In this document: one piece after another, positions 1-52,851 of the stretch
Layout of the letters: each line of letters opens with the position of its first letter
Position numbering within the stretch: position 1 is the stretch's first letter
DNA from: a virus
Virus record (IMG/VR): IMGVR_UViG_3300037137_002574
Coordinates: 1 to 52,851 of that record
Reading direction: 5' to 3' (one strand)
DNA length: 52,851 nucleotides
Translations under genes and position numbers: made by a program
The notes under the pieces: generated by a model
Seen by the model: the letters and a program-made list of their open reading frames with translations, nothing else
Told to the model about the DNA's origin: nothing
Databases searched by the model: none

Positions 1-1167
1 AACATGTATTTTAGTCGTCGGCCCCGTCGTCCCGATGCCGACGTTGCCAGAAATTGTTTGGAGTACCAAGTTACCATTCACGCTGGCAATATTCGAGTTA
101 GTATGTCGAACGCCACCTGTATTATCATATATCCCAATGTATGTGCCGTCACTCGCGCCAGCTCGTGTGCTCTCGAAAGCGGCCACTTGCTGCGCCGCGC
201 CAGCCGCATAAACATCTAATTTTACGCCTGGCGTCGTCGTCCCGATGCCGACATTGCCTGTCGTCCCAATTGTCATTGCAACGCCAGTTCCACCACTGTA
301 TCCAAACTGCAACACTTTGCCAGTCGCTGCTGTTAGTATCAGTGCATACGCGGAACTGCCTGTAACTAGACTGGCACCAGTGCTACTTTCCACACCGATA
401 TAAGAGGTGCCAGATGTATTCACGAATCCCTGATACACCGCATTTGTGCCCGTTGTTGCTGTAACATCAAAATATGCGGCGGCAGATGAAATGTGCAACA
501 CGCCAACTGTTGGCGTTGCCGACCACGCCGGTGCTGTATTCACTCCCCCACTACATAACACACTTCCCACGGCAACATCTGCTAATCTCGTCGGTGCTCC
601 GGCCGTAGCGCCTATCAGGATGTCCCCTATGTTCGTCATGGGGTTTACCAGGACGCTGCCCCATGATCCGCCGCTGCTCTTCAGCTCGACCACGCCAGAG
701 TTGTCCCGCATGCCGTATCCGGACACGCCGGCCGTGGCTCCGAAGTTTATGTAGGACGAGGCGACCAGCTTGACCCCGGACGTACCGGCGGCGATGCCGA
801 TTCCTATGGCGGCGTATTGGGGGGTGGCCGTCACACTCATTGCAGTTTGAATAGCTATGATTGCATCACGCAGGAGATTGTGGTGACAGGCGCAAACGGT
901 CATCGTCACATAAGCGCCGGAGGCGTGCCCGGCGGCCGAGGTGTTGTCATATCCCCGAGTCAGCCCGGTCACCGAGGTCGCGGTGATCCCCGTGAACTTG
1001 ATGATCTCGTTGTCGGACTGAAAAACTCCCTCTGTCGGCCAGCCCGTGGTATCGTTCACGTGAGCGTGGTCGTCGCCAATGAGCAGCGTGGAAGTCAGAT
1101 AGGTCTGCGCCCGATTGGCCAGGGTCAAGAGATCGGCGTTCGTCGCTACTGTGGATGGGAATGCCAT
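1..1167 (-). CDS. Tail fibre protein, 3' end outside the window (first 389 codons)
   Basis: Reading the minus strand from the ATG at 1167, the frame stays open to the window edge, so only the N-terminal 389 residues are seen. A GAGGTGA ribosome site lies just before the ATG. The N-terminus (MAFPSTVATNADLLTLANRA) leads into a short beta domain with the segment GLTRGYDNTSAAGHASGA, a pattern common in phage fibre attachment domains. Two copies of a GNVGIGTT motif near residues 305 and 375 are typical of fibres that end in an S74-type intramolecular chaperone, but that end is not in the window. It lies downstream of the hub/fibre gene, separated from it only by a small plus-strand gene. The role is inferred to be receptor contact. 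The fibre class is fairly sure; the receptor is unknown. Confidence 0.8.
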   Translation of the reverse strand, partial: MAFPSTVATNADLLTLANRAQTYLTSTLLIGDDHAHVNDTTGWPTEGVFQSDNEIIKFTGITATSVTGLTRGYDNTSAAGHASGAYVTMTVCACHHNLLRDAIIAIQTAMSVTATPQYAAIGIGIAAGTSGVKLVASSYINFGATAGVSGYGMRDNSGVVELKSSGGSWGSVLVNPMTNIGDILIGATAGAPTRLADVAVGSVLCSGGVNTAPAWSATPTVGVLHISSAAAYFDVTATTGTNAVYQGFVNTSGTSYIGVESSTGASLVTGSSAYALILTAATGKVLQFGYSGGTGVAMTIGTTGNVGIGTTTPGVKLDVYAAGAAQQVAAFESTRAGASDGTYIGIYDNTGGVRHTNSNIASVNGNLVLQTISGNVGIGTTGPTTKIHV

Positions 1168-1185
1168 TTCATCACCTCATATTAT

Positions 1186-1216
1186 TTGACAAGACTCACG
1201 ACCATTTTGGTATAAT
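1186..1216 (+). promoter_or_regulatory. Sigma70-type promoter for the plus-strand gene
   Basis: The -35 box TTGACA (1186-1191) and the -10 box TATAAT (1211-1216) both match consensus, with a 19-base spacer. The bases TGG immediately before TATAAT form an extended -10, which can offset the long spacer. A strong AAGGAGGA ribosome site (1223-1230) and an ATG at 1240 follow. This is the best promoter-like sequence I found in the window. Confidence 0.75.
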
Positions 1217-1239
1217 AATGGCAAGGAGGAAATTTAATC

Positions 1240-1695
1240 ATGAGAAACTTGATGATACTATTGGTGCTGATTGTTCTTTCTGTTCCGTTTGCTTTCGTAC
1301 AAAACCGTAATCAATGCCTAAGTGGGTTGGTAAAGATTGATGGCAAATCCAGCTCCTATCTTCTAAATCACGCTAAGATACTAACCACTGATAAATCTGC
1401 ACCCTTTATTGACAATGTGGTGCTGATAATCAGCATACCCGACGATCAGAAGAGCGAGCTGCCTAATATTCTATACAGCCCTGCACAATACAAATTAAAA
1501 CGCGTTGAATATCTCAGGTACGGAAGATTGCTCATCTATAACATCGCAGATGAAGTAAGTATTGGCATCATAATTACAAACCACTCCTTTATGGACATAA
1601 TACACTTTGAAGATGCTTGGTGCATGACTACCATCCAATATGATGAGGGGGTTCTTAAAATTTCGATAAGTAAAGCCACTATTTTGCATGAATGA
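1240..1695 (+). CDS. Small secreted protein of unknown function, lone plus-strand gene
   Basis: This 151-residue protein begins with a typical signal peptide: MRNLM, then a hydrophobic run to about residue 20 (LILVLSVPFAFV-like). There is no lipobox cysteine at the cleavage point. The mature part has Cys27 and Cys128 and no domain I recognise. It is the only convincing gene on the plus strand, has its own near-consensus promoter and a perfect ribosome site, and is inserted between two tail-fibre genes read the other way. It ends one base before the convergent hub gene. Its layout resembles a phage moron (an independently expressed cargo gene). It could act in the periplasm or at the cell surface, for example in superinfection exclusion, but nothing in the sequence shows which. 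Confidence 0.8.
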   Translation: MRNLMILLVLIVLSVPFAFVQNRNQCLSGLVKIDGKSSSYLLNHAKILTTDKSAPFIDNVVLIISIPDDQKSELPNILYSPAQYKLKRVEYLRYGRLLIYNIADEVSIGIIITNHSFMDIIHFEDAWCMTTIQYDEGVLKISISKATILHE

Positions 1696-1696
1696 C

Positions 1697-4600
1697 TTAT
1701 ACTACTCCCTCCATCTTCCAAAAGTGGGAACCATCGTAAAATCCCAATCCCCGGAAACTGCCTGTATCCCAAAAGAATAACTCACCAGTGGAAATATCCC
1801 CCGGCCCCGGTAATGACCCCGTATATGTACGAAGAAGCAGTCTGCTTGCATTGGTCATTAGATTCACCGTCGTGCCAGCCCCGGCCGTCAATCCTCCATT
1901 AAGAGACAGCACACCACTAATTGTTGTTGGACGTGTAATATTGACTATATTGGACGGGCTGATGGTAATTGAGTCACCCACCGTGGTATTTGTCAGGACA
2001 CTCACACGTAATCCGGAATACCCCGTTCCAATCTGCACATGAGGAGTATTTCCTGAATCATACAAAGTGATTCCGCTAGTGTCTAGTTGAACTCGCGCAC
2101 CGCTTGCAGACGTTTGAACCGTTGCCCCCGTAATGGTCATGCCATTGATTGCCGTCGCGCTCAACTGCGCTGTGTTGATCGAGTAGGACGTTATCTTTCC
2201 GCCGCTGATCGTAGTTGAATTGGCATTGATGTCCGCAGCAGCTCCTCCAGCTACAACTTTAGTGGTGGGATCGTAACCGGATGTGAATGTGACCGTACCA
2301 TCAATCTGAATCTTGGATCCGGCAATCTTTATTCCTTCCGCGGATGCGTTGATGTAGGCAACCACGTTGGTGTTCTGAACCGCAGTGAAATTGAGATGGG
2401 TTGTAGTGATCGTGGTCGCGGCTATATTGTTTCCCACGATGCTGCCGGCCACGATGTTTGTAGCATCAAGATTGACTCCGCCTTGATCGAGAAGGAGGAA
2501 CTGAGCCTCCCCCGCCACTGAGCCTGGATTACAGATGGCAATCAGCACCTTGCCGGTTCCGATGGCATCCGTGGCGGTCGTTGAGACCTGATATGCCAAG
2601 GTCGAAACACCGATGTTCAAATAGACGAACGTCTTGCCCGCCATCGTCCCTGTGTCACCGCCCGGCGTGATCGAATATGTGGTTCCATCAGCCGCCACGA
2701 ACGATCCCGCTCCCCAGCCAACCTTGTTTTGATTCACGCTGGCGAACGTACAGGTCTGCAACCAGCCACGATCAGCAAGGTTTAGATTCGCGCTCGTAAC
2801 TATGCCGTTTGCGATGGTCGAGCCGGTGGCGAGAGTTCCCTTGACCGTCAGTGTCGATCCATCCCAGGTCAACTTATTTCCGGAAGCATCCCCGATGCTG
2901 AACTTGGGTGTCGTTGAAACCATCCCCAACCAGAATCCAGTTCCAGTATCGTAAGCAGACTGACCGGATTTTATGTTGCCATCGGCAGAGAAATTGATCG
3001 TTCCACCACCAGCTGAATATCCAGTCAGTCCGCTAGAATCTAAAACCACTCTGGCGCCAGAAGCGGCAGACTGAATGGTGAAGGCTCCGGCATTGGATAA
3101 CCAAACTGTGCAGACGGCCCCGTTGTATGTTCGTAACCCGTCAGACGCCACGATCAGTCTCGAACCGGAGGCGGCGGTGGCGAAACCAAGATAACCGGTT
3201 GCACCATCCAAAGAAACTACAGCGGCGTTGTCAGAATTATAACCAATCAATCCACTTGAGGTCAGTTCGAGCCGGGCTCCTGATGCAGCGGTCTTGAGAG
3301 TGAACCCCGCAGTATTCACAAGCGTTAATGTCGACCCGTCCCACGTTAGCCGATTGCCCGCCGCCGCACCGATGCTGAACTTCGGTGTACCGGAATCCTG
3401 TCCCAACCAAAATCCAGTACCAGTATTGTATGCCGTTTGCCCGGCCTTGATATTGCCGGCTGCGGAGAGGGTGATCGTGGCCCCCGTCGAGTCATAGCTA
3501 GTCACCCCATTCGAGTCGATGACGATCCTGGCGCCGGACGTCGCCGTTTGAATGGTAAATGACCCGTCACTAGACAAGTACACGGTATTAGTTGCTCCGC
3601 TGTATGTTCGCAAACCATCCGAAGCCACAATCAAGCGAGATCCCGATGCGGCCGTGGCAAAGCCGAGATAACCTGTCGAGGCATCGAGTGAAACGACTGC
3701 CACGCCGTCGGCATTATAGCCTATAAGGCCTGACGACAACAACTCGACCCTGGCACCGCTTGCAGCTGTTTTCAGGGTGAATCCTCCGGTGTTGACCAGC
3801 ACGAGCGAGGATCCGTCCCAAGTCAATCTGTTTCCAGCGGCGACACCGATCGAAAACTTGGCAGTTCCTGAGTCTTGACCCAGCCAGAATCCAGTACCAG
3901 TATTGTATGCCGTCTGGCCGGCTTTGATATTGCCGGCAGTTGAGAAGATAATTGTAGCTCCGGTAGCATCATATCCCGTCAAACCATTGGCATCTAAAAC
4001 TACACGGGCGCCACTTGCTGCAGTCTGGATGGTGAATGCTCCCGTGTTGGCAAGCCAGACCGTGTTGACGGCACCGCTGTAGATCCGCAAGCCATCTGAG
4101 GCCACAATTAACCTTGATCCACTCGCGGCGGTGGCAAAGCCAAGATAACCGGTTGAGGCATCAAGTGAAACCACGGCGGCATTGTCAGAGTTGTAACCAA
4201 TCATCCCGCTGGACGTCAGTTCAACCCTGGCTCCAGAAGCCGCACTCTTCAGAGTAAACCCTCCGGTATTGACCAAAGTTAGCGCAGAACCGTCCCAAGT
4301 CAACCTATTGCCGGCGGCAGTACCGATAGAAAACTTTGGCGTTCCCGCATCCTGCCCCAACCAAAAACCGGTTCCAGTATTATAAGCGGTCTGACCCGCC
4401 TTGATGTTGCCGGCGGTGGAGAACACGATCGTCGCGCCCGTGGCGTCATATCCAGTCAGTCCGTTTGCATCCAAGACGACCCTGGCTCCCGACGCCGCGG
4501 TCTGAATCGTGAAAGCCCCGGTATTGGCCAGCCAGACCGTGCAGACCGCTCCGCTGTACGTCCTCAGACCGTCGGATGCGACTATGAGGCGGGAGCCGGA

Positions 4601-7600
4601 TGCTGCCGTGGCAAATCCAAGATAGCCGGTTGTCGCATCCAATGAGACCACAGCGACCCCGTCAGCATTGTAGCCAATCATCCCACTTGCCGTCAGCTCT
4701 ACCCTGGCACCAGAAGCGCCTGACTTCAGAGTAAATGCCCCTGCGGCGGTCAGTTGTGTGAGTAGATTACTGCTTGAATCATAACCTCGGATACCGTTCG
4801 TTGGATCGATCTCGAATCGTGCGCCCGTGGCAGCACTCTTGAAAGTGAAGCTGCCCGTGCTGACGAGATTCAACGACGTCCCATCCCAGGTCAGCCTGTT
4901 GCCGGCCGAGTTTCCGATGCTGAATTTGGGAGTGACACTTTCAATCCCCAACCAATACCCAACACCGGTGTTGTAGGCGGTCTGACCAGACTTGATACAT
5001 CCAGTCGTAGAGAGCGTGATGATGTATGCATCTAAAGCATTCACCGCCAGGTTGTTCGCCGTGATCGATCCCGCCACTATGTTTGTGGCGTCTACGTTCA
5101 TACCCCCTTGATCGAGAAGCAAGAATTGAGCTTCCCCGGAAACCGACCCTAGATTACAAACCGCAACCAGGACCTTTCCGGCCCCTATGGCATCCGTGGC
5201 TGTAGATGATACTTGATACGCGGTGGTCGAAGTCCCCGTGGCAAGATAGACATACGTTTTTCCAGCCATCGTCCCTGTGTTGCCCGCAGAGATCGAATAA
5301 GTCGTCCCGTCAGCGGCTACGAATGATCCTGCTCCCCAACTGACTTGAGTCTGAGATGCCGTGGTGAATGCACAGGTTTGCAACCAACCACGATCAGCAA
5401 TGTTCAAGCTGGAGCTGGTCACCAAACCCGGGTCCAACGTGGATCCCGTCGCGATGGTCCCGACGATCGTCAATGTAGTTCCACTCCAGGTCACTCGATT
5501 GCCGGCTGGAGCGCCTATGGAAAACTTAGCTGTCCCAGCATCTTGACCCAACCAGAATCCAGTCCCGGTGTTGTAGGCGGTCTGACCTGCACGGATGTTC
5601 CCTGCAGTTGAAAATACGATCGTGGCTCCAGTAGCATCATAGCCGGTCAGTCCGCTTGAATCCAAGACCACCCTGGCGCCGGAGGCGGCCGTCTGGATGG
5701 TAAACGCCCCTGTGTTGGCAAGCCAGACTGTGCAGACCGCCCCACTATATGTTCTCAGCCCATCTGCCGCCATAATCAGCCTGGACCCGGATGCTGCAGT
5801 GGCGAAGCCAAGGTAACCTGTCGAGGCATCGAGTGAAACAACAGCAATCCCATCGGAGTTGTACCCAATCATCCCACTGGTGGTCAGTTCTACGCGGGCG
5901 CCGCTAGCAGCACTCTTGAGAGTGAACCCTCCGGTAGCGATGACATTTAAGGTAGTCCCGTCCCAAGTCACACGATTGCCGGCAGCAGCCCCTATGCTGA
6001 ATTTGGCTGTAGCTCCATCCAGCCCCAACCAGAATCCCGTCCCGGTATTGTAGGCAGTCTGACCGCATCTCAAATATCCTGATGTTGCAATCTCAACAGA
6101 GCCAAGATAGCTGGCAATCGCCGACAGGACGGTAACGTTGATCCGATCGGCGTCAATGGTCTTATAGCGAATGGTTCCGCCATCGACGTCAGTTCCATTG
6201 AAAACTGAATGCGAAGTGCCAGCATTATTTACGACCACATAATGCTCGTCCGCAAGAAGAGTCTGTGGAGTTGCATATGTTGAAAACACAGTCGGTGCTG
6301 ACAACTTCCAGACGACATATTTATTGGCGGTGTTGCCGTCGGCTACGAAGTAGGACTGCCCCCGGTAATATACCGACACGCCTGACCAGCTCACAGACCC
6401 GGCGATGGGAGAATTGTCGGTGAAGGTCCCGGCAATTACAGTAAAGTATTCAGCTGCAGCATCCATCCGGTTGCTGCCGTCTCCGGTAAGATCCCCCTGT
6501 TTGATTCCGTCGAGATTGGCTCCGGCAGGTGGGGCTGTCAAACACCACGCACCAAGCCCAAATTCATTGGCGGCTTTGATGCGAACCCAGTATTGCTTCG
6601 GATTCAGCAGGTCTTGACTGTGCGGCAGATCAGTCACGACCAGATTGAAATGTTCGTCGCTCTGAACTGTCTTGTCGAGCAGCTTCGTCGGTACGGTGAT
6701 CGACTTGACGACATTTTCCCAGTCCGGAGTAATGATCTGATACTTAAGCCCTGTGCCGCCCAGTGTCAGACCTTTATCTACGATCAAGTGGGTGTCATCA
6801 GTGACCGATCGAACAACCGCCGTGGCCTTTAGGTTAGATTCAAGCATCGGGAAAGCAGAATGAATCCAAAGCGTCTTGCCCTCCATGGCGGTGGTGAATT
6901 TGCCATTCGGATCATACAGCTCGGTGTCGCCGAATATGGCCTCGCCCGAAGTGCTGAAGAACCAAACAAGGTGTTCAGCAAATACGTTGCTGTCGTTGAT
7001 CTGTATCGCATAGGCAAAGATCGATGTGAAATTCGTCAGCGGGCGGTCCCATGAGATCACCAATTCCTTACCGGGAATGTTCGGTCTTACGTCATCAGCC
7101 AACACTTCTACGTTCTGCACCACTCCGGGAACATCGGTGTCGGCGACTTGCGGAGTTCCCATTGTGTCGGCCAACTCTGTGGCGCACCAAGCCGACCAGC
7201 CCATGTCGTTTGCAGTCCGGGCCCGGACATAAAAAGTAGCAACCTGAGTTGTGTAATACCGATTCGTGAATGGGACTGCACCGGTTTGATCCGAAATGAT
7301 ATCTGTAAAGCCGGAATCTCTGGCGATCTGCACCTGAGTCTTGTAGGCGGTGATAAAATTGACTGTTGGGCGCTCAACTCCAAATAGAATTGCAAACGTT
7401 CCATTGGCCAGCTTTTCAGTGATCACCGCAAGCGCGGGAGCATTAGGAACATCTGGATCAGATGGCAAACCAGTAACGGTCCCGCTCTCGACAGAAACGG
7501 CATCTCCGATGGTCACGCTGCCTGCATCACCGTCCCAATAGGTCCAAGGCCCCCAACCATCCGTGATCAGCAGAGCCAGAGCGGCGTCGGTATTCACCGT

Positions 7601-10600
7601 TGCATCACCTGACGCGTTGTTGGCAGCGACGGCAAAATAATATGTCTTCGTCGGGTCGAACCAACTGTAGACATTGATCAGCCCGCCAAGAAACGGACCT
7701 ACAACCCCAGTCGTAAAGTTCGCTGAAGTGCTATATTTGATAGCGAAGTTACGGAGAGTATTTATGTTCGTGGCCGGGTTAGCCCAGCGCATAGAGAACG
7801 CCCCGTCACTGGTTCCGACAAGCATATCTTCGACGGCGCCGGGTGCAGCAGAGTCAGTAGGGAGAGTATAGGCGGTTATGACGAACTGGGCGCTGACGAG
7901 CGTCGGGCCAACTCCATATTTATTGCGGGCGCGGAGTGAGGCATAAAACGTCCCGGCAGATATGTTTACATGCGGCGTCCGCCAGGTCGTCTGCCCCGGC
8001 GAGCCAATCTGAGCCATCTTGAACGGGTAGTAACCTGAGTTAGTGGTCTCATCGGTCGTCCCAAGATCCCACCACCGAGTCACGACAACATATGAATAAG
8101 TACCACCCTTTGAAAATGGAATGTCGACCGTCAATGAATTCAGGGCTTGCGCGCTGATGATGTGCCCTTCCAGATCGCTGTCGGGCGTGGCGTCGTTCGT
8201 GAAGATCAGCAACACCCGTCCAACCGCTGCGGGGTTTGCTACTCGGGTGACGGTGATGTTTCGATCACCCGCCCTCACCACGCACGATCCCACGCCCACA
8301 GCCGGCTCTATCTTGCAGCCAGCATGAGCGGCGCGCTCTGCGGCGCTGGGCCCCTCTGCCGGCAAGGCAGTAGAGATCACCACCTCGATATCAGTGACGC
8401 TATCGTAGTTCGAGTCGGGTCCGGTGAACTCAAACGCCACAGATCCGATTGGGATCTTGGCGTCGTCGCTGTTTTGCAGGACGGTGAGAGCCGGGACCGA
8501 AACATACGCCGGATTTCCAGTATCTCCAGTAAGTGCTAAAGTGGCGGTTGGCGCGGAGGACAGTGGGTAAAAATCGGTCTCGTTGGCATTCGCGGCGCAG
8601 GCGATCACCGTGATCGAAGTATCTCCAGCCAAGGGCGCGGAGGGCTCGAACTGATACGTCGTCTGCGTCGCGGTGAGTGTTCTTCCGCCGTCCTTGATGT
8701 CGTTCGGATGCTGATTGTAGTAATAGTAAAAGCGGACGTGATCAAAGCGTGGGTCGGGAGTGAGATCTGACGAATTAAGCGCACCCAGACTGGTGACTGT
8801 GATGGTCGTTGGGCTGGTAGTTACCGCAGGGCGGGAATAGAGAAAACCCCGACCGGCTTTCGTCCCGACGCGGACGGACAACGCCGTGGCATCGGTGTCG
8901 AAATCCACCTGGAACGAAAATGAATTCGTGGCTGTCCCAGAGGGGATGGTGATCGGCGTCATTATCGACGGCATTCCATCCGTGGCCAGACCGGTGTATG
9001 AGTTGATCTTTCTTGGGCATACCTCCAGCCACAGAGTCTGATTACCGGCAATATCACCACCGGTCGTCAGCACACGGATGCGTGAGATCTTGGTCCTGAG
9101 GTTGAAGGGTTCCGGAACGGTCGGCGGAACAGCAAATGACACTCCGACACTGCGCCGGTAATTATCGACCTTGGCATCCTGGAGAAAATACTCCGACAAA
9201 ACCAAACTACCAAGTGAATCGGTCGATGCACCCCCCACCGAATGCGGGCTAAAACTCGAGTCTGATAACGCTTTCTGAAGCGGAGTCAGCGCGGATAGAT
9301 CGGTATACCCAGCATCGCTGTGCTTTTGCAGGATTAGATGGACATAGCCGCCCGATGTCTCATCATATCCTGTTTCCCAAGTCACGATCCTGCACTGCTG
9401 AGCAACCAGTCCATTTCTAGTTTCTGAGATCGTCCCCACCTTGCCGGCACTTACCTCGATCAAATCATGGCTGGCGTAGACATCGTAGAACTCATTCAAA
9501 TAGACTGTTTCGTAAGCCTTCCAATTCAGCAGACGCCTGGCCTGATCCATGTTTGGTATGCCGCGGATGGCCAAGTTGGTCGTCGATGGTGATGATCCAC
9601 TGTCGTTGATTGCATCAGGCACAGGAAGGATGTAGGTGTCCTCGTTCCAATTGTTGAACTCATCTTGAAAAGTGACGGCAAACGAGTTTGGGGTCTCCGT
9701 ATAGATTGATTTGTGAAATTTACGGACGCGATACTTTCCCTGCCCGTCGCGGAGGATGTTGGTCTCGTCCAGTACAAAAGCCGCACCGCCTTCTTCAGCA
9801 AAGGTGCGCTTTACTTTTATCTGAAGCTTGCCATCGCTGCCTGGAGTAGTGTAACCGCGGAAGCAATCCAAAACGCCGGTCAGCAAAGCGTCTGCTTTTT
9901 CTTGCTGATCAGCGAGCGGGAGATTGCAACGAAAACGGGTGCTCCCGAGCAGGTCGCCAGCCAATGCCCCGGCGAAGGCTCCCGGCGCCAGACTCCAATC
10001 ACCAGTGAAAGAATCAAGTCCGCCTGTCTGAAAAGTCTGCCAGGAGGTGATGTAGGACAGACTGGATATGATCAGGCTCTCGTATGTCTCCGTGCCATCG
10101 TCCGAGTATTGAAAATCACGGGCATAGGCCGCGACTGCCAGCGAGTAGTATTTTGACGGATCGGCTCCCTTCAGCCGGATTGTGTAGCCAGATGAGTTTC
10201 CAAAAACAGTAAACTCGTCCTGCACGCAAGCATCAGTTTGTGCACTGTCGGCACCCGTCGAGTTGAAAAATACCAAGAACCCATCAGCGGCTTTTTGTAT
10301 CACCGGTACGGGATCCAATCCAGCTGGCTGGGTATAGGTGAACTGAATGATGATGTCTGTCGTGCCGTCAGAATTTACGATCTTGCGAGGGTATTGATGT
10401 GCAGAGAATGCCCCGGTCGGTGACCCGGAGCCCGTTGCATATCTGGCCGCGGCCGTCGACGATATGACCTGCTCGGCACAGAACATGGCAGATTCATAAG
10501 CCGCGGCCTTGTCGATCAACGCCGTGGGGATGCCCAACCGTTTTATCAGATCAATGTAAACCCAAACCGGATTGTCCGTCCATTTCCATTCCGTATTCCA

Positions 10601-11935
10601 AATCACTCCATCGGACGTGGACCAAGTCTCGATACGCAACCCACGCAGGACCACGTCGGTGCGTGGACCGAGATCAGTATCCGGTTGGGCAAGCTGCTGC
10701 GGGTAGCAAATCGACAGAATTGCAACACCAGAATAGGAATCACGCTGTGGAAAGTCATACTGACGATTGGTGGTCGGATCCAATGGGAAGTTTGCTCCAC
10801 CGCTGACGTGGCTAAAATTCGAATATTTACTCAACCCCGGGTGAAGCTGATCTCCGAAATATCCTGTCCAGACATTCCACTGCCCGAGCAGTACAGTGCC
10901 CTTCTCAGGCAGGTCGTAATACTTCTTTGAATCCGGGAGGATCACCTTGATGATCTGTCCTTGATATCCGTCGGTGTAAAGCCCGATTCCCATCCCGCCG
11001 CCGTCGGGAGTGAAATTTACACCGTCACAGAGTAGCAGATGGCTTGATCTCACACCATCACAAGGCGAGCCAGTATCCAACACGACCGGCGTGATGCGGC
11101 ATGTCCCATAAATAAGTGGGATTGGCTTTCCAAACTTGCCTGGGTTTGATGAGCCATAAAACGGTGTCACCTGCCCGCCCTTCACATTCGGGGTGAAAGT
11201 AGTGGCTGATGGGGTCTCCATCGAAAATCCACCAAAGCGGACGGACAATCCGTACGTGGCCAGCGTGGATTCCATCCCGTCATAGTCCGACGCGTGATAA
11301 TAATCCCCCTCAAGCGGTGGGTGATGCGGGGCGTTGGCTATTCCACTCAGACCATTCTTGTAATTACCTTGCCCATCATCTGGTGAGTATCCGTTCGGAA
11401 AGAACTCACTGGTCGGGTCGGTATGAGCAGCCGCTCGTTCAATCGCATTATCGGGGAATGGATAACGATCAGTCCGGGTGATGACGGACAGCGGAAGAAC
11501 TTTGCGTGGAGTGTTGAGGATGTTGAAGGCATTAAATTGTGTGGTGGGCCACAGATTTGATACCAAGTCCGCTTTGAAGATCCCAAAACATCGAAAGTCC
11601 GTCGTCTGCTCGTCTGTCAGCGGGTTGACGAATATGACATACGGAACAATCTGCGCCCCGCGCCAGTTGTCCGGATCGAAGACTGTGGTCAGCGTGGCGT
11701 CTTCATTGTGAATCGACATCGAGAACTGCGGGACGGCTTCAATGCCATATATACCGATGTCGATCTTGAACGGCGAGTGATTGGCGACTAAAGCATCGTA
11801 GACATTACCGCGCCACGTGATTCCGGCCCGGGTCGACCAATGATAATAAACGCCAGCTTTGTCTACGATGTCAAACAGGTAGACGGCCTGCCACGCCTGA
11901 AGATCGTTTTTTACATTTGCGATAGTATTCGTCAT
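1697..11935 (-). CDS. Giant tail hub / central fibre protein (3412 aa)
   Basis: The order is N-terminal hub, FN3-like segments, then long repeated fibre. Residues 1-160 resemble the minor tail/baseplate hub domains of siphophages and gene transfer agents (segment VFDPDNWRGAQI). Around residue 270 the stretch GKPIPLIYGTCRI matches the start of lambda gpJ-type tail-tip proteins. Residues roughly 1060-1800 contain several fibronectin-III-like beta segments with WxNP and WxRP motifs. Residues about 1950-3020 are tandem modules (described separately). The end (FRGLGFYDGSHFWKMEGVV) shows no chaperone domain. It starts at the ATG overlapping the stop of the distal tail gene (ATGA). It is much longer than lambda gpJ (1132 aa). 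It is likely the tail-tip hub carrying the host-specific central fibre. Confident for tail hub/fibre; domain edges are approximate. Confidence 0.85.
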   Translation of the reverse strand: MTNTIANVKNDLQAWQAVYLFDIVDKAGVYYHWSTRAGITWRGNVYDALVANHSPFKIDIGIYGIEAVPQFSMSIHNEDATLTTVFDPDNWRGAQIVPYVIFVNPLTDEQTTDFRCFGIFKADLVSNLWPTTQFNAFNILNTPRKVLPLSVITRTDRYPFPDNAIERAAAHTDPTSEFFPNGYSPDDGQGNYKNGLSGIANAPHHPPLEGDYYHASDYDGMESTLATYGLSVRFGGFSMETPSATTFTPNVKGGQVTPFYGSSNPGKFGKPIPLIYGTCRITPVVLDTGSPCDGVRSSHLLLCDGVNFTPDGGGMGIGLYTDGYQGQIIKVILPDSKKYYDLPEKGTVLLGQWNVWTGYFGDQLHPGLSKYSNFSHVSGGANFPLDPTTNRQYDFPQRDSYSGVAILSICYPQQLAQPDTDLGPRTDVVLRGLRIETWSTSDGVIWNTEWKWTDNPVWVYIDLIKRLGIPTALIDKAAAYESAMFCAEQVISSTAAARYATGSGSPTGAFSAHQYPRKIVNSDGTTDIIIQFTYTQPAGLDPVPVIQKAADGFLVFFNSTGADSAQTDACVQDEFTVFGNSSGYTIRLKGADPSKYYSLAVAAYARDFQYSDDGTETYESLIISSLSYITSWQTFQTGGLDSFTGDWSLAPGAFAGALAGDLLGSTRFRCNLPLADQQEKADALLTGVLDCFRGYTTPGSDGKLQIKVKRTFAEEGGAAFVLDETNILRDGQGKYRVRKFHKSIYTETPNSFAVTFQDEFNNWNEDTYILPVPDAINDSGSSPSTTNLAIRGIPNMDQARRLLNWKAYETVYLNEFYDVYASHDLIEVSAGKVGTISETRNGLVAQQCRIVTWETGYDETSGGYVHLILQKHSDAGYTDLSALTPLQKALSDSSFSPHSVGGASTDSLGSLVLSEYFLQDAKVDNYRRSVGVSFAVPPTVPEPFNLRTKISRIRVLTTGGDIAGNQTLWLEVCPRKINSYTGLATDGMPSIMTPITIPSGTATNSFSFQVDFDTDATALSVRVGTKAGRGFLYSRPAVTTSPTTITVTSLGALNSSDLTPDPRFDHVRFYYYYNQHPNDIKDGGRTLTATQTTYQFEPSAPLAGDTSITVIACAANANETDFYPLSSAPTATLALTGDTGNPAYVSVPALTVLQNSDDAKIPIGSVAFEFTGPDSNYDSVTDIEVVISTALPAEGPSAAERAAHAGCKIEPAVGVGSCVVRAGDRNITVTRVANPAAVGRVLLIFTNDATPDSDLEGHIISAQALNSLTVDIPFSKGGTYSYVVVTRWWDLGTTDETTNSGYYPFKMAQIGSPGQTTWRTPHVNISAGTFYASLRARNKYGVGPTLVSAQFVITAYTLPTDSAAPGAVEDMLVGTSDGAFSMRWANPATNINTLRNFAIKYSTSANFTTGVVGPFLGGLINVYSWFDPTKTYYFAVAANNASGDATVNTDAALALLITDGWGPWTYWDGDAGSVTIGDAVSVESGTVTGLPSDPDVPNAPALAVITEKLANGTFAILFGVERPTVNFITAYKTQVQIARDSGFTDIISDQTGAVPFTNRYYTTQVATFYVRARTANDMGWSAWCATELADTMGTPQVADTDVPGVVQNVEVLADDVRPNIPGKELVISWDRPLTNFTSIFAYAIQINDSNVFAEHLVWFFSTSGEAIFGDTELYDPNGKFTTAMEGKTLWIHSAFPMLESNLKATAVVRSVTDDTHLIVDKGLTLGGTGLKYQIITPDWENVVKSITVPTKLLDKTVQSDEHFNLVVTDLPHSQDLLNPKQYWVRIKAANEFGLGAWCLTAPPAGANLDGIKQGDLTGDGSNRMDAAAEYFTVIAGTFTDNSPIAGSVSWSGVSVYYRGQSYFVADGNTANKYVVWKLSAPTVFSTYATPQTLLADEHYVVVNNAGTSHSVFNGTDVDGGTIRYKTIDADRINVTVLSAIASYLGSVEIATSGYLRCGQTAYNTGTGFWLGLDGATAKFSIGAAAGNRVTWDGTTLNVIATGGFTLKSAASGARVELTTSGMIGYNSDGIAVVSLDASTGYLGFATAASGSRLIMAADGLRTYSGAVCTVWLANTGAFTIQTAASGARVVLDSSGLTGYDATGATIVFSTAGNIRAGQTAYNTGTGFWLGQDAGTAKFSIGAPAGNRVTWSGTTLTIVGTIATGSTLDPGLVTSSSLNIADRGWLQTCAFTTASQTQVSWGAGSFVAADGTTYSISAGNTGTMAGKTYVYLATGTSTTAYQVSSTATDAIGAGKVLVAVCNLGSVSGEAQFLLLDQGGMNVDATNIVAGSITANNLAVNALDAYIITLSTTGCIKSGQTAYNTGVGYWLGIESVTPKFSIGNSAGNRLTWDGTSLNLVSTGSFTFKSAATGARFEIDPTNGIRGYDSSSNLLTQLTAAGAFTLKSGASGARVELTASGMIGYNADGVAVVSLDATTGYLGFATAASGSRLIVASDGLRTYSGAVCTVWLANTGAFTIQTAASGARVVLDANGLTGYDATGATIVFSTAGNIKAGQTAYNTGTGFWLGQDAGTPKFSIGTAAGNRLTWDGSALTLVNTGGFTLKSAASGARVELTSSGMIGYNSDNAAVVSLDASTGYLGFATAASGSRLIVASDGLRIYSGAVNTVWLANTGAFTIQTAASGARVVLDANGLTGYDATGATIIFSTAGNIKAGQTAYNTGTGFWLGQDSGTAKFSIGVAAGNRLTWDGSSLVLVNTGGFTLKTAASGARVELLSSGLIGYNADGVAVVSLDASTGYLGFATAASGSRLIVASDGLRTYSGATNTVYLSSDGSFTIQTATSGARIVIDSNGVTSYDSTGATITLSAAGNIKAGQTAYNTGTGFWLGQDSGTPKFSIGAAAGNRLTWDGSTLTLVNTAGFTLKTAASGARLELTSSGLIGYNSDNAAVVSLDGATGYLGFATAASGSRLIVASDGLRTYNGAVCTVWLSNAGAFTIQSAASGARVVLDSSGLTGYSAGGGTINFSADGNIKSGQSAYDTGTGFWLGMVSTTPKFSIGDASGNKLTWDGSTLTVKGTLATGSTIANGIVTSANLNLADRGWLQTCTFASVNQNKVGWGAGSFVAADGTTYSITPGGDTGTMAGKTFVYLNIGVSTLAYQVSTTATDAIGTGKVLIAICNPGSVAGEAQFLLLDQGGVNLDATNIVAGSIVGNNIAATTITTTHLNFTAVQNTNVVAYINASAEGIKIAGSKIQIDGTVTFTSGYDPTTKVVAGGAAADINANSTTISGGKITSYSINTAQLSATAINGMTITGATVQTSASGARVQLDTSGITLYDSGNTPHVQIGTGYSGLRVSVLTNTTVGDSITISPSNIVNITRPTTISGVLSLNGGLTAGAGTTVNLMTNASRLLLRTYTGSLPGPGDISTGELFFWDTGSFRGLGFYDGSHFWKMEGVV
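2860..6080 (-). repeat. Tandem fibre modules within the hub/fibre gene
   Basis: This stretch encodes seven copies of a module around GQTAYNTGTGFWLG...KFSIG.AAGNRLTWDG. Interleaved are five copies of GYLGFATAASGSRLI followed by a SDGLRTYSG-type segment, and many SGARVxLxxxGxxGY units. Copies are close in protein but have diverged in codon use, so they are old or diversified duplications rather than recent DNA repeats. Two copies are followed by a longer insert beginning ATGST and containing ADRGWLQTC, suggesting a higher-order duplication. Confidence 0.85.
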
Positions 11936-12684
11936 GCTCGCAGATACTCCGCGGTTGCTCGAATAGAATTGCTGTTGTACTCGTTTAATTGATGTGAGAT
12001 TGTCTTTTCTGCAAAGTGAGCGTGGGCGTAGGCCACACTCGTCTCCGGCTCGGTGAAGCTAAAACTACGATAAGGACCGCCGCAGGCTGACCAAAAATCC
12101 AGCAGCGTCTTCGCCTCGGCATCGGACAGCAGATCACCACCCACACTCCATCGTTGCAGCCCGGCGGCGAGTGCAAAATCCTCATAAGAATATTCATAGA
12201 GGTCCTCTGTGGCCCCCAATTCAGTCCGGTAATATCTTGTCAGCTGGTAAGGGAGCTGCACCACGTTCCCGTAGAGCAGAGCGGGAAAGACCATCGTCGC
12301 CGTCGGAAACGGCTTGAAGTCATCCACCTCGACCAGCTCTATTGACCCACCCCAACGAGATGCCGCTGACTCAGACGTGACTAGCGAATCGCCACCGTAA
12401 CGGACTGTGTACGCAATCTCATACCCTAGCTGAAGGCTCTCCCACGGATCCACGAACGTGAACGTCGTCTTGCGACCGCGCATGGCGGCAAAGTGGGCAT
12501 CAAGATCCGTTCGGTTAGTACGTGATAATCTAGACCACGGAATCTGCCAGCTGTGCTGAACCCGCGAGCGCAGATCACGGATGACCTCAAGATCACCACG
12601 CATCTGCATCCGCACGTTGACGGCCAGTCCCCGTGAGCTTCCGTATGGAATCACGAGGTTGAGTCCGGCTATTCCTGTGGTCAT
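11932..12684 (-). CDS. Distal tail (Dit-like) protein, DUF2460-like
   Basis: This 250-residue protein lies between the tape measure and the hub, where siphophages keep the distal tail protein that joins tube to tip. The pattern of tryptophans, a long helix and an FTFVDP strand resembles DUF2460-type distal tail proteins. The two halves look alike. Residues 45-85 (QIPWSRLSRTNRTDLDAHF, then TTFTFVDPWESL) mirror residues about 172-215 (RWSVGGDLLSDAEAKTLLDF, then YRSFSFTEPETS), which fits an internal duplication. The start codon overlaps the tape-measure stop (TAATG). Position is the main support; family assignment is by remembered pattern. Confidence 0.7.
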   Translation of the reverse strand: MTTGIAGLNLVIPYGSSRGLAVNVRMQMRGDLEVIRDLRSRVQHSWQIPWSRLSRTNRTDLDAHFAAMRGRKTTFTFVDPWESLQLGYEIAYTVRYGGDSLVTSESAASRWGGSIELVEVDDFKPFPTATMVFPALLYGNVVQLPYQLTRYYRTELGATEDLYEYSYEDFALAAGLQRWSVGGDLLSDAEAKTLLDFWSACGGPYRSFSFTEPETSVAYAHAHFAEKTISHQLNEYNSNSIRATAEYLRA

Positions 12685-15296
12685 TAATATCGTGCAGCGA
12701 ACGCGATGTTTCGCGCGATAAGAGTTGTCGGGTTGACAATGGCATCAGAGATGACCTGCTCGATCTTGTGAGAAACACCATCGAGATCGTTCGGGTCGAG
12801 CTGCTTTATCACGATCGTGGGTGAGACGGTGATGTTGCCGGATGAACGCGCCCGCACCCGGCCCATGAGATCGGTGTCTGCCGAGTAGGCTCCAGACATT
12901 CCGAATACCCCTGTAGTTGACACAGGTCCCGGATCGTTGAACATCCGCTGAGCTTGCATGTTCGCGATTTTCTCGCGCTCTTTCTCACGACGCAATTCAC
13001 CACCACCAAATATGCCAGCCACAAGACCAACAGCTGCGCCTATGGCTGCTCCTATGGCTGTACCAATTCCCGGCATAATCATGGTCCCAATCGCCGCACC
13101 AGTCAGCGCGCCACCGCCGATGCCCTCCATTATGCCGCGCACACCACCCTGTTTCCAAGCATCCTGCATGAGCATCTGTCCGCCGATCATGGCGCCGCCC
13201 ATCACTGCAGCTGTACCGGCAGAACCAAGTCCAGAGATCTGCCAACCACCCCCGCTGCTGAAGGCAGAATTCATTCCACCGAATGAGGATGCTCCAGATC
13301 CTACCGATGACATGAGCCCGGGTGCTCCTGTTGCTCCCCAATTTGATGCCGCGGCTTCTCCTCCTCCTCCGCCACCAGATGAACTCGCACCCACCGCAGA
13401 AGAGAATATGCCTTTGAGAAAACCACCGATACTGCTCATGATCCCACCACTTTGGGATTTCCCCCCTCCACCAGTAGACCCTTTGTTGTTCAACGCGTCA
13501 AAGAAATCGTCGATCGCTTTATAGAGGGGCTTGAGCAAAATTCCCATGAAGTTCTGAAATATTTTTCGACCCAAAGTCAGGAATGTCCCCTCGATCCAAT
13601 CCGCCAGGTTTTGGAATGCTCCTTTGCCACGAGATGTTATGGCATCAAACATTTTGCCGGCGGCATCTTCAGCTTCTTGCCTATACCGATTTTCCTCTGT
13701 CCGCAAGATTTTATTTGACTCGCCTTCGGCCTTTCTTCGTGCTGCAGCGACTTCTTTGTCTTGATCGATCCGATTCTGGGCGCGCTTCTTGTCCAACTCC
13801 GTCTGCGTCTCTTCATCCAATGCGTCAAGATGAAGAGACTTCTTCAAATCGTCCTCTTCTTTTGTGATTGTCAAACCAAGCAGCTTATATTTATTTATGA
13901 TTTCATGCTCGCGCAGTTCAAATTCCAAGGCCACCTTGCGCTGCGCGATTGCCACACGCTCACGGGCCGTCCGACCCACCATCATTTCATCTATCTGAGT
14001 TTGAATCTTTTCTTGAGCAGTTCCGAACTGAATGGCATCCCGCTCACTCTGGTCTTGCAGCTTTTTACGGAATTGATATTGTGCTTCTTGGGCGGTTTGC
14101 TCTTCTTCCGAACGACGATGTGCATCCGCTTCCATATCCGCTTTGTGCTTATCCGCATCGCTTTGCAGTCGGTGTCGTTCAGCAATGGCGGTGGCTTGTT
14201 CAGTATCAAACGCAGCCTTTTGCCCCTCTATGATTTCCTTTCTGATCTGCTGCTGCGTTGTCAAACTGGCAACTTGCGCTGCCAAGGCCTTGGCAATATC
14301 CCAATCCTTACTTAATTGAGAACCACTCGCCACATCTATCGCATCTTGAAGTTCTTTCTTCTTCGTTTGTAAAGTTAACTCCAGCGCGTAGGATTTTGAT
14401 ACATGTCTGCCGGTCTCATCAGCGTAGGCCACCCGCTTACCGGCCTCGATCATGTTAACGCGGATGAGAAATTGCTCTTTATCTATTTCAACCACCAAAC
14501 TCTGCTGCGCGTTCTTCGCCTTCAACCGTAACTCAAGCGCAACCGCGAGCAGTTCGTTTGCCTTCCTCTGCTCTTCGGCAACTTCCCCTTTAGACACACC
14601 CAGCATCGCGTTCACTGCTGTAGACACACCCCAGTACGGACCTTCAGATGCCTCCTTTGCCTGCTGCTTCTTCAATGTAGCAGCCAGCTGATCTGCCGAC
14701 CGGCGCTGCTGCTCAAACTTCTTCTGAGCATCCAAGGCCATCTGCTCTGCCTGAGAGACTTCAATGGCCTGCTTCGCTTTCCCTCCATAGCCGATCAACT
14801 CACCTTGCCGTTTCAGATCCTTTATTTTCTCAATCGACCAGTCCAACTCTTCGTTGAACTTCTTCTGCTCCTGGGCTACCTTCAGACCTCCGACCGCCCA
14901 GTCCCAAATGCTCTCACCGATCTTGACAACAGCAGCTCCGACTGCCACGAACATGGCCAGGCCGAACAAAGGAGCCATGAGCATCTGAACATTCTGCAAG
15001 CTGGCAAGATATTTGTTGACGGCCCGCGGGAGATGAAGTCCAAATGCCCGCTCTGTCAACATCATGGATTGGTAGGTCTGTTGCATCTCCATGCGGCGCT
15101 TTTTGAGGTCCTCCACGGGAACCTGCGGAGGCACAGGTTGGCCGGGAGTATTACCCAGTTGTAATTGGGCGGCAATCAGCTTGTTTGTCTCAGCCGTCAA
15201 CGCAGCAAGACTCTGACGGATCTTCTCGTTGGTAGGGGTTGCGCTGTCTTCTGAAACGATGTTGTAATGGATATCACCTGGAGTGAAGCCGCCCAT
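12684..15296 (-). CDS. Tail tape measure protein
   Basis: An 870-residue protein rich in Lys, Gln, Glu and Ala. Long predicted coiled coil runs from about residue 170 to 560. There is a hydrophobic segment near residues 105-140 (LFGLAMFVAVGAAVV), and the C-terminal third is Gly/Ala/Ser-rich, containing GTAIGAAIGAAVGLVAGIFG. These are the usual marks of tape measure proteins, which set tail length and may enter the membrane during DNA ejection. Its place, just after the frameshifting chaperone pair and before the distal tail gene, is the canonical one. A very strong AGGAGGAAGG ribosome site precedes the ATG at 15296. At roughly 0.15 nm per residue the tail would be about 130 nm, which is a family rule of thumb and not a measurement. 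Confidence 0.9.
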   Translation of the reverse strand: MGGFTPGDIHYNIVSEDSATPTNEKIRQSLAALTAETNKLIAAQLQLGNTPGQPVPPQVPVEDLKKRRMEMQQTYQSMMLTERAFGLHLPRAVNKYLASLQNVQMLMAPLFGLAMFVAVGAAVVKIGESIWDWAVGGLKVAQEQKKFNEELDWSIEKIKDLKRQGELIGYGGKAKQAIEVSQAEQMALDAQKKFEQQRRSADQLAATLKKQQAKEASEGPYWGVSTAVNAMLGVSKGEVAEEQRKANELLAVALELRLKAKNAQQSLVVEIDKEQFLIRVNMIEAGKRVAYADETGRHVSKSYALELTLQTKKKELQDAIDVASGSQLSKDWDIAKALAAQVASLTTQQQIRKEIIEGQKAAFDTEQATAIAERHRLQSDADKHKADMEADAHRRSEEEQTAQEAQYQFRKKLQDQSERDAIQFGTAQEKIQTQIDEMMVGRTARERVAIAQRKVALEFELREHEIINKYKLLGLTITKEEDDLKKSLHLDALDEETQTELDKKRAQNRIDQDKEVAAARRKAEGESNKILRTEENRYRQEAEDAAGKMFDAITSRGKGAFQNLADWIEGTFLTLGRKIFQNFMGILLKPLYKAIDDFFDALNNKGSTGGGGKSQSGGIMSSIGGFLKGIFSSAVGASSSGGGGGGEAAASNWGATGAPGLMSSVGSGASSFGGMNSAFSSGGGWQISGLGSAGTAAVMGGAMIGGQMLMQDAWKQGGVRGIMEGIGGGALTGAAIGTMIMPGIGTAIGAAIGAAVGLVAGIFGGGELRREKEREKIANMQAQRMFNDPGPVSTTGVFGMSGAYSADTDLMGRVRARSSGNITVSPTIVIKQLDPNDLDGVSHKIEQVISDAIVNPTTLIARNIAFAARY

Positions 15297-15297
15297 A

Positions 15298-16058
15298 CTA
15301 CACCTTCCTCCTCATCAACTCGTGTTGGAAAATTCTAAAAGCGTCCACAACTTCAGCCAGCTGTTCACCGTAAGGTTTCCCGTCCGGCCAGCTGCTGAAG
15401 TCCGTGAACATACTGAACAGTCCGATCATCTCATGGCTTGATTGCTTGATGTACGATGCTCCGCATTGGTGGAGAATGACGAGAGGATTGTCATCCTTGT
15501 CCTTGCCAAAAAACTCTACGGCTCGTTTGAAGTCGGGATCACCGGAGCAGTTTCGCTCTCGGCGGGTTTGCTCCCCTCGCTCGCTGCCGTCTCGACAGTC
15601 GGAACAGTTCCAAGACTTCCCGTCGGCGGCTGCGTGGAGAGCTGCTCGGAGTTTTTTCTTTCTGCCATCCTCTCCCGAGCAGCATCAATGCGTTTGGTCA
15701 ACGAATCAATCTCAACCTGTTCAGGATCGTCCGTCTTGGCCAGCGGCGTCACCATTTGGTCGAGTTCTTCCAGGACCTCACCTACGAGATCTTCGGGAAG
15801 CGTCTCATACATTTCCTGAACGGTCAGTTCTTTTCCATCCAGCGTGACATTGCTGGATGCAACCATCACATTCCAAATCTCGCCGTTGACCTTCATCACC
15901 TCAAGCATGAAGTCGATGTTGGGAACATCTTCCTGAAGATTCAGTTGACGACGGATTTGAATGACCCGCTGTCTGGCGGACCAGGTTAGTTTGCGGATGC
16001 GAAATTTCGCTCCGGGACACAGCTTCGAAGAAAACTCAACGACTGATTGGACGTCCAT
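15298..16058 (-). CDS. Tail assembly chaperone, frameshifted gpGT-like product (253 aa, -1 shift)
   Basis: This is the extended form of the chaperone gene below. It reads in the first frame from ATG 16058 to the AAC codon at 15653-15651 (residue 136), slips back one base at A-AAA-AAC, and continues for 117 codons to a TAG at 15298-15300. The -1 frame is open over this whole distance and has no good start of its own. The added part ends with an acidic-then-aromatic domain (DPDFKRAVEFFGKD, VILHQCGASYIKQ, EQLAEVVDAFRIF). In lambda and many siphophages, gpG and gpGT guide the tape measure during tail assembly. Gene order tube, G/GT, tape measure is exactly that. Frameshifting itself is inferred. 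Confidence 0.8.
15516..16058 (-). CDS. Tail assembly chaperone, gpG-like product (180 aa)
   Basis: I place the start at the ATG at 16058 (MDVQSVVEF), because AAAGGAG lies eight bases before it. A longer in-frame TTG at 16085 has no such site. The first 120 residues look folded (RIRKLTWSARQRVIQIRRQL, then MVASSNVTLDGKELT). The last 45 are a Ser/Pro/Thr/Glu-rich tail that is read only when the ribosome does not slip. It lies between the tail tube and the tape measure. The sequence is not similar to lambda gpG in any way I can see; the call rests on order, size and the slippery site. Confidence 0.8.
   Translation of the reverse strand: MDVQSVVEFSSKLCPGAKFRIRKLTWSARQRVIQIRRQLNLQEDVPNIDFMLEVMKVNGEIWNVMVASSNVTLDGKELTVQEMYETLPEDLVGEVLEELDQMVTPLAKTDDPEQVEIDSLTKRIDAARERMAERKNSEQLSTQPPTGSLGTVPTVETAASEGSKPAESETAPVIPTSNEP
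15651..15657 (-). promoter_or_regulatory. Slippery heptamer A-AAA-AAC for -1 programmed frameshift
   Basis: On the minus strand the heptamer reads A AAA AAC in phase with the chaperone frame (codons AGA-AAA-AAC). This fits the X-XXY-YYZ rule for simultaneous tRNA slippage. It lies inside the overlap of the two chaperone frames. Confidence 0.85.
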
Positions 16059-16196
16059 GTAAAAAGCTCCTTTGACAAGCCCCAAACAGGGTGGTATTCT
16101 CGCTTACGTTCGATTGTACACAGTTATTTCAAGTCAAGGCATACTGAGATACGTCTTTTACAGAGAAAACGCGGTGCAAGCTGTTTAGCGCAGTTC

Positions 16197-17318
16197 TCAG
16201 CCCAAACCGATAAAAAGCTCATCGGCACCTACCCCGAAGGCAGGATTCGATGAAAATGGAAGTTGAATCTCTTCCTTGCCCTTGTCGATGTCAGGAACCT
16301 GAAGGATCCGGTTGGGCAACCAGAAGCCGGCGAGATATCCGGCCGTGTTACCGATCTGCACGAACAAGCTCTGCGGTGTCCTGGCTTTCGCCAAGGCGTA
16401 AAAGGCATTATACGTGTCGGTCAAATAAACCCGGAAGGTGTCTGTGATTTTACGATCACCTCGACTGACTCCTGTAATGACCTGGCTGCCGATGGGGATG
16501 TCTCGCGGCTGATCCCCGTTCGACACATCCAACGTCATGTCGATCAGCTGAGCCGAGACAGCGCCGAGATAGCACGCACCAAAACTGCGGCTGATCGGCA
16601 ACCCGACAAAGGCAGGTGTGGGAACAGAAACAGCGGGACTGGTGGTCTCGTTCGAACCCACTCCGGTCAACTTCATGTGGAGGAGTTCATCGACGAACGA
16701 GAACACGCCTTTGTCAAAGACACAACCGAGCGCGCCCTGGCTGAGGTTGGTCTTGTAGCTGTACAGCGCAATGGAATTCGCCGCGGCATCTGCGAGGGAG
16801 TAATTGACGGCCTTGACCGCTGTTCCACCGCTGGGTCCACTGGTAAATGGGACTGCCATCACAGCGGTCTTCGTCGCCGAAGTCCAAGTCGATATGGGCC
16901 TGATCTCAGTACCGATCGCCAGCATCATCCCGGCCACCAACCCCGTCGGGGCAGTGGTCAGAATGATCGTGCCCGCGCTACAGCCACTGTCGGTCACGGC
17001 ATCGATGATGACCTTGACGCCCATCAGGTTCTTCAGCAGAAGATCGGCCATAGGTGCGCCGGCCGGAGTTCCTGAAGGAATCAGATAGGATTCAACGTCG
17101 ACTGCCAGGTTGATATTGCCGCCAGCGATGGGGCGCGGCATGGTGCGCGTGCCGAGCTTATCGCGACGGATCAACATGGCCTGCGCCGGTTTTATCACAA
17201 GATTGATTATTGGCATCGCTTCTGCGCCGACAGGGTGCGCAGCCACTTCTGTTGCGTAAGTGCTTTCCTCCACCAAAAAGCACTTTTCCGTTCTTGTAAT
17301 ACTGTAGATAGGCGGCAT
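16197..17318 (-). CDS. Major tail tube protein
   Basis: A 373-residue, beta-rich, Gly/Thr/Ala-rich protein with no signal peptide. The N-terminus (YSITRTEKCFLVEESTYATE) and the later segment VSAQLIDMTLDVSNGDQP fit tail-tube subunits. It is longer than a minimal tube protein (about 200-250 aa), so an extra surface domain in the middle (residues 100-200) is likely. A GAGGAG site precedes the ATG by eight bases. It lies upstream of the frameshifting chaperones, the standard position for the tube. No motif proves the function; context makes it likely. Confidence 0.75.
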   Translation of the reverse strand: MPPIYSITRTEKCFLVEESTYATEVAAHPVGAEAMPIINLVIKPAQAMLIRRDKLGTRTMPRPIAGGNINLAVDVESYLIPSGTPAGAPMADLLLKNLMGVKVIIDAVTDSGCSAGTIILTTAPTGLVAGMMLAIGTEIRPISTWTSATKTAVMAVPFTSGPSGGTAVKAVNYSLADAAANSIALYSYKTNLSQGALGCVFDKGVFSFVDELLHMKLTGVGSNETTSPAVSVPTPAFVGLPISRSFGACYLGAVSAQLIDMTLDVSNGDQPRDIPIGSQVITGVSRGDRKITDTFRVYLTDTYNAFYALAKARTPQSLFVQIGNTAGYLAGFWLPNRILQVPDIDKGKEEIQLPFSSNPAFGVGADELFIGLG

Positions 17319-17343
17319 TGGACTTCTCCTCTGTTAACCTCTG

Positions 17344-17553
17344 TTAACTTTCGATCAATTCAAAACCACGAGATTTCCACGCATCACGCGACACGCGGAT
17401 CTCATCAGCCAAAGAATCGGGGATTTCAATCTCTTCCCCAGATTTGAAAACAGCAAAGAACCGTCCAAACAAATCGTTGTCGGGCTGCGTCCCGATCTGA
17501 CCTTGGCCGGTTCCAATATACTTCACGCTTGATCTTGATTTTGTCTTACCCAT
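17344..17553 (-). CDS. Small hypothetical phage protein (69 aa)
   Basis: MGKTKSRSSVKYIGTGQGQ followed by an acidic, possibly helical C-terminus (DSLADEIRVSRDAWKSRGF). An AAGGAGC ribosome site lies seven bases before the ATG. Its start overlaps the end of the GIY-YIG gene by eight bases, so the ribosome site lies inside the endonuclease ORF. The layout (tail terminator, this gene, tail tube) suggests a small tail-completion or tube-associated protein, but no family is recognised. The VKYIG..GQ.....D..FGRFFAVFKSGEEIEIPD pattern resembles short DUF-type phage proteins that keep a GxxF...G-type strand pair. Confidence 0.65.
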   Translation of the reverse strand: MGKTKSRSSVKYIGTGQGQIGTQPDNDLFGRFFAVFKSGEEIEIPDSLADEIRVSRDAWKSRGFELIES

Positions 17554-18418
17554 TTGCTTGCTCCTTTAACTGTTTAATTTTAGCTCGATACACTTTTAAT
17601 GCAATCGAGATTTTATGTTTATGTTCTTCAGAAAATGGCTTACCTTTTAATGCAGCAGAAATTCGTTGCTTATGTTTATCAGATATAATTCGACCTTTAT
17701 TCCACCAGGCAGATTTACCTTTACGTGCTATCGACATTTTTCTTTTAGTCTCTTCTGAAGCATGCGTCCCAGTTCTAGCAATAGATATATTTCGTTTATG
17801 CTCCTCTGAAAAAGGAATGCCCTTATTATTATGATGCCCCATTAAAGCAGCAGACAACTTTCTCTTATGCTCTTCTGATTTGGGTCTACCTTTCAGAATA
17901 GCAGATATTTTCTGTTTTTGTTCTTCTGACATAGGACCGTAACGGTGCCCTTTAAGTGAATTTGAAATATTTCGTCTAGCCTCTTCTGAAAATTTCATCC
18001 CCTTATGAGCCAATCCAATTTTTCTTTTGTGCTCTTCTGATTTAGGACGACCTTTTTGAAAATAAGACATCTTCTTTTTTGCTTCTTCTGTGTGGTGTCT
18101 ACCAAACATAACACCATCACCACCCATCGTCATGTTATAACCAAACTCAGGCAAATAAGTCTTCAACTTCTTGATCCAGTATCGCTCGGCATAATTGAGA
18201 TGATCATTGGTCCGCACTCTATCAATTACATGAATTGTAAATGCGGATATTCCATACTTACGAATTGCACTTGCTAAGCGTCCAATTGCCCCATCTCTGG
18301 CGCGAATACAATGTCCATATTTCCATCGTTTCACTATCGACTTAACCGTTTTTCCTATATACATTTTACCGTTAACAGTATTAGTAATTTTGTAGATTTT
18401 AAAGATAGAATCAATCAT
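17546..18418 (-). CDS. Freestanding GIY-YIG homing endonuclease with NUMOD3 repeats
   Basis: The N-terminal nuclease domain shows the GIY-YIG signature as KIYKITN...MYIGKT (residues 6-23), a conserved Arg (VKRW) and a YAERYWIKKL segment. From residue about 105 there are nine NUMOD3 DNA-binding motifs of the type SEEHKRKISxALKG. I start at the ATG at 18418 rather than the TTG three bases earlier, because AGGAG lies seven bases upstream. It is not in an intron: the flanking genes are intact. It is preceded by a structured element also found before the second GIY-YIG gene. Its base composition is more A/T-rich than its neighbours, consistent with a mobile gene. The target site is unknown. Confidence 0.92.
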   Translation of the reverse strand: MIDSIFKIYKITNTVNGKMYIGKTVKSIVKRWKYGHCIRARDGAIGRLASAIRKYGISAFTIHVIDRVRTNDHLNYAERYWIKKLKTYLPEFGYNMTMGGDGVMFGRHHTEEAKKKMSYFQKGRPKSEEHKRKIGLAHKGMKFSEEARRNISNSLKGHRYGPMSEEQKQKISAILKGRPKSEEHKRKLSAALMGHHNNKGIPFSEEHKRNISIARTGTHASEETKRKMSIARKGKSAWWNKGRIISDKHKQRISAALKGKPFSEEHKHKISIALKVYRAKIKQLKEQANG

Positions 18419-18452
18419 CAAGTTACTCCTAACTTGTCTCCATAGTTGGGAA

Positions 18453-18510
18453 GGAGCGGAAAGTTGGTGGAGTTAGCCAACCTTGTCACCTTCGAGTGGC
18501 TATCCGCTCC
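18453..18510 (-). ncRNA. Structured leader element, copy 1 (E1), before a GIY-YIG gene
   Basis: A 58-base element on the minus strand closed by the perfect 8-bp helix GGAGCGGA / TCCGCTCC, with an inner hairpin GTTGG / CCAAC. A TATAAT hexamer (18515-18520) lies four bases upstream. The relative at 36728-36797 has a 9-bp closing helix with one added base on each side and an inner hairpin with compensating changes. It may be a leader RNA, a terminator-like control, or part of the mobile unit. It is not a canonical tRNA. Confidence 0.55.
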
Positions 18511-18531
18511 AAGCATTATAAAGCCAAATCT

Positions 18532-19056
18532 TTACGGATACCCAATAAATGGCAACATATATCGAATTCCTATAGGAATAACAACTTCTGAAAATACAAT
18601 CCCGCGCGGATCAATATTGTGCGCGATATCTGGACCCTCAACGAATGAAATATCCAACACATTTACAGCTTGAAGAAGTGAGAATTGTGTAACAAAAGCA
18701 CGTTGAATATCATTCACAACCAGGTTTGCTTCTTGATCAGGAATCTGACCTGCTGCCTGATCTACCTTTAAATATACAACTATGAGCAATGGTAATTGTG
18801 CGCGATACGTTTTAGGAAACTTTAATCCGGTAGCTTCATCGCGCGGCTCTCGACCGCGATCGCGGGTGACGAAAGTGTATGGAAATCCCAGTCCACTCGT
18901 CATCGCATAGTCGAGCGTGACCACTCTCCTGGCCACATCGTCACGAATGGCAAGCGTGTGGGCGTAGCCGTTCTCTTCCGTCACGGTCTTCAAGATGGTT
19001 ACCGCAACATCAAAGAACTTGTCATAATCAGGAATTACAGGTGTGATATTTGTCAT
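18532..19056 (-). CDS. Probable tail terminator protein
   Basis: A 174-residue protein located between the gp10-like protein and the tail tube, where siphophages place the tail terminator (lambda gpU-like) that caps the tube. It has an N-terminal helix (YDKFFDVAVTILKTVTEENG), central beta strands with RVVTLDYAMTSG, and a hydrophobic end. I recognise no signature residues. The start ATG at 19056 lies one base after the stop of the gene before it; no strong ribosome site is seen, so translation is probably coupled. Function is by order only. Confidence 0.6.
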   Translation of the reverse strand: MTNITPVIPDYDKFFDVAVTILKTVTEENGYAHTLAIRDDVARRVVTLDYAMTSGLGFPYTFVTRDRGREPRDEATGLKFPKTYRAQLPLLIVVYLKVDQAAGQIPDQEANLVVNDIQRAFVTQFSLLQAVNVLDISFVEGPDIAHNIDPRGIVFSEVVIPIGIRYMLPFIGYP

Positions 19057-19057
19057 C

Positions 19058-19657
19058 TTAGATCACGTAGAGATCCTTTCCCAACAGCGCCTTGATTATA
19101 GGCATCTTCTCGATGATCGTGCCCCGTATGTAATATCGTGGTCTGATGGTCATCGTACTTGTGGTGGCCGGATGCTTCTTCGCCCAGCTCAAATACCGAC
19201 TCATGGATTTATTTACTTTGCTAAACCGCTCACTAGAAATATGATGATATCCAGATCCGGAAGCAAGCTTGCTTCCACCACGAGCACCAAATCCACCACG
19301 TGAACCAGCTCCGACATTCATTGAATAGACCGCTCCAATTTCATGCCACCTGGCATAAGGTGCAATCGCCCCCTGAGCACCCACGACACCAACTACCGCG
19401 TTGCCCACCATTCGGCCGGCCACTTCAGGTGAATTGGGCAGCAACGATCGAATTAAATTGCCTGTCACCTTGTTCAGCTCTTGACCCTGCAACTTAGTTA
19501 TGGCGGTCTGCGTCTTCAGCAGATACGTCACGGCGCGCATGTTGGCAAGAAGCTGAGGGCGAAAGCGCGTCATCAATTTCATCCATTGCATTTCGATTTT
19601 CTGCGTGTTTGCCAGGACTTTCATCCTCGGCATATTCGACATACTGACTGTTCTCAT
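19058..19657 (-). CDS. HK97 gp10-like head-tail joining / tail component
   Basis: This 199-residue protein has the characteristic segment VGVVGAQGAIAPYARWHEIG (residues 90-110) and a C-terminal RPRYYIRGTI. Both match the HK97 gp10-like family (a strand pair with YAxxhExG, then RPFxxPA-like). A Gly-rich loop (GAGSRGGFGARGGSKLASG) is inserted between them. The start ATG overlaps the upstream stop (ATGA). It probably forms a ring at the head-tail joint, next to the terminator. Confidence 0.75.
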   Translation of the reverse strand: MRTVSMSNMPRMKVLANTQKIEMQWMKLMTRFRPQLLANMRAVTYLLKTQTAITKLQGQELNKVTGNLIRSLLPNSPEVAGRMVGNAVVGVVGAQGAIAPYARWHEIGAVYSMNVGAGSRGGFGARGGSKLASGSGYHHISSERFSKVNKSMSRYLSWAKKHPATTSTMTIRPRYYIRGTIIEKMPIIKALLGKDLYVI

Positions 19658-20433
19658 TCGACAGCCTCTCGTTTGTGAAGCAGTTCTTCATTCACTGCCA
19701 ACAGATTCTTGGTCAGTACTGGATTCATCCCAACGCTCTCGGCCCAGGCTGCCCACCCATATACGTCCTTCGGGATGCATTTCGAGCTGAAGCCGCGCTT
19801 GTCAGGATAGACGAACGTCCACCAAAGATTGAACCTCGGATCATCACCGTAGACTGCATCCCGGATGGTGTAATAGTCAATCCCGGCCGCTTGGCAGGCA
19901 TCATAAAGCTCCTGGCACTGAGCGACCTTGAACGCGATGGCCCGGTTCTCTGAGAGCTTGACTACCTCAGCTTCGTAGGCCGTCATCTGACGAATGGTGA
20001 TGTTCGCGTTGTAAACGGATTGATACAGCTCGATCACTTTTCGCAGATCCGACGGCCACCCACCGAGGATGATGAACGGCCGCTCCGCCTGATCCATCAG
20101 TGGATGCCGAACAGTCTCTCCGAGATACTCAGGCTGGAACACGACGTGCTTCTCACCGCATCCACTCTTCATTATCTCATCACAAGTGCCAGGCATGACG
20201 GTCGACCGGATGATATGAAGCTTGGCATCACTCCGATACACTGCCTCCTCCACGATGGAACAATCCAACTCTCCATCTTTCAGCGGCGTGGGTACACAGA
20301 CAAATGATATATCCGCCTCTTTCAGCTCGTCGTGATACCCCTGTTCCGGATCATAGATCCAGGCGTCGGGGAACAGAGCTGCTACAGCCTTTCCGACCCA
20401 TCCACGTCCAATGATTTGAATCTTTGCGCCCAT
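19654..20433 (-). CDS. Short UDP-sugar 6-dehydrogenase-like protein
   Basis: This enzyme family oxidises nucleotide sugars (for example UDP-glucose to UDP-glucuronate) with NAD+. Visible are the N-terminal Rossmann turn IGRGWVGKAV (residues 6-15), FVCVPTP, STVMPGT, QPEYLGE, a helix with KLSENRAIAFK, and the catalytic-Cys region GFSSKCIPKD (usually GFGGSCFPKD). I start at the ATG at 20433 (MGAKIQIIG), with GAGGGGGCG upstream; an earlier start would add residues in another gene. At 259 residues it lacks the C-terminal substrate domain of the usual 390-450-residue enzymes. It lies between two connector genes, apart from the glycan cassette it presumably serves. Family is quite sure; activity is not. 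Confidence 0.85.
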   Translation of the reverse strand: MGAKIQIIGRGWVGKAVAALFPDAWIYDPEQGYHDELKEADISFVCVPTPLKDGELDCSIVEEAVYRSDAKLHIIRSTVMPGTCDEIMKSGCGEKHVVFQPEYLGETVRHPLMDQAERPFIILGGWPSDLRKVIELYQSVYNANITIRQMTAYEAEVVKLSENRAIAFKVAQCQELYDACQAAGIDYYTIRDAVYGDDPRFNLWWTFVYPDKRGFSSKCIPKDVYGWAAWAESVGMNPVLTKNLLAVNEELLHKREAVE

Positions 20434-20450
20434 TTCGTTTGCTCGCCCCC

Positions 20451-21251
20451 TCAATACAGTTGAGTGTCGATGAACTTCGTGACGTTCACTCTTCGATCCA
20501 TCCAAGTCTTGGCTAGTGCTGGAATATCTTCATTGTCAACACTGACCGAGGAACCCGACGCCGACTCTGACATCTTCCCGACGGTGAATCGACGGTTGAA
20601 CCACTGCACGCAGATCAGTTCTGCTGCGCGCTTTATCTCTGACGGCACCTGACCGCCGGAATAAGTCACCTCGATGTTTTTCATCCCACGGCAAAATATC
20701 TTTGTTCTCAGACGAATCTTGTTTCTGTAAACAACCCAATCAACCGACGTGTACGTGATGTTGTTGATCACGTCACGGATAGCCGTCACCGCAGAGATTG
20801 GAGTTCGTTCAACGAACAGCGTTCCAGTACCCGTGCCGTCACGCGTCTCCACTCCATCGAAGAGTTCAAAACCTTCATTGCAGTAGTTTTGAATGGCGCT
20901 TGAAATAGCTTCGGCTAGCAACGTCCAAACCACATCGTCCTGTATTGAGTCAGCTTGAAGTGGCCCGATCAGTGCCTTGCAACTCTCTGCCGTTATCAAT
21001 GCTTCCGTCGATATCACCGGTGATGGAGATTCGATCTGATAATCGACACGAACCCTACTGCCGGCCGTGGGAGGATCGACGAAGACTATAACCCTAATCG
21101 TGCGCGTATAATCAATACCGCCGGGCTCCTGACGATAGGGCCCGAGATAGACTACGACTGATCCGATCGTGGGCGTATAAGCAAGCGTGAAGATGGTGTT
21201 GGTGCCGTCCACTACGCCAACCGGCGTTTCGTTGATGATGGCTGTCGACAT
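20451..21251 (-). CDS. Head-tail connector (gp6-like) with an N-terminal beta domain
   Basis: A 266-residue protein. Residues 95-260 (TAESCKALIGPLQADSIQDD, IQNYCNEGF, then VTYSGGQVPSEIKRAAELIC) match the helical gp6-like/DUF3199-like head-tail connector adaptor family that docks under the portal. Residues 1-85 form a separate beta domain (DGTNTIFTLAYTPTIGSVVV, then VRVDYQIES) of the kind often seen on phage surface proteins. Its start overlaps the previous stop (TAATG), with GGAG nine bases before. It is the first connector gene after the glycan cassette. Confidence 0.8.
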   Translation of the reverse strand: MSTAIINETPVGVVDGTNTIFTLAYTPTIGSVVVYLGPYRQEPGGIDYTRTIRVIVFVDPPTAGSRVRVDYQIESPSPVISTEALITAESCKALIGPLQADSIQDDVVWTLLAEAISSAIQNYCNEGFELFDGVETRDGTGTGTLFVERTPISAVTAIRDVINNITYTSVDWVVYRNKIRLRTKIFCRGMKNIEVTYSGGQVPSEIKRAAELICVQWFNRRFTVGKMSESASGSSVSVDNEDIPALAKTWMDRRVNVTKFIDTQLY

Positions 21252-21736
21252 TATTTCTTCTCCGGTTCCTTTGGCTTCAAGGTGTACTGCATCTTGCCCT
21301 CATCGAGCACATACCCGGTTGGCGCGGCGTCCTGAATTGCCCGCCGCAACAAGAGGAATTGAGCGCGCACCAGTTCGACCTTGTTCTGTGCGGCTTCGAG
21401 CCGGGCCGCGGCAAGGTCGTAATCCTTCTGGAGCGACTGGAGCGCCTGTTGGCTCTCCTGACTGATGGCGACTGGGGCGGACTTCTCCTGCCCGCGCACG
21501 AGTACACCCCATATACCAAGCGCGATCAGGAGGAAGAGAGCGAAGGAACAAGATTTCCAGAAGGTTTTCATTAGTAGGCTCCCGTCAATGCGAATCGCTT
21601 CCATGCGCCAGCGGCCCAGGGCGGCCGCCTGATCGGATTCGATGAAGCGCAACTCTGGAGCGGTGCCTGTCACTTGCGCCCATGCGGGAATGCTAAGAAG
21701 ACAGAAAAGGATTGAGAGAAGGAATTTACCCGTCAT
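21251..21736 (-). CDS. Membrane protein with signal peptide, TM helix and coiled coil (spanin-like?)
   Basis: The 161-residue ORF begins with a signal peptide (MTGKFLLSILFCLLSIPAWAQ). A second hydrophobic segment comes at residues 62-78 (FALFLLIALGIWGVLV), then a coiled coil (SLQKDYDLAAARLEAAQNKV). An internal ATG at 21571 (MKTFWKSC) has its own GGGAGC site and would give a 106-residue protein with an N-terminal TM helix and periplasmic coiled coil, the plan of an inner-membrane spanin. Both starts have plausible ribosome sites, so two products or an in-frame fusion are possible. It is odd for a lysis-type gene to lie among connector genes. No family is recognised. Confidence 0.55.
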   Translation of the reverse strand: MTGKFLLSILFCLLSIPAWAQVTGTAPELRFIESDQAAALGRWRMEAIRIDGSLLMKTFWKSCSFALFLLIALGIWGVLVRGQEKSAPVAISQESQQALQSLQKDYDLAAARLEAAQNKVELVRAQFLLLRRAIQDAAPTGYVLDEGKMQYTLKPKEPEKK

Positions 21737-22055
21737 AAAGAACTCCCTTTAGATTCATGACTCGATAAAAATATTCATCCGCCCCTTGTCTCACGGTGTC
21801 GTAGTAAAACATCACGGTCAGACGGCGAAGTTCTTCAACATTATTATCATCAATAATCTGATTCTGCAACGGTGTGATCTCGATGTCTACCGTCACACCG
21901 AGACTTACGATTGCAGTCACGGGAACAAGTATCTGACCTGACTTCACATCGTCAATGCGATAAGTGGCAGAGTCCGGAGTGACAGGGTCGTCGTCATGAT
22001 CGAAGAAGGCCACCGTCACTATGTAGGTATTGCGCTCCTTGACCTTGTTGCTCAT
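21726..22055 (-). CDS. Small beta-sandwich phage protein (109 aa)
   Basis: I start at ATG 22055 (MSNKVKERNTYIVTV), which overlaps the glycosyltransferase stop (ATGA) and has GGAG eight bases upstream. The sequence alternates strands (TYIVTVAFFDHDDDPVTPDS, ATYRIDDVKSGQ, TVDIEITPLQNQI, RRLTVMFYYD) and ends YFYRVMNLKGVLYDG, as in an Ig-like fold. Proteins of this layout occur near phage connector genes, but I cannot name a function. It may be a minor virion or decoration protein. Confidence 0.65.
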   Translation of the reverse strand: MSNKVKERNTYIVTVAFFDHDDDPVTPDSATYRIDDVKSGQILVPVTAIVSLGVTVDIEITPLQNQIIDDNNVEELRRLTVMFYYDTVRQGADEYFYRVMNLKGVLYDG

Positions 22056-23929
22056 TGGCTTAACTCCGCTAGAAATTCTGCAAACCGCCCTTTCGTACGT
22101 CCCCACCCTGGAACTTCATCCACTAATTTCCAACCAAGACAAGCGTTGGGATTACGGAATCCGGAAGGATCCCACCGACTCTGCGTCAAGTTCTTGCCGT
22201 GGCGGATGTCCACGTTCGGGAATTCTGACATCCACCTTTCAGCCGGATAATTATCGACCCCGCGTGGATACATGTGGCAGCCAGGCTCGAATCCCATGTG
22301 ACGGCTGTAACCATCGTTCTTGACCGGGGCACCCGTGGCCGCTATGTCGAGCGCGTTCTGCTCGATCTTGGCAACCCGCCGACGATAGTGCCCGACGAGC
22401 AGTTCACGATAGGCGCAGAGACCACTTGTTTGTTTCGTGAAATAGAACACCCCTTGCCCATCATCTGATCGAACTTTATACGTGTGCTCGTTGTAATAAA
22501 ACACTTCCTTGTTGGAAGGTGTGAATTCGAAATGACTGGGGTGATACAAAACATCGTGCTCGCAGAGAAAGGCGATTTCAGCTGAACAAGCTTCCAACCC
22601 CGCAAGGATCTGTTTGAACATGGTTAAGATGCCAGGTTTCGTGCCGTCAGCCATCACTACACTCAATGTTGCAAATCCGACAGGAAGTGGTTTCAAGGAA
22701 ACACTGACGATCTCGTGCCCGTTCACACACTTCTTCAATCTCTTCTGTACGGACAAGAAGATCTGTTCCGGGCAGCGGTTTTCCGTGTAGTATACGATCC
22801 CCTTCGACAAACCCGTCTTTGCAGGTGGTGTCAACGACCGGATGGCTTCGGTGGCGGTACTGCCATCGAGTTTTTTTACCGTGGAAGGTATAATCACCTC
22901 GGTTTCTACAGAAAAACGCTCTACAGGCTGCCTACACGTGTTTTTAGGTATACGACCTGTTTTGAGATCAAACTCCTCTCCTTTTGCCTTCACCACCTTC
23001 AACAACGCCTGTCCTTCCGGCGTATCGTGCCATCCCGGAATGGGTGCGAACTTCTCCAGCATCCAGGACAGCGGGCGGATCTGCTTCGGCCACGTGTTCT
23101 CCAACCAAAGCTGCCGGCTGTGTGCGCGCGCCTGTTCGACCTGACCGTCGGACATCTTGTATGGAAAGCCAAACCCGGGACGGGTGCGGAACATGTGAGC
23201 GAACCAAGTCCGCCGATTCACCACCAGCCGACCGCCAGACAGCCAGGACTTGCACGCAATCTCAGTTCCCATCTGACCCCAGGATCCGTGCTGCTCATCC
23301 ATCCCATCCAGTTCCCAGTACCTCTCACGCGGCATCATCCAGCAAGCACCGATCAAGCTCATTGCATCGACGATCTCACCTTGAGCCTCGGGGCGTTCTT
23401 TGTAGGCACTCCAATATTGAAAATGTAGGTTGTGGTCGAACCGCATGTAATCTGACTTGGCGCGAAGCTTGGGCTTCCAGACCACGACCATGTCGAATTC
23501 TGATTCCTGCTTGCAGTTCTCACATGTGGTCAGCTTCGGTCCCATGTAGGTCTGATGCCCACATTTCTTGCACTTCCAATCAAACACGTGAAGATTGTAC
23601 TGGGTCGGGATCACCGTCCAGTCCTTCTCGCACCCCTCCATGATCTTGCGGTCGAATCCCTTGTCGAAGGCGCAATGAGCGTCACACTTCATGATGAACT
23701 TTGCCGACGACAACCTGGCAGCTTCGTTCGTGGCTGCCCGCTGACCTATTGACTCGTGGTGATAGACTAGCGTCACTCGCGGATTGTCCTTAATGCCTGT
23801 GAGTGGCCAGTTGCCATCACAGATGACGATGATCTCAGTATCAGCTTCGATATTGCTCAAGATGTCATCCACGGTGTTGGAAAGAAATTGTTCATTGCGC
23901 GCCGGGATGAGAATAGAAAGATCTCTCAT
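22052..23929 (-). CDS. GT2-type glycosyltransferase with inserted zinc ribbon, fused to a second GT-like domain
   Basis: 625 residues from ATG 23929. Residues 1-340 are a GT-A fold enzyme: LSILIPARNEQFLSNTVDD (donor-binding start), CDGNWPL, and KCDAHCAF (residues 81-88, the DxD-like metal site). A four-cysteine zinc ribbon (C120-x2-C123, C136-x2-C139) interrupts this domain. After a linker at about 345-390, residues 395-625 form another domain (GIVYYTENRCPEQIF, then FLCEHDVLYHPSHFEF), which is a relative of the separate 256-residue gene just upstream. The enzyme probably transfers a sugar from a nucleotide donor; donor and acceptor are unknown. The 298-residue GT2 at 32.7-33.6 kb is a paralogue of the first domain. 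Confidence 0.85.
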   Translation of the reverse strand: MRDLSILIPARNEQFLSNTVDDILSNIEADTEIIVICDGNWPLTGIKDNPRVTLVYHHESIGQRAATNEAARLSSAKFIMKCDAHCAFDKGFDRKIMEGCEKDWTVIPTQYNLHVFDWKCKKCGHQTYMGPKLTTCENCKQESEFDMVVVWKPKLRAKSDYMRFDHNLHFQYWSAYKERPEAQGEIVDAMSLIGACWMMPRERYWELDGMDEQHGSWGQMGTEIACKSWLSGGRLVVNRRTWFAHMFRTRPGFGFPYKMSDGQVEQARAHSRQLWLENTWPKQIRPLSWMLEKFAPIPGWHDTPEGQALLKVVKAKGEEFDLKTGRIPKNTCRQPVERFSVETEVIIPSTVKKLDGSTATEAIRSLTPPAKTGLSKGIVYYTENRCPEQIFLSVQKRLKKCVNGHEIVSVSLKPLPVGFATLSVVMADGTKPGILTMFKQILAGLEACSAEIAFLCEHDVLYHPSHFEFTPSNKEVFYYNEHTYKVRSDDGQGVFYFTKQTSGLCAYRELLVGHYRRRVAKIEQNALDIAATGAPVKNDGYSRHMGFEPGCHMYPRGVDNYPAERWMSEFPNVDIRHGKNLTQSRWDPSGFRNPNACLGWKLVDEVPGWGRTKGRFAEFLAELSQ

Positions 23930-24696
23930 ACTGTTTTCTCGCTCCTCTTCAACTGTGAAAGTGCCCACAGTTCGTCGGCTAGACGTTGCTGCTTGCTCAC
24001 TTCCTCTGCTCCAAGGTAGTTCAACAGCACATCATCTACAGACCCCCACCCATCCAGGACATCAGCCCGAAGGGGAGGCATTCGCTTGCGGACGTTCTGC
24101 CCCTGACCGGCAAGACCGTAGAAATGCTCAATCACCACGCTTGGCTTGCCAGACGAATTGAATATCTTCGCGTGACGCCGCACGCCACGGCAGCATTTCC
24201 TATATCGTCCCGGCTCGATGAACACATCTCCTGGATCACACTGACTGAGATCAATTTTTAACCGCTCCCTGGCTGTGTCGATCAGCAAATCCCGATGGCA
24301 GACCATCTGATTCAGAACCAAACGATTGCTGCAAGTAAATCGGGGTGTGTGACGCCAGGCCATCGCACCCCACTTGTTCATGTCGTAATGGAACAGCCCA
24401 TCCTGCTCCAATTCACACTCAGCAAAATGAGCCTCAGTATAAAGTACATCATCTTCGGCCATCACCACGAAATCGGTCTGCACCCGCTCAGCCCCGACGA
24501 GCAACTGAGTGTAAAGATTGGTCAGTGAGAAGCCAATCTCCCCGACGCAAATATTTCTCCCGAGGTCAACGGGATGCTGCGACACACTTAAGATCGGCAA
24601 CCCTCCCACAACCGATCTGAGATGTTTGCGAACGCGCTCCGCAAAGACCTCGGGAATCCTATTAGCGGTGTAGTACAATACGGTCAGATTTCTCAA
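23926..24696 (-). CDS. Glycosyltransferase-like protein (256 aa), stand-alone homologue of the preceding C-terminal domain
   Basis: It begins LTVLYYTANRIPEVFAERV and later has FVVMAEDDVLYTEAHF, a probable metal-binding EDD/DVLY site. The same layout (VYYTENR..., CEHDVLYHPSHF) appears in the C-terminal half of the fused enzyme that follows. The start is a TTG at 24696, only three codons after the in-frame stop of the Ser-Pro repeat gene, and no ATG can be used without losing the YYT strand. Translation therefore probably restarts after that stop. The acceptor may be the repeat protein made from the gene just before it; this is inference. Confidence 0.75.
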   Translation of the reverse strand: MRNLTVLYYTANRIPEVFAERVRKHLRSVVGGLPILSVSQHPVDLGRNICVGEIGFSLTNLYTQLLVGAERVQTDFVVMAEDDVLYTEAHFAECELEQDGLFHYDMNKWGAMAWRHTPRFTCSNRLVLNQMVCHRDLLIDTARERLKIDLSQCDPGDVFIEPGRYRKCCRGVRRHAKIFNSSGKPSVVIEHFYGLAGQGQNVRKRMPPLRADVLDGWGSVDDVLLNYLGAEEVSKQQRLADELWALSQLKRSEKTV

Positions 24697-24702
24697 GGAT
24701 GT

Positions 24703-26046
24703 TTATCTCACACGCGACAAGAAAAAGTCGGCCGTACCACGCATGTCTTGATCGATGATGTTGTGCACGCTGAAGACCAACTGCCCACGAACCAGCCGGC
24801 CCGGATTAAAATTCACGAGCTGGGGCTTCGTTCCTGATCTGCTGTGCAAAAGATTCAACATCAGATCAATCCCGAACTCATCTCGAAGCTCGACGTCGTA
24901 AGTCGTCGGCCCTTCCGAACCCGATGGACTGACAGAAGGGCTGACCGAAGGTGATACCGACGGGCTGGCGCTGGGGCTCACGCTCGGACTGACGGATGGA
25001 GAAACGGACAGGGACGGGCTGACCGACGGGGACACGCTCGGGCTGATCGAGGCACTGGGAGATACCGAAGGGCTGACGGAAGGGCTCACACTGGCACTTC
25101 TGGAAGGGCTGACCGAAGGACTTACACTCGGGCTGACGCTTGGGCTGACGCTGGGAGAAACGCTCGGGCTGACGCTGGCAGAAGGTGAAACACTTGGAGA
25201 TACCGAAGGGCTGATTGAAGCCGAAGGACTGACACTCGGACTGACCGATGGGCTGACCGATTTACTTATACTTGGACTGACCGAAGGACTTACACTCGGG
25301 CTGACGCTTGGGCTGACGCTGGGAGAAACGCTCGGGCTGACCGAAGGGCTCACCGAAGGAGATACTGACGGGCTGACAGACGGGGACACGCTCGGACTGA
25401 TGCTAGCAGAAGGACTGACGGAGGGGCTGATGCTGGGAGACAAGCTCGGGCTGACGGATGGACTGACCGACGCCGAAGGACTTACTGATGGACTGACAGA
25501 AGGGCTGACCGACGGGCTGACTGACAATGAGACCGAGGGGCTAACGCTGTGGCTTACGGAAGGCGAAACAGATGGAGAAATAGATGGACTGATGCTGAGA
25601 CTGATGCTGGGGCTGACCGAAGGGCTGACACTTCGTGACAGCGAAACAGATGGACTGACGCTCGGGCTGACGCTGGCAGAAGGTGAAACACTTGGAGATA
25701 CCGAAGGGCTCACCGAAGCTGACGGGCTGACCGAAGGGCTGACACTCGGACTGACAGATGCCGACGGGCTGACCGAAGGGCTGATGCTGACTGAAGGGCT
25801 GACCGAAGGGCTGACGCTTGGGCTGGCCGATGGACTCTCTGACGCGCTGACGAACGGCAAACTCTGATTTCCCCAAGGCCGGGTGTGAGCCTCAATCAAG
25901 AACAACCCAGCGATGAACTTCGAAGTGACTTCATCAGTCCCCAGTAGATACGGACCCCCGCCGGCATGGGCGCTCCACTCAAACGTGAGTCGGAATACGC
26001 TGGTGTTATGCAGTTGCGCGATTGCTTTCTGAACTATGGTTGACAT
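24703..26046 (-). CDS. Ser-Pro repeat protein inserted in a phage beta domain (447 aa)
   Basis: Residues 1-66 (AQLHNTSVFRLTFEWSAHAG, then FIAGLFLIEAHTRPWG) and residues 379-447 (TYDVELRDEFGIDLMLNLL, then VRGQLVFSVHN) look like two halves of one beta domain. Similar small phage proteins read roughly L..VVT.PG..PT..YDITL.DE.G.DVL without a break. Between the halves lie about 310 residues of (S-V/I/A-S-P) repeats. A repeat of this kind should be extended and proline-rich, a stalk, with Ser at every other position. It is followed by two glycosyltransferase-type genes, so the Ser residues are candidate sugar sites. A GGGAG site precedes the ATG. Likely a virion surface protein; this is inference. 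Confidence 0.75.
   Translation of the reverse strand: MSTIVQKAIAQLHNTSVFRLTFEWSAHAGGGPYLLGTDEVTSKFIAGLFLIEAHTRPWGNQSLPFVSASESPSASPSVSPSVSPSVSISPSVSPSASVSPSVSPSVSPSASVSPSVSPSVSPSASVSPSVSPSVSLSRSVSPSVSPSISLSISPSISPSVSPSVSHSVSPSVSLSVSPSVSPSVSPSVSPSASVSPSVSPSLSPSISPSVSPSASISPSVSPSVSPSVSPSVSPSVSPSVSPSVSPSVSPSVSPSVSPSISKSVSPSVSPSVSPSASISPSVSPSVSPSASVSPSVSPSVSPSVSPSVSPSVSPSRSASVSPSVSPSVSPSASISPSVSPSVSPSLSVSPSVSPSVSPSASPSVSPSVSPSVSPSGSEGPTTYDVELRDEFGIDLMLNLLHSRSGTKPQLVNFNPGRLVRGQLVFSVHNIIDQDMRGTADFFLSRVR
24913..25848 (-). repeat. (S-x-S-P)n coding repeats in the 447-aa protein
   Basis: Imperfect 12-base units (sense strand approximately AGC CCG TCG GTC) encode S-P-S-V with Ala, Ile, Leu and others replacing Val. 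The antisense frame reads as an open L-T-E-G-L repeat, which is a shadow. Codons vary between copies. Confidence 0.9.
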
Positions 26047-26071
26047 ATCAATTCTCCCATTACTTTTCGTC

Positions 26072-27172
26072 TCACGTTAACTTCGCTCCGGCCCCCATGG
26101 CGACATCAATTACGCACATGAAATTACTGACAAATTTATTGCGGCTGAACCCCGACCTGACGCTCTCGAAGCCCGCCTGCCCCATTTGATCGGCTTCCAT
26201 TGGGTGCTGCAAAAGATAGACCAGCGTGTTCCCCAACTCCACATCGTTGCCAACGTTCACCAGCCAACCTGTGATACCGTCGTGAATGATCTCCTGCGGG
26301 CCACCGCTCCGCGTGGCCACCACGGGCAATCCCTCACGCATGGCTTCAAGCAGGACGAGACCGAACGGCTCGCAATCAGATGTGAGGGCAAATACTGCAC
26401 CTGTCTTGTAATATGTCGGCATGTCGTGGCAGACGCGATTGAAGACGAATTGATCCCTGGTCAATCCCAACCGCTTTCTCTCCCTGCGAAGAGAATCAAA
26501 ATAATCCCGCTCCCACGGACCGCCGACGGACATAAACTTTGCCCCCGGGATGGCGTCGATCACGTGGCGGGCAGCTTTGAGCAAAGTCATCTGGCCCTTG
26601 CGACGGCAGATCCCGCCCGCCGTCAACACCACGGGATCATACGTTCGCTTAGATGGCATGCCATTCACTTGGATGCCGTTGTGCACCACCTGAATCTTGT
26701 TCGACGGGCCAGCGTACTTCTCGATCTCCCTCTTTACCGCCTGTGAGATGGCGACGACGATCGAAGACATGGACAAGACTGATTTATAGATAAACTCCAA
26801 CGGGACTGACGGCACGAGAGCCGGATCACCACTCAGAATCTCATGAATGTACCAGATGTGAGGGGTCCGGGTGACCAGAGCCGCCAAGGCTCCGTCAGCA
26901 ACAGTGATCGTGTTCGTGATCACCAGATCGATCTTGTACTGATATATGAGGCTGGCGATCTTCTTGCCCTGGCTGGCATCTTCACCCGCGAACCACTTCA
27001 GTCCGATCTTGTGAACCGTGACACCCAGCAGCTCCAGTTCATCTGCCAGATTGCCGCGGGACGGCACGACACAATGAACTTCACCGAGACCGATAAACTC
27101 CCGGATCACTTCCAGGAGCATACTCGTCGCCCCGCCCTTCCAGCCGCTGTGGGAAACAAAGAGAGTATTCAC
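26072..27172 (-). CDS. GT4-family glycosyltransferase (GT-B fold)
   Basis: A 366-residue retaining glycosyltransferase. The N-terminal domain starts LFVSHSGWKGGATSMLLEV (a GG loop in acceptor binding). The C-terminal domain has GGICRRKGQMTLLKAA, VGGPWERDYFDSL, and the EX7E motif in SDCEPFGLVLLEAMREGLPV, which binds the donor sugar and phosphate. It starts at GTG 27172, overlapping the previous stop (GTGA). It has no TM helix and should be cytoplasmic. GT4 enzymes commonly use GDP-mannose or UDP-hexoses; the actual donor is not visible. Confidence 0.92.
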   Translation of the reverse strand: MNTLFVSHSGWKGGATSMLLEVIREFIGLGEVHCVVPSRGNLADELELLGVTVHKIGLKWFAGEDASQGKKIASLIYQYKIDLVITNTITVADGALAALVTRTPHIWYIHEILSGDPALVPSVPLEFIYKSVLSMSSIVVAISQAVKREIEKYAGPSNKIQVVHNGIQVNGMPSKRTYDPVVLTAGGICRRKGQMTLLKAARHVIDAIPGAKFMSVGGPWERDYFDSLRRERKRLGLTRDQFVFNRVCHDMPTYYKTGAVFALTSDCEPFGLVLLEAMREGLPVVATRSGGPQEIIHDGITGWLVNVGNDVELGNTLVYLLQHPMEADQMGQAGFESVRSGFSRNKFVSNFMCVIDVAMGAGAKLT

Positions 27173-27939
27173 TCGATCACCTGTTTTGCCTGGCTGAGGT
27201 TCTCGTCAAACCACTCGCGATACGTCCGCTTGGTCAAGTCAGGCATCCGCCACCGCTGGTTTTCGTTGTACGAGGAGATCAGCGTGCTCCAGGTGGAGCC
27301 GGACCGCACGTGGGCGGCGACGTTCCTCTCGACACGCCCCATGTAATATTCATAACCAAAATAACGGTAGTGAAGGTACTTGATCCCCGACTGAAGGCGC
27401 CGCTTTGCCAAAGTCCCATCCTGGCGGTTTGCGTGCTCGACGTGGTGACGGCCTGCGGTGAACAATATGTCTATGTCCGGGTTGAAGACAACCGACTTGT
27501 CCATCAGACGATCACGCAGTCCGATTTTAATCTGGTCATAGATCTGACCACCATTCGTCGGGAACGCATCTGCGATCATCATGAATCCCAAAGTCCGGAC
27601 GACTTCAAAGCCCTCATTTTTGAATTCCTGCAGCTTGTCGACCAACTGTGGATGGTAAACAAACTCATCGGCGTCGACGCACATCACCCAGTCGGCCTGG
27701 CCTCGGCTCATCTCTTTGTACTTCGTCCACAGATTCGCGCTGGCGTAGAAATCGTCCGTGCCGTGAATCGACAACGGCAATAAGGTGACTTTAGGATGAG
27801 CTTGCAACATCTCTCGGGTCCCGTCATCGCTCTCATCGTCCCAAACGAAGATACGATCAGCGAACGATCCATAATGCCGAAGATAGTACGGCAGCAGCCC
27901 AATTTCATTTCTCATCATGGAATAGATATCAATTCGCAT
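27169..27939 (-). CDS. GT2-type glycosyltransferase, paralogue 1 of 3
   Basis: 256 residues, with YSMMRNEIGLLPYYLRHY, WDDESDDGTREML and the metal-binding DADEF (residues about 88-92 in MCVDADEFVYH). It belongs with the Glyco_tranf_2_4-like group, whose members often act on polysaccharides or O-antigen-like chains. The C-terminal HYRYFGYEYYMGRVERN is shared with its paralogue at 28.4-29.2 kb. Its start overlaps the stop of the small tag protein (TAATG). Confidence 0.88.
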   Translation of the reverse strand: MRIDIYSMMRNEIGLLPYYLRHYGSFADRIFVWDDESDDGTREMLQAHPKVTLLPLSIHGTDDFYASANLWTKYKEMSRGQADWVMCVDADEFVYHPQLVDKLQEFKNEGFEVVRTLGFMMIADAFPTNGGQIYDQIKIGLRDRLMDKSVVFNPDIDILFTAGRHHVEHANRQDGTLAKRRLQSGIKYLHYRYFGYEYYMGRVERNVAAHVRSGSTWSTLISSYNENQRWRMPDLTKRTYREWFDENLSQAKQVIE

Positions 27940-28397
27940 TAATACCTAGAATGACCGGGAATACTTATTCCTTTGTCTTTGTAACGGCCCACTTCAGAGA
28001 TACCAGTATGAAGGTGAGACAGCGCCTGCTCCTGCTTGAATTGTGCGTGAAGAAGATCACCAGACTCATATAAATCTTTTGACTGCGCTTCGAGCTCCTT
28101 GGAACGCTCGATATACTGTCCCACATATGTCTTGGCGTCTGTTGGAAGTTGTAATGCCGCTTTTTCCAATTTGTCGCGTAAACCCGCGATCTCACGCTCT
28201 TGCCAATTATGAAGCTGCCGCATCGCAATCGGATTTGAAAAATCTTGCTTTCGGCGTGGGTCATGCAGAATACGCTCGTGCTCAGCCATCAACTCTTCGT
28301 GCGAGAGCCCGTTAGTATACTGATTCCCGTGAAACTCGTGACCCTCCACGTCACCCTTCTCGATGGCCGGCCAGGCCGTGGGATTCCAGTCAGTCAT
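27939..28397 (-). CDS. Small helical protein with a GHEFHGNQY-type phage tag
   Basis: 152 residues. The N-terminus carries IEKGDVEGHEFHGNQYTNG (residues 12-30), a short motif seen at domain junctions of many phage head proteins. Related tags occur in several other genes here. The rest is a charged helical repeat region (REIAGLRDKLEKAALQL, then YIERSKELEAQSKDLYESG), likely coiled coil. It is inserted between two GT2 genes with ATGA and TAATG overlaps at its ends. I do not recognise a function. The tag suggests it is packed into or attached to the virion. Confidence 0.7.
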   Translation of the reverse strand: MTDWNPTAWPAIEKGDVEGHEFHGNQYTNGLSHEELMAEHERILHDPRRKQDFSNPIAMRQLHNWQEREIAGLRDKLEKAALQLPTDAKTYVGQYIERSKELEAQSKDLYESGDLLHAQFKQEQALSHLHTGISEVGRYKDKGISIPGHSRY

Positions 28398-29164
28398 ACA
28401 ACCTGCTCTACCTTGTCAAGGTTGTCCGCGAAGTATTTGGGAAACGTCCCCGTCCGTCCGTCAGGCATCCGCCAGGGATGATTCTCATCGAAGGGCCAGG
28501 CGACTTCCCTTCCCCACGCAGAGCCCGACTTAAAGTGCTCCTCGCAATTCCGGCGTGTCCGTTCTCTGAAGTACTCATAGCCGAAGTAACGGTAGTGAAG
28601 CAGCTTCACCTTCGACTTCCACCGCATCACAATAGGCCTTCCGCCTGGACCCGCGGCAGAAGCAATTCGATGCCGTCCGCCCATGAACACAATGTCGATC
28701 TCAGGATTAAAAATCACAGGCTTGTCCATCGTCCGGTCCCGCAACCCGTGAGTCACGACATCCCACAGTTGCTTGTCTGTCTGCGGGAAGCTCTCGGCGA
28801 CCATCATGTAGCCAACCAGAGTCACTATGTCGAACAAGTCACGCTTGAACTCTTCCAGCCTGGCCAAGATGTCCGGGTGATAAATGAATTCGTCGATGTC
28901 CACCTGCATGACCCAGTCTGCCTTACCCCGGCTGAGTTCCTTGTAGATTGGAAACAGATGATAACTGGCATATGTATCTTCCAGCCCGTGCACCGGTAGA
29001 TCAAGAAGGGTGACTTTTGGATGAGCCTTCAGCATCTCCAGCGTACCGTCCGTGCTGCCGTCGTCCCAGACAAAGATCCGGTCCGCGATGGCCTCATAAT
29101 GCCGCAAGAAATAAGGCAAGAGCTGAATCTCGTCCTTGATCTTGCTGTATAGATCGATCTTCAC
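28394..29164 (-). CDS. GT2-type glycosyltransferase, paralogue 2 of 3
   Basis: 256 residues from the GTG at 29164 (VKIDLYSKIKDEIQ), which overlaps the upstream stop (GTGA). An earlier ATG in frame would lie inside the preceding gene. Motifs: FVWDDGSTDGTLEML and VDIDEFIYH (metal site, D-x-D-E). Near-identical architecture to paralogue 1, including the shared HYRYFGYEYF near the C-terminus. Its length equals that of paralogue 1, which supports the GTG start. Confidence 0.88.
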   Translation of the reverse strand: MKIDLYSKIKDEIQLLPYFLRHYEAIADRIFVWDDGSTDGTLEMLKAHPKVTLLDLPVHGLEDTYASYHLFPIYKELSRGKADWVMQVDIDEFIYHPDILARLEEFKRDLFDIVTLVGYMMVAESFPQTDKQLWDVVTHGLRDRTMDKPVIFNPEIDIVFMGGRHRIASAAGPGGRPIVMRWKSKVKLLHYRYFGYEYFRERTRRNCEEHFKSGSAWGREVAWPFDENHPWRMPDGRTGTFPKYFADNLDKVEQVV

Positions 29165-29940
29165 GGCACCACCTTGATGACATTCTGCCGGTTGTCTTCC
29201 AGCCACTTGAATATGTTCCCACGCTGTCCGCTTGTGTTGGGAAATGTGTGTGGCTGTTCGTAGTAATCCATCGTGATCGGCGGAAGGTTGACCTGCTTCA
29301 GCCCGATATTGATGCTGTCCATGTTCCTGGCGTACCTCGCCCTGACCGTGGCCGAGTCGAACGCCCGCATGTGAAGTTGCTTGAAGCCATCTGTCTCCAC
29401 GATCGTATCCGCAGGTTCCAATCGGCGCGGCCGACGATGCCGCCCGCCCATGAACTCCACATCAATCCTGGGATTGAAAATAATCCACTTATCACACATC
29501 CGATCGCGAATGCCGTGCTTGACTTCGTCATATATTTGTCCACCAGTGGTCGGGAAGGAATCAGCAATCATCAAATACCCGTGGCAGATGATTATGTCAA
29601 CCCCGCGATCCAGGCAATCCTGCAAGGCCAGCAGGAGATCATCGTGATATATAAACTCATCGGCATCCACGATCATGACCCAATCCGCTTTGTCCCGGCT
29701 GATCTCCTTGTACTGAGGCCACAACCGCTCCACCCAATACTGATCCTGCACGCCTCGCGGCACGTTTGCAGGCAACGACATGAGTTGAACTTTCGGATGC
29801 GCCGCAAGGATCTCACGGGTCCCGTCGTCGCTTTGGTCGTCCCACATGAAGATCCGATCAGCGAACAAACCGTAGTGCTTGAGGAAGTAAGGGATAATCT
29901 GTCGTTCGTTCCTCAGCGTACAGTAAACATCTATGTGCAT
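29161..29940 (-). CDS. GT2-type glycosyltransferase, paralogue 3 of 3
   Basis: 259 residues, with YCTLRNERQIIPYFLKHYG, FMWDDQSDDGTREIL and VDADEFIYHDDLL. It diverges from the other two in the C-terminal third, where HYRYFGYEY is replaced by QLHMRAFDSATVRARYARN, so its acceptor may differ. The ATG at 29940 overlaps the upstream gene by ten bases and has GGGGAAG before it. Confidence 0.88.
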   Translation of the reverse strand: MHIDVYCTLRNERQIIPYFLKHYGLFADRIFMWDDQSDDGTREILAAHPKVQLMSLPANVPRGVQDQYWVERLWPQYKEISRDKADWVMIVDADEFIYHDDLLLALQDCLDRGVDIIICHGYLMIADSFPTTGGQIYDEVKHGIRDRMCDKWIIFNPRIDVEFMGGRHRRPRRLEPADTIVETDGFKQLHMRAFDSATVRARYARNMDSINIGLKQVNLPPITMDYYEQPHTFPNTSGQRGNIFKWLEDNRQNVIKVVP

Positions 29941-30566
29941 CGTTTCTTCCCCACTCCGATGGCAACGAGAACGACTCCACCGCTCAGGATCCCGTTTTCA
30001 TATTTCAAACACGCGTACTCATTCATTGAAAACCACTCTGCGAAATCTTGCATGTCGTAAACCCAGCAGTGGTGCCCATGCCGAGCAGATTGAGAAGTCA
30101 ACGGTTGATCTATGGGATGGCTGATGACTGCATACTCACACTGATGCATCAATGATTGCATGATCGGAATGGGATCCCGCAAGTGTTCAAGAATTTCGCA
30201 GGCCACTAAGACATCCGCTCTCACATCAGTGGCGGAACTCAACGACTCCAGAACAGTAGTGACTTTCGGCCATCGCTGCTTTGCCACATTCAAGGCAGCT
30301 TGATTGCAATCGCAGCCTTTCACCACACAATCATCTCTCCTGGAGAATGGTCCAGTTATGTCCATCGTCCCACAGCCCATCTCGAAGATAGATATCGGTC
30401 GGCCAGGGTGATCTATCTTGGCCAAACAAACAGCTGTCTCCAAATACTCCCGACTTTTTATGATTCGAAGCTGTGAGCTTTTGAAATGCGTGTAAATGAC
30501 AGGTCGCAAATTACGATGACGGACGGCACCATCCGGATGTTTGTTGGCAGCTTCCAACCACTTCAT
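29931..30566 (-). CDS. SAM-dependent methyltransferase (class I)
   Basis: 211 residues from the ATG at 30566, which overlaps the upstream stop (ATGA). A TTG 18 bases earlier is less likely. Motif I is FEMGCGTMDITGPF and motif II the acidic KGCDCNQAALNVA. VLVACEILEHLRDP follows, as in methyltransferase families 11/23, and the later HPIDQPLTSQSARHGHHCWV segment suggests a sugar or lipid-linked substrate. It sits among glycosyltransferases, so it may cap a glycan chain, but the substrate is not visible. Confidence 0.88.
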   Translation of the reverse strand: MKWLEAANKHPDGAVRHRNLRPVIYTHFKSSQLRIIKSREYLETAVCLAKIDHPGRPISIFEMGCGTMDITGPFSRRDDCVVKGCDCNQAALNVAKQRWPKVTTVLESLSSATDVRADVLVACEILEHLRDPIPIMQSLMHQCEYAVISHPIDQPLTSQSARHGHHCWVYDMQDFAEWFSMNEYACLKYENGILSGGVVLVAIGVGKKRCT

Positions 30567-31201
30567 GCTCGCACCCACATCCAAGACCGCTCACGATCCT
30601 GCGGTTTGTCTACAGAGCTGACGGCCCTGCCAAAAGTAAACCACGGGCTGATGTCATAACAAGACGTGTACGCCAGCACGGCTTCCTTCACATGAACCAT
30701 GTTGACTCGCTTCACGTAATCATGTCCGCTGACTATACCACCGGGGCGAACTTTGGCAGACCACAACGAGATGTCCTGAATCACCGACAGCAACTCATGG
30801 TCGGCATCGATGTAGACAAAGTCCAGTGAGTCATCAATGAATCCTCTGACTGCGTCAGCGCTGTACTTGTGAATCATAGTGCAGTTTTTAAATGGATTCA
30901 GGATCGTGCAGGCAGCTCGATGCATCTTCTCGGCGTACTCGGCATCAAAATGATCCGGGCAGCCACGCCGGCCATCGAGCTCTTCCCACGGATCGATGCT
31001 GAAGAGTTTCAGCCCTGGATTTGCCTGGCAGAGCACCGCAGAATAACCACCCTCCTTCACACCAATCTCAGCACCGGTCTTGAAGTTCAACTCGTGAAAC
31101 AGAACAGCCAAGTCCGCACGAGTGAAATCTACCAAGTCAACAGCATGGCCGCAAGTTGCACCGAGCTTGAACTTGTCCTTGATGTACTGGAGAGTGTCCA
31201 C
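30563..31201 (-). CDS. Class I methyltransferase, Methyltransf_24-like (copy A)
   Basis: 212 residues from the GTG at 31201, which shares one base with the previous stop (TAGTG). Motifs: TGAEIGVKEGGYSAVL (SAM loop), LDFVYIDADHELLSVIQDI and KVRPGGIVSGHDYV. These match the family that includes cephalosporin-hydroxylase-like and glycan O-methyltransferases. A relative lies two genes upstream (31890-32519) with the same three motifs, so the pair comes from a duplication. Confidence 0.87.
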   Translation of the reverse strand: MDTLQYIKDKFKLGATCGHAVDLVDFTRADLAVLFHELNFKTGAEIGVKEGGYSAVLCQANPGLKLFSIDPWEELDGRRGCPDHFDAEYAEKMHRAACTILNPFKNCTMIHKYSADAVRGFIDDSLDFVYIDADHELLSVIQDISLWSAKVRPGGIVSGHDYVKRVNMVHVKEAVLAYTSCYDISPWFTFGRAVSSVDKPQDRERSWMWVRA

Positions 31202-31893
31202 TAAATCCCACCCATCCTGCTGATGTCGTTCGTGGCCATGCAGGACCGGCACATCCGCGGCAGCGCTTCATACTCGGCTTGGTTGTTCCATTGAATCATA
31301 CGCGACTTTATTTTCCAAGCCTGATACACCTCTTCCCAATCCAAATTGACGATACTGCCCACGGCTTCTTCGTTTCGCCAATCTACACAACATAAATTCC
31401 AATTCCCCCAAATGTCGATCGGGATCTCCCAACCCAACCCACGTCCGCATCTTCCTTTCGGAGACATCTCTGCATAAGGAAGCCCTTCCCCACGAGCATT
31501 GGCAATCCGATTGTCCAACTTCTCCAGCCCACCGCCAGGCCCGTAGTCTGACCGCTTCACGATGTCGAAATCTGTGAGAAGCATGTTCATCGTGTTCGTG
31601 GTGATCTGGAACGGCTGAAACGGATCGTAATACTTGATCATCTTCATCAGCTTGCGAATCCGCGCGATGTGCATCGTCGGTTCGAGATATCCGTGCCAAA
31701 GAATTATGCCGCGGAAGTTCTTTTCGTATCGGCACCACTTCCAGAAATCCACAACCAGGTCATCCGTGATCTCTACCTTCGACTTCGAGAAGAGATACCG
31801 CTCGGGGTGGGCGATCGGGCACTTGTCTTTATGAATCTCGGCCAAGTTGCAATCACGCCCAACCTCGAATGACAAATACCGAATGATGTTCAA
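31201..31893 (-). CDS. Radical-SAM/SPASM-like protein with an atypical cysteine motif
   Basis: A 230-residue protein. The first strand and cysteine region reads VGRDCNLAEIHKDKCP, then ILWHGYLEPTMH, like the G-E-P-x-x-H strand of radical SAM enzymes, and a C-terminal SPASM-like segment WGNWNLCCVDWRNEEAVGSI with ...CRSC at the end. The usual CX3CX2C that binds the 4Fe-4S cluster is absent: the first two cysteines are eight residues apart. It may be a diverged enzyme with a different cluster arrangement, or a non-catalytic relative. The start is a TTG at 31893 overlapping the upstream stop (TTGA). Neighbours on both sides are methyltransferases. Confidence 0.65.
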   Translation of the reverse strand: MNIIRYLSFEVGRDCNLAEIHKDKCPIAHPERYLFSKSKVEITDDLVVDFWKWCRYEKNFRGIILWHGYLEPTMHIARIRKLMKMIKYYDPFQPFQITTNTMNMLLTDFDIVKRSDYGPGGGLEKLDNRIANARGEGLPYAEMSPKGRCGRGLGWEIPIDIWGNWNLCCVDWRNEEAVGSIVNLDWEEVYQAWKIKSRMIQWNNQAEYEALPRMCRSCMATNDISRMGGI

Positions 31894-32519
31894 GGCTTCA
31901 CCCAGAAGAAAGATGGCAGCTGTTCATAGCGAGTAGACTCCGTCAGATACCACCGCTTGATCCCGTGGCAAGCGACGTAGGTCTGAACGGCAGGAACTAC
32001 AGCACACCCTTCACCGTGGAGATTCCTGCGGGTGAAGTCATGTCCGGCAACGATCCCACCCGGCTTGACCCGCTTCGACCACTCAATGATGTCCTGCATG
32101 ACGAAGTCAAAATTGTGGTTGCCATCGATGTAAACGAAGTCAAGACTATTTGGCAGAAACTCGCGAATAGCATCCATGCTCCACATCTTCAGCAAGCGAA
32201 ACCGATTCAATCCGTGCTTCACCTGAATCTTCAGCACGTTCTCATAGAAGCCATCGTAGATTTCTTTCGTGACGTGCTGACGGTAGTCTTCGTAGGCGGT
32301 CCAAACATCAACTCCGTAAAGGCAAAGTCCGGGATTACATGACAAAAGCGCGTCGGAGTACAACCCACCTTCGACCCCGACCTCGACCCCGAGCTTGAAA
32401 CCAAAATCTCTGAAGAGGTGCCCGAGATGCTTCCGCTTCATGCCGGGGATGATGATCGGAGACGGCAGGGCCGGATCACTCCGGCCCCTTTCGCTCAATA
32501 ACTGTTCAAGCGCGTTCAT
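31890..32519 (-). CDS. Class I methyltransferase, Methyltransf_24-like (copy B)
   Basis: 209 residues, with LGVEVGVEGGLYSDALL, LDFVYIDGNHNFDFVMQDI and VKPGGIVAGHDFTRR. It is a clear paralogue of copy A, with the same order of motifs and size. The ATG overlaps the stop of the DUF2829 gene (ATGA). Probably a sugar or small-molecule O-methyltransferase; no substrate residue can be assigned. Confidence 0.87.
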   Translation of the reverse strand: MNALEQLLSERGRSDPALPSPIIIPGMKRKHLGHLFRDFGFKLGVEVGVEGGLYSDALLSCNPGLCLYGVDVWTAYEDYRQHVTKEIYDGFYENVLKIQVKHGLNRFRLLKMWSMDAIREFLPNSLDFVYIDGNHNFDFVMQDIIEWSKRVKPGGIVAGHDFTRRNLHGEGCAVVPAVQTYVACHGIKRWYLTESTRYEQLPSFFWVKP

Positions 32520-32725
32520 CCTTCGTCTCCTGTACCTGTGCGAACTTCGTCCCAGTCCTCAGCCTCGACATCACTCGCCGTTATTGTCCAGGCGTAATAC
32601 CGTTTGTCACTCTTGCGGAGGCAGAGAACACTCTCATGCATCTCTACCCAATCCTCAATCCCCCAGATCAGGCGAGCAACGCGCCCGCCATTCTTCACTA
32701 TCTTTAAGGCTTCAATAAAGTTCAT
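32516..32725 (-). CDS. DUF2829 / Tad2-like small protein
   Basis: 69 residues from the ATG at 32725, with AAGGAG about eight bases before. The sequence MNFIEALKIVKNGGRVARL, then W, then AWTITASDVEAEDWDEV follows the DUF2829 pattern (MNFxEAL..LK.GKKVAR..W ... W..S..D.LAeDW). DUF2829 includes Tad2, which binds the signal molecules of Thoeris immunity and so protects phages. Family members vary in their ligand, and residues for ligand binding cannot be judged here. It sits between a GT2 and a methyltransferase, so a housekeeping role in the cassette is also possible. Confidence 0.75.
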   Translation of the reverse strand: MNFIEALKIVKNGGRVARLIWGIEDWVEMHESVLCLRKSDKRYYAWTITASDVEAEDWDEVRTGTGDEG

Positions 32726-32742
32726 CGCGTCTCTCCTTGTTG

Positions 32743-33639
32743 TTATTTTGGCTCCTGTTTCAACAGCTCTGGCAGTTGCTCCTGCCAATTCTCTGGCCAA
32801 GTCGGAACCGGCCAGAACTTCTCAACCAGCCAGGTAATGTCGTACTTCCGCTCCGCCCAGCGGTTGTTCATCCAGTAGTACATCGATTTTATGAGACCGT
32901 CAGAGAAATCACGCCTGTTCGCAGGCCACATGCGCCCGTACGTCTTGCCCTTGTGGAGATGCGCGTACCAAGTCTTTTTCTGGATCTTGCAGGCCCCACC
33001 GCCCAGCCATGTCTTCAGGCCAATCTCTTGGAACTCCTGAATGAAGTTTCCGTACAACATAGTGTCGAGCGGGAAGAGGTGATCCATGAAATGCTTCTTC
33101 CGCATGAACCAGCAACTGCCCTGGCTGGACATCTCGTCATCAAACAAGATGTCTCGATTGTTGTACGCCCGCTCCTTCCACACCTGTCCGTGAAGTCCTT
33201 GATGGAATCCTCCGCGCGAATCCGGCCCGCCCCACGGCCAACAAAGAAAATGTGCATCCACGGGAGACTTGCCCGTGTTTGCAATCTCCCATTTCTCCGG
33301 CTCCAAACTGACTCGGCGTGGTACGACAACTTGACCATAGTCACACTCGGCTTTCAGGATCTCGTCGTATCCCTCGCCGAACATACAGTGAGCGTCACAC
33401 TTCAACAGAAAGTCCCCCGTGGCGATCGCCGTCGCTGAATTCTCGGCTTCGCGCATCCCTTGAGCTTCACCTTTATGGAGAATGACAAGACCTGGCCTTT
33501 CTTTCAACGGCGGATCCGGCCAGTACCCATCCAGGACAGCTACGACTTCCAACTCACCCTTGGCCTTGGCAAACAAATCATCGATCGTCTTTGCCAGAAA
33601 GATTTCATTCCGCGCCGGTATTATTGCTGACACTTTCAT
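32743..33639 (-). CDS. GT2-type glycosyltransferase (298 aa)
   Basis: Starts VSAIIPARNEIFLAKTIDD, with VLDGYWPDPP and the metal site FLLKCDAHCMFGEGYDEI. Compared with the first domain of the 625-residue fused enzyme it shares the PARNE..L..TIDD start, the KCDAHC motif and the W-rich C-terminus, but it has no zinc ribbon. The ATG overlaps the stop of the Ser-Pro repeat gene (ATGA), so the two are translated together. The nearest substrate candidate is that repeat protein. Confidence 0.88.
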   Translation of the reverse strand: MKVSAIIPARNEIFLAKTIDDLFAKAKGELEVVAVLDGYWPDPPLKERPGLVILHKGEAQGMREAENSATAIATGDFLLKCDAHCMFGEGYDEILKAECDYGQVVVPRRVSLEPEKWEIANTGKSPVDAHFLCWPWGGPDSRGGFHQGLHGQVWKERAYNNRDILFDDEMSSQGSCWFMRKKHFMDHLFPLDTMLYGNFIQEFQEIGLKTWLGGGACKIQKKTWYAHLHKGKTYGRMWPANRRDFSDGLIKSMYYWMNNRWAERKYDITWLVEKFWPVPTWPENWQEQLPELLKQEPK

Positions 33640-35555
33640 TGATATCGCTCCGTGAACGTGATGCTTGGATGAGATGCTGCGAACGTCACATACATGAACT
33701 CAATTGGTGGGATCGACGGACTGATCGAAGGGCTGACTGAAGGTGAGCCACTCGGAGAAACCGACGGACTCACCGATGCGCTGGGTGACAATGATCCCGA
33801 AGCTCCAACGGAAGGAGATGGACTGATCGAAGAGCTCGGGCTGATCGAGTGACTAGCTGACGGAGATACACTGGGACTGACGCTCGGACTGACCGATGGA
33901 CTGACCGATGGACTGGCCGAACGGCTTACACTGGGAGATACGCTTGGACTGACACTCGGACTGACGGACAGACTCGGACTGATTGAAGGTGACACGCTGG
34001 GACTGATCGAAGCACTGGGACTGATGCTTAGACTCACCGACGGACTGACACTGGGACTGACCGAAGCGCTTGGGCTGATGCTGAAACTGATACTAGGTGA
34101 TACAGAAGGTGAAACAGAAGGCGACACCGATGGACTGATCGAAAAGCTCGGGCTGATCGATGGACTGACGCTGGGACTCACACTCGGACTGATCGAAGGT
34201 GATGCAGATGGACTCACCGAGGGCGACACAGACGGACTCACCGACGGTGAAACAGATAAGCTTGCACTGGGACTTTCACTGGGAGACACCGACGGACTGA
34301 TGGAAGCCGATGGACTGATGCTAGGACTGATCGACGGAGATACGCTGGGGCTCCTCGAAGGACTCACGCTGGGACTGATCGATCCGCTCGGACTCACGCT
34401 TGGACTTTGTGACGGACTCTCCGAGGGACTGACTGAAGCGCTGGGAGATACAGATGGGCTCACTGACGGAGAAACGGACGGACTTACAGACGGACTCACC
34501 GACGGACTGACACTGGCTGATGGACTGATCGACGGAGATGCACTAAAACCACCACTCGGAGAACCTGATGGACTGACTGATGGACTGATGGAAGATGACG
34601 GACTGATCGAAGGTGAGATGGATCGACTGACACTGGGACTGACCGATGCGCTGGGAGATACAGATGGACTCACAGAAAGAGAGACAGATGGACTGGTACT
34701 TGGACTGACGCTCGGGCTGATACTTGCAGAAGGTGAAATGCTTAAACTGACCGAGGGGCTGACGCTTGGACTGACCGAGGGGCTGACGCTTGGACTGACC
34801 GAAGCCGAGGGTGACGCGCTTGGCGAAACCGAAGGTGAAACGCTGGGTGACGCCGATGCACTTGGACTGATCGATGGCGAAACCGAAGGGCTCACGCTCG
34901 GCGACACGGACGGGCTGACTGAAGGGCTGATGGAAGCCGATGGAGAAACAGATAGACTGACTGAAGGACTGATGCTGGGACTGATCGACGCGCTCGGGCT
35001 GACCGACGGACTGACCGAGGGTGATACCGACGGGCTGACCGAAGGACTGATGGATGGGCTTATTGAAGGTGAAGTACTCGGGCTGACAGACGGACTCAAG
35101 GAAGCCGATGGACTCACCGAAGGTGACTGAGATGGACTTATACTGGCCGATGGTGAAACCGACGAAGATGGAGAAACGGATAGCGAAATACTTGGTGAGA
35201 CCGAAGCAGATGGTGATCGTGAAGGACTAATACTCGGACTGACCGAAGGGCTGGGACTATATGAAGGTGAAACGGACGGACTCATGCTTGGACTAACGGA
35301 AGGGCTAACACTGGGTGAAACCGACGGACTGACCGAGGGGCTTACAGACGGACTTACTGAAGGCGAGATACTCGCCGAAGGGCTGAGAGACTGAGAAATA
35401 CTCGGTGAGTTTGACGGAGACACACTAGGTGACACGGACGGACTCACGCTGGCCGACGGACTGATCGAGGCAGACGGAGATATACTCGGACTGACAGAAG
35501 GAGATACAGACGGAGAGACCGAGGGCGAAATTGATGGACTAACGGAAACTGCCAT
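33636..35555 (-). CDS. Ser-Pro repeat protein (639 aa), candidate mucin-like virion protein
   Basis: After MAVSV, nearly the whole protein is (S-V/I/A-S-P) repeats (about residues 4-615), with rare Lys/Arg, Gly or Thr. The last 24 residues are different (IEFMYVTFAASHPSITFTER), a hydrophobic, beta-like cap. No signal peptide or TM segment is seen. The extended repeat would make a rod with Ser on each side. It lies directly after the 97-residue gene (stop and ATG adjacent) and is coupled to a GT2 gene. It could be a fibre or an anti-receptor glycan carrier. The function is inferred from composition and neighbours; no homologue is recognised. Confidence 0.7.
   Translation of the reverse strand: MAVSVSPSISPSVSPSVSPSVSPSISPSASISPSASVSPSVSPSVSPSNSPSISQSLSPSASISPSVSPSVSPSVSPSVSPSVSPSVSPSMSPSVSPSYSPSPSVSPSISPSRSPSASVSPSISLSVSPSSSVSPSASISPSQSPSVSPSASLSPSVSPSTSPSISPSISPSVSPSVSPSVSPSVSPSASISPSISPSVSLSVSPSASISPSVSPSVSPSVSPSVSPSISPSASASPSVSPSVSPSASPSASVSPSVSPSVSPSVSPSVSLSISPSASISPSVSPSTSPSVSLSVSPSVSPSASVSPSVSRSISPSISPSSSISPSVSPSGSPSGGFSASPSISPSASVSPSVSPSVSPSVSPSVSPSVSPSASVSPSESPSQSPSVSPSGSISPSVSPSRSPSVSPSISPSISPSASISPSVSPSESPSASLSVSPSVSPSVSPSVSPSASPSISPSVSPSVSPSISPSFSISPSVSPSVSPSVSPSISFSISPSASVSPSVSPSVSLSISPSASISPSVSPSISPSLSVSPSVSPSVSPSVSRSASPSVSPSVSPSVSPSVSPSASHSISPSSSISPSPSVGASGSLSPSASVSPSVSPSGSPSVSPSISPSIPPIEFMYVTFAASHPSITFTERYQ
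33711..35546 (-). repeat. (S-x-S-P)n coding repeats in the 639-aa protein
   Basis: About 150 imperfect four-residue units, the same class as at 24.9-25.8 kb, with many silent differences between copies. The two arrays are about 8 kb apart in the same orientation and could recombine. This is protein-coding low complexity, not a CRISPR array: there are no equal spacers. Confidence 0.9.
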
Positions 35556-35849
35556 TTACTTCTTTGTCCTTTTGGCTTTGCTGTTGACTTTGTTCGCCAC
35601 GAAGCTGGCTATCGTGGGATCAATCGCAGCGGCTGCTGTATCACCCGCGTTGATAGACTCTTCTCCTTGACTCACTTCAGCAACGGGATCTTCCGCGGGC
35701 ACGACTCTCCCGAGAAGCACGAAGTTGTGCGGTGGTTTTGTCAGCCTGAGAACATCCCGCTCTGATTCCACATACACGCATCCATCTTGTACGGAATGTC
35801 CCGTGCAAGTTGTACCGGTTTCAAACTGGGCTTTTAATTTGTAGTGCAT
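35556..35849 (-). CDS. Small hypothetical protein downstream of the capsid gene (97 aa)
   Basis: MHYKLKAQFETGTTCTGHSV leads into beta-like sequence (NFVLLGRVVPAEDP) and a disordered, Lys-rich end (NKVNSKAKRTKK). AGGAG lies six bases before the ATG but inside the end of the GIY-YIG gene, which it overlaps by 16 bases. It was presumably the gene next to the capsid gene before the endonuclease inserted, so a capsid-associated or head protein is a fair guess. No family is recognised. Confidence 0.65.
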   Translation of the reverse strand: MHYKLKAQFETGTTCTGHSVQDGCVYVESERDVLRLTKPPHNFVLLGRVVPAEDPVAEVSQGEESINAGDTAAAAIDPTIASFVANKVNSKAKRTKK

Positions 35850-36697
35850 GCTTGCTCCTGTGAACTCGATCGCCTAGCTACAGACCAGGGTTTACCTTTC
35901 TTCGCCTCAGACATCTTCCTTCGGGACTCTTCTGAATGCTTGCAACCCAATCTAGCCAAAGACAATTTATTGCGGTGCTCTAAAGAAAATACCAGACCGT
36001 TACGAATAAAAGTCAGTCTCCTGGCTGCTGACCAGGGTTTTCCCTTCCGTGCAAGAGATTGCTGCTGCCGGGATTCCAAAGATCGGACCTGACCCTTCCT
36101 AGCCAGAGAAATATTATGGCATCGTTCAGCCGAAAACGTTCTACCCTTCAAAGACAATGACTTTTTCAGTCTAGTCGCTAAAGATTGTGGTCGTCCCTTT
36201 GATATCAGAGAAAGTTTCCTGCGCGTCTCCAGAGATACGGGGATGAGTCTCCGCTTCTCCCAAGCCCGACGCATCTTCCGCCGTGCTTCCTCAGAGATCA
36301 CTCTTCCCTTTTGAACCAAGGACAACTTCCTGCGAGTCTCCAAAGAAGGACTCTTTCCGAGATGAGACAAGGACAGCTTTCTGCGAGACACCTCATTGAG
36401 CTTTCCACCATCTCCACCAAAAGTCAGGTTGTACCCGAACTCAGAAAAATAGGTTTTCAACCGTTTGATCCAGTGCCGCTCAGCATGATCAAGGTGATTC
36501 CCGCTTCTGATCACTTCCAATATCTCGACCTTGAACGATTCAGGCCTGTACTTGCGAACAGCACTATAAAAGTAAGTTTGGTCACCTCGCTCGGCAGCAT
36601 TACAATGCTCTTTCCAACGTTGTTCGAGGGACTTGGTTGTCTTTCCCACATAAGCTTTGTCATTGATAGTATTAGTGACTTTATAGATGATATTCAT
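35834..36697 (-). CDS. Freestanding GIY-YIG homing endonuclease with NUMOD3 repeats (second copy)
   Basis: 287 residues. The nuclease domain opens NIIYKVTNTINDKAYVGKTT (GIY-YIG as IIYKVTN / AYVGKT), has a HAERHWIKRL helix, and is followed by about ten NUMOD3 motifs (SLETRRKLSLxxKG type). A GGAGGGG site precedes the ATG. It belongs to the same family as the gene at 17.5-18.4 kb but shares little beyond motifs and layout. It lies just past the capsid stop codon, with a copy of the same structured element between. Its end overlaps the next gene by 16 bases. Confidence 0.92.
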   Translation of the reverse strand: MNIIYKVTNTINDKAYVGKTTKSLEQRWKEHCNAAERGDQTYFYSAVRKYRPESFKVEILEVIRSGNHLDHAERHWIKRLKTYFSEFGYNLTFGGDGGKLNEVSRRKLSLSHLGKSPSLETRRKLSLVQKGRVISEEARRKMRRAWEKRRLIPVSLETRRKLSLISKGRPQSLATRLKKSLSLKGRTFSAERCHNISLARKGQVRSLESRQQQSLARKGKPWSAARRLTFIRNGLVFSLEHRNKLSLARLGCKHSEESRRKMSEAKKGKPWSVARRSSSQEQACTTN

Positions 36698-36727
36698 TGA
36701 GCCCCCTCCAGCTCTGTCCTCAAAACA

Positions 36728-36797
36728 GGAAGCGGAAAGTCAGTGAGGTTTTCCGACCTTGTTGCCCAACGGAGCGACCATTGAGCTATCCGCTTCC
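36728..36797 (-). ncRNA. Structured leader element, copy 2 (E2), before a GIY-YIG gene
   Basis: A 70-base relative of E1 closed by the 9-bp helix GGAAGCGGA / TCCGCTTCC, with an inner hairpin GTCGG / CTGAC. A TATAAT hexamer (36801-36806) lies three bases upstream. It begins about 30 bases after the capsid stop codon. Shared blocks with E1 are GGATAGC, ACAAGGTYGG and ACTTTCCGC. The paired changes are described as a finding. Confidence 0.55.
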
Positions 36798-36828
36798 ATG
36801 ATTATAAACTAAAGACGGTCAGGCTACT

Positions 36829-36901
36829 CTATCCATTGAGGATATTGTAGATGACCCCAATGCCACCGGTAAAGTAGCACTCTAGTACCTCATGAGCATA
36901 T
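36829..36901 (-). CDS. Capsid gene exon 4
   Basis: 73 bases encoding YAHEVLECYFTGGIGVIYNI, then LNG and TAG at 36829-36831. Too short to be found as a separate gene; recognised by joining to exon 3. Confidence 0.85.
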
Positions 36902-39900
36902 CGTGATTTGTTGCCAATAGATCCATAAGATCTATGGGCGCGGTCATTTCTGCCGCGCTCTGCCCTTGATTTCGGGGTAGACCAGACTTTACCTTCACCC
37001 TTACGCTGCTTTCAGCAGTGGGGTGCTCCGTTTCAAGTCGTTGCACCTTCCCCTTGCAGGGGCTTGGCTCAGTCTTCGCGTCTCAGCGTTGACTGAATTT
37101 ACGGAGTGTTTGCATCCCTGATTTCTCAAGGAGGGGGCAATTTCTTTTACCCCATGCTCATACTGTCTCTGCACCAGCGCCCACTCGTAGTCAGCGTATT
37201 CCTGAAGGGTCCGCACGACGAACACAGAATCGACGTCGGCCTTCGGATACGGCAACCGCTCGCACAGGGCGATAATCATCCCGGGCGGGAGATACGGGTG
37301 GATCATGAAGGGGATGATGTCCGGGCTGCCTGGCGTCAGCGAGGACGTGAACTTGTTCAGGTCGATTTTGTTACTCATAGGTCTAAGACTTTTTGAACCA
37401 AGGCTGATACGTTCTTCTTTACATCACACTCTTTCATCCGCACAACCTTGTAACCGGCTGCTCGATACGTCTTGTCCTTTAGCCTGTCTCTGGCTATCGC
37501 TGTAGCCGTGGAATGCCAATACTCCCCATCGACTTCAATAACCAGCTTTATCGATGGAATATAAATATCCGGGAAATAACCAGCAATGAACTGGTGTTTG
37601 CAAAACTTTATATGACGACTCTTCAATTCACTTTGGACTTTACGTTCCAATGATGATTCAGAGTGCCATTTAAGCATTCTCTGTTTATGGGCAGCTTCTG
37701 CTTGTTCTTTAGTGAGATTTGCCCACCATTGCTTGTGCCATTCAGAGTTTTTTCGTCTTGCATCTTCACCGTACACTATTCCGGTCAATGCTTTTCGTCG
37801 AGCTTCGATATGGCGTTTTGATTGTTTCTTACCACGCAATGCTCGGCTTACTGCTGCCCGCCATTCATCAGTATGAACATAGCCGACCTTAGCTTCACAA
37901 AGATGCTTACGATGTTCCGGAGTAAATACTCTTCCTAACGCCGCAAGTCTCATCTTCTTCTTGGTCGCTCTTGAATGGTGAAATCCCGGTTTCCTTGACA
38001 TTCTTTTTCTTAACCTATGGATGTGGTCATTTCTGCCACATTCTGCCCTTCAATTAGGGTTAGTTCAGACTTTACCTTCATCCTATGCTGCCAATGGCAA
38101 TGCAGGATGCTCAGTTTCAAGTCGTTGCACCTTCCCCATTGATGGGGCTTGGCTCAGTCTTTGCATCGCAGCATTAACTGAATTTACTGAGTGTTTGCAT
38201 CCCTGATTTCTCAAGGAGGGGGCACCTGTCTTGCACCCCGTGACATAAAACCCGCCAGTGAGCGTCTTCTGATCCGCACCCATGTTCATCGCGATGCGGA
38301 AGCCGGCGCCGGTCCCCGTGGATCCGACGACCTTGGAGGTGATGTTGAGCGCTTCCTGAGCGTTCAAGAGAATGACGGTCGGGCCGATCCTCTTGTTGTC
38401 CCAGAACCACTTCAACATCGCGTCGAGCTGGGTGATCCCGCACGCATTGTCAGCCGTGAGAGCAATTCCATCCAAGCTCTTCAGATAAGAACCGGAACCG
38501 GACATGAACGCCTGGGTGATGATCCCGGAGAAGTCGTTCGCGTCCTGCGAAAGATCTGTTCCCGGAGTGGTCAACGCGGCGTAGGACTGACCCGTTGCGG
38601 TGAGAGCAGCAGAGGCGCCGCTGTCCCAGGAATTGGTGGTGACGACGTCCTGGAGATACCACGGACCTGCCGCGATGCCGACATAGACCGCGTAGGCCAC
38701 GGCACCGTTGACGCCAGTCCAGGTCGCCACGATCCGCTTGTTGGTGACGTTCGTGCTGTCGGCAGTGACGCCGGCAATACCCTTCCCGTTGGCGATCGGG
38801 ATGGCCGTGGTGATGCCCGCGCTGCTCACCGTCCGGCCAAGATAGCCAAACAGGTTCAGCGGGACGATCTTCACGGTGTTGGTGACGGCTGTAACTCCAC
38901 CGGTCGCGGAGACGGCGAGGGTCGGCGCACAAGTGGTCGTGCCGTCCATCGCGATGCCTTCCGTCGAACTGGCGTTGCCGCCGAGCAGGAGTGCTTCCTC
39001 TCCGATCATCGTCGCCTGAAGCGTGGCGAGAGCGGACACGGCTCTGAGATCCTCAAAACCGCGACCCTGCCAAAAGGCTTCAAACTGAACGACGTCGTCC
39101 ATGCCGATCGACTTGTAGGTAGCCGACTTGTCACCCGTGGTGTAGGTGATCGCGGTGTTCCTGGTTCCGAAGGCTACGGACGCCTTCAGGTTGGCGGTAT
39201 TGATGCCCGTGATCGTCTTCCAGTGAGTCGCCGCCGAACCGATCGCACCCATCTTGCGGGCGAAACGATTGCGGAGCGGGGATAACCAAATTTGTTGCTC
39301 TGACTCCGGCGAGTCAGGGATGAGACATTTCTGCTCACCTCTTGCAGTCACCTGCAAGTTCAGACTATGTCTTAAGAAAGTTTTCTTTGACGACGATCGG
39401 CCCATAGTTTCAATGAAGCCTGACGATGGCGTTCTTTCACTTCTGGTCGATTGTGAACCCGGCAGCGCTGTTCTCGTACTTCTGGCCGATTGTGAACTTC
39501 TTTCATTCGAGCCCAATAAGCAATAAGTCCAGCACCGCGAATTTGTCCGTCTAAGATAACACCTTTGCTTCTGAGATATTCTCGAAGCTGTCGGCGTCCA
39601 ACGCTGTGCATCTTGGCTACTATATTGACAGAGTGGAAACGCTTGTAATCCTTCATCATTTGCTTCCAGTCGAATCTGGCTCGATATTTGACCCAGCGAG
39701 CTTTCATGATTTCGCTGAGTCCAATCATCTTGCATGTAACTCGACTTTTCTCGTAAGCCTGCTTCCACTTTTTGTTGGTCTTTATAGACATCCCCTTGTT
39801 CCAAGGCGCGTGACCCCACATAGGGTTGTTCGAACCTCGCTGGCTTTTGCAGATTACGGTTTGAACAGACGGAACTTCTCCGGGAAGTTTGTCCATAAGT

Positions 39901-40726
39901 TCTTGAATCTTCTTTACACATAATAATGGAGTTCCCATTATCGATGCACCGCGAAGACGAAGAACTGTGAACCCAGCCTTCATCATATTTCTGTCTCGAT
40001 TTTGATCCTTTCGTTTCGAGACAGCCAATCGATGAGTCCAACCATCTGCTTCTATCACCAACTTTTTGCCAGTAACAAGGAAATCGACTACATATCTGTC
40101 CAGTAGCTTTTGTTGACACACAAAACTGATCCCAGCTTGTCTCATTACTTTCTGAAGAGCAATCTCTATCGGAGAGTACTGTGACTTGTGAGAACTGTTT
40201 GCAAGTTGCCTGATCGTGGCTTGTCGGTGGCGCTCCCTCGTTATTGGATTCTTGTGTGCTTTCCTCAAAGCAGCTAAATGATGAGGGGGTAGCGTTCCGT
40301 TGTACAACTTCTTTAGAGCTTTGCTGATATTGTCGCCACGTTTGTTGTTTCCCTTGCGCATTGACTTTCTCCTCCGCGTATAGTCGTTCGGGATTCTTGA
40401 TGGCGGCTGCCACCAATCTTTCCACGGCGTTGTCTTTACAAATATAACCTATTCCTAGACAGAACAGGATATAAATAAAGAGTTTCGTCGTAATAGCGGA
40501 GTTTAGACCCAGCATTTGATCCCCTTTTCTAGTTTACTGGGTATAAATGTTTCGAGGGTCCACTGAGATCGTACCCAGTCAATCCCGAGCTGGTCGTCAA
40601 CCCGGTCTTCATGATCTCCGGGGGCAACAGCGAAATGGGCTTGCCGAAAGCCTCTTTCGTGAGGTTCAGCACAGCCTGATACTGCTCCATCGTGCCGATG
40701 GATGAGGGTACTAAATTCTCGTTCAT
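36829..40726 (-). CDS. Major capsid protein, split by three group I introns (spliced 509 aa)
   Basis: Joining exons 40726-40536, 39286-38235, 37362-37149 and 36901-36829 gives one uninterrupted frame of 509 codons plus TAG. The joined protein reads across all three junctions in the way a capsid of this family should: SKHLYPV-LSPLRNRF at junction 1, FYVTG-Y-LNKFTSS at junction 2, and YEHGV-YAHEVLECYF at junction 3. The end GGIGVIYNILNG is also familiar. It lies directly after the protease/scaffold gene and forms the icosahedral shell. Without splicing, translation stops after 65 residues in intron 1. GGAGGA precedes the ATG. HK97-like capsid family is inferred from these segments and gene order. 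Confidence 0.88.
36902..37148 (-). ncRNA. Group I intron 3 of the capsid gene (247 bases), no ORF
   Basis: A compact intron with the same 5' sequence as intron 2. P1 is GGGGT / GCCCC. P3 is CTCCGT / ACGGAG. P4 is CAGTC / GACTG. P6 is CCCC-TGCAA-GGGG. P7 is GACT / AGTC. P8 is CACCC / GGGTG, with a CTGC / GCAG top. P9 is ATAGATC-TTATG-GATCTAT. It ends AACAAATCACG. Phase is 2/1, and the joined codon is GTA (Val). Confidence 0.86.
37149..37362 (-). CDS. Capsid gene exon 3
   Basis: 214 bases, completing a Tyr codon, then 70 codons, then GT of a Val codon. It encodes LNKFTSSLTPGSPDIIPFMI and YLPPGMIIALCERL, ending YADYEWALVQRQYEHG. It ends CATGGGGT, the same GGGGT target as exon 2. Confidence 0.86.
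37363..38234 (-). ncRNA. Group I intron 2 of the capsid gene (872 bases), endonuclease in P9
   Basis: P1 is exon GGGGT with GCCCC. P3 is CTCAGT / ACTGAG. P4 is CAGTT / GACTG. P6 is CCCC / GGGG. P7 is GACT (in GCAACGACTTGA) / AGTC (in AAGGTAAAGTCTG). P8 is CATCCT / AGGATG. The segment CTGAGCCAAGCCCC is the Q-like strand typical of many group I introns. P9 is CATAGGT ... ACCTATG, with the endonuclease in its loop. It ends AACAAAATCG. Phase is 1/2. Confidence 0.87.
37375..38001 (-). CDS. Intron 2 homing endonuclease, NUMOD3 plus Vsr/DUF559-like nuclease
   Basis: 208 residues. The N-terminal part has three NUMOD3-like motifs (RATKKKMRLAALGR, TPEHRKHLCEAKVG, SKRHIEARRKALTG). The nuclease follows at about residues 115-200: SLERKVQSELKSRHIKFCKH, GYFPDIYIPSIKLVIEVDGE, then YWH and AGYKVVRMKE. 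The order is reversed from intron 1's protein (DNA-binding motifs first), so the two proteins are not recent copies. The stop (TGA at 37375-37377) is 12 bases from the end of the intron. It presumably drives homing of this intron. Confidence 0.88.
   Translation of the reverse strand: MSRKPGFHHSRATKKKMRLAALGRVFTPEHRKHLCEAKVGYVHTDEWRAAVSRALRGKKQSKRHIEARRKALTGIVYGEDARRKNSEWHKQWWANLTKEQAEAAHKQRMLKWHSESSLERKVQSELKSRHIKFCKHQFIAGYFPDIYIPSIKLVIEVDGEYWHSTATAIARDRLKDKTYRAAGYKVVRMKECDVKKNVSALVQKVLDL
38235..39286 (-). CDS. Capsid gene exon 2 (main body of the shell protein)
   Basis: 1052 bases. It contributes one base to codon 64, then 350 codons and the first base of the next. It contains LSPLRNRFARKMGAIGSAA at the start, FEAFWQGRGFEDLRAVSALA in the middle (helical spine), and an inserted Ig-like domain (ATWTGVNGAVAYAVYVGIAA). 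It ends CACGGGGT. It reads on into intron 2 for 45 codons before a stop. Confidence 0.88.
39287..40535 (-). ncRNA. Group I intron 1 of the capsid gene (1249 bases), endonuclease in P8
   Basis: Exon ACCCAGT pairs with GCTGGGT (40507-40513) to make P1. P3 is CTCCGC / GCGGAG. P7 is GACTAT (40380-40385) / ATAGTC (39363-39368), inside R- and S-like segments ACGACTATACGC and AAGACATAGTC. P8 is AGAAAG / CTTTCT, with the endonuclease ORF in its loop. The intron ends AACAAATTTG, with the required terminal G. The S segment resembles those of phage group IA introns. Splice points are predicted from pairing and from exon phase (2/1). Confidence 0.87.
39372..40361 (-). CDS. Intron 1 homing endonuclease, DUF559/Vsr-like nuclease
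   Basis: 329 residues. The nuclease core at about residues 60-140 reads YSPIEIALQKVMRQAGISF, DRYVVDFLVTGKKLVIEADG, then WTH and AGFTVLRLRG. It matches the Vsr/DUF559-like (PD-(D/E)xK-related) fold, with acidic residues in VVDF and EADG. The C-terminal half has NNPMWGHAPWNKGM (a NUMOD-like DNA-contact motif) and basic helices. The ATG at 40361 follows GGAGGAG by seven bases, and that site is part of the P3 strand of the intron. The stop (39372-39374) overlaps the S region. It presumably cuts intronless capsid genes to spread the intron. Confidence 0.88.
   Translation of the reverse strand: MRKGNNKRGDNISKALKKLYNGTLPPHHLAALRKAHKNPITRERHRQATIRQLANSSHKSQYSPIEIALQKVMRQAGISFVCQQKLLDRYVVDFLVTGKKLVIEADGWTHRLAVSKRKDQNRDRNMMKAGFTVLRLRGASIMGTPLLCVKKIQELMDKLPGEVPSVQTVICKSQRGSNNPMWGHAPWNKGMSIKTNKKWKQAYEKSRVTCKMIGLSEIMKARWVKYRARFDWKQMMKDYKRFHSVNIVAKMHSVGRRQLREYLRSKGVILDGQIRGAGLIAYWARMKEVHNRPEVREQRCRVHNRPEVKERHRQASLKLWADRRQRKLS
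40536..40726 (-). CDS. Capsid gene exon 1
   Basis: Encodes the N-terminal 63 residues and two bases of codon 64 (MNENLVPSSIGTMEQYQAV ...SKHLYPV). The exon ends CCCAGT, which pairs with GCTGGG inside the intron (P1, terminal U-G pair). Confidence 0.88.
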
Positions 40727-40770
40727 AAATACAAATCCTCCAACCCTATGTTAGAGTCAGTGTGAGGTTA

Positions 40771-43700
40771 CTATTGACGTTTCCTGATCATGCGGAGGGC
40801 CAGCTCACGTCCGAGCGCTTGCTTGGTCAGCGGATCCTGTGTTGAATCCACCAACTTCGTTAGCGTGATGATCTCGGAATCGATTCCGGGCTGTTCCCTT
40901 GCATCACCTTGAACCGTCGCTTGTCTTGGATCCACCGCTTTCACGATGGGCAATGCAGGTGCTTTCTCCACTACAGCCAGGCGTTGGGCTTGTTCGTCGA
41001 GCCTCTTCGTGACGCCAGTCACGGCTTCGGTCACCTTTGCGATGTCACCTTCTTGCTTTGACGTAATCTCTGCAACTTTGGTAACTCCGTTTGTGACTTC
41101 AGCTTTCAGATCGGTCGACACAGACTTGATCTCGTCCGTGACGATTGCTTCCAAACTTGCAAAATCTTCCTGGATGCCTTCGACTTCTTTCGTGACCTTC
41201 TCGACCGAACCATCGACGGCCGTCTTCACAGCATCCTGAAAGTAAGAACTCGAGGCCAGCAACTTGTTCACGTCCACGCTGACCGCTTTCGTGATGTCCA
41301 TCTGGCCGATTCGCTCGACGACCGCGGCGGTGATCTTCTCGATCACGGCGGCCTCGAACTTCTCTTCGGCAGGAACGGGCTTGGGATTCTCAGGTACCTT
41401 ACAATCCGCCCCGAGATCACAGGCGTGGTCGTGCATGGCCTGGATCTTTGCCTGATCAGCAGCATTGTTCCGGCGGCCTATCTTCTCCAGGTCTGTCCCT
41501 TCAACCTTCTTGGCCGTCTCTTCCTCCATCTTTTTCTTCTGTTCTGCGGTGAGGTTCGAGAAGTCCGGGGTCAGTTTCTTGGAGCCTTTCTCTTGATCAT
41601 ACCCGGTCAGGTTTATGTTGGTGGTAATTCCTTCTGCTTTCTCGACCTTCTCTTCAGCACCGTGAACCGTTCCACCTTCCTCGGTCAGCTCCTCGGAGAT
41701 TTCGACCAAGAACTCATCCCATGACTTCTGCATGAGATCTTTCTTCTCGGTGGCCGTGAGTGATTCCGACTGGAGGGCGTTCAGGAGGATGCGGGCGAGC
41801 GTGGAAGTCCACATGGGAAACAGGATGACCTCTTCGGTCTCTTCCCAAACCTCACCAAAGGACTTCGGGATGAATCGGATCTCACCACCTTCGGACAAAG
41901 CCGGAGATGATTCGGTGGGCCAGGGCACATCCTCTCCCTGCTTGTTGATGGCGGAGAATTCCTTCTCGGTGAACTTCCGGACGTCGGAGGATTCAGACTT
42001 CTCCTTCTTGTCTTCCTTCGCCTCCTCTTCCGGTTTCTCCTTCGCCTCCTCTTCCTTGCTGCCCTCTTCGCCAGGCTTCTTGCCCGTGGCTTCCGCCTCT
42101 TCCTTCTTTTTCTTCGCGTCGATCTTGTCCTGGATGAATGCCGGGAGAGCTTTCTCGACCTCGGCCACAGGTTCGATCTTCTCGACTAGCGGAGGTGCCG
42201 GAGCCAGCCCGACCTCGACGGCTTTCTTGAAAGCAGGGGTCATCTCAGGAGCCTCCAGGATCCCTACAGCCTCCGTGGTCACCAAGCCACCATCGGCCGA
42301 CTTCACCAGATACACCGTTGCCTTGGCATTGGCTGGGTTGTCAACCAGTGAGGCCTCCGAGAACGTGTCGCAGAAGAGACGGTTTGCCTTGACAAGCTCG
42401 GCGCCCTTCTGAACTTCGCAAGGTTCACGACGATACCTGCCGTGGGGCACACCAATCGAAAAGCCCTTCAGCGTCCCATCCAGCAATTTCTCCCACGTCG
42501 ACTGCGCCCCCTTCGAGATGTAGACGCCGATGTCGATCTTGCGTTGGGCGTCATTCGGCATGATCTCAACAGCAGATCCGACGGCCTTGGTCGTGTCATG
42601 CATCTCGCGGATGTTCTTCGGCCAGATCTCGACGGCCTTCTTGGCGGCGTCGTAGTCGACGATGTCACCCTGCTTGTCGAGGTCCTCCGTAGTCATGGTT
42701 CCATAAACCATTCGACGTTCCTGGTCAACCTTTGAGATGGGAAGGGTCAAGAACACCGATCCCTCCGTGGCTGCTTTTTCTACTTGCATTTCCTGACCCT
42801 CCTGGGTTGATTTGATAATTGCGTCCTTACCGATCTCCGTGTCTTCGTCCTTGCGGAGTTTGACACCGGTAACTCGAATTTTCATCTTTCCACCGAGATC
42901 ATATTCAGTCTTGGTGTAGTCCTTGATCCCGTAGTCTTTCAAAAGCTTGTCCGTCTTATTCTGCCCCATATCGAAGTGCTTCTGGAGAAACGCGTCGAAC
43001 GGATCATGCTTGATCGTCACCGCCAGTAAGTCACCCTCTTTGTCAATCTTGGTCACATGCCCAGCCAGGACACCGAGAGTGAACTTTGGCGTCATATAGT
43101 TCAACTCTTTCACGGAGGCTTTCAAGTCCCGCTTCAGCGCCGTACTCAGATTAGAACTGTCGATCTTCTTGCTCAGACCGTCACGGAGCTTATCGAACTT
43201 GGCAAAGTCCTTCTCCGCGGCAGCCTGCCCCATCTGAGTCAGGTGAAGCTCTCCGCCCTTGACGTAATGAAACATCCCGGGCAGCTTCTCACTAGTGAAC
43301 AACGACAGGTTATCAGATACTCTGGTCGAGGTACCAAGCAGATCTCCCTTGAAATCTATAGTCGTATCGTCATGTGTTTTGATTACGTTACAGATCTGAT
43401 CGTACTTTGCTTTAGAGAATATCTTGCCCTCGTTCCACTGCGCCCGTTGCTCTTCTGCTATGGCTGCACTGAAAATCTTATGATCACCCGATACCATGAT
43501 GCCACGCAGGCCACCCTCTCTCACTAGCGGCGACGTATAGCCGATGTCATGATTGACCATTATGAATTGCTGAGCCAGCCGATCCTCTGCAGATACCTGC
43601 CCGTCAGACATCTTCACCATGATGTCATCAGCCCTGAGTGCATTACCAACCAGGTGCCTGATACCATGATCGGTGAACTGCTGGCGGTTAGATTCGACTT

Positions 43701-44424
43701 CTTGATATACCAGCTTCTGAACCGAGTCCTGCATCATGGCGTCTACGGATCCGGCATCCAAGTCCTTTAGTGACGGATCACGCAATATGGTACCGACGCG
43801 ATCGACATAGTCCCGGGCCCGAAACGTAGTATCTCCCGCCAGATATCCGGTATAGTTATGAAGCTGCTCGTTCGCGTTGAAGATAATCCTGCCCGCATTC
43901 TCTTCCGACATCTTTCCGACAACCGGCACGAGCTTGGCCCGATCTTCCGAGATGACTCTCAGATTCTTACTCATATTTGAGCGTATGTCGGAATACTTCG
44001 CCTGAGCCATCCTCATCTCAGGTGTGATTTCCTTCGCATCGGCCGGATAGTCCTTTATACTGATTCGTCCCCCAGTTTTTACAGACGGTGTCTTTTCTCC
44101 ACCACCACTACCGCTATCTTCTGAACTAACAAACTGTCCGCCGTCAGAACTACCCTCCTCTGCACGTGGGTGCTCGGACTCATCCCACTTCTGAAGTTTT
44201 GACTCTTCGATAGCCTTAGTAATCTCCGCCTCGGACATCTTCAGTTTCTTTCCTACGACACCCCACGCCTGAGCAAACGCCTGCCCTTCACACTTCTTCG
44301 GATCTCCCCCCTTATCCGTACAGCGACTAAAAACAGAATTCCATATGGCACGCCACTGTCTCTGCTTTTTCGGGAGCAGCTGCTTGACCGGATCCGGCAG
44401 AGACTCGATCGTAGGGTACGGCAT
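40771..44424 (-). CDS. ChaB / HD phosphohydrolase / XkdF-like protease / scaffold megaprotein (1217 aa)
   Basis: I start at ATG 44424 (MPYPTIESLPDPVKQLLP), with AGGAG seven bases upstream. Residues 3-63 are ChaB-like (LPKKQRQWRAIWNSVFSR, then AQAWGVVGKK). Residues 80-105 hold a phage tag (HPRAEEGSSDGGQF). Residues about 180-400 are an HD domain with H253, H292-D293, H315, H351 and D371 in the right order. Residues 550-710 match the XkdF (S78_2) prohead protease, with likely catalytic H609 (REMH) and S656 (KGFSIG), then EASLVDNPANAKATVYL. After an acidic linker (780-850), coiled-coil scaffold sequence runs to the end. It sits just before the capsid gene, as a protease-scaffold should. The HD insertion is unusual. 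Confidence 0.87.
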   Translation of the reverse strand: MPYPTIESLPDPVKQLLPKKQRQWRAIWNSVFSRCTDKGGDPKKCEGQAFAQAWGVVGKKLKMSEAEITKAIEESKLQKWDESEHPRAEEGSSDGGQFVSSEDSGSGGGEKTPSVKTGGRISIKDYPADAKEITPEMRMAQAKYSDIRSNMSKNLRVISEDRAKLVPVVGKMSEENAGRIIFNANEQLHNYTGYLAGDTTFRARDYVDRVGTILRDPSLKDLDAGSVDAMMQDSVQKLVYQEVESNRQQFTDHGIRHLVGNALRADDIMVKMSDGQVSAEDRLAQQFIMVNHDIGYTSPLVREGGLRGIMVSGDHKIFSAAIAEEQRAQWNEGKIFSKAKYDQICNVIKTHDDTTIDFKGDLLGTSTRVSDNLSLFTSEKLPGMFHYVKGGELHLTQMGQAAAEKDFAKFDKLRDGLSKKIDSSNLSTALKRDLKASVKELNYMTPKFTLGVLAGHVTKIDKEGDLLAVTIKHDPFDAFLQKHFDMGQNKTDKLLKDYGIKDYTKTEYDLGGKMKIRVTGVKLRKDEDTEIGKDAIIKSTQEGQEMQVEKAATEGSVFLTLPISKVDQERRMVYGTMTTEDLDKQGDIVDYDAAKKAVEIWPKNIREMHDTTKAVGSAVEIMPNDAQRKIDIGVYISKGAQSTWEKLLDGTLKGFSIGVPHGRYRREPCEVQKGAELVKANRLFCDTFSEASLVDNPANAKATVYLVKSADGGLVTTEAVGILEAPEMTPAFKKAVEVGLAPAPPLVEKIEPVAEVEKALPAFIQDKIDAKKKKEEAEATGKKPGEEGSKEEEAKEKPEEEAKEDKKEKSESSDVRKFTEKEFSAINKQGEDVPWPTESSPALSEGGEIRFIPKSFGEVWEETEEVILFPMWTSTLARILLNALQSESLTATEKKDLMQKSWDEFLVEISEELTEEGGTVHGAEEKVEKAEGITTNINLTGYDQEKGSKKLTPDFSNLTAEQKKKMEEETAKKVEGTDLEKIGRRNNAADQAKIQAMHDHACDLGADCKVPENPKPVPAEEKFEAAVIEKITAAVVERIGQMDITKAVSVDVNKLLASSSYFQDAVKTAVDGSVEKVTKEVEGIQEDFASLEAIVTDEIKSVSTDLKAEVTNGVTKVAEITSKQEGDIAKVTEAVTGVTKRLDEQAQRLAVVEKAPALPIVKAVDPRQATVQGDAREQPGIDSEIITLTKLVDSTQDPLTKQALGRELALRMIRKRQ

Positions 44425-44559
44425 TTCCAATCTCCTAATTTTACGCTTAACTGACGGAGCCGGGTCGGAAAACCGATCCGAATAGTAGCACGTGGGGGTA
44501 CGTCCCAAAAACGTCTACCGAGCTGTAAGGACGAGTTCCGAGCTGTTTTTGCACGTTTG

Positions 44560-44748
44560 CTAGTCTCGTCCGACCCATTTGTCGTCTTTTATCAGCCCAG
44601 AACCGACTGCAAACCGGTAAACGGGCCGTTTCCGGAATGCGTCCAGATCTTTCACGGCCGCCAGGAATGCTTCCGATTTATAAGGCGGGAGATCCCACGT
44701 CATCTTCAGCCAGTCTTGGTTATCTGGCAGAGCATCTATGTTGATCAT
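44560..44748 (-). CDS. Small hypothetical protein (62 aa)
   Basis: MINIDALPDNQDWLKMTWDL, followed by FRKRPVYRFAVGSGLI. The ATG shares one base with the stop of the ADP-ribosyltransferase gene (TGATG), so it is translationally coupled to it. No family is recognised. Because it always follows the transferase here, it could be an immunity-type partner or a small head protein; nothing in the sequence decides. The 135 bases between it and the megaprotein start hold only an in-frame extension of that ORF. Confidence 0.55.
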   Translation of the reverse strand: MINIDALPDNQDWLKMTWDLPPYKSEAFLAAVKDLDAFRKRPVYRFAVGSGLIKDDKWVGRD

Positions 44749-45977
44749 CAGTTTCCCTTCAACCGACGGACGATGTACTTCGGATCCATACTCTCTGTAT
44801 CGTCAAAAAAGTTCTCCTGGTTATATGAGAATACGGCGTGCATTTTAGTAACGCCTCCGAGTACGACTACCTCTGATTCGTTTACACAACCAAATCCGGT
44901 TCTCGGAGTGGCGATAATCTTACTGACCGGAATCTTGGCGGCAAGTATCATCGGGTACATATCGTCCTTACTGCCAACAAAATTAGCCGCCGTATTAACA
45001 TTCGTAGAGAATGACGACATTGGTTGCATACGAAGCGTCAGCGTCTTGACAGCTACCCGCTCAGAATCTAGGGCACTTCGCATCTCTGCCGTTACAGATT
45101 CTTGTGGTAGTCCAAGTCCACGAAATACGGTGACTTCAGTAACTCCGTTCTTCGCATAAAAGTCTTGCGTCTGGTTATACATCGTGCGAAGAAATACGCG
45201 TGCCCCTTTCATCTGAAGATCGGCTTCTGGCTTAACAACCCACTCTCCATACTGTTCACTAATATGCTCACCAGCGTGGTCTAGTGTAGCACCAGTAAGA
45301 TTAAACTCCTTCTTAGCTGCAGCCTGAAGAACCATAGCCGTCGGATTATTATCCAGTGAAGTACTTGCCCATGAGTGAACAAGTTGTTCTTCTGGTGAAA
45401 GTGGTACTGGATAATCATCTGCGCGAAGTGTAAATACCTTCGTAAACGCATCATACGCAGCCCTGTCTTCTAGACTGAGCTTCGATAGCCGATCCTGGAG
45501 ATCCTTCTCAACCTGCTGCTTTAGCCATACTGCTCGGTCAGATGCTGGACTGCCGACGGCCATCTGACGGATATAGTTATCATCCAGCTTCTTCCAATTA
45601 TCTATATCACTTGAACTTGGGATATCACCCTCTCCAATAAATTCTCCAGATCCACTACTACTGGCAAAGCGGCCTCGCTCGTCATGCACGTCGTTGAACT
45701 TCTTTACAGGCTCTTCAGAAAACTCCAGCGGGTCGAAGCCGAGCATGGCAACCACTTCCGGTGGTGTCACGTCCAGCTCTTCGTCGTCATCGGGCTCATC
45801 GGCAAGAATAGCACGCCAATCTTCCGGCTCGTCAGCTCCGATAAACGTAGCTTGTGGGAAAGCTATGGCAGACTTCTCAACCTTCTCTTCACCCAGCTGC
45901 TTCCTAAGCCTGGCAAGGGTCGCCTCATCCACGGGCCTGCCAGATAGTGATACTACTGTAAAAGTATCAGCTGGCAT
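44748..45977 (-). CDS. Mono-ADP-ribosyltransferase (R-S-E class), phage-tagged
   Basis: 409 residues from ATG 45977 (MPADTFTVVSLSG), overlapping the MuF gene by 11 bases. The C-terminal domain shows the three mART blocks in order: VFRGLGLP with R286, MSSFSTN with S322-T325, and NESEVVV with the ExE pair E367/E369, in which E369 would be catalytic. Such enzymes transfer ADP-ribose from NAD+ to a target, often an arginine. The N-terminal part includes a VHDERGRFASSS tag (residues 98-108). It lies next to the minor head gene, so it is likely packaged or injected to modify a host protein, as phage T4 Alt does. Target unknown. Confidence 0.85.
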   Translation of the reverse strand: MPADTFTVVSLSGRPVDEATLARLRKQLGEEKVEKSAIAFPQATFIGADEPEDWRAILADEPDDDEELDVTPPEVVAMLGFDPLEFSEEPVKKFNDVHDERGRFASSSGSGEFIGEGDIPSSSDIDNWKKLDDNYIRQMAVGSPASDRAVWLKQQVEKDLQDRLSKLSLEDRAAYDAFTKVFTLRADDYPVPLSPEEQLVHSWASTSLDNNPTAMVLQAAAKKEFNLTGATLDHAGEHISEQYGEWVVKPEADLQMKGARVFLRTMYNQTQDFYAKNGVTEVTVFRGLGLPQESVTAEMRSALDSERVAVKTLTLRMQPMSSFSTNVNTAANFVGSKDDMYPMILAAKIPVSKIIATPRTGFGCVNESEVVVLGGVTKMHAVFSYNQENFFDDTESMDPKYIVRRLKGN

Positions 45978-48453
45978 CCCACGCACCCCATCTTCTAGTC
46001 TTTGACATCTGCTTATATACTTGCGCGACTGAGAATGACCGAGCATCCGTTATGGCATAATACTTGTAATACGCACCCTTGTCATAAAACTTATTAAATA
46101 CCGGATCAAAGACTACGTTATCCTTCTCAGCGAAACCGTGAAAGTAAACAGAATTCTCAAAATTGCCAATCTGAGGGTATAACGTAGCGTGAACCACTTT
46201 CCAGTCCGGGTTGTCGGTTACAAACTTTGCAGCCATCTCATAGCACAGCCCTCTACGTTCACCGTAATCATTCACTACAATACCTTCAGGTGTGTCTACT
46301 TCCGTAGGCCCAGCAATAGCCGTAAAGATATCTACAGGGTTGCCATCCTCATTCAGATCGCGACGTAACACGTCTTCTGGCACGCCCTTCTCTATCCTGG
46401 CAGCGTCAGTCTCACAATATCTACCCTTATCCAGATATTTCGTACCCGGACCGTACTTGGTCGGGAATCGCATATCTCTCTGATGCTTGGGCACCCCACT
46501 TCCGCCTCCGATAAACTTCCCGTCCTCTCCACGCGGGTGGTCTTCTTCGTTCCAGTCCTTCTCCAAATCAGTATTCTCAAACTTGCCAATATGAGCACCT
46601 ATGAGCCACTTCGAAAATACTACCGGGTGTATATAGGACTGAAGAGCTACAGTCGGTGTATTCCCCAGCTTGGCAGAGACCGCTTTCGCCACATCCTTTA
46701 CGGCCAGCTTGTATGTCTTCTCGTCAGACGGAGCAGGCATCCTGGCAACCACCTCCTGAGCCGTACGTGTGCCGAGTAAGGTCCTAAAGTCCTTCGTCTG
46801 AAATCCACCATGATCCTGCACGTGCGTATAGTCGAGTACCTTCCCGGCTGTCGTGTTGAATATTCGTCCACTCGGGCCCGCAGCATCCCGCCTAGCCAAG
46901 AGATCCCTGGCTACCGCGCGGTCGTTTACCGGAATATCCAGCGCAACACCCTTCTTACCGACAAACACCAGCCGCACATTATTGGGACTGTCACCAACCA
47001 CGTGCTTTCCCATAAGCGTCGTGGCCCCGTAGGCCTTTACCGCACCACCAGTATCGTTCTCACCTCCAGGACGAAGGCCGGTTCTCATAATTAAACGAAG
47101 TGCGCAGGCCTCTTCCTTATTACGACCGAACTGTATGTCCCGGTTGACGTCTGACGAGATTCGCCCTTCTTCCTTGTCGAGCTCCTCTATACGGGCAAAC
47201 TTTGCCGTCGCCTGTTGCTCTTTCCAGGGCTTGCTATATATGGTTTGCTGACGGCCCTTGCTGTCATCTCCAACAGCATGGATGTCATCATTGGGATCTT
47301 CACTATATCGTACGTTCTTCCAACCCGGAGGGATTCGTATGTGCTGAAAGTGCTCCGGCAGATCCTTTCCGCTCTTCTGCTTCCAGGTCTTGCTTTCCTT
47401 ATCATAGATGGCATTCTGGCCACCACCTTCGGATACCCACCGGCCGCTCTCGTCCCGCTCCTGGTTCTCATCAAACCTCTTCGCTAGAGCAGACTTCATC
47501 CGAACCGTGTATATGAACCACCGCTTCGGTCCCGGCCCGAGGTGCATACTGTATTCCGGCACCAACCCCTTCTTACGCAGTATGGATACTGCGTGCTTCC
47601 ACCCCTTTACGGGAGGGATGTCGGTGTGGTTCTCGGAATTAAAAATGATCTTCTTGCCAGTCTTCAAATCTCTGAGTGCCTGCTTAGCCTCGTCCGAGAT
47701 CAGCTCGTCTTCTTCTCCGTGGCCACCACCATACGTATACTGGTTAATACCCTCCGGATTAGACTTCTCCAGCTTCTGAAGTATGGCAGTCTCAACCTTC
47801 TCTACCGCAGCTAGGAACTCATCGTCGTCCAAGTCATCCGGCCCGAAGTCACCGGGCATCGGAAGGAAGCTACGTACACAATTTGGGTGTGAGAGTGGAT
47901 ACTGCCGCGCCACTTCCAGACTGATGATCAAACCATCCACCGCAGCACAGTCCTCATCACCGTCACCGTCCGATACCATTACCGCTTGTAGACCCGCCTG
48001 AGCGTATCCCTCAACCTGCCCCCATTGAAGTGCGTAGCCAGTCTCGGTACGCGCGATCATCTTCGCACGCCAATCTTCCATACCCGAGAACGTATCTTTT
48101 AGCCCTTCCGTAATTCCTTGCAGACCAGACTTATCCGCCAGCGCCTGGTTGAAGACCCCCAGCAGCCGCGTCCGGGTGGTGTTATCTATTCCATTCACCA
48201 GCTGCTTGGAGAAGTCATCCAGGTCTCGGACTATCTTCTCGCCCAGCCGTCGACTGCGGATGAAGTCCTCGGTGTTCACGTCACGGATGTCGAAGTTGTC
48301 CTCAGGCAAGATCGTACCTAGTGCAGCCGAGCCACCTGCAGCAACTACGTCACGCCAGAGGTCAGCTATCTGCGGCGCATACTTCTGGCTTATCTTATCC
48401 AAGTCGATGTCATTGATAATGGCATGGATCTCGTCTTGGGACAATTCAGACAT
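45967..48453 (-). CDS. MuF minor head protein fused to topoisomerase IB and a Cys/His/Asp domain (828 aa)
   Basis: Residues about 1-200 are MuF: MIARTETGYALQWGQVEGYA, GDGDEDCAAVDG and HPNCVRSFLP. Residues about 370-620 match type IB topoisomerase: IPPGWKNV, GDDSKGRQQTIYS, LRPGG (R461), FVGKKGVALDIPV (K500/501), TKDFRTLLGT (R557), LGNTP and the SYIHP tyrosine Y607. Residues 655-820 form another domain, with RGLCYEMAAKF (C737), YFHGF (H772) and VVFDPVFNKFY (D783), in papain/transglutaminase order. Tags RDESGRWVSEGG (333-345) and HPRGEDGKFIGG (639-650) mark the domain joins. A head-located topoisomerase could relax packaged or incoming DNA. The fold calls are strong for MuF and TopIB and tentative for the last domain. 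Confidence 0.88.
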   Translation of the reverse strand: MSELSQDEIHAIINDIDLDKISQKYAPQIADLWRDVVAAGGSAALGTILPEDNFDIRDVNTEDFIRSRRLGEKIVRDLDDFSKQLVNGIDNTTRTRLLGVFNQALADKSGLQGITEGLKDTFSGMEDWRAKMIARTETGYALQWGQVEGYAQAGLQAVMVSDGDGDEDCAAVDGLIISLEVARQYPLSHPNCVRSFLPMPGDFGPDDLDDDEFLAAVEKVETAILQKLEKSNPEGINQYTYGGGHGEEDELISDEAKQALRDLKTGKKIIFNSENHTDIPPVKGWKHAVSILRKKGLVPEYSMHLGPGPKRWFIYTVRMKSALAKRFDENQERDESGRWVSEGGGQNAIYDKESKTWKQKSGKDLPEHFQHIRIPPGWKNVRYSEDPNDDIHAVGDDSKGRQQTIYSKPWKEQQATAKFARIEELDKEEGRISSDVNRDIQFGRNKEEACALRLIMRTGLRPGGENDTGGAVKAYGATTLMGKHVVGDSPNNVRLVFVGKKGVALDIPVNDRAVARDLLARRDAAGPSGRIFNTTAGKVLDYTHVQDHGGFQTKDFRTLLGTRTAQEVVARMPAPSDEKTYKLAVKDVAKAVSAKLGNTPTVALQSYIHPVVFSKWLIGAHIGKFENTDLEKDWNEEDHPRGEDGKFIGGGSGVPKHQRDMRFPTKYGPGTKYLDKGRYCETDAARIEKGVPEDVLRRDLNEDGNPVDIFTAIAGPTEVDTPEGIVVNDYGERRGLCYEMAAKFVTDNPDWKVVHATLYPQIGNFENSVYFHGFAEKDNVVFDPVFNKFYDKGAYYKYYAITDARSFSVAQVYKQMSKTRRWGAWDAS

Positions 48454-50785
48454 TCGGCACCCTGGACTTGACCGTACTGATAACCACCTGAGCCTGCTCG
48501 GCGAACATGCGGGCGAAGATTTCCTTCATCCGCTCTTCAGACCGCTTACGTATAATTTCCAGCTTGGGATCTTTCTTGGGGTAGGTGACTTTTTTAATAT
48601 CTTCACCCTTCTCGATAGCTTCCAACTGCTCCTGGATCTCCCGCGCCGTATCTAAAGGAATCTCTTTCGTCTCAAACTTGCGCAGCAGCTTTCCCTGCTT
48701 GATCCGGTTGCGGACAAACTTGCGCCACGTCTGAAGCTCAACGTCGCACTTATTTATGTCCACGCTATCACAATCATATTCAACCTCGGAGAACAGCTCG
48801 TCTACCTTCGCCAGCTTCTCTTCTCCGGTATCACGGACGACACCAACTGCACGGTCATCCCAAAGCTCAACCATGTCCCGGTCTTTTACGTTCGTTATCG
48901 GTAACGCTACGCCGATATGCTCCAGGCACCAGTCACGGATCAGTTTCTCTGTCTGCCAGTTCTGCGCCGAATCCGGGCTGCTGACTCTGGCCGTCAGGAT
49001 GCGGACTTCCTTGCCCTCGCCAAGCCACTGCTGGACCCGCTCGACCATCTTCGGTACCGGATCACCTATGACCGATTTGTCTTTCGTATGCTCGGCCAGC
49101 GTGCCATCCAGATCAACTCCGTACCAACCACCCTCGGTGCCGTCACCTTTTTCGACTTTTGTCTTTGCAGCCAAAGCCTTGGACTCGGGCTTCGTGGCCG
49201 GGGGGCCTGCCTTACCGCCGGCCACTGGCTTAACGACAGGTTTTAATTGCGGCGCGGCCTTGACACCTATTGCGGGTGGCACGACCGGTTTAGTACTAAG
49301 CGGCGTTTCGGGCAAGGTTGGATTTTGCATTGATGCGGTGGCTGCTGCGGTGGTCTCGGTCTGAGTATCCTGATTCGGGTGCTTCTCGAAATAACTCTTG
49401 TACTGCTGTTGATAATCCTTCGCCTCGCCCTCGATCGGTATGAAGCCAGTCGGCGACATGATACCATTCGGGATCCCGATGGGCTTCTTGCCGGCGTTCA
49501 TCCGGGCCTCATCGATGGAAATGATGCCGCTCTTGACGAGCATGACATCCTTCTCGGCCTGTGCCTTCTCGTCCGTCGTCCGCTCTTCAGTGAATATAAA
49601 CCTAAGCTGTGGCATGCCCTGAACGGTCTGAATTTCGTTCGTTATGATATCCTCGATGAAGTTCCAGAGTGGTTCTGTGGCTTCGTCTTCCGCCGTGTCG
49701 GCTGTCTCCGCCGTGGACCGGTTCATCTGTGACACGTACGGAGTGGGGCTGGTGTGAAAGATGGCACAACACCTACGGACGATGAACTCGGATATCTTCG
49801 TGACCTTGATCGACATGTCACGCTCGATCATTCGCTCCAGCTTGAACCCGTCGGGCATGAAGTGAAGGCGGTTGCGAAGATTCGGATCACCCACGATCGA
49901 AGCATTGAACTTGTCCGTGAATTCCATGATCTGCGTCATCGACCATTCCTTCGGCAACGTGGCGAAACCAGCCGGTACATTTCCCTGTGTGAAGTAGTTC
50001 AAATCATAGATGTCCCGACGAAGAGCTATGTTTATGTTCAGCAGCAGCCACTCGACTTCAGACATGCCGTATGGACTGTCGTTCGACGGATTCCGAACGC
50101 AGTACAAAATCTGATCCTGGGTGAAGCCCTCATAGACAACACCTTTTATGATCTGCTGAAACGCCGGGTAGGGTGGAGCGGGCGGGCGACCAGTGACGTC
50201 GATCAGCGGTTTGATCGTCCTCCCCGACAAGACCTCGTGCGCGGCAACACCTTTGCCATCCCGGGTCGGCCAGCGGGCGATCGTCGCCGCGTCGTATAGA
50301 TACGAGTCTTCAAGAAACGCCGCGATCCAGATAGCGAACGAATCCCTGCCGTTCGGCTTCATCCAATATTTAGTCAACGCCTCCATCTTGTCCTGATACT
50401 TGTCGATCTTGTCGCGTTCTGCCTCGATCGGCACGATGGCCCATTCACGTCCTCTGATCTTGTTCTTCTTCGCCTCGATGCAATACCTGACCGGATCCCA
50501 AGCAGCCATCGCCTGAAGAACGTCGAAGCCCGTCAGTCCGGCCCGTGGCATGAACTGGATGTTGTACGACGATGGATAATCCCACTTGCGGGTGTTCGCC
50601 ATGTCCCGCTCGTAAGGCGCCAACGGCTCACCCGGAGGCATGAAGCCCGTCGAGAAACCACCGAGGGCTTGCGCGGCCTGACCCGCCAAGGACTGACTGC
50701 GGGCGGTCAGATATGCTCCTGGATTCTTGGCGATCTCCGACATGTCCGTTCTACGAACCAGATTGGTGTTGATGCTGGCAGCCAT
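48446..50785 (-). CDS. Portal protein fused to a HAD-family phosphatase domain (779 aa)
   Basis: Residues about 60-450 form the portal: YSEA-like DPVRYCIEAKKNKIRGREW, PYGMSEVEWLLLNINIA and LRNRLHFMPDGFKLE, with AEDEATEPLWNFIEDII before the C-terminal wing. After a Pro/Ala/Lys linker (490-545), residues 550-655 are a HAD domain: GVDLDGTLAEH with D558 and D560, ILTARV with T598, NVKDRD with K634 and LWDDRAVG with D643/D644. HAD enzymes remove phosphates, and this subgroup resembles phosphatase domains of nucleic acid end-repair enzymes. The last part is helical. The ring of 12 portals would thus carry 12 phosphatases, inside or outside the shell. The portal is sure; the substrate is not. Confidence 0.9.
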   Translation of the reverse strand: MAASINTNLVRRTDMSEIAKNPGAYLTARSQSLAGQAAQALGGFSTGFMPPGEPLAPYERDMANTRKWDYPSSYNIQFMPRAGLTGFDVLQAMAAWDPVRYCIEAKKNKIRGREWAIVPIEAERDKIDKYQDKMEALTKYWMKPNGRDSFAIWIAAFLEDSYLYDAATIARWPTRDGKGVAAHEVLSGRTIKPLIDVTGRPPAPPYPAFQQIIKGVVYEGFTQDQILYCVRNPSNDSPYGMSEVEWLLLNINIALRRDIYDLNYFTQGNVPAGFATLPKEWSMTQIMEFTDKFNASIVGDPNLRNRLHFMPDGFKLERMIERDMSIKVTKISEFIVRRCCAIFHTSPTPYVSQMNRSTAETADTAEDEATEPLWNFIEDIITNEIQTVQGMPQLRFIFTEERTTDEKAQAEKDVMLVKSGIISIDEARMNAGKKPIGIPNGIMSPTGFIPIEGEAKDYQQQYKSYFEKHPNQDTQTETTAAATASMQNPTLPETPLSTKPVVPPAIGVKAAPQLKPVVKPVAGGKAGPPATKPESKALAAKTKVEKGDGTEGGWYGVDLDGTLAEHTKDKSVIGDPVPKMVERVQQWLGEGKEVRILTARVSSPDSAQNWQTEKLIRDWCLEHIGVALPITNVKDRDMVELWDDRAVGVVRDTGEEKLAKVDELFSEVEYDCDSVDINKCDVELQTWRKFVRNRIKQGKLLRKFETKEIPLDTAREIQEQLEAIEKGEDIKKVTYPKKDPKLEIIRKRSEERMKEIFARMFAEQAQVVISTVKSRVPNV

Positions 50786-50789
50786 CGGG

Positions 50790-50984
50790 TCAGTTCCTTC
50801 TCATCCAAAGCGATTTATAAATCCGCTCCATGCGTTTTATCTCCTCGACCGGTATCACCAAGATCAATCCATCCGTCTGACACCGGATGCGCAACATACC
50901 ATCCGGGCGCTTCTGCTCATCAGTGATCGCCCAAGCCCAATCATGCTGTTGGACTACGGGTACTTTTTCAGATTCCATGATCAT
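50790..50984 (-). CDS. Small hypothetical protein (64 aa)
   Basis: MIMESEKVPVVQQHDWAWAI, then CQTDGLILVIPVEEIKRMER. The ATG overlaps the preceding stop (ATGA). It ends five bases before the portal ATG. A compact soluble alpha/beta protein with two Cys-like positions; no family is recognised. Confidence 0.6.
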   Translation of the reverse strand: MIMESEKVPVVQQHDWAWAITDEQKRPDGMLRIRCQTDGLILVIPVEEIKRMERIYKSLWMRRN

Positions 50985-51241
50985 TCTTGAATTACAGGTT
51001 CCCGTGGTGGTGTGAATTGATCCTGCGTGTCTTTGTACAGCTGTTTCAGCGATGCCTCGGCGACCTGCAAGGCCATCCGCTTGTCGATGTTGTGGTGGCC
51101 AGCAAGGTGATTGTCTTCATAGATCTGCCGGACGTGATCAGCGCAAGTCTTGATGGTCCGTATCTCGACTTCATGCCTGACGGCGCGGATCAGCCTGCGC
51201 TGCAGCGCGTCGGTCGTTATCCAAAGTCCGAAGAGTTTCAT
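50981..51241 (-). CDS. Small hypothetical protein (86 aa)
   Basis: MKLFGLWITTDALQRRLIRA followed by helices with several His and Asp residues (ADHVRQIYEDNHLAGHHNID) and a Pro-rich end. It begins five bases after the preceding stop. No family is recognised. Its position between a tagged protein and the portal suggests a head-associated role. Confidence 0.6.
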   Translation of the reverse strand: MKLFGLWITTDALQRRLIRAVRHEVEIRTIKTCADHVRQIYEDNHLAGHHNIDKRMALQVAEASLKQLYKDTQDQFTPPREPVIQE

Positions 51242-51245
51242 TTCG

Positions 51246-52814
51246 TTATTTCTTTGCCACCAGATAGATCGCTGTGTCCCGCGCCGAGCGATCGGTGGAG
51301 AACTCGTGGTGCTCCAACCTGGCGCCGAGCTTGTCCTTGTACTCGACGACGAAGCCCGTCGGAATCCGGTAGGTCTGAATCACGCCGTCGTTCTTGGTCT
51401 TGAACAGGCGGGGCTTTTCAGGTGAAGTGAAGACTTCTTCCGCGGGAGCGGTGTCGAGGATGTTCTTGTCCGTCAACTCCTGTGTAGTCACGATGACCTC
51501 ACCCGTCTTGCCCGAGTTGCCCTGCGTGGAGAGGGCGGCTTCGGACATATCCGTCTCAGCTTTACCTTCGGGGATCAGTGACGCTAAATCCGCAGTAGCA
51601 GGAATTACGTCAACACCAGGAGGGAGGTAGAAGTCATCCTTGTAGAGGTCGGAGGATTCAGATTTCTTTGTGGATAGATACCATTGAAGACTCTTGTCAC
51701 CCCCTTTTCCACTCGATACCGAAACCGTTCGAAGATATGAAGTACTGCTGCCAACGGCAGTTGAGTCTGGATTGGATGTTTTTATCTTAAAGTCATGATT
51801 CCAATTGCCTGTCTCTTTATCAACTGAAATTTGATGCATCCCACTAACGGTCTTACCACGATATTCCATTTGCCCCGGCTTGTCATAATAAGCCATATCC
51901 GGGCGAGCAGGAACACTGCGCTGCTTGTAGCCCGCCTCAGTCAAAGCTGGACCGCGTGCAGTATCACCTTCCTTTTTATCTCCATCACCAGAACTGCCTT
52001 CTCCTCCTCCCGATCCGCCCTGTTCGCCTGGCCTGCCTTCATGTCCGAAGTTTCCCGAGCCTGGCCCGCCCTTCATGATCAGCCCCTTGAAGACGTTCGT
52101 CTCGGGAGCGAGTCTGATGCCGGTAAACATCGAGGAGTGATCGGAAGCCTGGACGGCCGGGGCGAGATCGTGAAACGTCTGCGCCAGGGGAACAGCAGCG
52201 GGAAAGTCCCCGTGGGTCGCGCCGCACTGGGCCGAGGCTTCGGGCAGGGGCTGGTGGCCGGCAAACATCTGGTCGTGCTCGTGGAGGTCGGAGGATTCAG
52301 ATTTCTTGGCTCGGGCTTGATCAACTATACTTCGGTGAGCAGCCACTTCTTTCTCTCGTTGTGCAGCTGCTTTATCATGTTCCTCAGCGGTCTTGGCAAA
52401 TTGTTTAGTTGATGTGTCGCCTTGACGTTCGATTTGTGCTCTGAGTCGAGCTGATTCTGATCGGTGAAATTTTGCCTCCCCCTCTTTTTCCTTGGCTTTA
52501 ATTTCATGAAATCCGGCTGTGTCTCCAGAACGAAGTTTATCTTTTGCCGTTGTATCAGCAGCAGACTCAACACGACCGCCACCCGGATGAGGACCTGACC
52601 CAGGTCCACCCTTCGTCAAATCCTGCCTGGCCGCAATCTCGCCCTCAAACTTCTGAGCCATCTCGGTATGGTGTTTGGCCAGGCGGGTCGAGCCCAGCGC
52701 CAGATACCTGTCCGCTCGCTGGCGGTGGAAGACCAGCTTCTCCTCGGCAGATCCCTCCTCGACGTCGACTTTGCCCTCGGGCTCCTCTTCCTGCTTCTTC
52801 AGTTCGGTCACCAT
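51246..52814 (-). CDS. Multi-tag head-region protein of unknown function (522 aa)
   Basis: A strong AAAGGAG site precedes the ATG. The N-terminal 180 residues are Lys/Glu/Ala-rich helix with KGGPGSGPHPGGGRV (residues 68-82). A second tag, KGGPGSGNFGHEGRPGEQGG, comes near residue 246. KKSESSDL occurs twice (about residues 170 and 384), each ahead of a short globular segment. The final domain (TYRIPTGFVVEYKDKLGARL) is beta-like. The protein looks like several small domains joined by the phage junction tags also seen in the megaprotein and MuF genes. It may be a minor head or cargo protein. No enzyme motif is seen. Its neighbour upstream, outside the window, is probably terminase. Confidence 0.65.
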   Translation of the reverse strand: MVTELKKQEEEPEGKVDVEEGSAEEKLVFHRQRADRYLALGSTRLAKHHTEMAQKFEGEIAARQDLTKGGPGSGPHPGGGRVESAADTTAKDKLRSGDTAGFHEIKAKEKEGEAKFHRSESARLRAQIERQGDTSTKQFAKTAEEHDKAAAQREKEVAAHRSIVDQARAKKSESSDLHEHDQMFAGHQPLPEASAQCGATHGDFPAAVPLAQTFHDLAPAVQASDHSSMFTGIRLAPETNVFKGLIMKGGPGSGNFGHEGRPGEQGGSGGGEGSSGDGDKKEGDTARGPALTEAGYKQRSVPARPDMAYYDKPGQMEYRGKTVSGMHQISVDKETGNWNHDFKIKTSNPDSTAVGSSTSYLRTVSVSSGKGGDKSLQWYLSTKKSESSDLYKDDFYLPPGVDVIPATADLASLIPEGKAETDMSEAALSTQGNSGKTGEVIVTTQELTDKNILDTAPAEEVFTSPEKPRLFKTKNDGVIQTYRIPTGFVVEYKDKLGARLEHHEFSTDRSARDTAIYLVAKK

Positions 52815-52851
52815 GACGACTCCTTTCTCAATTCAGTGAGATCTTTCATCT
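52815..52851 (-). promoter_or_regulatory. Leader with ribosome site of the first gene
   Basis: Only 37 bases are available. They contain the AAAGGAG site of the 522-residue gene (six bases before its ATG). No promoter can be judged. Confidence 0.4.

Follow-up and report, generated by a model that had tools for sequence, protein, structure and literature searches.

Gene content of the locus

The window, which is the whole 52,851-nt stretch analysed here (IMG/VR record IMGVR_UViG_3300037137_002574), comes from a phage known only from metagenomes. On its minus strand, an open reading frame (ORF) of 69 codons runs from an ATG at 32725 to a stop at 32516. An earlier note on this DNA had placed a 69-residue product at exactly these coordinates, to which the ORF translation adds the strand; the plus strand of 32516-32725 does not encode the product. 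As that note had also described, the gene is embedded in a glycan cassette, with glycosyltransferase and methyltransferase genes on the same strand around it:

33636-35555, minus strand: 639-amino-acid Ser-Pro repeat protein, (PSxSPS)n / (PS[VIA]SPS)n, at the head of the cassette (from the sequence)
32743-33639, minus strand: family-2 glycosyltransferase (GT2, PF00535), the upstream neighbour (Pfam; 74 relatives in IMG/VR)
32726-32745, minus strand: Shine–Dalgarno sequence AAGGAG(AG), just 5' of the Tad2-like ATG, within the 17 bases that separate it from the upstream glycosyltransferase gene
32516-32725, minus strand: compact Tad2-like protein gene (DUF2829, PF11195), 69 amino acids (ORF and Pfam)
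32516-32519, minus strand: ATGA overlap, GGATGAAC, of the Tad2-like stop and the start of the Methyltransf_24 gene
31890-32519, minus strand: Methyltransf_24 (PF13578), the downstream neighbour (Pfam)
29161-31893, minus strand: rest of the cassette, with a Cys-containing protein, Methyltransf_24, a methyltransferase and a glycosyltransferase (PF13704) (Pfam or by eye)

Judging from the ATGA overlap, translation of the Tad2-like gene is coupled to that of the cassette, and promoter-like sites in its region show no excess over background. The cassette is flanked by portal and head-protease genes (48.4-50.8 and 40.8-44.5 kb) on one side and by head–tail adaptor and tail genes (20.5-21.3, 16.2-17.3 and 12.7-15.3 kb) on the other, all on the same strand as the cassette. 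From this position among virion genes, the Tad2-like gene is presumably expressed late. The Ser-Pro repeat protein consists almost entirely of its repeats and is a possible glycan acceptor.

The Cys-containing cassette protein (31201-31893, minus strand; 230 amino acids) has spaced cysteines and by eye resembles a degenerate radical-SAM/SPASM protein, and it has no match in Pfam, PHROG or NCBIfam. Two GIY-YIG/NUMOD3 homing endonuclease genes (35834-36697 and 17546-18421, minus strand) flank the cassette region and could promote its spread. Downstream of the tail genes, a single ORF of 3412 amino acids occupies 1697-11935 on the minus strand.

Family membership and predicted fold

DUF2829, the family to which the earlier note had assigned the product, is now Pfam PF11195, 'Tad2-like'. 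The assignment is borne out by a score of 42.6 bits (E = 9.2e-11) against a curated cut-off of 25 bits, with profile positions 1-73 covered in full, and the motifs that the note had cited (MNFIEAL, KNGGRVAR, a tryptophan that is W21, and AEDW) are all present. This ORF gives the only PF11195 match in the whole 52.9-kb record, and chance similarity to DUF2829 is ruled out by the Pfam E value of 9e-11. The protein retains the core residues A6, G13, W21, W46, D52, D57 and W58, and SPO1 Tad2 is its first match in a phmmer search of the Protein Data Bank (PDB) (E = 5.6e-5).

An AlphaFold monomer model built with an alignment of 22 related viral sequences has a mean pLDDT of 90.6. It comprises a helix (residues 3-11) and strands at 16-18, 26-30, 33-37 and 43-45, followed by a second helix (50-54), a strand (58-60) and a low-confidence tail (65-69). 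When the PDB was searched with this model using Foldseek, the first 24 places were all taken by Tad2 chains (TM score normalised by query, 0.75-0.81), the best match being SPO1 Tad2 with gcADPR (TM 0.80), and only noise followed. These chains represent SPO1 Tad2, ModTad2, SptTad2 and HgmTad2, with some HgmTad2 entries titled AcrIIA7. Matches in a library of viral structures (BFVD) are for the most part proteins labelled 'Thoeris anti-defense 2-like' or DUF2829. Profile, sequence comparison and predicted structure together assign the protein to the Tad2-like family and fold.

The gene gives no match in PADLOC or NCBIfam, and neither a tblastn search of the protein against 50,697 phage records nor a megablast search with the surrounding 16 kb returned a match. 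The sole 100% match to the protein comes from the same virus (L002/L013; 1 mismatch in 12.6 kb), and the exact sequence is confined to one viral population.

Departures from characterized Tad2 proteins

The best structural match, SPO1 Tad2 (gp34.65; PDB 8smf/8smg; reference sequence translated from the SPO1 genome), has 89 amino acids rather than 69. About 23 additional residues between its first conserved tryptophan and its last strands are missing from the protein in the window, and its GWNGKNMF is replaced by IWGIEDWV. The ends of the domain are approximately 50% identical (10 of 21 residues in helix 1 and strand 1; 10 of 19 in the β4–α3–β5 segment, including AW, D and AEDWD), whereas only 1 of 21 residues is identical from the β1–β2 loop to the β3–β4 loop. 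The SPO1 gene also differs in its surroundings, which consist of small uncharacterised genes and no glycan genes.

The same departures separate the protein from other relatives. ModTad2, from a Myroides odoratus prophage (8v3e; 9eib, with His-ADPR), shares the fold (TM 0.76-0.78) and the C-terminal AEDW, but has the full insertion and GWNGKGMF. HgmTad2 and SptTad2 (8kbi-8kbm, 8wjd) are also similar in fold (TM 0.75-0.77), but their long insertion, which holds cyclic dinucleotides, is absent here. All solved Tad2 structures carry the insertion, and the model of the 69-residue protein has no second helix at the corresponding β2–β3 site. The GWNGK(G/N)M motif, in the β1–β2 loop, reads GWNGKNMF or GWNGKGMF in the SPO1, Mod and Hgm proteins, and the distance from its position to (E/D)DW is 28 residues in our protein compared with 38-67 in canonical loci (measured in 50 of 70). 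Compact Tad2-like folds also occur among the BFVD matches, in the uncharacterised DUF2829 proteins of Bacillus phage vB_BcoS-136 (75 amino acids) and Klebsiella phage KpS110 (60 amino acids), with TM scores of 0.74-0.77 to our model.

These differences bear on the ligand. SPO1 Tad2 is a tetramer in which α2 and β2 form one dimer and α1 joins the dimers (PMC12043709). Its gcADPR pocket is built from the β1–β2 loop, β3–β4 loop and β4 of one protomer and from the β1–β2 loop, β4–α3 loop and α3 of another, whereas SptTad2 and HgmTad2 bind cyclic dinucleotides in the insertion (PMC12043709). Tad2 relatives have been found with gcADPR, His-ADPR, 1',2'-cADPR or cGG (PDB entry titles; PMC12043709), and every liganded Tad2-fold structure among our matches has a small molecule bound. 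Because the insertion is absent and GWNGK(G/N)M is not conserved, homology does not suffice to infer that this protein binds gcADPR. Comparison with SPO1 Tad2 makes an α1-joined dimer with a modified pocket possible. Cyclic-dinucleotide binding of the SptTad2 type is not expected, because the insertion that holds such ligands is missing. In the earlier reading of the product as a possible anti-Thoeris (Tad2-like) protein, the family and fold hold, but the insertion and loop motif of characterized Tad2 proteins do not accompany them; plain 'Tad2' would claim too much for the protein, and 'compact Tad2-like' is the more accurate name.

A compact viral subfamily

Relatives were collected by using the adjacent glycosyltransferase and its neighbour methyltransferase as search seeds and scanning the resulting 75 records for PF11195. 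Matches occurred in 12 of these glycosyltransferase-bearing records, and all 12 are compact. Six compact members, L037 and five of the 12, were aligned, and a search with this alignment drew 31 viral loci, which together with one genome contig amount to 25 non-redundant loci. Among approximately 85,000 prokaryote species genomes, only two full-length relatives were found, each on a short contig from a Patescibacteria bin; by this survey, the compact subfamily is almost confined to viral contigs. The pattern search relied on one conserved stretch, [DF][HY]xW[IT]..[SN][ED][GA]D, which favours typical members, and the resulting set may miss members as divergent as the protein in the window. Aligning short DUF2829 proteins of several types together gave too divergent an alignment for searching.

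The subfamily domain reads FPxAIxxxIxGKxIxRxEWxDxxxYGxLKDGxLxIHxxDGKxHxWIxSDGDLxGxDW and follows an N-terminal tail with SPxP. Our protein resembles members such as L150, L155 and L167 in length, in its spacing of 24 between the tryptophans and in having no insertion, but has neither the SPxP tail nor the YG/KDG/IH/DGK loop signature. It scores 44.1 bits against an HMM of the compact set and 30.7 bits against one of canonical Tad2, two sets of unequal size. L167 is its best single match, and a one-residue gap in the β1–β2 loop is common to it, L155 and L167. A tree of the 60-amino-acid domains did not resolve its position, and on these comparisons it can count, at best, as a divergent member of the compact subfamily. 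Separately, L014 (4363-4536, minus strand) and L023 (2542-2715, minus strand) encode two-domain proteins in which a compact DUF2829 domain without the insertion is joined to a canonical Tad2 domain of the GWNGK type.

Association with sugar-transfer genes

A glycosyltransferase, Methyltransf_24 or UDP-glucose dehydrogenase gene occurs within three genes in 11 of the 25 compact loci, as against 0 of 70 canonical Tad2 loci and 0 of 21 loci with other short DUF2829 types (the cassette HMMs were partly seeded from compact-subfamily loci, and the contrast was rechecked with Pfam). By Pfam, the 131 neighbours of the subfamily include 10 GT2, 7 Methyltransf_24 and 6 UDP-glucose dehydrogenase proteins; none of these appears in the 25 listed families of the 137 immediate neighbours of canonical Tad2, which include three Acb2/Tad1 proteins. 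The earlier note had considered a late glycan cassette an odd place for such a gene, which is true of canonical Tad2 but not of the compact subfamily. Within-locus permutation over the 25 loci gave 10 members directly adjacent to cassette genes compared with 4.1 expected (P = 0.0004) and a weak result within three genes (P = 0.04), and these P values are optimistic because several of the 11 cassette-linked loci are mutually related. A cassette context typical of any short DUF2829 gene is rejected by the 21 other short loci, and the explanation that cassette-bearing phages carry the gene anywhere is only partly rejected by the two permutation results.

The arrangement itself also recurs. Methyltransf_24 relatives of the type found downstream in the window flank other compact Tad2-like genes, and in L155 a similar Ser-rich repeat ORF (240-851) heads the cassette, giving a similar arrangement of Ser-Pro repeat protein, Tad2-like and glycosyltransferase genes. 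As far as these sequences indicate, the placement of the compact form among sugar-transfer genes recurs in unrelated viruses.

Signs of an accessory gene

Cassette genes are absent from the three-gene neighbourhood of the other 14 compact members, which are located in front of small-terminase genes or in replication and recombination regions. A spread over glycan, small-terminase and replication/recombination contexts suits an accessory counter-defence gene. In L150, L170 and L165, the Tad2-like gene runs opposite to the glycosyltransferase and methyltransferase genes that flank it and must therefore have its own transcription there; by analogy, inversion inside a cassette suggests a moron gene. 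Ribbon-helix-helix-like genes lie directly upstream of the compact gene in L141 (6796-6969), L154 (6814-6984) and L165 (6727-6933) and two genes upstream in L145 (2414-2599), with weak, below-cut-off matches to RHH_1 (Pfam) in three of the four. These pairs resemble the pairing of acr and aca genes.

L145 also carries an Acb2/Tad1-hairpin gene (PF24729; 4260-4457; 29 bits, cut-off 27) in the same cassette, 1.1 kb from its Tad2-like gene, so that two sponge-family genes stand among UDP-sugar genes. This is the one PF24729 match in 24 compact-subfamily records; the family gave no match in the window or in the 75 glycosyltransferase-bearing records, in searches run without a positive control.

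Possible functions

The explanation that we favour, to which we give about an even chance, is that the gene encodes a compact Tad2-fold sponge for an ADP-ribose-type nucleotide immune signal and is carried as accessory cargo in the glycan cassette. The protein would bind a small molecule and thereby sequester such a signal, for instance a Thoeris-like TIR product; this would protect the phage and give the gene a counter-defence purpose. Assembly through helix 1 would create a pocket between two protomers, in which strand 4 and the last helix, the half that most resembles SPO1 Tad2, may still hold an ADPR-like ligand; cyclic dinucleotides would not be bound, given the missing SptTad2/HgmTad2 insertion. 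In this phage lineage, the gene would be an accessory (moron) gene lodged in, and co-transcribed with, a virion glycan cassette. A sponge is supported by the Pfam and fold matches, by the ligands of the named Tad2 relatives, by the conservation of the β4–loop–α3 region, which is part of the reported gcADPR pocket, and by the signs of an accessory gene. Against it stand the nearly unrelated middle of the domain with its lost GWNGK(G/N)M motif, the absence of the insertion that is reported to carry the dimer helix α2, the co-directional, coupled position in a late-type rather than an early operon, the lack of a match to any other sponge gene in the window, the absence of the gene from PADLOC and NCBIfam, and an association with nucleotide-sugar genes that is stronger than that with any defence gene.

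That association is the basis of the main rival, a nucleotide-sugar role, which we consider unlikely; the earlier note had likewise raised a nucleotide sugar-like ligand as an alternative. As a working part of the cassette, the compact Tad2 fold may bind a nucleotide-sugar, or else a by-product of nucleotide type (UDP or an ADPR-like molecule), and so buffer or regulate the glycosyltransferase/dehydrogenase pathway responsible for decorating the Ser-Pro repeat protein. The neighbourhood counts, the excess of direct adjacency, the enzyme families that are not listed beside canonical Tad2, the translational coupling in the window and the similar arrangement in L155 all favour such a role. The relatedness among the 11 loci inflates the significance, however, and 14 of 25 members do without a nearby cassette gene, which indicates that glycan genes are not required; furthermore, three members are inverted inside the cassette and just 12 of the 75 glycosyltransferase-bearing records have PF11195. 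We know of no Tad2-fold protein that serves carbohydrate metabolism.

Similar in weight, and about as improbable, is a different counter-defence target, with the protein acting as a sponge for another signal (of CBASS, or another TIR- or NAD-derived nucleotide) or as a protein inhibitor like AcrIIA7. The ligand-loop region is unlike that of SPO1 Tad2, and family members do differ in ligand (PMC12043709; PDB entry titles). AcrIIA7, an anti-CRISPR, carries DUF2829 (PMC6739104), and SPO1 Tad2 has a sequence match in an AcrIIA7 chain (9kzr); our protein and AcrIIA7 have only the domain family in common. Two points count against this reading: our protein has no counterpart of the insertion in which SptTad2 and HgmTad2 hold cyclic dinucleotides (PMC12043709), and the ligands in all liganded Tad2-fold matches are small molecules. 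A decaying or neutral remnant without current function is very unlikely: the lost motif and insertion, the length of only 69 amino acids, a GC3 of 55.7% (compared with about 66%, and below most cassette genes) and the restriction of the exact sequence to one population would fit decay, but the compact architecture is common to a whole subfamily with strongly conserved loops, and the protein in the window has kept its core residues, its reading frame and translation signals are undamaged, and its structure is predicted with confidence.

Implications for the Tad2 family

DUF2829-domain proteins are now annotated wholesale as 'Thoeris anti-defense', yet a well-populated viral branch has kept the fold but no longer has the insertion or the loop motif by which the characterized members are marked. 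This compact branch accompanies sugar-nucleotide enzymes, whereas some canonical Tad2 genes adjoin sponge genes instead. Two explanations offer themselves: the annotation reaches too far, or glycan cassettes are a place where phages keep sponges. We tentatively propose, with rather less assurance than for a sponge in the window, that the compact branch has settled permanently in the virion-glycosylation cassettes of phages. Its ligand may be a nucleotide-sugar or related metabolite of the glycosylation pathway, or the cassettes may be hot spots for late-expressed sponges of immune signals. If so, the setting in which these Tad2-fold proteins act, and possibly their ligand as well, would be new to the family; and if the compact protein binds ADPR signals, it would define a minimal Tad2 scaffold.
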